30,152 bases of DNA, from positions 1 through 30,152 of the IMG/VR virus record IMGVR_UViG_3300023176_003427. One strand, 5' to 3'. The DNA comes from a virus. This document shows positions 1 through 30,152 of the stretch, piece after piece (the stretch's first letter is position 1; each line of letters opens with the position of its first letter). The position numbers and the translations under genes are program-made. A model generated the notes under the pieces. That model had not been told where the DNA came from and did no database searches. It saw nothing but the letters and a program-made list of their open reading frames with translations.

Positions 1-262
1 TGGACAACAGTTCATAGTCCTTGTCGGTCAAACCAAACAGCACTGGGTCTATACCCGCTTCTTCCAATTTCTTAAAGACCTCTTCTGCGTTCTCACTTGT
101 GATCACTATCCAACGTATGTCTTCTAATGTAAGAGGCATTGGGTCTGGCAGGTTCAACTTCTGTCTTGGTTCTTCAACAGTGAACAGTTTGATCCTCTTC
201 TCACCACCTATGCCACAACCGGTCAATAATAATATTAATGATATTGCTAAAAATTTATTCAT
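1..262 (-). CDS. o-spanin-like lipoprotein (Rz1-like), C-terminus outside window
   Basis: The reading frame starts at ATG 262-260 and is still open at base 1, giving 87 codons. The N-terminus is Met-Asn-Lys, a hydrophobic stretch, then the lipobox LLTGC with Cys16, so a lipid-anchored outer-membrane protein is expected. The start overlaps the stop of the coiled-coil membrane protein at 255-728 by 8 bp, and the M15 lysin follows at 740. The order lysin, Rz-like, overlapping Rz1-like is the usual Gram-negative phage lysis cassette, so an o-spanin role is inferred. It lacks the proline-rich, very short form of lambda Rz1, and the mature part looks like a small globular domain, so another phage lipoprotein is possible. 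Confidence 0.6.
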   Translation of the reverse strand, partial: MNKFLAISLILLLTGCGIGGEKRIKLFTVEEPRQKLNLPDPMPLTLEDIRWIVITSENAEEVFKKLEEAGIDPVLFGLTDKDYELLS

Positions 263-728
263 ATGGCACGTAATTCGGATTTGCTAGGCTTGGGCATTCC
301 GGGTTTATCTCCGAGTTCTTGGTTGCCTTCAGTTCCGCTTCGGTGTGTTTAGCGCCTGATGCCAATTCAACACACCTCTTGGCGTTCACGGAACCCTTGT
401 TCATTATTCGTTCGATGGCCGCTGTCCTGTCGATGGCCAGTTTGCCAAAATCTCTTTTCTTCTTGTTGAAACGTTTGTCTAGATCGTCTAGGTCCTTCTT
501 GAAAGTCATCACGAGATTGTTGAGTTTCTTGTTGCTTTCCATTATGGCCTCGAAGTCCACCTTCTGTTGTTCTATCAACTTTGTCTGTGCTTCTATGCCC
601 TTTTCCAGTTCTATCTGATTGGCCTTGAGTGTGGCGTTGTCCGCCCGCAGTTTCATTACATAAACGCCCGCACCGGCTATACCAGTGATCAGCATTATGG
701 CTATTGCCATCTTTATCGTTGAAAACAT
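255..728 (-). CDS. i-spanin-like (Rz-like) membrane protein with coiled coil
   Basis: 157 aa, start ATG 728. Residues about 7-27 form one hydrophobic N-terminal segment (signal anchor). Residues about 30-110 are highly charged with heptad-like spacing, as in a periplasmic coiled coil. The tail carries two cysteines (around 119 and 144). This topology matches inner-membrane spanins, which pair with an outer-membrane lipoprotein to fuse the membranes at lysis. The downstream overlapping lipoprotein and the upstream peptidoglycan peptidase support that role. A late-type element lies 8 nt before the ATG. There is no residue-level match to lambda Rz, so the call rests on topology and position. Confidence 0.62.
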   Translation of the reverse strand: MFSTIKMAIAIMLITGIAGAGVYVMKLRADNATLKANQIELEKGIEAQTKLIEQQKVDFEAIMESNKKLNNLVMTFKKDLDDLDKRFNKKKRDFGKLAIDRTAAIERIMNKGSVNAKRCVELASGAKHTEAELKATKNSEINPECPSLANPNYVPYE

Positions 729-735
729 AATGTAC

Positions 736-745
736 GTATTTATTG
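736..745 (-). promoter_or_regulatory. T4-late-like promoter element before the Rz-like gene
   Basis: The minus strand reads CAATAAATAC, one base from the T4 late octamer TATAAATA. The octamer ends 8 nt before the ATG at 728, leaving almost no leader and no Shine-Dalgarno. It overlaps the 3' end of the lysin gene. Confidence 0.55.
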
Positions 746-1201
746 GATAAGACCAGGCTTGTAAACGGTTTTACCGTTTTCCTTCATGGCAGTCAGAATA
801 GACTTTCTGTTACCTTCTGACTTGTATGACACGTGTACCCAGCCTGAATCAGGTATGCCCGGAGTGTAGAATTCCAATATCAATTGGTCGAAGTCGCAGT
901 TCTCGGATATCCATTTGGCAACATCATAATTTCCTGTGCCTGGACATTCTATGTCCACGGCCTCACCTTTACAGTGTTGCGATTTAGAAGAACCACCCAC
1001 TGCTTCGTTCAGTGCTGGTCCCCTGTATCCAGAGTTGATCACTGTAACGCCAAATTTGTCTCTGACCTTCTGCACGACATTTTCAAAAAGTGCTTTAGCA
1101 CTTTCAAGATGCTCCGCACCTGGTGTGTTGTCTAGGCCTTTCCTTGTGGCTGTCTGGCTTTTTGTGAATTCTGCTAGTGTGAAGTTTGTGCTTAATCTCA
1201 T
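740..1201 (-). CDS. M15-family peptidoglycan peptidase (endolysin)
   Basis: 153 aa from ATG 1201; a TTG at 1216 would add five residues but lies upstream of the late element. The zinc peptidase signature S-x-H-x-x-G-x-A-x-D is present as SQHCKGEAVD (zinc ligands His76 and Asp83). The last ligand is His123 in GWVHVS, and Arg60 lies in the SGYR substrate segment. This is the D-Ala-D-Ala/L-Ala-D-Glu peptidase family (M15) used by many phages as endolysin. There is no signal peptide or membrane anchor, so a holin would be needed for export. It is followed by the two spanin-like genes, completing a lysis cassette apart from a holin. Confidence 0.85.
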   Translation of the reverse strand: MRLSTNFTLAEFTKSQTATRKGLDNTPGAEHLESAKALFENVVQKVRDKFGVTVINSGYRGPALNEAVGGSSKSQHCKGEAVDIECPGTGNYDVAKWISENCDFDQLILEFYTPGIPDSGWVHVSYKSEGNRKSILTAMKENGKTVYKPGLIQ

Positions 1202-1204
1202 ACA

Positions 1205-1214
1205 CTTATTTATC
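1205..1214 (-). promoter_or_regulatory. T4-late-like promoter element before the lysin gene
   Basis: The minus strand reads GATAAATAAG, with the octamer GATAAATA ending 5 nt before the ATG at 1201. A transcript starting about 6 nt downstream of the octamer would begin at the start codon. No Shine-Dalgarno is visible. Confidence 0.55.
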
Positions 1215-1235
1215 AATAAGTGCGTATATTAAATA

Positions 1236-1709
1236 TTACCAACCTGCTTTGCTCATCAGTGCTGACTGGCCATCCTTGCTGAATATGAATCTGTCTTCCG
1301 TGGTCTTGGTGATCTGGTATGGACCAAAGTATTTGGTCAGGTACATGCATTCGCTCATCGCTGACTCGTCCAGTTTGAATGCCTTGATCTCGTTCATGAT
1401 CATGTTGGTTGATCCAAATGCGTGTAGTTCGAATTTCAATGTGTCCGCTTTCTGTTTCTTTATTTGCACCATGTTGTTGTCCAGTTTGAACTCCATCATC
1501 TGGAATCTGTCAAAGAAATCCTTTATCTCCCCCAGTTTCAGAGAATTGATCTTTTGATTGTATGCCTCTGGTGTCCTCGGTAGCACATCTGCTAGATTTT
1601 TAGCACTGGCCTCGAATGGCACGGTCCTCTTGTGATACGTGAACTCGAATGTATCAATGTTTGTGAGTTTCTTGAGATCGTCTAGGAACTTCCTGATGTG
1701 TTGGTCCAC
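1236..1709 (-). CDS. C-terminal part of a frameshifted conserved phage protein
   Basis: The nominal 157-aa ORF starts at GTG 1709, but its frame stays open upstream and reads like protein there: DGKHRVFIEFARVEAVD covers about 1755-1703 in this frame. The preceding ORF (1715-1975) covers the same bases in another frame and stops just before. Joining the two by a -1 shift near 1755-1772 gives one protein of about 245 aa, so this is most likely the C-terminal two thirds of a single gene. No catalytic motif is recognised. The position between the lysis cassette and another phage-type gene suggests a virion or assembly protein, which is only inference. Confidence 0.55.
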   Translation of the reverse strand: MDQHIRKFLDDLKKLTNIDTFEFTYHKRTVPFEASAKNLADVLPRTPEAYNQKINSLKLGEIKDFFDRFQMMEFKLDNNMVQIKKQKADTLKFELHAFGSTNMIMNEIKAFKLDESAMSECMYLTKYFGPYQITKTTEDRFIFSKDGQSALMSKAGW

Positions 1710-1714
1710 CGCTT

Positions 1715-1975
1715 CTACCCTCGCGAACTCAATGAAAACCCTGTGCTTGCCGTCTTCAGTGTGCCTGGCGTGGCATCTGCGTCCAACACTTCCTTGTATC
1801 CTGTCTCCGCGAAACGTTCCAGGTCCTTGGCAGGTGCCATTCCGTCAACCGTGAACGCCAAGACCATGATGTTCTTGTCGTCACCCATCTTGGATTTGAA
1901 TTGGTCAACTGAGAATCGTTTGCTAACGACTCCGTCCAGGTCTCCGGCCTTTAATCCTTCATTAACTAATGTCAT
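1715..1975 (-). CDS. N-terminal part of a frameshifted conserved phage protein
   Basis: 86 aa from ATG 1975, overlapping the end of the gene at 1962-2444 by 14 bp. The first 70 residues look well formed (SVDQFKSKMGDD, GYKEVLDADATPG). The sequence then degrades to a Ser/Thr/Gly-rich tail and stops at 1715, while the -1 frame takes over with sensible coding (see 1236-1709). No classical XXXYYYZ slippery heptamer in the right phase is seen at the crossover. A GGGTTTT run lies downstream but is out of phase. Alternatives are a real frameshift mutation, an assembly indel or an unusual programmed shift. Function unknown. Confidence 0.55.
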   Translation of the reverse strand: MTLVNEGLKAGDLDGVVSKRFSVDQFKSKMGDDKNIMVLAFTVDGMAPAKDLERFAETGYKEVLDADATPGTLKTASTGFSLSSRG

Positions 1976-2444
1976 CTAAACTACTTAAATCTCCAGACGC
2001 CTGTGCTTGTTCGTCCTGGCTCTCGATCTCGTCCTTGCCGTGTTTGAAATTGCCGATCAAATCTTTTGGCATCTTGATTTCTACAACCCATATGTCATGT
2101 GCGTCTATCTTACCCTTGGTTGTTCCTGGTCTGTAGTCCTCCGGTGATTTGATCTGTCTAGGTTTCATCAACTCGTCTCGTTTGTATGTGACTTTACAAC
2201 CTCTGTCTAGCAATCTCTTGCCTCCCGCAGGATCTGGCATCTTGTCTGCTGGCCACATGAAAGAACATGTGACGAAGTGTCTTGAATCCACCGGGCCTGA
2301 CAGTAATTCTCCATCCTCCCAGTTCTGGAACACGTACACATCTAGTTCGTCCACGACCCTCTCGAAGTCTTTGAGTATGCCCAAAGTAGGGCCTACTGCG
2401 TATAGCGATTGTACGTTTTTGATTATGTCTAAGACGTCATGCAT
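1962..2444 (-). CDS. Hypothetical phage protein, acidic C-terminus
   Basis: 160 aa from ATG 2444. The middle has a compact aromatic-rich domain (VYVFQNWEDGELLSGP, then SFMWPADKMPDP), and residues about 135-160 are acidic and Ser/Asp-rich, probably disordered. It is preceded by a late-type promoter element and followed by the split gene with a 14-bp overlap, so these two are probably co-transcribed late and may be virion or assembly proteins. I do not recognise a named family. No membrane segment, signal peptide or metal motif is seen. Confidence 0.7.
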   Translation of the reverse strand: MHDVLDIIKNVQSLYAVGPTLGILKDFERVVDELDVYVFQNWEDGELLSGPVDSRHFVTCSFMWPADKMPDPAGGKRLLDRGCKVTYKRDELMKPRQIKSPEDYRPGTTKGKIDAHDIWVVEIKMPKDLIGNFKHGKDEIESQDEQAQASGDLSSLDDIS

Positions 2445-2448
2445 AGTT

Positions 2449-2459
2449 CTTATTTATCC
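2449..2459 (-). promoter_or_regulatory. T4-late-like promoter element
   Basis: The minus strand reads GGATAAATAAG. The octamer GATAAATA ends 6 nt before the ATG at 2444, again leaving virtually no leader and no Shine-Dalgarno. Confidence 0.55.
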
Positions 2460-2484
2460 TAAATATCTGTGTTGTAAAATATGC

Positions 2485-2515
2485 ATACTTAATCTGGAAA
2501 TTTGATCTTAAGTAT
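2485..2515. repeat. 8-bp inverted repeat in the divergent intergenic region
   Basis: ATACTTAA at 2485-2492 is repeated inverted as TTAAGTAT at 2508-2515, with a 15-nt AT-rich spacer. It lies between the late element for the minus-strand gene and the first ATG of the plus-strand ORF pair. An operator or weak hairpin is possible, but arms this short and AT-rich can arise by chance. Confidence 0.3.
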
Positions 2516-2521
2516 TTGTAC

Positions 2522-2701
2522 ATGAGTCGACAAAGACACATCAAATCAAAATCAACCACAACCTACGAGGACCCTTATGTTATCATCGAACGGCCTACAA
2601 ATGCGACCTTTATTTCAACGCAAACTATGGAAACTAATGAGGAAGAAACGAGTGTACGACAAGCGTGTAAGTTTGTACATGCAGAATCAGAATTGGCTTA
2701 A
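2522..2701 (+). CDS. Possible small hypothetical protein, overlapping the next ORF
   Basis: 59 aa from ATG 2522, one of two overlapping plus-strand ORFs in a 350-bp gap between minus-strand genes. The first half is basic (MSRQRHIKSKS) and the second half acidic and Thr/Glu-rich. No Shine-Dalgarno is seen. It overlaps 2577-2804 in another frame for 125 bp, so at most one frame is likely to be the main product unless the genes truly overlap or a frameshift joins the N-terminus of this frame to the basic C-terminus of the other. No family recognised. Confidence 0.35.
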   Translation: MSRQRHIKSKSTTTYEDPYVIIERPTNATFISTQTMETNEEETSVRQACKFVHAESELA

Positions 2702-2804
2702 GATAAGGAAACAGAAGGACAGACGTAGACGTAGGATATTAATGAAAATATGGCGAGCCAGCCAATTGGCTATGCTAAAGCGTATGTACAATCAGGCTAT
2801 TTGA
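2577..2804 (+). CDS. Small, strongly basic hypothetical protein
   Basis: 75 aa from ATG 2577 with a Shine-Dalgarno GAGGA five bases upstream. Lys and Arg make up close to a third of residues, including a run of five Arg near residue 50, and Trp, Leu and Ile are regularly spaced as in an amphipathic helix. Codon choice (AAG, AGG, TAC, TTG) resembles the neighbouring genes more than the competing frame does. A nucleic-acid-binding role is suggested by charge only. It runs opposite to nearly all other genes and its end overlaps the convergent gene at 2797 by 8 bp. Confidence 0.5.
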   Translation: MLSSNGLQMRPLFQRKLWKLMRKKRVYDKRVSLYMQNQNWLKIRKQKDRRRRRILMKIWRASQLAMLKRMYNQAI

Positions 2805-3072
2805 CGAACTGATCCATCGCTTCAGCGTACCACTGTCGGTAGTGCTGTTCTATACGTTCGAATGGAATCTCGTCTCTCTGTGCGACGGGTATCCCAGGTA
2901 GTTCATTCTTGAGTACCTCTTTGTTAATTAGATCAAGTACCACTGTGTATTCCAGCATCTTGCCTGGACCGATCTTCTTCTTTGACAGTTCCACGAACTC
3001 GTCAAACTTCTTGTCTGGTTTTATTATGTACTTGACACAGAAGTATCTCTTCTTGTTGTGTTTGCTACCCAT
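2797..3072 (-). CDS. Hypothetical protein in the gp44 operon (gp62 position)
   Basis: 91 aa from ATG 3072, overlapping the end of gp44 by 8 bp, so translation is probably coupled. The N-terminus is basic (GSKHNKKRYF), followed by alternating beta-type segments and a helical C-terminus (HYRQWYAEAMDQF). In T4 the gene directly after 44 is 62, the small clamp-loader subunit. This product is half the T4 gp62 length and shows no motif I can match to it. A role with the clamp loader is therefore only positional inference. It could equally be an unrelated small conserved phage protein. Confidence 0.65.
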   Translation of the reverse strand: MGSKHNKKRYFCVKYIIKPDKKFDEFVELSKKKIGPGKMLEYTVVLDLINKEVLKNELPGIPVAQRDEIPFERIEQHYRQWYAEAMDQFVK

Positions 3073-3991
3073 TGTTTAACCTCGATAATTTTATCATGAC
3101 TGATGCAAGGTTTATTTCAGGATCTGCTACAAATGAGTGATCGACTAATCCCTGCTTGATAATTAGCACCGCTTTGTCCTGTGCGTCCTCATCTTTGGAT
3201 ATGATTTCCAAGTTGTCATACAGCCATCTGTATATCTCCTCACACTCCTCTGGTCTAGCCTGAGCACACACCAGTTTCCTTGCTTCTTGTATCCGGCCTT
3301 GCTTGAATAGATCCACCATCTGCAGTCTGTAGTCCTGTTGTCCTGAATCTCCCGATGCTGGTGGCATCAGTTTGCCGTCCCTAGCGTTCTGTTGTAACAT
3401 GTTGATACATTTCCTCATGTCAGGATAACTTGCCTTCACGTAGGTGTCCAGTATCTCTATGTCTGGTGTTATGCCTTCCTGTATCAATATCTCACACGCC
3501 CTCGCCGTGAACTCTGTCTTGTCTATGGTCTCCATGTGGAAGCCTTGGCATCTCGAATGCAGTGCTGGTATGACTCTGTTGGGATAGTTGCAGGTCAATA
3601 TGAATCTCGCTGATGTGTGATACATCTCCATCACACCACGCAACGCCGCTTGGCCATTTGGTGACATGTAGTCTGCCTCGTCCAGCAACACATACTTGTA
3701 TGCACCGAATGGCATGATCTGTACGAAGTTGTTGATCTTCTCACGCACAGTATCAACGGAGTTTTCCCTCGAAGCATTTATCTCTAAGATATCATAACTG
3801 CTGACATCCAGTTCTCCAAACAACACCTTCGCCAGTGTGGTCTTGCCCACTCCCGGTGCACCACTCAATAGCAAGTGTGGGATCGCTTTGTCGTCGATCC
3901 AAGATTGTATCTGTTGTCGTTGTGCTTCGTCTCTGACCACGTACTCTTTCAGAGTCTTAGGTCTGTATTTTTCTACCCATAAATCTTTCAT
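3065..3991 (-). CDS. gp44: Sliding-clamp loader large subunit, gp44/RFC-small type AAA+ ATPase
   Basis: 308 aa. Walker A GAPGVGKTT is at residues 44-52 and Walker B VLLDEAD at 101-107. Sensor 1 lies in ILTCNYPNRV (131-140) and the RFC-type SRC motif at 146-148 supplies the arginine finger in trans. The N-terminus WVEKYRPKTL is the RFC-box start. The C-terminal part is helical, as in the collar domain. The complex would load the phage sliding clamp on primer-template DNA. ATG 3991 follows a sigma70-type promoter by 7 nt, consistent with early expression. The downstream 91-aa gene overlaps it. Clamp (gp45) and polymerase (gp43) genes are not in this window. Confidence 0.95.
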   Translation of the reverse strand: MKDLWVEKYRPKTLKEYVVRDEAQRQQIQSWIDDKAIPHLLLSGAPGVGKTTLAKVLFGELDVSSYDILEINASRENSVDTVREKINNFVQIMPFGAYKYVLLDEADYMSPNGQAALRGVMEMYHTSARFILTCNYPNRVIPALHSRCQGFHMETIDKTEFTARACEILIQEGITPDIEILDTYVKASYPDMRKCINMLQQNARDGKLMPPASGDSGQQDYRLQMVDLFKQGRIQEARKLVCAQARPEECEEIYRWLYDNLEIISKDEDAQDKAVLIIKQGLVDHSFVADPEINLASVMIKLSRLNNG

Positions 3992-3996
3992 ATGTG

Positions 3997-5040
3997 TTAT
4001 ATTACAGAAGTTTCCTTCGCTTGTCTATATAATTGTTCGGTTGCCATGTTTTTTCCTTTGGCCTCCACCTGTATGTCGAAGTTTTCTGAGAATGACAGTG
4101 CCCAGTCATTTACCTTCCTGTTTGGTAATAAGTCCGAGTGTGCCCTAAGTTTCTGTTTCTTGCAACCTCTTTCCAGTAGATCCTTAATGTTGTGCATCTC
4201 TGTGTGTGTTCGGTCTCCAAGTCCAGCAACCGCCAGGTGTTCATCTCTGGAATACGAGTAGTGCATACTGGGTCTCACACCACGCCATGAGTCTATGACT
4301 CTCTTGACTCGATCATCTGTTGCTTCAATGTATTCCTCATCTCTGATCCAGTGATGGTGTATGTCCAGAACCAATGCTAGGTGTTTCTCCAGCATCAACG
4401 ACTGTTCCAGTCCATGGCTCATCTCGTCATTTTCTATTGTGATCAGGTTCCTTGCCTCCGGTGATAGCCTGGGCAATGCTTTTATTATGCCGTCTGGTCC
4501 TTGCTTGCCTGAGATGTGTACGTTTATCTTGCAACCGTCTTGGAAACTTTTGCCAAACCCCATCCATCTTGCCATGTCCGCATGGTATTCGAATTCTTCT
4601 ATGCTACGTTCAACAATGTCAGGAGTCGCACTTGACAGCACACAGAATTGTCCTGGATGGAAACTTACTTTTACATCTAGTTTCCTAGACATCTCACCGA
4701 CCGGTGCGAATAAATTTTCTAAATGACTTTGTATGTCGGGTTGTTGCCACCATGTCTTCCAATCTTTCTCTGTGTAGCCTTGCAACATCTCGCTACCCAA
4801 CCTCACCATCCTACGTTCTGGTGGCAGTGTGCCCACACGTTCGATCAATCTACGTGCGGCTGTGGTGTTGTGGGTCATGATGTCCCACTGTCTCTGCTCT
4901 GCTTCGTCCTTGTGTTCACGGAGCCAACGCATGGTTGTTGATCTGCCGTTGAGATCCCTGTCTTTTGCGTTCACTTTCATGCCACCGAACTCACTGGTGT
5001 CATTGAGCCATTTGCAACAGAAACCAAAACGTTGTATCAT
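3997..5040 (-). CDS. uvsE: UV-damage endonuclease, UvdE/UvsE family
   Basis: 347 aa from ATG 5040. UvdE signatures are in order: SFHPGQF (His128, Gln131), His153, NVHISG (His175), ITIENDE (Glu203), DIHHHW (Asp226, His228-230) and MHYSYSR (His260). These are the metal ligands of the TIM-barrel enzyme that nicks DNA 5' of pyrimidine dimers and other lesions. All expected ligands appear intact. The length is a little above that of the bacterial enzymes, with C-terminal residues from about 290 extending beyond the barrel. It has its own sigma70-type promoter and lies just upstream of gp44. In a surface-ocean phage it would repair UV damage without light. Confidence 0.93.
   Translation of the reverse strand: MIQRFGFCCKWLNDTSEFGGMKVNAKDRDLNGRSTTMRWLREHKDEAEQRQWDIMTHNTTAARRLIERVGTLPPERRMVRLGSEMLQGYTEKDWKTWWQQPDIQSHLENLFAPVGEMSRKLDVKVSFHPGQFCVLSSATPDIVERSIEEFEYHADMARWMGFGKSFQDGCKINVHISGKQGPDGIIKALPRLSPEARNLITIENDEMSHGLEQSLMLEKHLALVLDIHHHWIRDEEYIEATDDRVKRVIDSWRGVRPSMHYSYSRDEHLAVAGLGDRTHTEMHNIKDLLERGCKKQKLRAHSDLLPNRKVNDWALSFSENFDIQVEAKGKNMATEQLYRQAKETSVI
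3999..4027 (-). promoter_or_regulatory. Sigma70-type promoter for gp44
   Basis: TAGACA (4027-4022), a 17-nt spacer and TAATAT (4004-3999) on the minus strand, overlapping the 3' end of the UV endonuclease gene. The gp44 ATG is 7 nt below the -10, where transcription should start. Confidence 0.55.
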
Positions 5041-5046
5041 GTGTTA

Positions 5047-5074
5047 ATTATAGCAGGTATATGTGATATGTCTA
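5047..5074 (-). promoter_or_regulatory. Sigma70-type promoter for the UV endonuclease
   Basis: TAGACA (5074-5069), a 16-nt spacer and TATAAT (5052-5047). The ATG at 5040 lies 6 nt after the -10, at the expected transcription start. Confidence 0.65.
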
Positions 5075-5461
5075 GTCCAGCAGTGTTTCCATCATGGCCC
5101 AGTGTCCGATGATGTCACTGCAATGCAGTTGGAATCCGTATTCTCTGTCTATGTCACGCAAGATCTTGTTGGCCTTGGCCATGCTCAGTCCTGCATTGGC
5201 TGGTAATTGTAATGCGTTGATGGTTTTCTTTTTCAAACCCTTTGCGGCCTGTACCCTGTGCCAGCCGTCTGTCAACAGATAGTATCCTGAATCTTTTATT
5301 GGTGTCACTAGTATTGGATCCCATGCACCGTCCTTTTTAAGTTTGTTGATCCATGTCCTCTTCTCTTTGTTTAAAGGACGTTCAACGCCTAGACCCATCT
5401 CTGCCATGGTCACTAACTTGCTTAATTCAACTTTTACTTTTTTGATCTTAATCAGTTTCAT
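5072..5461 (-). CDS. ParB/sulfiredoxin-like domain protein
   Basis: 129 aa from ATG 5461. Residues about 1-90 follow the ParB N-terminal (ParB/Srx) pattern: a basic lead-in, a stretch like DPILVTPI (48-55), then LLTDGWHRVQAAKGL (62-76), equivalent to the ParB box G-E-R-R-x-R-A region with His and Arg at the phosphate-binding site. Phage and plasmid members bind nucleotides or DNA and some are nucleases; which applies here cannot be read from sequence. The C-terminal helices have His and Trp near the end (SDIIGHWAMMETL). It overlaps the upstream zinc-finger gene by 14 bp and is probably translated with it. Confidence 0.6.
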   Translation of the reverse strand: MKLIKIKKVKVELSKLVTMAEMGLGVERPLNKEKRTWINKLKKDGAWDPILVTPIKDSGYYLLTDGWHRVQAAKGLKKKTINALQLPANAGLSMAKANKILRDIDREYGFQLHCSDIIGHWAMMETLLD

Positions 5462-5693
5462 AGTCTATCGAATTGATGTCTGTTATGATCTGCCATTCCG
5501 GACCATTGGGCAATGGTTTCCTTTGTGGATAACCGTTCACGTCTGACATTTCCCTGTACTTGTTTGCACAGGCAGGACCACAGAATGGCCTGATTATACG
5601 TTTGTCGTATTTGGTGTCGTGTAGGCTGTCGTACCAGTATATTGCGTTTAAGAATTGTTTGTTGCAGACGTAACAGATGTGTAGTTTAATCAT
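5448..5693 (-). CDS. Small protein with a four-cysteine zinc-binding pattern
   Basis: 81 aa from ATG 5693, overlapping the GroES-like gene by 8 bp and the ParB-like gene by 14 bp. Cysteines occur as ICYVC (Cys7, Cys10) and FCGPACANKY (Cys38, Cys42), a C-x2-C/C-x3-C arrangement typical of a small treble-clef zinc finger. The rest is hydrophilic with no catalytic signature. Many phages carry such proteins, with roles in nucleic-acid or protein binding. No specific partner can be inferred beyond co-transcription with the neighbours. Confidence 0.65.
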   Translation of the reverse strand: MIKLHICYVCNKQFLNAIYWYDSLHDTKYDKRIIRPFCGPACANKYREMSDVNGYPQRKPLPNGPEWQIITDINSIDYETD

Positions 5694-6129
5694 TGCCAGG
5701 TAACGAAGTCATCTGACTCATGCCACCTGTGTTCACGTAGCCGGCCTTGGTCCTGTTTTGCTCGGGTTCTTCGTCTGACACTAATAAGATGTCATTCTCG
5801 TCAATCATTCGTACTTCTAGTTCCACGCCCTCTTTCTTGACCTTGAATCCTCTGCTCCATCTTCCGTGTGACACCAATACCCATTGTCCCACTGTGACGT
5901 CTTCCTGCTGATCACCGATGGCGTAAACTTTGCCCCATCTAGGATGTATGCCCGATTCTGATCCGTCGTCGTCTGTGAGTATTATTCCACCTTTAGTCTT
6001 TGTCTCACCGAAGTGCATGTCTGAAACTAGCACTCTCTTCTTGAGAGGTGTGATGTCGTAGTCAACGGTGTATTCCTTTCCACCGTGTGATCCAAATCCT
6101 TTTGCTTGTAAGTCTTCTAGTTGTCCCAT
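5686..6129 (-). CDS. GroES-like co-chaperonin (T4 gp31-like)
   Basis: 147 aa from ATG 6129. Residues about 26-118 follow the Cpn10 fold in order: ITPLKKRVLVSD, then a candidate GroEL-binding mobile loop at about 41-59 (GETKTKGGIILTDDDGSES). Next come WGKVYAIGDQ, VTVGQWVLV and the closing strand ENDILLVSDE. The GG-I-L loop core and the G-K-V-x-A-x-G segment are characteristic of GroES. T4 gp31 replaces host GroES for capsid-protein folding, so a similar role is inferred. Residues after 120 are an extra Gly/Asn-rich tail. Expression from its own sigma70-type promoter fits the need before capsid assembly. Confidence 0.75.
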   Translation of the reverse strand: MGQLEDLQAKGFGSHGGKEYTVDYDITPLKKRVLVSDMHFGETKTKGGIILTDDDGSESGIHPRWGKVYAIGDQQEDVTVGQWVLVSHGRWSRGFKVKKEGVELEVRMIDENDILLVSDEEPEQNRTKAGYVNTGGMSQMTSLPGND

Positions 6130-6138
6130 TATAGGATT

Positions 6139-6167
6139 ATTATATAAGATTTATTCTAATCCGTCAA
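6139..6167 (-). promoter_or_regulatory. Sigma70-type promoter for the GroES-like gene
   Basis: TTGACG (6167-6162), a 17-nt spacer and TATAAT (6144-6139), overlapping the 3' end of the preceding gene. The ATG at 6129 is 9 nt below the -10, leaving a leader of about two or three bases. Confidence 0.7.
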
Positions 6168-6600
6168 GAGCCGCATCTATGCCTTTTTTGGCCGTGCTCT
6201 CTGTTTTTGGCTTGAAAGTTTCAACTGGTTTTGTAACCGTCTCTACCTTAGGCTCCACCTTCTTGGGCTGTGGTGCTACAGTTTTCTTTGGTGCTGGTTT
6301 GGCCGCCACTGGTGTCATCTTCTGCACTGTCTTCACTGGCTCCGTCTTGGGCGCCGGCATTGGTTTGCCTCTGCTTGGTGTGTCACTGACCATGCCTTTT
6401 GGCTGTTCGTAATACTTCTTTATAATCTGCTCTTTTGGTGTCACAACTTGTCCACCTGCTCCCAACACATCTCCCCTGGCGTTGACATTCATGTTACCAA
6501 CCGCTGGAGTAGATTCATTGGCCGCTCTAAGTTTTTCTATATCCACCATACGTCCCTGCATGGTCCTATACATTCTTTTTCTGGGTGCTCTTGCTACCAT
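6151..6600 (-). CDS. Hypothetical phage protein with Lys/Pro/Thr-rich tail
   Basis: 149 aa from ATG 6600, with Shine-Dalgarno GGAGTTT upstream. Residues 1-70 are basic and fairly ordered (RKRMYRTMQGRMVDIEKL, then NVNARGDVLGAGG and IIKKYYEQ). Residues 75-149 are Pro/Lys/Thr/Val-rich low complexity, likely an extended linker, ending in a short helix (GIDAALDGLE). The globular start looks like a conserved structural or scaffold-associated phage protein, but I cannot name a family. The gene lies between the DnaE-like stub and the GroES-like gene. Confidence 0.65.
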   Translation of the reverse strand: MVARAPRKRMYRTMQGRMVDIEKLRAANESTPAVGNMNVNARGDVLGAGGQVVTPKEQIIKKYYEQPKGMVSDTPSRGKPMPAPKTEPVKTVQKMTPVAAKPAPKKTVAPQPKKVEPKVETVTKPVETFKPKTESTAKKGIDAALDGLE

Positions 6601-6627
6601 ATCGTTAAACTCCTATATTATTACTTA

Positions 6628-7149
6628 TCATCTCAAGAATTCGGTGATGTTCAAATTGTACAGCATGGGATTTATCTTGTGTACTCCTATCAAGAACAAA
6701 CAAAAACTTGCTACACTACTACCTCTACCTACACCCCACACCATGTTGTTGGCTCTTAGTGTGTCTACAAAGTATATGAGGAATTGTAACACACGTATGA
6801 AATTTTTCTTTTCAAACAGATCATATTCCATCTGAACCCTCATTTTTTCTTCATCATTCTGGCATTTGTCCAACAACCATTCCAAAACATTTATTTGGTA
6901 ATACTTGTCAGGCATGTGCCAGTTGTCACAGTTCTGTTTATCAAACTCAGCGGGAGATGACCTTTTTGGCACTGTGCTTATCACAGGCAGGTCGATGCCC
7001 AACTCCTTGAGGCTCTCTGAATACTTGTCTATGTCATTGAGATAAAGTTTTGATATGTCGAAGTCTGGATCCGTGTACAGCAATTCGATGACATCCTCTT
7101 CCGAGAATATCACATCACCATGATCATTTATCTTTGTCTTTGCCGCCAT
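6628..7149 (-). CDS. DnaE-like (DNA polymerase III alpha) fragment protein without catalytic aspartates
   Basis: 173 aa from ATG 7149, overlapping the upstream gene by 26 bp. Residues about 104-173 align by eye with the segment of bacterial DnaE entering the palm: RVQMEYDLFEKK, FLIYFVDTL, then WGVGRGSSVASFCLFLIG (138-155) and INPMLYNLNITEFL, matching DnaE GPGRGS-GSLVAY-L-I---DP--Y-L-FERFLN. In DnaE the next residues are the P-D-x-D-x-D catalytic motif; here the protein stops at Arg173, before it. The N-terminal 100 residues show no PHP histidines. A polymerase activity is therefore excluded; a binding or regulatory role is possible. T4-type phages replicate with gp43. Confidence 0.7.
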   Translation of the reverse strand: MAAKTKINDHGDVIFSEEDVIELLYTDPDFDISKLYLNDIDKYSESLKELGIDLPVISTVPKRSSPAEFDKQNCDNWHMPDKYYQINVLEWLLDKCQNDEEKMRVQMEYDLFEKKNFIRVLQFLIYFVDTLRANNMVWGVGRGSSVASFCLFLIGVHKINPMLYNLNITEFLR

Positions 7150-7759
7150 CTAGTACCTTTGGTTGGAACTCGAATATTTTAGCATGGTACTCGTGCTTCT
7201 TGTCAACAGGAATCTCTTGATTGTTCCAACTGAAGTGTCCTGTGTAGATGCCTTTGTCAAGTTCTTGATCATATGTTGCCGTGTCCGCCCTCAACCACCA
7301 TGGATCAAATTTGCTGAACTTCGCTGAGAACCAATCGGGCCTATCTAACAGTATAAGCTCTTTGCTGTCTTTGTCAACCGTGTAGGTAATACCATCTCCC
7401 TGCCACGAACTCAGTTCTATGTGATTGATCACGATCTTGCTGTTCAGTATGCTGTTGGCCTTGCAGAAGCAAACGGCCGCCATGATCTGGTCATAGGGTG
7501 GTTTTGGCAATTCAATGAATCTGTTTGTTGTACTTTTTTTCAAAGTGTGGTAAAGTGGCTCGTCCCTCCACGTGGTTATCGTGTTGGCGAACACCTGTTC
7601 GAAGAGATTCTTCAGTCTCTCGAAATAATCTGTCTGCTCCTTGAGACTTGCCGTGTGTGGTGTGAGAGATATGTTCAGTTTGTATTCATTAGCGAACAGT
7701 TCTCCGTCAACAATGATGATACTTTTAAATTTTGTCTTCCAGGTGAATGTGTTTGACAT
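7124..7759 (-). CDS. Hypothetical phage protein
   Basis: 211 aa from ATG 7759 (one codon below a TTG). A TAAATA hexamer lies 6 nt before the ATG, as in other genes here. The protein is rich in aromatic residues with short beta-type segments; a stretch near the C-terminus (KFDPWWLRADTATYDQELD) is distinctive. No catalytic or metal-binding pattern, membrane segment or signal peptide is seen. It overlaps the DnaE-like gene by 26 bp, so the two probably form one unit. Function unknown. Confidence 0.65.
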   Translation of the reverse strand: MSNTFTWKTKFKSIIIVDGELFANEYKLNISLTPHTASLKEQTDYFERLKNLFEQVFANTITTWRDEPLYHTLKKSTTNRFIELPKPPYDQIMAAVCFCKANSILNSKIVINHIELSSWQGDGITYTVDKDSKELILLDRPDWFSAKFSKFDPWWLRADTATYDQELDKGIYTGHFSWNNQEIPVDKKHEYHAKIFEFQPKVLDGGKDKDK

Positions 7760-7771
7760 CAAAACTATTTA

Positions 7772-8023
7772 CTAGTCTATGTTGACCAGGTCGCCTAGGT
7801 CTGGTTCGTTCCTCAATTTCTTATTGTTCTTGTGCCATTCCTCGATACGTCTCTGTCTGATGGCATCTTGATATGTCCTTAATGCTTGTTGGAGATTGAA
7901 CAATAATTCCGGATTCCTGCCACGTCTCGCGATTGCCACCTTCCTGTTCAATTCTTTGATACGTTTGGAAATGTCCTCTTCTGACATGTTGCCTATCTCT
8001 TCTTGTAATGGATGGAAGTACAT
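7772..8023 (-). CDS. Small helical hypothetical protein
   Basis: 83 aa from ATG 8023 with a strong Shine-Dalgarno (AAGGAG, 5 nt spacing). Residues 10-75 are almost entirely helical and charged (ISKRIKELNRKVAIARRG, then LLFNLQQALRTYQDAIRQRR), suggesting a coiled coil or helical hairpin. The last ten residues are acidic. It follows the fibre genes by 15 bp. The small size and position suggest an assembly or chaperone-like phage protein, but no family is recognised. Confidence 0.65.
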   Translation of the reverse strand: MYFHPLQEEIGNMSEEDISKRIKELNRKVAIARRGRNPELLFNLQQALRTYQDAIRQRRIEEWHKNNKKLRNEPDLGDLVNID

Positions 8024-8038
8024 CGGACTCCTTGATTA

Positions 8039-8602
8039 TTATGCGTACTGTTTGCCCAGTTGGTGCATCAATACTGTTGTGCCACCGTCTGGTGACATGA
8101 ATTCGAATAGTGCCCGGCCCAACCCTATCGTTACTTGGTCCGAGGTTCCGTCACTGCCTGTGACATTGTCGGCCTTGATCACAGCACTGGGGAAAGTCAA
8201 AATACCTGTTGATGTCGGTGCCACGGTTATGTCTAAAATTATCCTGCCCAACGCTCCTGTTGGGAAGTTTGAAAATGCGAAAGTGGTATCCGCCGTGATG
8301 GTCAATGTTTGGTAATGACCATTATCATGGTTCAACGTCACTGCACCACTAGACACTGATCCGTGTGTGTAAACAGTTTCCGATGTGTTTTTTAATTTCG
8401 CTTTTATAACCTCGTTGTCATTGAAGTCATTGGATGAATTCAAACTGGCCTTGTTGTTTTGTAGGTCAGTTATCTCTGTGGCGGCCGTGGTAAAATTGTT
8501 TTTAATTTCGGAAAAATTGTCCCTAAAGCCCTGTGAACTGTTGTCTTGCCCTGCTTTTGGATATGTTCCGTCTATGTTTCCTGGTATTATGTTACTCGCC
8601 AT
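8039..8602 (-). CDS. Short tail-fibre-type structural protein
   Basis: 187 aa from ATG 8602, which overlaps the stop of the 837-aa gene (TAATG). The N-terminus (YPKAGQDNSSQGFRDNFSEI, then KNNF) is a variant of the anchoring motif GTGD-LR-A--KIN-NF-ELY found in four other proteins of the block. A short helical linker follows. The C-terminal 100 residues (TITADTTFAFSNFPTGALG, then an Ile/Thr-rich beta region) match the capping domain at the end of the 742-aa fibre. It may be a short fibre, or an adaptor using the same attachment site. A late element and Shine-Dalgarno (AAAGGAA) lie upstream within the preceding gene. Confidence 0.75.
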   Translation of the reverse strand: MASNIIPGNIDGTYPKAGQDNSSQGFRDNFSEIKNNFTTAATEITDLQNNKASLNSSNDFNDNEVIKAKLKNTSETVYTHGSVSSGAVTLNHDNGHYQTLTITADTTFAFSNFPTGALGRIILDITVAPTSTGILTFPSAVIKADNVTGSDGTSDQVTIGLGRALFEFMSPDGGTTVLMHQLGKQYA

Positions 8603-11115
8603 TACTGTATTCCTTTGTCTCTAAATTTTAGGTATTTATCGTTACTTCTCTCCACTTTAATAATTGTGCCAGCCTGTGGTGTCTCTTTGGTAAAAGTTAT
8701 TGTTGTTTTCTTTGTGGCGGTGTTGTGTGACAACGTGATCCCTAGTTCGTGATCAGCAGAACGCAGTGTTCCGTCCGCTGTCAGATAGGTAGGTTTGATA
8801 TTGTTGTCTGCTGTCACTCCTTGCCCCACAAACACTGTGTTTGTTCCTTCCTTGATCAACACGTCCTCTTCGTGTAGCAGTTCATCAACAACGAAACTGT
8901 CCGTTGTTCCGTCCGCTGTGAATGTATCTGTTGCGACCTTGCTTTTGCTCACCACATATCTATCTATAGTGAATGCTATGTTTTTGAAATTCAATGCCTT
9001 GTCTTCTATCCTCTTTTTGACCAATGCTGATGTTCCAGGTTTGCAGTAACAGATGGGCACCGCGGTCACATATCCCAGTGGCGCCAGGTCGCCTGCCTGT
9101 GTGGTCTTCATCCATAGGGGTAGGTAGTCCCATTCTTTGTGTCCCAGGCTCTTCATCCTTGACCTCATGTTGGCAACCGCGTTGGGATATACCGTTTCCA
9201 TGAATCCCAGATCCGCACTCAATTGGTTGGCGTATCTCACCTTTGAACCTGATGTGCTGAACGACAGCCCTCCGTCAGTGGTAACTTCATAATCTATGTA
9301 ATCTGCTGTTGCATTCATGGTTGACGCCCTTGGTCCTAGTAAAGGTTTCGAAACAACATCACGTAAATTAATGGAACTGGAAACAGATTGTCCATCCTTG
9401 TTGACCATGTTGTCCTTGATCTCTACATAGACCACTTCGTATTTTGTGGCGGTTCCTTCTTTGGCCACTGCTGTCTTTATGTCTCCAAAGTACAGGGTCT
9501 TGGGAGCATGGTTCTGTTCCATCTGCTGTTGGAAAGCAGTCAACGTCTGTGCTTCAAGTCCCGACATCATCAGCATGTCAGGCTTTAATTTCATACCAAA
9601 ATTACTATCCTCGGGTCTGAATATGTTGTCTACAGAATTGATGTTTGGATCCTGTGCTATGTTGTAGAATATGTTCTGATCTATAAAGGATGTTGCGTGA
9701 CCAGACATGTTGCCATACTCGATCTGTGTGTACGGTATGTCAAGATTGATTGTGAACTCTTTTGAAGTTGCCGCTGATTGGTATTGATCACTCACCGTAA
9801 CCGTGAACGTGTAGGTTCTCGTGGAATCTGTGAAATCACTAGGATCTATCGTGCCTATCAGGTTTCCCTGTTCCGACAAAGTGATACCAGTTGGCAAAGA
9901 TCCCGCTGTGACTGAATAACTGAGCACACGATTGGTGTCCTCTGCTACTGCTTCTATTGACAACAGGCTTGGCACGTCGGCTTTCAATGTGCCCACTAAG
10001 GTTGGCGTAGTGAATGCTATTCCTATGTCGATCTCTCCAATCACTTTCATGGTGAATTCTTGGTCTGTGAACACGTTGATTCCCGTTGCCACTACCCTGT
10101 TTGCTCTGACAGTGAATGTGTAAGTTGTCTCCACCGCTGACTGTCTGGCCAACTGTCCGTAGAGTTCTCCGGAGTCAACATCTATGGAAACACCCGCGGG
10201 CAGTGAACCTGCCTGTATAGAATATTCTAGATCTCCCTGTAGTGGATCGAAGTCTTCAACATCGATTTTCACCACAAATGCGTTGTCGTGCCTGAACGTG
10301 CCGAGGTCTGATCCTGTCCTGAAAACAGGTCTCCTGTTGGCACTGAGGTCCATGGTCAGCGGTGAGTTTTGTATTTCTGTTGCGTCGATTGTGATCGCTG
10401 TGTTGGAGACTCTCCAGAAGTCTGCGGAATAAACAAATATGTTGTTGTTCTGTTCTACGAAACTGGTACCGTCTGAAACTCGCACTATGAAATCAAAATT
10501 CTTGCTGATACTTTTTGATGTTATTGTTCTGTCAAATGTACCATCCCATTGATCCTCTGGAGCACCATCATCGTATCCACCACGTTCTCCATATCTTTGA
10601 TCGTCCGTTAGTTGGACTATGCCTGATATCAGGCCTGACTTGCTCATGGTCACTCCTGGTGGTAGCGATCCCTGAACAATCTCATACACAAGTGTTTGTC
10701 CCGCCCTGGTGTCTGAATCAGTTGCCTGCATCTGCAGTGACACACTGGAACCATCGATTACCCAATATAATCCAACGCTGGTACTGTCATCAAGTTGTAG
10801 TTGTCCAGAAGCAGTCGTGAAAGTTGGAGTGTCCGCACCTTGTACGTCTAGTGAAAAAGTCCTGTCTGTGATAGCGGTACCGGCCGTGGCTCGCACGACG
10901 AAGGTGTAAAGAGTTCTTTTGGCAACCTCAGCCGGAGTACCTGTCAAGAGCCCGTCCGTTGTTACCTGCATTCCTGCGGGTAGGCTCCCTGCTATCACGG
11001 AGTAAGTGATGGCCGTTGAATCGCTGGTGTTGGCCTCCAATTGGAGACTGTACGCGACTTGCTCGTCTATGGTTGCAATTTTACCTGCAGTGGTAGACCA
11101 CACTGGTGTTGCCAT
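8602..11115 (-). CDS. Large virion adhesin with four immunoglobulin-like (He_PIG) repeats
   Basis: 837 aa from ATG 11115 with Shine-Dalgarno AAGGAGT. Four repeats carry the He_PIG core S-L-P-x-G-(x)n-G-x-L-x-G at residues about 44, 150, 304 and 406, each with a preceding Y-S-(I/V)-x-A-G strand and a following Y-T-F-T-V-R type strand. Such Ig/cadherin-like modules bind carbohydrates or act as spacers on virions. Residues 470-837 are unique, with a YLPLWMKT segment, a CYC pair and several beta segments, probably the trimerising or virion-attachment part. It is likely a fibre or baseplate-decorating protein. It is driven by a late element at 11134-11146. Confidence 0.8.
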   Translation of the reverse strand: MATPVWSTTAGKIATIDEQVAYSLQLEANTSDSTAITYSVIAGSLPAGMQVTTDGLLTGTPAEVAKRTLYTFVVRATAGTAITDRTFSLDVQGADTPTFTTASGQLQLDDSTSVGLYWVIDGSSVSLQMQATDSDTRAGQTLVYEIVQGSLPPGVTMSKSGLISGIVQLTDDQRYGERGGYDDGAPEDQWDGTFDRTITSKSISKNFDFIVRVSDGTSFVEQNNNIFVYSADFWRVSNTAITIDATEIQNSPLTMDLSANRRPVFRTGSDLGTFRHDNAFVVKIDVEDFDPLQGDLEYSIQAGSLPAGVSIDVDSGELYGQLARQSAVETTYTFTVRANRVVATGINVFTDQEFTMKVIGEIDIGIAFTTPTLVGTLKADVPSLLSIEAVAEDTNRVLSYSVTAGSLPTGITLSEQGNLIGTIDPSDFTDSTRTYTFTVTVSDQYQSAATSKEFTINLDIPYTQIEYGNMSGHATSFIDQNIFYNIAQDPNINSVDNIFRPEDSNFGMKLKPDMLMMSGLEAQTLTAFQQQMEQNHAPKTLYFGDIKTAVAKEGTATKYEVVYVEIKDNMVNKDGQSVSSSINLRDVVSKPLLGPRASTMNATADYIDYEVTTDGGLSFSTSGSKVRYANQLSADLGFMETVYPNAVANMRSRMKSLGHKEWDYLPLWMKTTQAGDLAPLGYVTAVPICYCKPGTSALVKKRIEDKALNFKNIAFTIDRYVVSKSKVATDTFTADGTTDSFVVDELLHEEDVLIKEGTNTVFVGQGVTADNNIKPTYLTADGTLRSADHELGITLSHNTATKKTTITFTKETPQAGTIIKVERSNDKYLKFRDKGIQ
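8631..8641 (-). promoter_or_regulatory. T4-late-like promoter element inside the adhesin 3' end
   Basis: The minus strand reads CGATAAATACC. It leaves a 30-nt leader with Shine-Dalgarno AAAGGAA before the ATG at 8602. It would allow the short fibre gene to be transcribed apart from the large adhesin. Confidence 0.5.
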
Positions 11116-11133
11116 TAATCTTACTCCTTACAC

Positions 11134-11146
11134 GGGTATTTATTGG
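11134..11146 (-). promoter_or_regulatory. T4-late-like promoter element for the large adhesin
   Basis: The minus strand reads CCAATAAATACCC, overlapping the stop of the small upstream gene rather than sitting in a free intergenic gap. The octamer is 21 nt from the ATG and a good Shine-Dalgarno (AAGGAGT) fills the leader. Confidence 0.6.
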
Positions 11147-11149
11147 CGA

Positions 11150-11308
11150 TTACCGGCTATTATTCTGTGTACGAATCCAGTGTTCCAGGTGCTGTTGCAG
11201 TCCCTCACGTGTGATCTTGTCCTGCTCACGTCGTATGGCCTCCTCCAAGCGTTTGATCTCAGAATGTGCTGACTTGCGCCTGTTATGGTCGTTCCTGTGT
11301 TTCCTCAT
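11150..11308 (-). CDS. Small charged helical protein between two fibre genes
   Basis: 52 aa from ATG 11308. A purine-rich Shine-Dalgarno-like stretch (AAGAAGGGA) ends 2 nt before the ATG. The sequence starts MRKHRNDHNRRK and continues as one charged helix with Glu/Arg/Gln (SEIKRLEEAIRREQDK), ending in NNSR. The late element of the adhesin lies at its 3' end. Codon use fits the neighbours and the gene fills the gap between 11339 and 11115 exactly. It is probably a small fibre-associated or chaperone-like protein; no family recognised. It is below usual ORF-calling length. Confidence 0.6.
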   Translation of the reverse strand: MRKHRNDHNRRKSAHSEIKRLEEAIRREQDKITREGLQQHLEHWIRTQNNSR

Positions 11309-11338
11309 TGTCCCTTCTTAAGGATGTGTTATTGGCTA

Positions 11339-12766
11339 TTAAGATTCGTCGTAGAAGGGAATCACCCTCATTGTGCCGGCGATCTTGATCTTGATGTAGC
11401 CAGTCGGTGTGCCCGGCAGTGCCGATGCACCTCCCGCCGATCCCACAGTTGATTGTGTGGCCGTGTTAAGATCCACAACTCCAGTACCCTGTGTGCTGAT
11501 AGAGATGTCACCATCTGACGTATCATTCTGTAAGGCGTCTGCCCTTACTGTAGTGGCCTCCATCAACGTGAAGTTGGCTTCTGTGGCGGTTAATTTCACG
11601 TTCGTTCCGCCAACCGCAACGTTCTGTCCTGCGGCAGGTGATAGTGTGATACCGCCTGATGTCGATGACAGTGTGTTGCCGTCCAATCTCAAGTTGTCAA
11701 CATTAAGTTGTCCTGTTGTGGTCTGTGTTCCTGCGTGAGTGATTGGTCCTGTTAGCACAATGGCTCCTGTTCCAGCCGGATCGATCGTTATGTCTCCGTT
11801 TGTGTCAGAAGTGATAGTACCGTCTGCGATAATATTCAAGTCACCAACTGCAAAAGTTCCTGTGGTCAATGATCCCGACACAGTTGTGTTACCTGTTGTG
11901 GCAACGTCCGCCGTGTTCAATGTTCCTACCACCGTTGTGTTTGGTATGATTCTGACCTGTCCTGTTCCCGATGCGTCCAGTTCTAGGTTCGCATTCGAGG
12001 CGTTGGTAGTGATTGTGTTGTCGGCCATTGAAATACTATCAACGGTCACAGTTCCTGTCATCGTGGCCGCGTTGATTGTAGGTGCTGTTAGAACTTTATT
12101 TGTTAAAGTTTGAGATCCTGTGAGTGTGGCAACCGTTCCGTCAATCGCCGTTGTGACTGTGTTTCCCGTCGCACTTGTGGTTATACCAGTGCCTCCAGAG
12201 AACTGCATCACCTCTGAATCGAGATCAATCGAATTGGTAGTCGAATCGTCTGCTGTGAAATCTAGATCTGCGGCTGTTACCTGTGCATCAACATATGCTT
12301 TGATAGATTGTTGCGTCGCCAAAGCAGTTGCCGAATCTGATCCCATGGCATCTTCGTCTAGTATACCTGTTACAGTTGCACCCGACGCCAGTGCCAATGA
12401 GGTGCTCAAAGTTGTGGCACCTGTGATCGTTGCCGCACCCGCCACATTCAACGTGCCTGTTGTCTGTATGTTCTCTGCTATTGTGATCTGTGTCGAATCG
12501 TCAGAACTCATTGTTGTGCCAACAAATTTCATCGCACCCAGTTTGATGCTACCTGTGCCATTTGGAGTGACAGTGATGTCACCGTTGGTCACACCTGTTG
12601 TTATTGCAAAGTTGTTTACGTCTAGGTTCGCGTCCAGTGTGTTGATGTCGTTGTCTGTACCGTAAAGTTCCACGAAGTTGTCGTTGATCTTGTCAAATGC
12701 TGTTCTTAGTGGATCACCCGTGCCGTCGTTAGCACTTGATCCTATGTTGATGTTTTGTCTAGCCAT
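11339..12766 (-). CDS. Tail-fibre protein with repetitive beta stalk (475 aa)
   Basis: Start ATG 12766. The N-terminal anchoring motif is NDGTGDPLRTAFDKINDNF followed by VELY. The body has repeats of the type N-A-x-L-x-L-x-x-x-G-T-G-x-(V/I)-x-(I/L), each giving about one turn of a fibrous beta structure, and one copy of the marine-phage motif ATALATQQSIKAYVDAQ. The C-terminus (GYIKIKIAGTMRVIPFYD) differs from the other fibres and is the likely receptor-binding or trimerising end. It is transcribed from a late element with a 28-nt leader and Shine-Dalgarno AAAGGAT. Confidence 0.85.
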   Translation of the reverse strand: MARQNINIGSSANDGTGDPLRTAFDKINDNFVELYGTDNDINTLDANLDVNNFAITTGVTNGDITVTPNGTGSIKLGAMKFVGTTMSSDDSTQITIAENIQTTGTLNVAGAATITGATTLSTSLALASGATVTGILDEDAMGSDSATALATQQSIKAYVDAQVTAADLDFTADDSTTNSIDLDSEVMQFSGGTGITTSATGNTVTTAIDGTVATLTGSQTLTNKVLTAPTINAATMTGTVTVDSISMADNTITTNASNANLELDASGTGQVRIIPNTTVVGTLNTADVATTGNTTVSGSLTTGTFAVGDLNIIADGTITSDTNGDITIDPAGTGAIVLTGPITHAGTQTTTGQLNVDNLRLDGNTLSSTSGGITLSPAAGQNVAVGGTNVKLTATEANFTLMEATTVRADALQNDTSDGDISISTQGTGVVDLNTATQSTVGSAGGASALPGTPTGYIKIKIAGTMRVIPFYDES

Positions 12767-12791
12767 ACTTTATGTTAATCCTTTTTGTTAT

Positions 12792-12804
12792 GGGTATTTA
12801 TTTG
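12792..12804 (-). promoter_or_regulatory. T4-late-like promoter element for the 475-aa fibre
   Basis: The minus strand reads CAAATAAATACCC. The octamer is 28 nt from the ATG at 12766, and AAAGGAT lies in the leader. Confidence 0.6.
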
Positions 12805-12829
12805 AAATTCTATAAACCTAATGTAATTA

Positions 12830-14212
12830 TTATAGGTCTATTATGACTCTCTGGAATTTGAACACTGTGCTGTCGTTGGTGATGTTGGTGGCCAGCAATC
12901 TCACATTACCGTCGTCTATGTCTGCTGTGAACGTGCATAATGGATCCGTGTAAGAACCGGTGTTTCCAAACACGGTAACGTAGGCCTCCGTGGTGCTGTC
13001 AGCACTTGGGCCGTGTACCAGCGTGGCTTCCACCATCTCGAACCTGCTGTTGGTGGCGTCTGATATGGAGATGTAGTACTTGGCACTCCTGTACGAAGCA
13101 CTAGACCAACTGTCTATGACGGTAGTGGCAGATGTTGCCACAGTTGCGGTGTTGTCACCGATCTCCGAGTGGTTCAATGTGGATGCACTTGAGATGGTCA
13201 CAAATCCTATGTTGCCTGCACCGTCCGTCTTCAGCACTTGGTCCGCTGAACCGTCTGACGTTGGGAAACTGAGACCGCTGATGGACACCGTTCCCGTGCC
13301 ATTGCCTGAAAGTTCCAGGTCAGCGTTGGAGGCATTTGACGAGATCGTGTTGTCTGTGATGGTCACACCGTCGATGGTCATACCGCTAGTGGTTGTCAAT
13401 GTGGTGAATGTTGCCGCCACCGGCGTGGTCGCACCTATCACGGTGTTGTCGATGGCACCGCTGTTGATGTCCACCTTGGCCATCACCACGGATCCTGATC
13501 CGCTCGCTGATAGCACCAGGTCTGAGTTGGATTGCGTGGTCGTTATATTGTTGTCCGTGATATTGACATTAGAATCTATGGTCAGGTTGCTGACGTTCAC
13601 TGTGCCGGTACCTCCCGGTGTGAGGTTCAGGTCAGCGTTTGAACTGGTTGCTATTGTGTTGTCGTTGAATGTGATGTTGTCTATTGTGGTTGTCCCGACC
13701 AAACTCGTTGCTCCTGTCACGTTCAACGTAGATAGTGTTGTCAATGCTGAAGGAACTGCCAGAGTTGAACTTAGGTTTGTTGCACCTGAAAGTGTTGCCG
13801 CACCAGAAACATTTATTGTGCCATCTACGATCAATCCATCGTTGATGTTGATGGCAGTAGAGTCATCGGAACTCAATGTCGTGCCTCTGAATTTCACTGC
13901 ACCAAACACCACAGAACCGGTGCCGCTTGGTAGTAAATTTATGTTTTCATTTGATCTTGTGCCTTCGATAGTGTTATCGTTGATCCTGATTGCTGGGAAG
14001 GACACGGCACCTGTGCCTGAAGGCTTGAATACCAGGTCCTCGTTTGATCTAGTGGCGGATATCTCATTGCCACTGAAACTTAGATCACCGCCTGTGAGTG
14101 GAGATAGGTACAGTTCCGTGAACATGTCGTTCACTTTCTGCATGGCGGATCTCAGAGTATCACCTGTGCCGTCGTTTGCGTTTTCACCTACATTTAAAGT
14201 CTGTTGTGCCAT
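12830..14212 (-). CDS. Tail-fibre protein, paralogue of its neighbour (460 aa)
   Basis: Start ATG 14212, immediately after the stop of the 458-aa fibre gene (1-bp gap). The anchoring motif NDGTGDTLRSAMQKVNDMF plus TELY is followed by a repetitive stalk. The stalk contains a segment almost identical to the neighbour (SSNADLNLTPGGTG followed by a VNVSNLTIDS strand). The C-terminal domain, residues about 365-460 (RSAKYYISISDAT, FEMVEATLVHG, DDGNVRLLATNI), is a beta domain shared with the neighbour but more diverged. The pair arose by tandem duplication. No separate promoter is evident, so it is probably co-transcribed. Confidence 0.85.
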   Translation of the reverse strand: MAQQTLNVGENANDGTGDTLRSAMQKVNDMFTELYLSPLTGGDLSFSGNEISATRSNEDLVFKPSGTGAVSFPAIRINDNTIEGTRSNENINLLPSGTGSVVFGAVKFRGTTLSSDDSTAININDGLIVDGTINVSGAATLSGATNLSSTLAVPSALTTLSTLNVTGATSLVGTTTIDNITFNDNTIATSSNADLNLTPGGTGTVNVSNLTIDSNVNITDNNITTTQSNSDLVLSASGSGSVVMAKVDINSGAIDNTVIGATTPVAATFTTLTTTSGMTIDGVTITDNTISSNASNADLELSGNGTGTVSISGLSFPTSDGSADQVLKTDGAGNIGFVTISSASTLNHSEIGDNTATVATSATTVIDSWSSASYRSAKYYISISDATNSRFEMVEATLVHGPSADSTTEAYVTVFGNTGSYTDPLCTFTADIDDGNVRLLATNITNDSTVFKFQRVIIDL

Positions 14213-14213
14213 G

Positions 14214-15590
14214 TTATACTTTTATCACCCTTTTCACGAATTTTATTACTTGGTTGTTAGTGTTATTTACTGTTCCTAGCAACCTAACGTTGCCGCCCGA
14301 TATGTCCGCACTCAAAACTATTGACTGATACGCAGTTGATCCATCTCCCTGACCGTTGCCTACACGTGCAAAAGAACTGACATAGGCGTTGGTTCCGTCG
14401 TGTGTGACGTTGGCCTCCACCAATGCGTACCTGTCCGCCGTGCTGTCTGACATCTGTATCAGGTATTTCACACTCCTGTGTGTTGACGCACTGAATGAAT
14501 CTATGGTCTGTGTCGAGGAGTCACCTGTTATGGTGACCGTGCCGTCCGCTATGTCTGATTCCACATACAGAATTGGGAAGGTGACCAAGGAGAGGTTCTT
14601 GGATGCATCCGTCTTTATGAATTGTCCCGCCGCATATGAGTTTGGCCAACTGAAACCGTTTATCAGGACGTTGCCTGATCCACTGGCACTGATCTCGAGA
14701 TCAGCGTTCAGGGTGTTGACCGTGATCTGGTTGTCCTTGATGTTGAGCTGGCCAGCGTTGATCTCCGTATTTGTTAAGGACACCGTGGTGAAGGTTCCAG
14801 CGGCCGGTGTGGCGGCGCCTATCACCGTGTCGTCGATGGTGCCTGAATCTAGATCGATGTTTGAAATCTGTGTGGAGCCCGTGCCATTGCCTGACAGAGT
14901 CAGATCGTCATTGGATCTGGTGACCTTGATCACGTTGTCCGTGAGGTTGATGCTGGAGTCTATGGTGAGATTACTGACGTTGACCACTCCCGTGCCACCA
15001 GGTGTTAGGTTAAGGTCAGCATTGGAACTGGTGCCTATGATGTTGTCGTTGAACGTGAGGTTGTCCACCGTGGTTGTTCCCACGAATGAAGAAGCACCCG
15101 AAACTGTCATGGTAGACAGTGTGGTCAGACCAACCACATCTAATGTGGATCCGATTTGAACCGCTCCACTTAATGTTGTCGCTCCTGCAGTCAAGGTGCC
15201 ATCAACGTTTAGGTTCTCGTTGATGTTCACTATGGATGAGTCAATTGCAGTGATCGTAGTTCCTGATATTCCGATCCCGTCAACAACCAAAGATCCCGAT
15301 CCGTTTGCCCTCAATATTAGATCCTCGTTGGATCTGGTGCCCTCGATGTTGTTGTCGTTGATACGTATCGCTGGAAACAGTACGCTACCTGTCCCTGAGG
15401 GTTTCAACACTATGTCTGCGTTGGATGCCGTACTGCTGATCTCGTTCTGTAGGAAACCCAGTGTGGTGGTCGCCAACGGATCAGCGTACAACTCCGTGAA
15501 GTTGTTGTTGATCTTGATGCCCGCACCTCGTATGGTATCGCCCGTGCCGTCGTCCGCGATCGTTCCTATGTTTATTACCTCTTGTGCCAT
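14214..15590 (-). CDS. Tail-fibre protein, paralogue of its neighbour (458 aa)
   Basis: Start ATG 15590. The N-terminal motif is DDGTGDTIRGAGIKINNNF with TELY. Stalk repeats follow the G-T-G-x-V pattern. The C-terminal domain (RSVKYLIQMSDSTADRYALV, then VRLLGTVNNT and a basic end) is homologous to the 460-aa protein. Coding DNA of the two genes appears roughly three-quarters identical over the central stalk segment (about 13560-13720 against 14940-15110). The late element CCATAAATACC lies 10 nt before the ATG, with no clear Shine-Dalgarno. Confidence 0.85.
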   Translation of the reverse strand: MAQEVINIGTIADDGTGDTIRGAGIKINNNFTELYADPLATTTLGFLQNEISSTASNADIVLKPSGTGSVLFPAIRINDNNIEGTRSNEDLILRANGSGSLVVDGIGISGTTITAIDSSIVNINENLNVDGTLTAGATTLSGAVQIGSTLDVVGLTTLSTMTVSGASSFVGTTTVDNLTFNDNIIGTSSNADLNLTPGGTGVVNVSNLTIDSSINLTDNVIKVTRSNDDLTLSGNGTGSTQISNIDLDSGTIDDTVIGAATPAAGTFTTVSLTNTEINAGQLNIKDNQITVNTLNADLEISASGSGNVLINGFSWPNSYAAGQFIKTDASKNLSLVTFPILYVESDIADGTVTITGDSSTQTIDSFSASTHRSVKYLIQMSDSTADRYALVEANVTHDGTNAYVSSFARVGNGQGDGSTAYQSIVLSADISGGNVRLLGTVNNTNNQVIKFVKRVIKV

Positions 15591-15598
15591 AATTTACT

Positions 15599-15609
15599 GG
15601 TATTTATGG
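15599..15609 (-). promoter_or_regulatory. T4-late-like promoter element for the 458-aa fibre
   Basis: The minus strand reads CCATAAATACC, directly after the stop codon of the lectin-like gene. The octamer ends 10 nt before the ATG at 15590, giving a leader of only a few bases. Confidence 0.6.
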
Positions 15610-16443
15610 TTAAGGAGAGACGTTCTTGAATGGATGATCACTGGGCAGATTACCGGTCAAACCCCACTTGTGCGCCAGGTATCCTTCTGCCTTCTGGAAG
15701 TCGGTTATGTCCGTACCGCCCGTGCCCGGCAGTGCGCCCACCACGAAGAACTCCGCCAACTGGCCATCCAGCCTCTCGTTGGCCCTGTTCCTCATTACCC
15801 TTATGTCCTGGTTGGTGTTGATGGCATTGTCGTAGTCGTTGACCGGGGTGAATGCGTTTGAACCGTCCACCCTGACGGATATCTGGTTGCCGGTCTTGTT
15901 GAATATGGTGCCCACTATGTGGAATGCGTCAAGGCTCACTGCCGAGTCAAACGCCTCTAGGTTACCTATGGTTGATGATATCCTGTTGGAACTCAAAGCG
16001 TCCAGGTCCAACTCACCGTTGAACGCACTGGCGTTACCGGCGCTGACGGCGTATCCCCTCTTGCTGGTGCCCGCCACGGTGTTGTTCGTGAAACTGTAGA
16101 AACTGTCCTGGGTGTCACTAATTGTATCCGCCAGGAACACGCCTATGGCCCAGTGGTTGCCGGATCCGTCCGTGACGGCCCCCTCACCTGTGGTGGTGAG
16201 ATCATAGTTTCCATTGAAGTCCCACACATTGAGACCATTTAGAGCGGCAGTGAGCCTTTGGGGGTTACCGCCGATCGTGATTGAGAAGTTGCCTGATTTG
16301 TCAGTCACAGACGATAGGACGTTAGCACTCAACGTGTAAGTGCTGGTGTCTGAGGCGTCGATGTGATAACGTGTGGTGATGCTCGCCGTAGGATCCCAGT
16401 TGCCGCCCACTGTGATGATGTGTCTGTGTATACCCAGAGGCAT
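15610..16443 (-). CDS. LamG/concanavalin A-like lectin virion protein
   Basis: 277 aa from ATG 16443, 9 nt after the stop of the 742-aa fibre. The pattern YHIDASDTSTYT, VTDKSGN, a central jelly-roll-type alternation of strands and a terminal EGYLAHKWGLTGNLPSDHPF is typical of LamG-like sugar-binding domains in phage and marine bacterial surface proteins. No anchoring motif of the GTGD type and no signal peptide are present. It probably binds the distal end of a fibre, or caps it as a receptor-binding lectin. It shares the transcript of the large fibre gene; no promoter of its own is seen. Confidence 0.75.
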   Translation of the reverse strand: MPLGIHRHIITVGGNWDPTASITTRYHIDASDTSTYTLSANVLSSVTDKSGNFSITIGGNPQRLTAALNGLNVWDFNGNYDLTTTGEGAVTDGSGNHWAIGVFLADTISDTQDSFYSFTNNTVAGTSKRGYAVSAGNASAFNGELDLDALSSNRISSTIGNLEAFDSAVSLDAFHIVGTIFNKTGNQISVRVDGSNAFTPVNDYDNAINTNQDIRVMRNRANERLDGQLAEFFVVGALPGTGGTDITDFQKAEGYLAHKWGLTGNLPSDHPFKNVSP

Positions 16444-16452
16444 CCAGTCCCC

Positions 16453-18681
16453 CTATGATGACCTGTAGTCCTTGGCAATGTTGCCCAGGAAGTTGGTTCC
16501 GTCGTTGATGATCGTCACGACATCGATGTCTCCACCGCCTGTGGATAGTGTGCTACTGTTGGATGGGAACTTCACAGCACTTGAACCGTCTGTGCCGAAT
16601 GTGGCCGTCCTTGTTCCTGTGCCATCCTGTGTGATGATCAAGGTCACGGAACCACCTGTTGGTAGGTTGGTGATGTTGAATTCTGTTGACGTTCCTAGTG
16701 TTACGGTGTGTATGCTGGCCAATGCACAGTTGACAGTTATGGTCGAGCTCGAAGTTAATGAATTGATCTTCTCAATGTATCCGGCGTTGAATGTCACTGG
16801 ACCTTGTGCGACAACTCCTCCTGTGCCTGATGGGTCAAGTGTGATGTCCGCGTTTGAAGGTGATTGTATCGTGCTACCCGTGAACGTGATGTCTCCGGTT
16901 GACCCTCCACTGACTCCACTTATCTCTGAGTCAACGTAGGCCTTGATCGATTGTTGCGTGGCCAGTGCTGTGTCGCTGTTTGAAGACATGTTGTCTTCGT
17001 CGAGTATAGTCGTCACAGTTGAACCACTTGTGCCTATTTTCAAATTCTCTAGTACGATCGTTCCTGTACCTGATGCGTTTATCTGTAGGTCAGCGTTTGA
17101 TGTGGCTGATGAAATTGTGTTGTCTGTGATCTGAACACCGTCAAATGTGCTTGAACCTGTTGCTGTGAAACCCACCGCGTCTATCTGTCCTGAACTTGAT
17201 ATGTCCGCTGTTTCTGTGTCACCACCTGTGACCACAAGTCCACCGACCGCGGTGACTTTTCCTGTTCCGCTTGGATCCAATGTTAATGGAGCATTTGAAG
17301 GTGAACTAATAGTGCTTCCTGATATTGTCAAGTCACCAGTTGAACCACCGCCAACTGAATCTGCGTATGCTTTCACAGCCGCTGATGTTGGAATGGTCGT
17401 GTCGTTGTTGTTTGATCCTATGCCCTCGCCTGCTGTCACTATGCTGGCCGCGGCAAAGTCCGCAACTTCTAGATTGCTTATACTATTTCCAGTGCCATTG
17501 GCATCTATTGTCTTGTTGGTCAGTGTGTCTGATGAACTGGCTGTGATGTAACTTGATAAATCTGGTCCTGTGACGGTTAAGGTGTCGCCTGACACTGCTG
17601 TTGTCACTCCCGTGGCACCTGCCACTTTGAACGTCTCTCCCAGTGTGACCGCTGTACCCGATGAGTCATCACCCACCACTGTCAATGCTGTCGCTGTTGC
17701 ACTCGCGGCATCCGTTATGCCGTAGCCTGCAAGTGTTGTCGGCGTTGATGTCACGTTAGAGAAAGCAACTGAACCTGTAAATGTTCCTGTGATGTTTCCT
17801 GTGACGTGTAGATTCTCTTTGATCGTTACCTGTGTTGAATCCGTTGAACTCAATTCCGTTCCTTTGATCTGTATTCCGTCCACACTCACACTGCCCGTGC
17901 CTGATGTTGTCAAAGTAAGATCCGCGTTCGACGGTGCTGATATTGTTGATCCTACAACGGATAGGTCACCTATGTCCCTGGCGTCCACGTATGCCTGTGT
18001 GGCGTAGTTGGAGTCATTGGTCCATTGAGATATGTTTCCTGCCTTGTTGGTGAATGTCATTGAGTCTGATGCTATGTTGGCATCCTCGGCATCCACGTAT
18101 GCCTTGATCGACTGTTGTGAGGCAATCGCAGTGGCACTGTTTGATGCCATGTTGTCCTCGTCAAGGAACACCCCTGATGTGAAGTCAGCGATGTCAACAT
18201 TTGATAATGAGTTACCTGTGCCGTTGGCGTCGAATGTCTTGTTGGTGAATGTTGTCGTGGAACTCGCTGTGACATCTCCTGCGGCCGAGGCTTCCAATCC
18301 TATAGTACCTGTGCTGTGATCATATACAAATACGTAATTGTCTTCGCTGGCTCCCACAGTTTGATCTGCGTTGAAAGTAAAGTTACCTAACACAACATTA
18401 CCTGTTCCGTTAGGAGTGATCGTGATGTCCGAATTTGTAGTGATGCTTGAGATTGTGCTGTTTTGTATTGATAAAGTGTCAATCTCTATAGAACCTGTTC
18501 CGTTGGCCTGTAGTTTTAGGTCACCGTTCGTTACATCAGTGGCTATTAGACCAGATGATCCATCCCTCACCAAAGAGTATACTTCCGTGAAATTCGTGTT
18601 GATTTTCTGCATAGCGGTACGTAGAGTATCGCCTGTGGCTGGGTTTCCTAGTACACCTATGTCTATATTAATTCTCGCCAT
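16453..18681 (-). CDS. Long tail-fibre protein with beta stalk (742 aa)
   Basis: The start is ATG 18681 (MARINIDIG); a longer frame up to 18780 would add 33 residues unlike the family and would run through the promoter. The anchoring motif NPATGDTLRTAMQKINTNF plus TEVY is followed by at least eight G-T-G stalk repeats. Two copies of the SATAIASQQSIKAYVD type motif occur, plus repeated TFTNK-DANGTGNS--N blocks. The C-terminal 90 residues (TSTEFNITNLPTGGS through INDGTNFLGNIAKDY) match the capping domain of the 187-aa protein. It is likely the longest stalk of the fibre set. Expression is from the palindromic late element upstream. Confidence 0.85.
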   Translation of the reverse strand: MARINIDIGVLGNPATGDTLRTAMQKINTNFTEVYSLVRDGSSGLIATDVTNGDLKLQANGTGSIEIDTLSIQNSTISSITTNSDITITPNGTGNVVLGNFTFNADQTVGASEDNYVFVYDHSTGTIGLEASAAGDVTASSTTTFTNKTFDANGTGNSLSNVDIADFTSGVFLDEDNMASNSATAIASQQSIKAYVDAEDANIASDSMTFTNKAGNISQWTNDSNYATQAYVDARDIGDLSVVGSTISAPSNADLTLTTSGTGSVSVDGIQIKGTELSSTDSTQVTIKENLHVTGNITGTFTGSVAFSNVTSTPTTLAGYGITDAASATATALTVVGDDSSGTAVTLGETFKVAGATGVTTAVSGDTLTVTGPDLSSYITASSSDTLTNKTIDANGTGNSISNLEVADFAAASIVTAGEGIGSNNNDTTIPTSAAVKAYADSVGGGSTGDLTISGSTISSPSNAPLTLDPSGTGKVTAVGGLVVTGGDTETADISSSGQIDAVGFTATGSSTFDGVQITDNTISSATSNADLQINASGTGTIVLENLKIGTSGSTVTTILDEDNMSSNSDTALATQQSIKAYVDSEISGVSGGSTGDITFTGSTIQSPSNADITLDPSGTGGVVAQGPVTFNAGYIEKINSLTSSSTITVNCALASIHTVTLGTSTEFNITNLPTGGSVTLIITQDGTGTRTATFGTDGSSAVKFPSNSSTLSTGGGDIDVVTIINDGTNFLGNIAKDYRSS

Positions 18682-18692
18682 AATCTGATACT

Positions 18693-18709
18693 CGTATTTA
18701 TTAAATACG
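18693..18709. promoter_or_regulatory. Palindromic bidirectional late-promoter element
   Basis: CGTATTTATTAAATACG is a perfect 17-bp palindrome (8-bp arms, one central base). Read on the minus strand it gives AATAAATACG, 13 nt before the fibre ATG at 18681. On the plus strand it gives ATTAAATACG, ending 5 nt before the ATG at 18713. One site could therefore serve both divergent genes. Confidence 0.55.
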
Positions 18710-18712
18710 AAT

Positions 18713-18991
18713 ATGTTCGTAGAAACCCTTAAAACCATCAAGTTGTACAAGAGGGAGAGCAAGTACGGGGTCATGCACAACTATCGAAGGCGGAACATGA
18801 TCTACGTGTTCAGGTGTGACGCCTGTTCCGAGACATTCCAGAGGCCCAAATCCAAGGTGGATCCCGCTCGTGCCTCAAACGACTACAAGCACGTGTGCAG
18901 TAATTGTGATTCCAAGAAGTTTGCCCAAAGCGTGGGCGTCAAAATGCGTCGGGTGTATCAACTGGACGCCAGCAGTACCAAGACCCTATAA
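18713..18991 (+). CDS. Small zinc-finger protein on the plus strand
   Basis: 92 aa from ATG 18713; an internal ATG at 18797 with Shine-Dalgarno AAGGCGG would give 64 aa. The upstream start sits 5 nt from the late-like arm. The motif VFRCDACSETFQRPKSKV then HVCSNCDSKKFAQSVGVK provides C-x2-C/C-x2-C, a zinc-ribbon resembling the recognition part of HNH-type or small phage regulatory proteins, but no H-N-H catalytic residues are present. It runs opposite to the neighbours and its end overlaps the convergent gene at 18986 by 6 bp. It probably binds DNA or RNA; the target is unknown. Confidence 0.7.
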   Translation: MFVETLKTIKLYKRESKYGVMHNYRRRNMIYVFRCDACSETFQRPKSKVDPARASNDYKHVCSNCDSKKFAQSVGVKMRRVYQLDASSTKTL

Positions 18992-19729
18992 CTGTCTCCA
19001 CCGGATGTCGTTCCTGTGGCCGTCTATCCATCTCTGTAGGTCAGCGTAGATGCCACATTTTATATTGGACTGATCGAAGTACCAACGCAGGAAAGGATTA
19101 CCTTCCAAATATTCCTTGCGATTGATGAAATAGAAGTTTGTTCCAGGAAACTTCCTGAACGTCTGTCTAAGTTGATACATCCATTCATATTTTAGATATG
19201 CCTTCATGCTGGCCCTGTCTGGATAGTTGGTACTGTTCTTGTAGATGTTGTTCTGTATCCTGCTGGGTGTGTCCATCTCCCACTGTTGGGCACCCATGAT
19301 GTCGAATGCCATTATCACTATGTTCTTGATGCCTGACTCCGCGGCCATCAACACAGCACTGCAACCGGAACCTCGTGACTTGGAGAAGTCGTTGGTCTTG
19401 ATCTTGCCACCCTTCTTGACGTCACCACCACGCCATACCCTGTAAATTTTCAGTCCCTCGGGTATGTGGTGTTCATGATCGCCCTCGCAGATGTAGTTCC
19501 ACGTGCTGATGTCATCCGGACCGTGAATGCTTGGTGACTCCTTGCCGTCATTGTGCCACTGGGCCAGTTCCTCGTACATTAGCGGATTGACTGCGACAAT
19601 GTGATTACACAGCATGGGATGATCTCGGTATATGGCGTTACATCCATATATCACACCATGTCCTTTTAGGTTATCTATTGGGAAGATGTTTCTTGATTCA
19701 CCGTTGCCTATTATGAAAGCGGTATCCAT
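18986..19729 (-). CDS. GNGESR-motif protein 1 (DUF115/GT42-like Rossmann fold)
   Basis: 247 aa from ATG 19729, overlapping the Fe-S carrier stop (TAATG). A longer frame adds ten residues from within that gene and is unlikely. The start FIIGNGESR (6-13) and YGCNAIYRD (28-36) form a nucleotide-binding-type loop pair. Later, SRGSGCSAVLMAAESG and IVIMAFDIMG match the S-G-x-x-A/G-x-D pattern of sialyltransferase family GT42 and DUF115 (MptE-like) proteins. A sugar-nucleotide or pterin-like substrate is possible. A second member lies at 23746-24384. Basic and aromatic residues dominate the C-terminal third. The neighbours include a DxD glycosyltransferase, which favours a glycan role. Confidence 0.6.
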   Translation of the reverse strand: MDTAFIIGNGESRNIFPIDNLKGHGVIYGCNAIYRDHPMLCNHIVAVNPLMYEELAQWHNDGKESPSIHGPDDISTWNYICEGDHEHHIPEGLKIYRVWRGGDVKKGGKIKTNDFSKSRGSGCSAVLMAAESGIKNIVIMAFDIMGAQQWEMDTPSRIQNNIYKNSTNYPDRASMKAYLKYEWMYQLRQTFRKFPGTNFYFINRKEYLEGNPFLRWYFDQSNIKCGIYADLQRWIDGHRNDIRWRQL

Positions 19730-20064
19730 TAGATGCCAAATGATTCTCCGCAACCACAAGAGCTTGAACTGTTGGGATTGGATATCTCGAACTGCGATCC
19801 AAAGGTCTCCTCCACCCAGTCGATCTTGGTGCCCATGACATACAACAATGAGGTTTCATCCACAACGAACCTGCCCGTGCCCCAGTCTTCCATGTGATCG
19901 CCTTCGGCGACATTTTCTTTGGTGTCAGCGAATCCCCACTCGTACTTGAATCCTGCACATCCACCGCCCAGCACCGCCAGGCTCACGGCGTACTTGCCTG
20001 TGTTCTTCTCGAGTAATCTTTCTATCTGTGATTTTGCACTGTCTGTTATTTCAAATGGTTTCAT
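19729..20064 (-). CDS. A-type iron-sulfur cluster carrier (IscA/ErpA/HesB family)
   Basis: 111 aa from ATG 20064; the frame is open further upstream, but IscA proteins start here (ITDSAKSQIERLL). The three conserved cysteines are Cys36 in LGGGCAGFKYEW and Cys103/Cys105 in SSSCGCGESF, the C-x(n)-C-G-C signature that binds an Fe-S cluster. Length is typical. It would deliver clusters to target proteins; the radical SAM enzyme at 26 kb is one candidate in this window. Marine phages are known to carry HesB-type genes. It sits 14 bp after the preceding gene and overlaps the GNGESR gene by one base. Confidence 0.9.
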   Translation of the reverse strand: MKPFEITDSAKSQIERLLEKNTGKYAVSLAVLGGGCAGFKYEWGFADTKENVAEGDHMEDWGTGRFVVDETSLLYVMGTKIDWVEETFGSQFEISNPNSSSSCGCGESFGI

Positions 20065-20078
20065 ACTAGTAATTATCC

Positions 20079-20390
20079 CTATCTCTTCCCACTGTTCTGT
20101 ATTCCCACGCTCATCCAGAACCTGGTAGCGTCCAGTTTCTTCTCGAAACTCATATATGCGTTTTGGTGTTCCCAATGGTTGGCAGGATTCTCTATCTCTC
20201 CCGCTGGTTCGAACCACCAACCCCATTTACCTTCACAGTTCTCCTGGCACCAGTCTATGCACTCGCCCATGATGCCGTTGCTGTTCATGTCTACGTTGTA
20301 CTCGAACTGTTGCATGTATCCGCAATCTTCTGGCACTTCGTCCAGCCTGGGATTGCTTCTTTTCACTTTTACTTTGCCGTAACTGGTCAT
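20079..20390 (-). CDS. Hypothetical cysteine- and tryptophan-rich protein
   Basis: 103 aa from ATG 20390, which overlaps the stop of the glycosyltransferase gene as ATGA; Shine-Dalgarno GGAAG precedes it. Alternatives GTG 20426 and ATG 20414 lie inside the upstream gene. The core GECIDWCQENCEGKWGWWF has three cysteines and four tryptophans within 20 residues, followed by a segment AYMSFEKKLDATRFWMSVG. The cysteines could bind metal or form disulfides. No family is recognised. Translation coupling suggests it works with the glycosyltransferase. Confidence 0.65.
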   Translation of the reverse strand: MTSYGKVKVKRSNPRLDEVPEDCGYMQQFEYNVDMNSNGIMGECIDWCQENCEGKWGWWFEPAGEIENPANHWEHQNAYMSFEKKLDATRFWMSVGIQNSGKR

Positions 20391-21091
20391 CACTTCCAAT
20401 TGTCTATCACCCATTGATCCGCACACTCCATGGGATTCGGTGATCCATGGAACACTGCCACTTTGTTTCCTGGATTTATATCAACGGGTTTCCTAAAAAA
20501 CTTTTTGCCATCCTTGGTCAATAATTTTGTATCTTTCAACCCTATCATCTCCCATTTGTAACTACGGATCCATTCGTCTGGGAACCAATTGATGTCGTCT
20601 TTTGCTCTTTTGGTTATCCAATCCTGGTCACCGTGGTTGTTTTGCATTATCTGTGCTGACCTGTCTTTGAATTCGTTCCATAGGTAGTGCATTGTGCCAG
20701 ATTGCCATCGCATACAACTGGAGTTTGACAGTTTCCAGTCTTTTATTCTACACCTGTTGAAGTCCCTTATGATATTGAACTTTCCTGTATGGGTGAACAA
20801 GGGATCGATGTTGTCGAATATCACAACATCCAGATCAAAGAAAAGTATGTTACCCTTCAACGGCATCTCGGGTGCGAACATCCACAACTTGCTCCACCAT
20901 GATTTGATCCATGGATCATTTGGCAGTTTGATCACGTTTATATCTGGATCCAATCCTGTGGGATCATCTGTGAGACAGTGAAATTGGTACGGTAAAGTCG
21001 TGTGTCTTTTTACCATGCTGTTCAGCACGTTGGCGTATTGTGAGACATATTTGTTACCCCACTTGACGCACACCAAGTGATTGTTATCCAT
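20390..21091 (-). CDS. Glycosyltransferase with DxD motif (GT8-like)
   Basis: 233 aa from ATG 21091, overlapping the previous gene by 8 bp. ILFFDLDVVIFDNIDPLF contains the metal/nucleotide-sugar binding D-x-D (Asp86, Asp88), preceded by the typical SWWSKLWMF helix. The C-terminal VAVFHGSPNPME resembles the H-x-G-x-x-K-P metal-ligand motif of GT8-type enzymes. It should transfer a sugar from a nucleotide sugar; the acceptor is unknown and may be phage DNA, host surface glycan or virion protein. There is no membrane anchor. It lies in a run with the GNGESR protein and the Trp-rich small protein. Confidence 0.75.
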   Translation of the reverse strand: MDNNHLVCVKWGNKYVSQYANVLNSMVKRHTTLPYQFHCLTDDPTGLDPDINVIKLPNDPWIKSWWSKLWMFAPEMPLKGNILFFDLDVVIFDNIDPLFTHTGKFNIIRDFNRCRIKDWKLSNSSCMRWQSGTMHYLWNEFKDRSAQIMQNNHGDQDWITKRAKDDINWFPDEWIRSYKWEMIGLKDTKLLTKDGKKFFRKPVDINPGNKVAVFHGSPNPMECADQWVIDNWK

Positions 21092-22247
21092 TCCTCAGTG
21101 CCTCCATTTGTATCTGTTTCCAATCGTCACTTTCTAATGTGTACGGGTAGTCACACTCCACAGAGGGACCTGTGATTGTCCTTATGCTGGTGATGTCTAA
21201 ATTACTGTTCATGGTTTTGTGTATGTCTTGAATTGTGGCATTTGTTCCAAATGTCCTCTGTAGGTCTATCTGACCTATCTTTATGTAACCCAATGATAAT
21301 CTTGGATGTTCCCAGTCATAATTGTTTTCAGTAAGCCATTTCCTGTAATTGTTGATTTCATCTTTATGCCAATCACATGTGTCTTCCTTAATTGTTTGTC
21401 CCCATTCAACATCAAATTCTCCACTGTAATATTTTTGGTGATTGATCTCACTACACAAGGTCTCTGTCATGACAGGTCCGTGTTCGTCCCTGAACACCTC
21501 GTACAGAGTCTTGCCCACTTGTGACCAGTGCAGGTACACACCACCAAGCTCTCGGTCATACCTGTTCTGTTTGAAAAGTTCAAAGTCCTGCTCGTGCAGA
21601 TCATATCTTGGTGCGTTTAGGAAAGTTGTTATTTGTGATGCTCTCATCCATTCTGGTTCGAACGCCTTCTTACGATCGGCACTGACCCATCCTTCTATTT
21701 CATGGCACAGGTTATTCAATTGTCTTATAGCATATTTTGTCTCGTAATCGGCCTGTTTATAAAAGTTTGAAAGTTGCCATGCAGTGCCTTGGAGTTCTTC
21801 AAAATGTCTATGCAGTAAGTTACAAGACTCATGTTTGAGTCTCTTGCCCAGTGTTACTGATTCATCACCGTTGACTGCTTTTCCTATAGGTAAATCACTG
21901 CTGTACTGAAAGTCATCCACAGTGAATGGTTTTATCTTTTCATAAAGGGGTTCAAATGTGAAAGAGTTTATCTGTGCTACACTATTGTTCAACTCACCTA
22001 CCAGGTAGTTAAGATCTCTCTTTGAATCTGCAAATCCCAGGAAACAGAAGTTCTTCTCCAGTATCCTCTTTTGTTTGAGATTATCTTTGAGTGCCGCTAA
22101 CCACCTGTGTCCTAAAGGAGTGTCATAGATCTGGAAGTAGTAGGCTATGTCAGTCAGGCCCACTCTCACCAAGTCATGTATAAACTTATTCTTTTCTGTA
22201 GATGGCACTGTTGGCTCCATGTTCCATGCATTCAACTTCCACAACAT
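21084..22247 (-). CDS. Hypothetical protein, about 360-387 aa
   Basis: The frame opens at ATG 22247 (387 aa) but the first 20 codons overlap the conserved C-terminus of the QueD-like gene. A start at TTG/GTG 22172-22163, after that gene's stop, would be shorter by about 25 residues. Segments such as IYDTPLGHRWLAALKDNLKQ, FCFLGFADSKRDLNYLVGEL and GGVYLHWSQVGKTLYEVFRD look like a folded, soluble, mainly helical protein. I see no P-loop, metal cluster or nuclease signature. Histidine and acidic residues are frequent (WHKDEINNY, HRHFEELQG). It overlaps the glycosyltransferase gene, so it belongs to that accessory operon. Function unknown. Confidence 0.7.
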   Translation of the reverse strand: MLWKLNAWNMEPTVPSTEKNKFIHDLVRVGLTDIAYYFQIYDTPLGHRWLAALKDNLKQKRILEKNFCFLGFADSKRDLNYLVGELNNSVAQINSFTFEPLYEKIKPFTVDDFQYSSDLPIGKAVNGDESVTLGKRLKHESCNLLHRHFEELQGTAWQLSNFYKQADYETKYAIRQLNNLCHEIEGWVSADRKKAFEPEWMRASQITTFLNAPRYDLHEQDFELFKQNRYDRELGGVYLHWSQVGKTLYEVFRDEHGPVMTETLCSEINHQKYYSGEFDVEWGQTIKEDTCDWHKDEINNYRKWLTENNYDWEHPRLSLGYIKIGQIDLQRTFGTNATIQDIHKTMNSNLDITSIRTITGPSVECDYPYTLESDDWKQIQMEALRNG

Positions 22248-22635
22248 AACATCTGTTATCAGTTTTTTCTCTGATCAGTTTATCTGCGAAATCAAATGCG
22301 TGTTTGGCAAACATCTCAGCACCAACACCATCGAACTCCACGATCTCAGCAAGGTCATGTTTCTCAAGTGCCTTCAGTTTGTCCAAGTGTGGATCATTGA
22401 TGTCCACTGCGGTCTTGTGATCGAAATGATCCTCCAACCATTTCTTCAGTGGCTTCAATGATCCGAAGTCCACCGCCCAGTTCTTGTTGTCCAGTCGATC
22501 GCAACCGAACGTGAATCTGAATGCCAGGCTGTATCCGTGCAGTAAGTGACAGTGTGAGTGGTCTGCGTTGGGCTGTCTGAACACGCAGGCCAATCCTATG
22601 TTGTGTCCGTATGTTTTAGTCGAGTAGTAAGTCAT
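22186..22635 (-). CDS. 6-pyruvoyl/6-carboxy-tetrahydropterin synthase family protein (QueD-like)
   Basis: 149 aa from ATG 22635 with Shine-Dalgarno AAGGAG. The family features are DHSHCHLLHGYSL (Cys29, His33), AVDFGSLKPLK, FDHKTAVDINDP (Asp72, His73) and the closing ECMEHGANSAIY. QueD makes 6-carboxytetrahydropterin for queuosine and other 7-deazaguanines; PTPS makes 6-pyruvoyl-tetrahydropterin. The third zinc histidine of HGH is Tyr35, and the AAHRL histidine position holds ACVFR, so the metal site differs from E. coli QueD, with His26/His28/His30 as possible substitutes. No QueC, QueE, FolE or DpdA gene is in the window, so a DNA-modification pathway is not shown. Confidence 0.8.
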   Translation of the reverse strand: MTYYSTKTYGHNIGLACVFRQPNADHSHCHLLHGYSLAFRFTFGCDRLDNKNWAVDFGSLKPLKKWLEDHFDHKTAVDINDPHLDKLKALEKHDLAEIVEFDGVGAEMFAKHAFDFADKLIREKTDNRCYVVEVECMEHGANSAIYRKE

Positions 22636-22663
22636 CGTTTCTCCTTGCGTTGATGACTTGCAG

Positions 22664-22674
22664 AGTGTTTATAG
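22664..22674 (-). promoter_or_regulatory. Possible late-like promoter element for the QueD-like gene
   Basis: The minus strand reads CTATAAACACT in the 69-bp gap, 28 nt or more before the ATG at 22635. It differs by one base from the T4 octamer TATAAATA. No good -35 box is seen. A Shine-Dalgarno is present, unlike the short-leader genes. Confidence 0.35.
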
Positions 22675-22704
22675 AGGGGTGAAAGTCTTGAGTCCTCTCG
22701 ATCA

Positions 22705-22959
22705 TCAGTTCAACTTCTTGTCCAACTTCTGATCCATGTCCATCTGGAACGCTGTGTCTCTGATGCGATCCGTCAGTTCGTTTGGTATATTTAATTCTCC
22801 ATCGATGATGCTCTTCAAGAAATGTATCATCACAGTGAACTCGTTCCTGTTTGCAACAGTCTCAGGATCTATGCCGTGTTTCTCCATTGCGTTCAGCATG
22901 GCCTCTGAAACGTCTACCAGTGCCTTGATGCTCGTCGAGTGTTTGTCGAAGTGTGCCAT
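22705..22959 (-). CDS. Small helical hypothetical protein
   Basis: 84 aa from ATG 22959, overlapping the stop of the LSm-like gene (TAATG), so translation is coupled. The sequence is predicted mainly helical (SIKALVDVSEAMLNAMEKHG, then MIHFLKSIIDGEL) with charged ends. No cysteines, motifs or membrane segment. It is likely transcribed with the LSm-like gene from the strong sigma70-type promoter at 23274-23301, so it may be an early protein. Function unknown. Confidence 0.65.
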   Translation of the reverse strand: MAHFDKHSTSIKALVDVSEAMLNAMEKHGIDPETVANRNEFTVMIHFLKSIIDGELNIPNELTDRIRDTAFQMDMDQKLDKKLN

Positions 22960-23267
22960 TAGGTTATGATACTGGGTTTCTTGGGAACCTCGATCTTGCT
23001 GAATACTCTATTATATTCCTCAGCAATCTTGTCATTGATGTGTGCTATAGAAATCAGTTTGTCGATTGCGATGTTGAATGGTTCGTCCTGTTTAGCAGTG
23101 GAGAAAAATGTACCAAATGCCAATCCCTGCGGACCATTCATCAGCACAAGTGCCTTCTCGATACTGATGTATCTCGTGTCGGTCCTGCTAAGATATTTTG
23201 CGATGACTTCTTCTCCTGAAGCCAATTTAAGAGTAACTAGATCTCCATCTTTTATTTTATCAAACAT
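22959..23267 (-). CDS. LSm/Sm-like fold phage protein
   Basis: 102 aa from ATG 23267. It opens with the Sm-like pattern IKDGDLVTLKLASGEEVIAK: a short helix, then strands where Leu and Gly in L-x-x-G-E-E-V-x-A correspond to Sm motif 1. Later strands are ISIEKALVLMN and FNIAIDKLISIAHI, with a helix at the C-terminus (DKIAEEYNRVFS). Sm-like proteins bind RNA (Hfq) or act as ring scaffolds. No Hfq-specific residues are identifiable, so the fold call is tentative. It has a near-consensus sigma70-type promoter with the ATG at the expected transcription start, implying early, strong expression. Confidence 0.5.
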   Translation of the reverse strand: MFDKIKDGDLVTLKLASGEEVIAKYLSRTDTRYISIEKALVLMNGPQGLAFGTFFSTAKQDEPFNIAIDKLISIAHINDKIAEEYNRVFSKIEVPKKPSIIT

Positions 23268-23273
23268 AACCTT

Positions 23274-23301
23274 ATTATAAACTATACTAGGCGTTTGTCA
23301 A
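23274..23301 (-). promoter_or_regulatory. Consensus sigma70 promoter for the LSm-like operon
   Basis: TTGACA (23301-23296), a 16-nt spacer and TATAAT (23279-23274): both hexamers match the consensus exactly. The ATG at 23267 is 6 nt below the -10, at the predicted start of transcription. The -35 overlaps the last codons of the glycosylase gene. Confidence 0.8.
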
Positions 23302-23729
23302 TCATCAAATTTGAAAATATTATCGTATTTGTCATTTAGATATTTCCTGAGCTCCTTGTCCTTGACATCGAATGGTATTGTGCCCATGAAGAAGATGTCA
23401 TAACTGTCTGATCCATACTTTCCGATGCCGTGTAAATCTTTGACGTCCCACCCATCCCAGTTGAGATATTCTTCAGTCATCCGTCTGATCCTTTTTGGCC
23501 TCACATTCCACATGCCCAAAGGTTTCAGCATATTCTGTTGTGTCTTCAAACTTCCTCGTAGGTACGCTTCGGGATCAGGATACCTCGCGAAAAGTTTTGG
23601 TAAGATTATTTTGACGTGTTTCCTATAGGTTTGGTTGAGACAAATTACAGCAACCATGTGCTTCCATTCCTTGTTAGGTTCCCGCAACTGTTCCTGGACC
23701 ATGAGGTGATCCACCATTGGTTTGATCAT
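23298..23729 (-). CDS. MBD4-like HhH-GPD DNA glycosylase
   Basis: 143 aa from ATG 23729. The whole protein follows the catalytic domain of mammalian MBD4: VAVICLNQTYRKHVKIILP, then LLKPLG-type helices (MLKPLGMWNVRPKRIRRM). The helix-hairpin-helix is LHGIGKYGSDSYDIFFMG (99-116) and the catalytic Asp124 sits in VKDKELRKYLND, matching the D-H-K-L-N-K-Y segment of MBD4. MBD4 removes thymine or uracil from T:G and U:G mismatches that arise by deamination. There is no Fe-S cluster loop as in endonuclease III. It is driven by its own sigma70-type promoter. With UvdE it gives the phage two repair enzymes for light and deamination damage. Confidence 0.85.
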   Translation of the reverse strand: MIKPMVDHLMVQEQLREPNKEWKHMVAVICLNQTYRKHVKIILPKLFARYPDPEAYLRGSLKTQQNMLKPLGMWNVRPKRIRRMTEEYLNWDGWDVKDLHGIGKYGSDSYDIFFMGTIPFDVKDKELRKYLNDKYDNIFKFDD

Positions 23730-23735
23730 GTTACA

Positions 23736-23763
23736 ATTTTATATGCTATTTGTTTTTTGTCAA
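23736..23763 (-). promoter_or_regulatory. Sigma70-type promoter for the glycosylase
   Basis: TTGACA (23763-23758), a 16-nt spacer and TAAAAT (23741-23736), with ATG 23729 only 6 nt after the -10. It overlaps the 3' end of the second GNGESR gene. Confidence 0.65.
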
Positions 23764-24384
23764 CTGCTTGTTGATGAACCGGGCCATGCCGTCGTAGGTC
23801 TCCTGGAACACGTTCGAGTGCTGGCTCCATTCCTTGGGCATCTCCCAACGGTCATGGTTCACCACGATCCATCTTGTGTCTGGATCTGAGTATCCCATCA
23901 ACTTGTGGAACTGGTATATCCAGTATGATGGATCAACAGGTCTCTTGATGTAGGTGTATCCCTCGGAACCCGTATACATGTTGTTGATCTTGCCCTTCTC
24001 CAACGGGTGTAGATCGAATCCCAACATGAATATGGCCTTGGGTCGGAACGTCAGTCCCAACACACCTGCGTATGGTCCTGTGCCCCAGTGGAAAGGTTCG
24101 TCCTGTCTCTTCTCTCCCTTATAAGGTAGGTCGGGAAATTTCTTAACGTTGGGCCAGTGTGCGAACTGGTCCGCCCAATCGTTTCTGGTGTAGATTGTTG
24201 TGCCTTTACCAACCGCGTTCGCGGCCTGTTGGCACATATGCCTGTCAGCACAACAAAGATATTCTGTCACATAGTCTCGGTAGATTGCGTTGCAACCAAT
24301 TACCGTACTGAACATTTTCAATGGTGAGATATCAAATCCCCTACGGCTCTCACCGTTGCCGATTATGGAAACATACTTGGTCAT
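23746..24384 (-). CDS. GNGESR-motif protein 2 (DUF115/GT42-like Rossmann fold)
   Basis: 212 aa from ATG 24384. It shares with the protein at 18986-19729 the opening SIIGNGESR (6-14) and VIGCNAIYRDYV (28-39). It also shares the later WGTGPYAGVLGLTF and AIFMLGFDLH, corresponding to S-G-x-x-A and G-x-D of GT42/DUF115-type proteins. The C-terminus is aromatic-rich (DPSYWIYQFHKLMGY). The two copies are diverged outside these motifs, so they probably act on different substrates. A TTAAATA hexamer 5 nt before the ATG suggests a leaderless transcript. Substrate unknown; a surface or nucleotide glycan is suggested by family resemblance only. Confidence 0.62.
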   Translation of the reverse strand: MTKYVSIIGNGESRRGFDISPLKMFSTVIGCNAIYRDYVTEYLCCADRHMCQQAANAVGKGTTIYTRNDWADQFAHWPNVKKFPDLPYKGEKRQDEPFHWGTGPYAGVLGLTFRPKAIFMLGFDLHPLEKGKINNMYTGSEGYTYIKRPVDPSYWIYQFHKLMGYSDPDTRWIVVNHDRWEMPKEWSQHSNVFQETYDGMARFINKQLTKNK

Positions 24385-24465
24385 AATGCTATTTAATCAC
24401 CCCTTTAAACGCACACAGGCGTCTGTATACTGCTGGTAAAATTGAAATAGGAATAGTTGTACATA

Positions 24466-24720
24466 TCACTCATTTCCGTTGATTAAATGCCATACGGTGA
24501 GATATTTGTCCCAGGCCTTTTGCAGTGTTGGATACTTCCTCCTCAGTGCTATGGCCTCTACTCCCACCATTTCCGCCTCCTCGTATGCCCGTTCCTCATC
24601 CTTGGCCTTCTGCGATTGTTCTACCAAGATCCTGTCACCATTTGGTAATTGTTCATACACTGTTTCTCCTTCATCTGGCGAAACGTAAATGGGATTGATC
24701 CTTCTTGCTTTTCTTGGCAT
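24466..24720 (-). CDS. Small hypothetical protein
   Basis: 84 aa from ATG 24720, overlapping the HIT gene stop as ATGA. The N-terminus is basic (MPRKARRINPIYV), followed by a charged helix (EQSQKAKDEERAYEEAEMVG) and a tail with Trp residues (KAWDKYLTVWHLINGNE). No motif recognised. It is presumably translated by coupling with the HIT-family gene, and about 80 bp without genes follow. Confidence 0.6.
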   Translation of the reverse strand: MPRKARRINPIYVSPDEGETVYEQLPNGDRILVEQSQKAKDEERAYEEAEMVGVEAIALRRKYPTLQKAWDKYLTVWHLINGNE

Positions 24721-25121
24721 CAGTAATATTTCTTGTGATCGGCACCCGGGTGTGCATGTCTCATTCCACCAATCTTAGGAGAATCACCCTTGTGTCTTGG
24801 TATGAAGTGTATGTGTGGCCACATGATGGTCTGCCCTGCTGGTATTCCTATGTTCATGCCAATGTTGAATCCTGCTATCTTGCCCGCCTTGATCTGCTCA
24901 TTTCCGTAGTCGTACGCCATGCCGTAGGACCTGCCCACGAAATGTGCATTGTTCTCCTTGGGTATGAATAGTTTGTGTCCTGGCACGCACGGATAACGAT
25001 CATTGAAAACGAAAGTGAAATCTGATTCCATGATGGGCGTGTCATTGCCCATCCACACGCTCTCGTCTACACTGTTGACTGGTTCATATTCTTTCTTGTA
25101 GATAGGTTTTTTCGATGGCAT
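24720..25121 (-). CDS. HIT-family protein (nucleotide hydrolase/transferase fold)
   Basis: 133 aa from ATG 25121, overlapping the upstream gene by 38 bp. The HIT region is FVFNDRYPCVPGHKLFIPK (37-55) and AGQTIMWPHIHFIPRHKGD (95-113). The usual H-x-H-x-H-x-x motif appears as W-P-H-I-H-F-I: the first His is Trp101, while the middle catalytic His103 and His105 remain. HIT proteins hydrolyse or transfer nucleoside monophosphates from substrates such as Ap4A or adenylylated lysine. The C-terminus MRHAHPGADHKKYY is His-rich. Activity is likely kept since the nucleophile is present, though the substitution could alter leaving-group handling. Confidence 0.82.
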   Translation of the reverse strand: MPSKKPIYKKEYEPVNSVDESVWMGNDTPIMESDFTFVFNDRYPCVPGHKLFIPKENNAHFVGRSYGMAYDYGNEQIKAGKIAGFNIGMNIGIPAGQTIMWPHIHFIPRHKGDSPKIGGMRHAHPGADHKKYY

Positions 25122-25443
25122 TGGTTTCTATGATTCCTATCCTTATATTACTAGAATTTGGCCTGTGTTGCAACCTGATTTGATCCCATGTCTTGGTTTT
25201 TGGCACTGCTGGATTGTACTCCCATACGCCCAGTAGATTTACCAGGGCCTTCCTGACCTTCTCCGCACCGCCGTGTTTCTTACAGGTGTCGGACCTGCCC
25301 ACGTGTACCACTTTGTTTCCGATCTTAATTTTGTAGACACATTTCAGTCTGATCCATTTGGTCTTGTGGTTCTTGCTGTGCCGGATCTTGAAACCTTCTA
25401 TGTGGTATAGGTCTTCTATCGTGTACCACTTAATATCTGACAT
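25084..25443 (-). CDS. Basic hypothetical protein
   Basis: 119 aa from ATG 25443. Lys, Arg and His are abundant (FKIRHSKNHKTKWIRLK), with beta-type strands in the first half and HVGRSDTCKKHGGAEKVRKA in the middle. The second half has AVPKTKTWDQIRLQHRPN. Charge suggests nucleic-acid binding, but no fold is recognised. It overlaps the exonuclease gene by 14 bp and the HIT gene by 38 bp. A TTAAATA hexamer lies 6 nt before the ATG. Confidence 0.6.
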   Translation of the reverse strand: MSDIKWYTIEDLYHIEGFKIRHSKNHKTKWIRLKCVYKIKIGNKVVHVGRSDTCKKHGGAEKVRKALVNLLGVWEYNPAVPKTKTWDQIRLQHRPNSSNIRIGIIETNAIEKTYLQERI

Positions 25444-25969
25444 TTTTAATATTTAATTGTGCGTAGACCTTCTGTACTTTTTTGGCCTGGAAGTAACAGT
25501 CTTCCAGAGCGTTGTGAAGTCCTGTTCTTTTCTCATTTGGATCTCTAGGAACCAATGAAAACAAAGTCCTGGAATCTCTGATCTGCCAGTACTGCCATGG
25601 TTGTGGATGTCCCAGTTGTGTGTATAAATTCTGTAGTATTGCGTAGTCGAACAATGGTCCTTGGCACCAGAAAACGTCCACTCCGACTGACCACTTATTG
25701 ATGGTCTTGATCATGGCATCCAGACTTATCCTGTCCCGGTCGCCCAATGCCTCTTCCATGATCTCAGGATCTTGTCGGCCCCACCAGTCAAGTGTGTCCT
25801 GCATCACGTCTCTGCCCATTTCCGTCTGTGAGTCAACGTCCACACGGAAGTACATGCCCTGTGAGGGTTCCGCCGTTGTGTATGGATCGAACTTGACACC
25901 ACCAACGGTCAGTACGGTGGCGTTGGGATTAGTGCTTAAGGTCTCTAGATCTATCATTGCGTGGATCAT
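25430..25969 (-). CDS. DEDDh 3'-5' exonuclease (DexA/Rv2179c-like)
   Basis: 179 aa from ATG 25969 (a TTG at 25975 would add two). The ExoI motif HAMIDLETL gives Asp7 and Glu9, GPLFDYAIL gives Asp108, and TGLHNALEDCYFQA gives His152 and Asp157, so all five DEDDh residues are present. The segment DTLDWWGRQDPEIMEEAL matches the region between ExoI and ExoII in T4 DexA and Rv2179c-like exoribonucleases. It would remove nucleotides from 3' ends of DNA or RNA; the substrate is not decided by sequence. A perfect sigma70 promoter ends 5 nt before the ATG, implying early expression. Confidence 0.85.
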   Translation of the reverse strand: MIHAMIDLETLSTNPNATVLTVGGVKFDPYTTAEPSQGMYFRVDVDSQTEMGRDVMQDTLDWWGRQDPEIMEEALGDRDRISLDAMIKTINKWSVGVDVFWCQGPLFDYAILQNLYTQLGHPQPWQYWQIRDSRTLFSLVPRDPNEKRTGLHNALEDCYFQAKKVQKVYAQLNIKNVRY

Positions 25970-25974
25970 ACACA

Positions 25975-26003
25975 ATTATACTGTGGAAAAGTGGTAATGT
26001 CAA
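25975..26003 (-). promoter_or_regulatory. Consensus sigma70 promoter for the exonuclease
   Basis: TTGACA (26003-25998), a 17-nt spacer and TATAAT (25980-25975), all matching the consensus. The A of the ATG at 25969 lies 6 nt past the last base of the -10, so the transcript should start at the start codon. This is the clearest leaderless case in the window. Confidence 0.85.
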
Positions 26004-26010
26004 TCAGGGA

Positions 26011-27150
26011 CTATAGTCCACACCAGTTTCTAAATGATTCCGGAAGGAAGTTTAAATCTATTGATCTTCTTTTGGAGAAATCTTTTAGATAAGTGCTTAT
26101 ATCTGCTCTCTCTGTTGCTGTTGGGGTGGTTTCGATAGATTTAATAAATTTATTTACTTGGAGGTCATTACTGTATTTGTTCATCTTTTCTAACACCTGC
26201 TTTTTACTATTGTCGTCAAGCACATGTGGCATCATGTGCGGCCGTTCGGTCAACGGGTTTGTCCTGATAGGATATCTCTTAAAAACTTCATAAAAATTAG
26301 CGAAGTCTAAATAAGATATATTAGATATTACAGAGGTGAACTCTATTTCATTGCCATACTCCTCCAGCATTTTCACCCTTTGTTGGAAATCACTCCATGT
26401 GTGGCCGTATCTCAAAAGTTCAAAATAACTGCCTGTGGCCTCTGCTGACAGTATGAACTTTATTTTACGATGCTTAAACTTTTCAAGAAAATTTGCCAGC
26501 CTGTTGGCACTGATTCCTAGTCCCGAGGTGATGCTTATTTTTTTGTCCTCTGCACTTTCTATTATTTTTGAAATTGCATTGTTTAATAATGGTTCTCCTC
26601 CCAATAAAGATAACTCAGTGATATCAGACATAGAGATCTCTTTTAATAATAGCCTCAGGAATTTTGTTTCGGTGCTACGTGACTTCTGTTTCATCTTTGA
26701 CCATAATTTTGCCCAGGCGTCATTTTGTATTGTTAAGCCGCTCATCTGGTAATCTCCATTTTTTTCTATATCTTTCTGCCAGGATGAACTAAATTCGGGT
26801 CCACAGTACATACAGGTAAGGTTACAGTCTGTTGAAAGAGATATACTGAGATTCCTTAGCGGAGCCATGGGATCATTTATGTACGTCGGTTGCTGTATTT
26901 CTAACCTTTTGCTGGATAAACCTTTTTCTTCGTATTTGTAACAACCAAAATGGCATGATTTGCAGGATTTATCTTCGAGCATGGTTTTACGATCATCAAG
27001 CATGGTATCGGTGTAAAATAGTTTTCCTGGGTTGGCTTCTAGCCAATCAAGATTGATTCTTTCTGGCAAGGCGTTACAGCAGTTGTACAGCAATCTGCTT
27101 TGAACGTGTACCTGTAGGTCAGTAAATTTAGCAGAACAGTAGTAATCCAT
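26011..27150 (-). CDS. Radical SAM enzyme with extra N-terminal cysteine cluster (twitch-like)
   Basis: 379 aa from ATG 27150; the longer frame adds 34 basic residues that overlap the upstream gene. The SAM-cluster motif is DCNLTCMYCGPEF (Cys109, Cys113, Cys116) and the SAM-binding motif is LLGGEPLL (183-190). Before the core there are Cys24-Cys25 and SCKSCHFGC (Cys63, Cys66, Cys70), which could hold an auxiliary cluster, as in twitch/SPASM enzymes though there it is C-terminal. The product modified is unknown. A sigma70-type promoter precedes it. The window's A-type Fe-S carrier could help assemble its clusters. The 73-aa exported protein upstream is a possible but unproven partner. Confidence 0.82.
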   Translation of the reverse strand: MDYYCSAKFTDLQVHVQSRLLYNCCNALPERINLDWLEANPGKLFYTDTMLDDRKTMLEDKSCKSCHFGCYKYEEKGLSSKRLEIQQPTYINDPMAPLRNLSISLSTDCNLTCMYCGPEFSSSWQKDIEKNGDYQMSGLTIQNDAWAKLWSKMKQKSRSTETKFLRLLLKEISMSDITELSLLGGEPLLNNAISKIIESAEDKKISITSGLGISANRLANFLEKFKHRKIKFILSAEATGSYFELLRYGHTWSDFQQRVKMLEEYGNEIEFTSVISNISYLDFANFYEVFKRYPIRTNPLTERPHMMPHVLDDNSKKQVLEKMNKYSNDLQVNKFIKSIETTPTATERADISTYLKDFSKRRSIDLNFLPESFRNWCGL

Positions 27151-27155
27151 GCTTA

Positions 27156-27185
27156 TATTTAAATTAAGTTGCGATGGTGTGTAAA
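27156..27185 (-). promoter_or_regulatory. Sigma70-type promoter for the radical SAM gene
   Basis: TTTACA (27185-27180), an 18-nt spacer and TAAATA (27161-27156), followed 5 nt later by ATG 27150. It fills the gap after the exported-protein gene. Confidence 0.5.
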
Positions 27186-27407
27186 TTAAGCGTCGTCGCC
27201 GATCTTGTAGTGGTCCTGGTATTCCTTGAACTGTGCTTCTGTGAGGCACCATATCTCACCTGAGCTCTGTGGGAAATTGATCATTGCGTATTCCTTCACT
27301 TCCGCACCCGAGGCCTCGCACAATGCTTTGGTGTCATAGAGTTTCTGTTCGTACACGCTCTCACAGGCTCCCGCCATGCACATGTAGACCACTAAAATAA
27401 ATTTCAT
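27186..27407 (-). CDS. Small exported cysteine-containing protein
   Basis: 73 aa from ATG 27407. The first 14 residues (MKFILVVYMCMAGA) are hydrophobic and followed by Cys15, so a signal peptide or lipobox-like anchor is likely; Cys10, Cys15, Cys30 and Cys54 are spaced for disulfides. The mature part (about 55 residues) is acidic with NFPQSSGEIWC. Exported proteins of this size occur in marine phages with no assigned function. The TTAAATAC element 5 nt before the ATG resembles a late element with one mismatch. It is divergent from the membrane protein genes and precedes the radical SAM gene. Confidence 0.65.
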   Translation of the reverse strand: MKFILVVYMCMAGACESVYEQKLYDTKALCEASGAEVKEYAMINFPQSSGEIWCLTEAQFKEYQDHYKIGDDA

Positions 27408-27458
27408 AAAAGTATTTAAGATAGGCTAAAATTGATAAAACTAGCACATCTGTATGTT

Positions 27459-27469
27459 GGTAAATACAC
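27459..27469 (+). promoter_or_regulatory. Possible late-like element for the membrane protein pair
   Basis: GGTAAATACAC precedes the ATG at 27477 by 10 nt after the TAAATA. It matches the late octamer except at one or two positions. No -35 box or Shine-Dalgarno is obvious. Confidence 0.35.
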
Positions 27470-27476
27470 GCACATT

Positions 27477-27755
27477 ATGGATTTCGTGACATTCATCGCA
27501 GAAGTGGGTTTCCCAATAGCAGGTGCCATAGCGGCAGGTGCCTTCGTGTTCATCACGCTGAAATTCATTTTAGCAAGTGTGACGGGATCTGTGAACAGTC
27601 TGAAGGCCATAATTGGTGCACTGGACAACAGGGTGCAGACCATGAACAATGACCTGGTCAAGATAGATGCACTGTTGAGTTACGTATTAAAGATCAGACC
27701 CAACGCGGACAGGTTGGCCGCAAACGAGGGCAAGAACGATGCTAGACGCGACTAA
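27477..27755 (+). CDS. Small membrane protein 1, holin-like topology
   Basis: 92 aa from ATG 27477; the longer frame begins at a TTG at 27432 without support. There is one strong membrane segment at residues about 10-33 (GFPIAGAIAAGAFVFITLKF), then an amphipathic coiled-coil-like region (SLKAIIGALDNRVQTMNNDL) and a basic hydrophilic tail. It is a paralogue of the next gene: both share G-F-P-I at the membrane start, D-R/N-D spacing and L-S-x-V-L. A single N-terminal helix with a charged helical tail resembles BhlA/UviB-type holins, so a holin is possible; but it sits far from the lysin and next to an adenylate cyclase, so a membrane partner of the cyclase is equally open. Confidence 0.7.
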   Translation: MDFVTFIAEVGFPIAGAIAAGAFVFITLKFILASVTGSVNSLKAIIGALDNRVQTMNNDLVKIDALLSYVLKIRPNADRLAANEGKNDARRD

Positions 27756-28080
27756 CGATATAGTGACAATGATCAAGGATTTTGGTTTTCCTATCGTGGC
27801 CGCGATGGGATTGGGTTACTTCGTGTACTACATATGGAAATGGGTGACTGAAGAGATCAAACCGGTGTTGGGTGATGCATCATCAACACTGATAAAACTC
27901 GTGGACAGAATAAGAATGTTAGACAATGATATGATAAGATTGAACACAAAACTTTCAATGGTGCTAGAGTATAAGGAAGAAATCATAAAGTCTGGACGTT
28001 CAGACGAGTTAGACGAGATACTTGCCAAATACAAAACAAAATCTGAGAGCTTCGACTCCACAGGCGATACAAAAAAATAA
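27739..28080 (+). CDS. Small membrane protein 2, paralogue of membrane protein 1
   Basis: 113 aa from ATG 27739, overlapping the previous gene by 17 bp. The membrane segment is residues about 16-35 (FGFPIVAAMGLGYFVYYIWK), then a coiled coil (LIKLVDRIRMLDNDMIRLNT) and a longer hydrophilic tail ending in Lys/Asp/Ser-rich residues. Identity to protein 1 is about one quarter over 62 aligned residues by eye. The two may form hetero-oligomers, like a holin and antiholin. The stop codon at 28078-28080 abuts the convergent cyclase stop at 28081 with no spacer, so there is no room for a terminator between them. Confidence 0.7.
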   Translation: MLDATNDIVTMIKDFGFPIVAAMGLGYFVYYIWKWVTEEIKPVLGDASSTLIKLVDRIRMLDNDMIRLNTKLSMVLEYKEEIIKSGRSDELDEILAKYKTKSESFDSTGDTKK

Positions 28081-30090
28081 TTACTTCGTTGTTGCTCGGA
28101 ACGTTCCGTCCCAATCCTTGGGTTTGCCTGATTCGATACGAGCCTTCATGTTGGCGTAATATTCGGCCATGTTCTCATGGAACTCCTTGGCTATATCTAA
28201 TCTCTTGAGTGCTTCCGTCCAATCTCCTGCGTAATATGATTCCAGGAACTGCCTGTGGTGTTCGGACTCCTTGGCCACGGTGTATATCTTGACACCTATT
28301 GTCTTGCCTTTGACTGCTATGCAATCAAGTTCGAACACGTTTATCTTGTCTTTGACTCGCCTTGCTGTCTCAGGTCCAAGCACTATCCGGACACCGTACG
28401 TCTTTGACTGTCCCTCCAGCCTCGCGGCCAGGTTCACTCCATCTCCAAGGCAGGTGTAGTCGAAGCGTTGGTCGGATCCCATGTTGCCCACCACGACCTC
28501 CGCAGTGTTTATACCCAATCCCATTCCAAAGGCCGGTATGCCCTCCTGCTGTACTTCCTCGTTGAACTTGTCAAGGCTGTCCAACATCTTGATACCCGTC
28601 CAAACGGCGTTCTCCGCGTGATCCCAATCATCCAGTGGTGCGTTCCAGAAAGCCATCTGTGCGTCACCTATGTACTTGTCTATGGTGCCCTTGTTGTTCA
28701 GTATCTCTCGGGTCATTGCCGTCATGTATCTGTTCATTATTCTCGTAAGTCCTTGCACGTCCTCACCATAGTGTTCTGAAATGGAAGTGAATCCCCTGAC
28801 GTCAGTGAACATTATTGATAGGTTCCTTGATTCGCCACCCAACTTCAATAGGTCGGGATTCTTCTGTAGTTGTGCCACCATGTCTGGTGATAGGTATGTG
28901 CCGAACTGTTTCTTGATCTGTTGTTTGAGGCTGAACTCTTTGACGAAACGATTGAACACTGCGTGGAATCCTGTGATAGTGGTCACGAGTATGATCCAAC
29001 TGGCGTCCCAGAGTTGTAGGTGTTTCACGAAATAGAAATATGCTCCATAGGCCGTGCCTGACCACACAGTCAGTAGTACAGCACCCACCAACCAGTAGGG
29101 AGCGAATCCCGCCAACAATATTATTATGATTGCTAACACACCGGCCGCAACATATTCAAGGAACGTGGCAGTGTCCAGCCTAACGATGTTCTCACCATTC
29201 AACACGGTCTGTAAACTGACCGCCATCGCTGTGTGACTGTACTGCTCTCCATTTGGAGTTGCTATAATCGTGCTGATACCTTGGGCGGTGTTGCCTATTA
29301 TCACAGTCTTGCCCGCCACTGACGTGAAGTCATCCGTGATGCTGATCGTTTCAAACTGCTTGTTCCATCTCAGCCATATCCTTGCGTACTGGTCTGTTTT
29401 AATTGTTTTGAATTTTGGTACCCTTAGTGCTATCACTCCACCTTCGCTGGCTTTGACTTGATAACTGGGATCACCAACTGCGACCCTGATAACCTCCAAT
29501 GCCACACTTGGATAGACTTCTTCACCCACCCTCATCAGCAATGGGAGTCTCCTCACCACACCATCTATCTCGGGCGTAGTGTTGACCACACCAACACCGT
29601 CAACGTTGTCTCCTAACAAAGGTATCGGTCCCAGCATTCCTGGCCATTCGAACAACCAAGGCATGGGATCTCCTATCTTGGCCACACCTCGTGGCACTGC
29701 GTTCTTGTTCGTCTGTGTTGTGCCCGCCTGTGCTATCACGATCCCGTTCTGCACCAATGCCTGTGCCAGGTCCATGTCTCCTCCCAACCTGTCCTCCTCT
29801 GAGAACAATATTGGCAGTACGATTATGCCCGCACCCGCTTCTCTCAATCTCCAGATCACATCTGCGAGTACCGTCCTCTTCCAAGGCCACTGTCCGTTCT
29901 GTTCTATGCTCTTCTCGTCTATCTCTACAATCACCACATCCTCACTCATAGTGGGAGCGTCGTATTTCTGTATTAGGTCAAAACTTTTTAATCTTGCTGT
30001 CTCTTTCACGAATGGATCCTTGAGACCCCACGTCATTAACACCGCCAGTGTTATGAACGCCAGTGTCCAGTGTGTAAGTATCCGTTTCAT
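28081..30090 (-). CDS. CHASE2-domain class III adenylate cyclase
   Basis: 669 aa from ATG 30090, overlapping the upstream stop as ATGA. The N-terminal membrane segment (8-24) is followed by an extracytoplasmic CHASE2 sensor (about 30-300), then three membrane segments (about 311-378). The catalytic domain (about 420-610) has metal ligands Asp430 (MFTDVRGFT) and Asp476, and substrate residues Lys472 (DKYIGD) and Thr546 (DYTCLGD). The transition-state residues are Asn553 and Arg557 (GVNLAARLEG). The Lys/Thr pair is the class IIIb adenylate-cyclase type, so cAMP rather than cGMP is expected. No essential residue is missing. The C-terminal 55 residues form a short helical extension. It is complete and presumably active; how it serves the phage is unknown. 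Confidence 0.9.
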   Translation of the reverse strand: MKRILTHWTLAFITLAVLMTWGLKDPFVKETARLKSFDLIQKYDAPTMSEDVVIVEIDEKSIEQNGQWPWKRTVLADVIWRLREAGAGIIVLPILFSEEDRLGGDMDLAQALVQNGIVIAQAGTTQTNKNAVPRGVAKIGDPMPWLFEWPGMLGPIPLLGDNVDGVGVVNTTPEIDGVVRRLPLLMRVGEEVYPSVALEVIRVAVGDPSYQVKASEGGVIALRVPKFKTIKTDQYARIWLRWNKQFETISITDDFTSVAGKTVIIGNTAQGISTIIATPNGEQYSHTAMAVSLQTVLNGENIVRLDTATFLEYVAAGVLAIIIILLAGFAPYWLVGAVLLTVWSGTAYGAYFYFVKHLQLWDASWIILVTTITGFHAVFNRFVKEFSLKQQIKKQFGTYLSPDMVAQLQKNPDLLKLGGESRNLSIMFTDVRGFTSISEHYGEDVQGLTRIMNRYMTAMTREILNNKGTIDKYIGDAQMAFWNAPLDDWDHAENAVWTGIKMLDSLDKFNEEVQQEGIPAFGMGLGINTAEVVVGNMGSDQRFDYTCLGDGVNLAARLEGQSKTYGVRIVLGPETARRVKDKINVFELDCIAVKGKTIGVKIYTVAKESEHHRQFLESYYAGDWTEALKRLDIAKEFHENMAEYYANMKARIESGKPKDWDGTFRATTK

Positions 30091-30152
30091 CCCCTGATGC
30101 CCTCTGTTGCTTTCCTCATGAACTTATAATTGATCCATTCCTCGAATCTATC
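30087..30152 (-). CDS. C-terminal end of an unidentified protein, N-terminus outside window
   Basis: 22 codons including the stop (TGA at 30089-30087), reading DRFEEWINYKFMRKATEGIR then Gly. The stop overlaps the cyclase ATG (ATGA), so the cyclase is probably translated by coupling from an upstream gene and belongs to an operon that extends past the window. The fragment is charged and helical with no recognisable motif. Confidence 0.55.
   Translation of the reverse strand, partial: DRFEEWINYKFMRKATEGIRG

Follow-up and report, generated by a model that had tools for sequence, protein, structure and literature searches.

In the window, by which we mean the whole stretch of 30,152 nucleotides analysed here (positions 1 to 30,152 of IMG/VR record IMGVR_UViG_3300023176_003427), two overlapping open reading frames on the minus strand encode the two halves of one conserved protein, annotated in its family as a virion structural protein. 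The interruption between them is almost certainly a one-base deletion private to this record, be it an error or a real mutation, because all of the 39 orthologous contigs found (39/39) carry the gene intact and because the missing base is the sole indel in 20.3 kb of comparison with a near-identical contig, G001.

One virion protein gene in two frames

The upstream frame (frame 0; 1715-1975, minus strand) starts with an ATG at 1975 and remains open until a TAG at 1717-1715, giving an ORF of 86 amino acids; a further 14 stops occur in this frame between 1717 and 1236. In the -1 frame the nearest stop upstream is at 1847-1845, and none follows before a TAA at 1238-1236; the two frames overlap by about 130 bases. 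The C-terminal half, of about 173 native residues, occupies 1236-1766 (minus strand) in this -1 frame. Using hmmscan, we observed that residues 3-69 of the N-terminal part match positions 5-70 of the PHROG 13138 profile (E = 3e-08), and that the C-terminal part matches positions 75-222 of its 227 (E = 3.7e-09). Since both halves fit the same profile in order, the proposal of an earlier note on this DNA, that one conserved protein is encoded in two frames offset by -1, is borne out at the level of sequence. By the same profile matches, the gene is to be counted as a member of PHROG 13138 ('virion structural protein', head and packaging), with the copy in the window broken; the product name is an annotation.

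That note had placed the frame switch at about 1772. The switch is real, but the alignment puts it some 15 bases away, at about 1757-1758, on the boundary between codons 73 and 74. In an alignment of the window with 14 loci (A1) the gap falls on a two-base doublet with no long homopolymer, in agreement with the earlier remark that no homopolymer explains the break, and a single-base gap lies at the same place relative to four loci (L041, L042, L043 and L044) that are 85-90% identical to the window there. Among 28 aligned relatives, a set that omits 11 of the 39 as truncated, as apparent near-duplicates or, for L082, as not included, T69-P70-G71 and D75-G76-K77-H78 are invariant and residues 73 and 74 are variable. 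By comparison with unbroken relatives, residues 1-73 of the N-terminal ORF are native and the final 13 are out of frame. In this record a single virion structural protein gene is interrupted by the loss of one base at the codon 73/74 boundary, past which frame 0 reads 13 wrong residues and then a stop.

We modelled an unbroken relative with AlphaFold2 (mean pLDDT 85.3, pTM 0.64). Predicted strands 63-68 and 77-85 flank the break and form one alpha/beta region together with helices 46-59 and 90-105. As the break lies inside a single predicted region, the model makes a natural two-chain arrangement unlikely.

Intact relatives and a near-identical contig

Relatives were searched for in viral_contigs with the C-terminal part as query and with no selection on the upstream frame. 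This search returned 38 related contigs of 55-100% identity, and the junction is read through in one frame at all 38 loci, which carry 30 distinct DNA sequences there; one of the loci (L004) starts inside the gene, with 28 upstream codons present, and another (L039) is cut in the C-terminal part. Scanning with a pattern for the intact peptide yielded 32 stretches, 30 of them on contigs already known, one unrelated to the broken gene (L060) and one on a new orthologue with a full-length ORF (L082), which brings the unbroken orthologous contigs to 39 of 39. A single unbroken frame, as expected for PHROG 13138, is thus present in every one of these relatives and lacking in the window, and the comparison with full-length homologues recommended by the earlier note finds them continuous across the junction. 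A degenerate pattern for the one-base-short form had two matches in viral_contigs, both unrelated to the gene, and the exact 30-mer of the window had none, in a scan that may omit the window's own record. The short form is absent from every other orthologue found in viral_contigs.

The earlier note had named relatives with the same two separate ORFs and no fused form as the finding that would speak against a single protein. The two-frame arrangement occurs in 0 of the 39 orthologous contigs, and we reject the two-ORF form as a conserved arrangement. The window could nevertheless hold two separate genes, the second translated by termination-reinitiation at a GTG (1709-1707) that closely follows the TAG at 1717-1715 and has GAGGG among the bases preceding it. 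We regard this as very unlikely, given that the break splits one predicted alpha/beta region, that no relative has the two-ORF form and that the GTG at 1709 is the codon of valine 90, which is nearly invariant in the unbroken relatives.

The contig that bears most directly on a private deletion is G001 (the contig of L002, one of the 38; 23,294 bases), which is about 99.9% identical to window positions 1-20315 (99.87% over 1-17021 and 100% over 17022-20315). The two differ by 22 substitutions and by a single indel, which is the base lost at about 1757, and within the gene itself the deletion is accompanied by no substitution; the intact gene in the nearest relative has 246 codons. Twenty-one of the 22 substitutions sit in three of five checked ORFs and all of these are synonymous, while the remaining one, at position 8, lies outside the checked ORFs. 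Against this background of synonymous changes, a broken conserved gene stands out.

We found no second broken gene in the window, comparing positions 1-20315 with G001 and 18986-30090 with a further contig, L090, although a break common to the window and G001 within 1-18985 would escape the G001 comparison. Nineteen ORFs were chosen from 18986-30090 for the comparison with L090, and every one of them could be aligned to it without a change of frame along 92-100% of the ORF. Further gaps show up when the window is aligned pairwise to less close relatives; most of these compensate one another, have a length divisible by three or fall where the match is poor. We judged 18986-30090 by the protein alignments with L090 and not by individual gaps in the DNA of distant relatives. 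A generally error-prone record was considered and rejected, no other break having been found.

Origin of the deletion and the case for recoding

We infer that the deletion is probably an error of assembly or sequencing. Less probably, it is a genuine loss-of-function deletion that some of the virus population's genomes carry, in which case the two polypeptides would be non-functional. Single-base deletions do occur naturally, and the site is a doublet and not a long homopolymer. Moreover, no other break has turned up in the window, and a record of such quality elsewhere, not prone to errors in general, allows for a real mutation. On the other hand, the gene is conserved in one frame in all 39 contigs, and relative to G001 no substitution in it accompanies the deletion. 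In addition, an assembly consensus should show whichever allele is in the majority, and a virion gene that no longer works would not be expected to be that allele. An error and a rare defective genome would alike make the finding an ordinary one.

Assembled viral metagenomes with frameshift errors, as described in one study (PMC6487183), share with the window a gene that is whole apart from a one-base indel. In that study's mock community, the number of indels per 100 kbp stayed below 2 when short-read assemblies were scaffolded with long reads, came to 22.78 for long-read assemblies polished with short reads, and averaged 474 for assemblies made from long reads alone. The one indel in about 30 kb of the window falls between the rates of <2 and 22.78 in that study (PMC6487183), with the proviso that the sequencing method of the record may differ. 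With many windows under scrutiny, one stray indel is unsurprising.

The earlier note had left open whether the break was a mutation, an indel or unconventional recoding. The 39 unbroken orthologues and the single G001 indel support a private indel, and recoding fares badly, as the relatives need none and an in-phase heptamer is lacking. In a recoded gene, ribosomes would shift to the -1 frame within the overlap, or slip past the site, to give a fused protein. Programmed -1 frameshifting is known from phage tail-assembly genes, in which two overlapping frames are offset by -1. The window has two such frames, overlapping by some 130 bases, and its two halves are colinear with the full-length family. 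Unlike those genes, however, it has no in-phase heptamer, its two-frame form is not conserved and one predicted alpha/beta region draws on both of its frames. We found no X XXY YYZ slippery heptamer in the zero frame within the overlap, as the earlier note had also reported; the sole XXXYYYZ heptamer in that zone, GGGTTTT at 1741-1735, does not fit the phase. Furthermore, 39 of 39 relatives encode the protein without any shift, the short form is found in no other orthologue, and close relatives would be expected to share a recoding site, which the near-identical G001 does not have. Recoding is therefore exceedingly improbable, and we give as little credence to a deletion that is real and fixed in the strain with motif-less recoding at the doublet restoring the virion protein. 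We see no sign that the short sequence serves to produce, by design, a protein in which the halves are joined. If true, recoding would mean a motif-less frameshift in a virion gene, and the evidence speaks against it. We stress that recoding can be mimicked by a one-base gap peculiar to one assembled phage record, and that comparison to a near-identical contig reveals the cause.

Family, neighbourhood and other genes of the window

A tblastn search with a full-length relative as query (E up to 0.1) matched 38 phage records, several of which repeat one phage between GenBank and RefSeq. Each match is one piece, running from query residue 8 or earlier to at least residue 105 and spanning the junction. 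Jumbo phages, with records above 280 kb, account for 37 of the 38, and the remaining record measures 85.7 kb. The six annotated members that we checked are each a single CDS of 225-245 aa, only the window record being interrupted: RaK2 ORF169 (225 aa), the Phosso orthologue (245 aa), Atu_ph07 gp305 (240 aa), PA5oct gp188 (233 aa), CBB_335 (227 aa) and the MIJ3 orthologue (233 aa), with lengths computed from coordinates. Judged by sequence, RaK2 ORF169, CBB_335, Atu_ph07 gp305 and PA5oct gp188 are likely members of PHROG 13138. Among annotated phages the C-terminal part had no close match and the N-terminal part one weak match (E = 1e-5). For the gene, the matches in Pfam all fell short of the curated cut-off, and a PDB sequence search gave one match (E = 0.01). 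In structure searches with the unbroken relative, the Atu_ph07 protein came first among viral models (E = 4.4e-18, TM-score 0.55), and the PDB gave no match at E <= 0.001. The main text of the CBB paper (PMC5259590) gives 7 unique peptides for CBB_334, the neighbour on the upstream side, and has no occurrence of CBB_335; neither 'ORF169' nor 'gp169' occurs in the main text of the RaK2 paper.

Directly upstream of the broken gene lies a virion structural protein gene (1962-2444, minus strand; PHROG 12928, E = 1.5e-24), whose end overlaps the start of the broken gene. The presence of such a gene directly upstream accords with the neighbourhood of PHROG 13138: in RaK2, Atu_ph07, PA5oct, CBB and MIJ3 the gene in this place is annotated as a (virion) structural protein, its likeness to 1962-2444 being one of annotation, and in Phosso it is a hypothetical protein. 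Further upstream in the window is a gp44-like sliding-clamp loader gene (3065-3991, minus strand; PHROG 168, E = 5.3e-78), and a clamp loader gene is similarly placed in RaK2 and CBB, the only two of these phages in which it is in view. Their order of clamp loader, hypothetical protein and two (virion) structural proteins resembles window positions 1236-3991, with the middle genes compared by annotation, and the shared order of clamp loader and structural genes in the window, RaK2 and CBB perhaps represents an old linkage.

Elsewhere in the window, repeated tail-fibre-type genes at 11339-12766, 12830-14212 and 16453-18780 all match PHROG 677, and 14214-15590 is listed alongside them as a putative further copy; the G001 counterparts of 13401-13743 and 14785-15127 each also align to the position of the other, at about 68%. 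Twenty of the 22 substitutions relative to G001 cluster at 11354-11378 and 16519-16702, close to the 3' ends of two ORFs of tail-fibre type, and leave the amino acids unaltered. These two tracts look recombination-derived, and for neither was there a match elsewhere in the window at E <= 0.001.

Two short overlapping genes on the plus strand (27432-27755 and 27739-28080) resemble each other at 26-32% in cross-matches and are both conserved in L090, while most genes around them are on the minus strand. An ORF at 18713-18991 (plus strand), in a gap between minus-strand genes, has a cysteine pattern that by eye suggests a putative small zinc-ribbon protein. The genes at 18986-19759 and 23746-24384 resemble each other in cross-matches, and the former weakly matches a PHROG that carries the annotation sialyltransferase. 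By eye, we take 19729-20226 to be a putative IscA-type iron-sulfur protein, 22186-22635 presumably a QueD-type enzyme and 24720-25121 presumably a HIT-family protein, and 26011-27252 matches radical SAM PHROGs.
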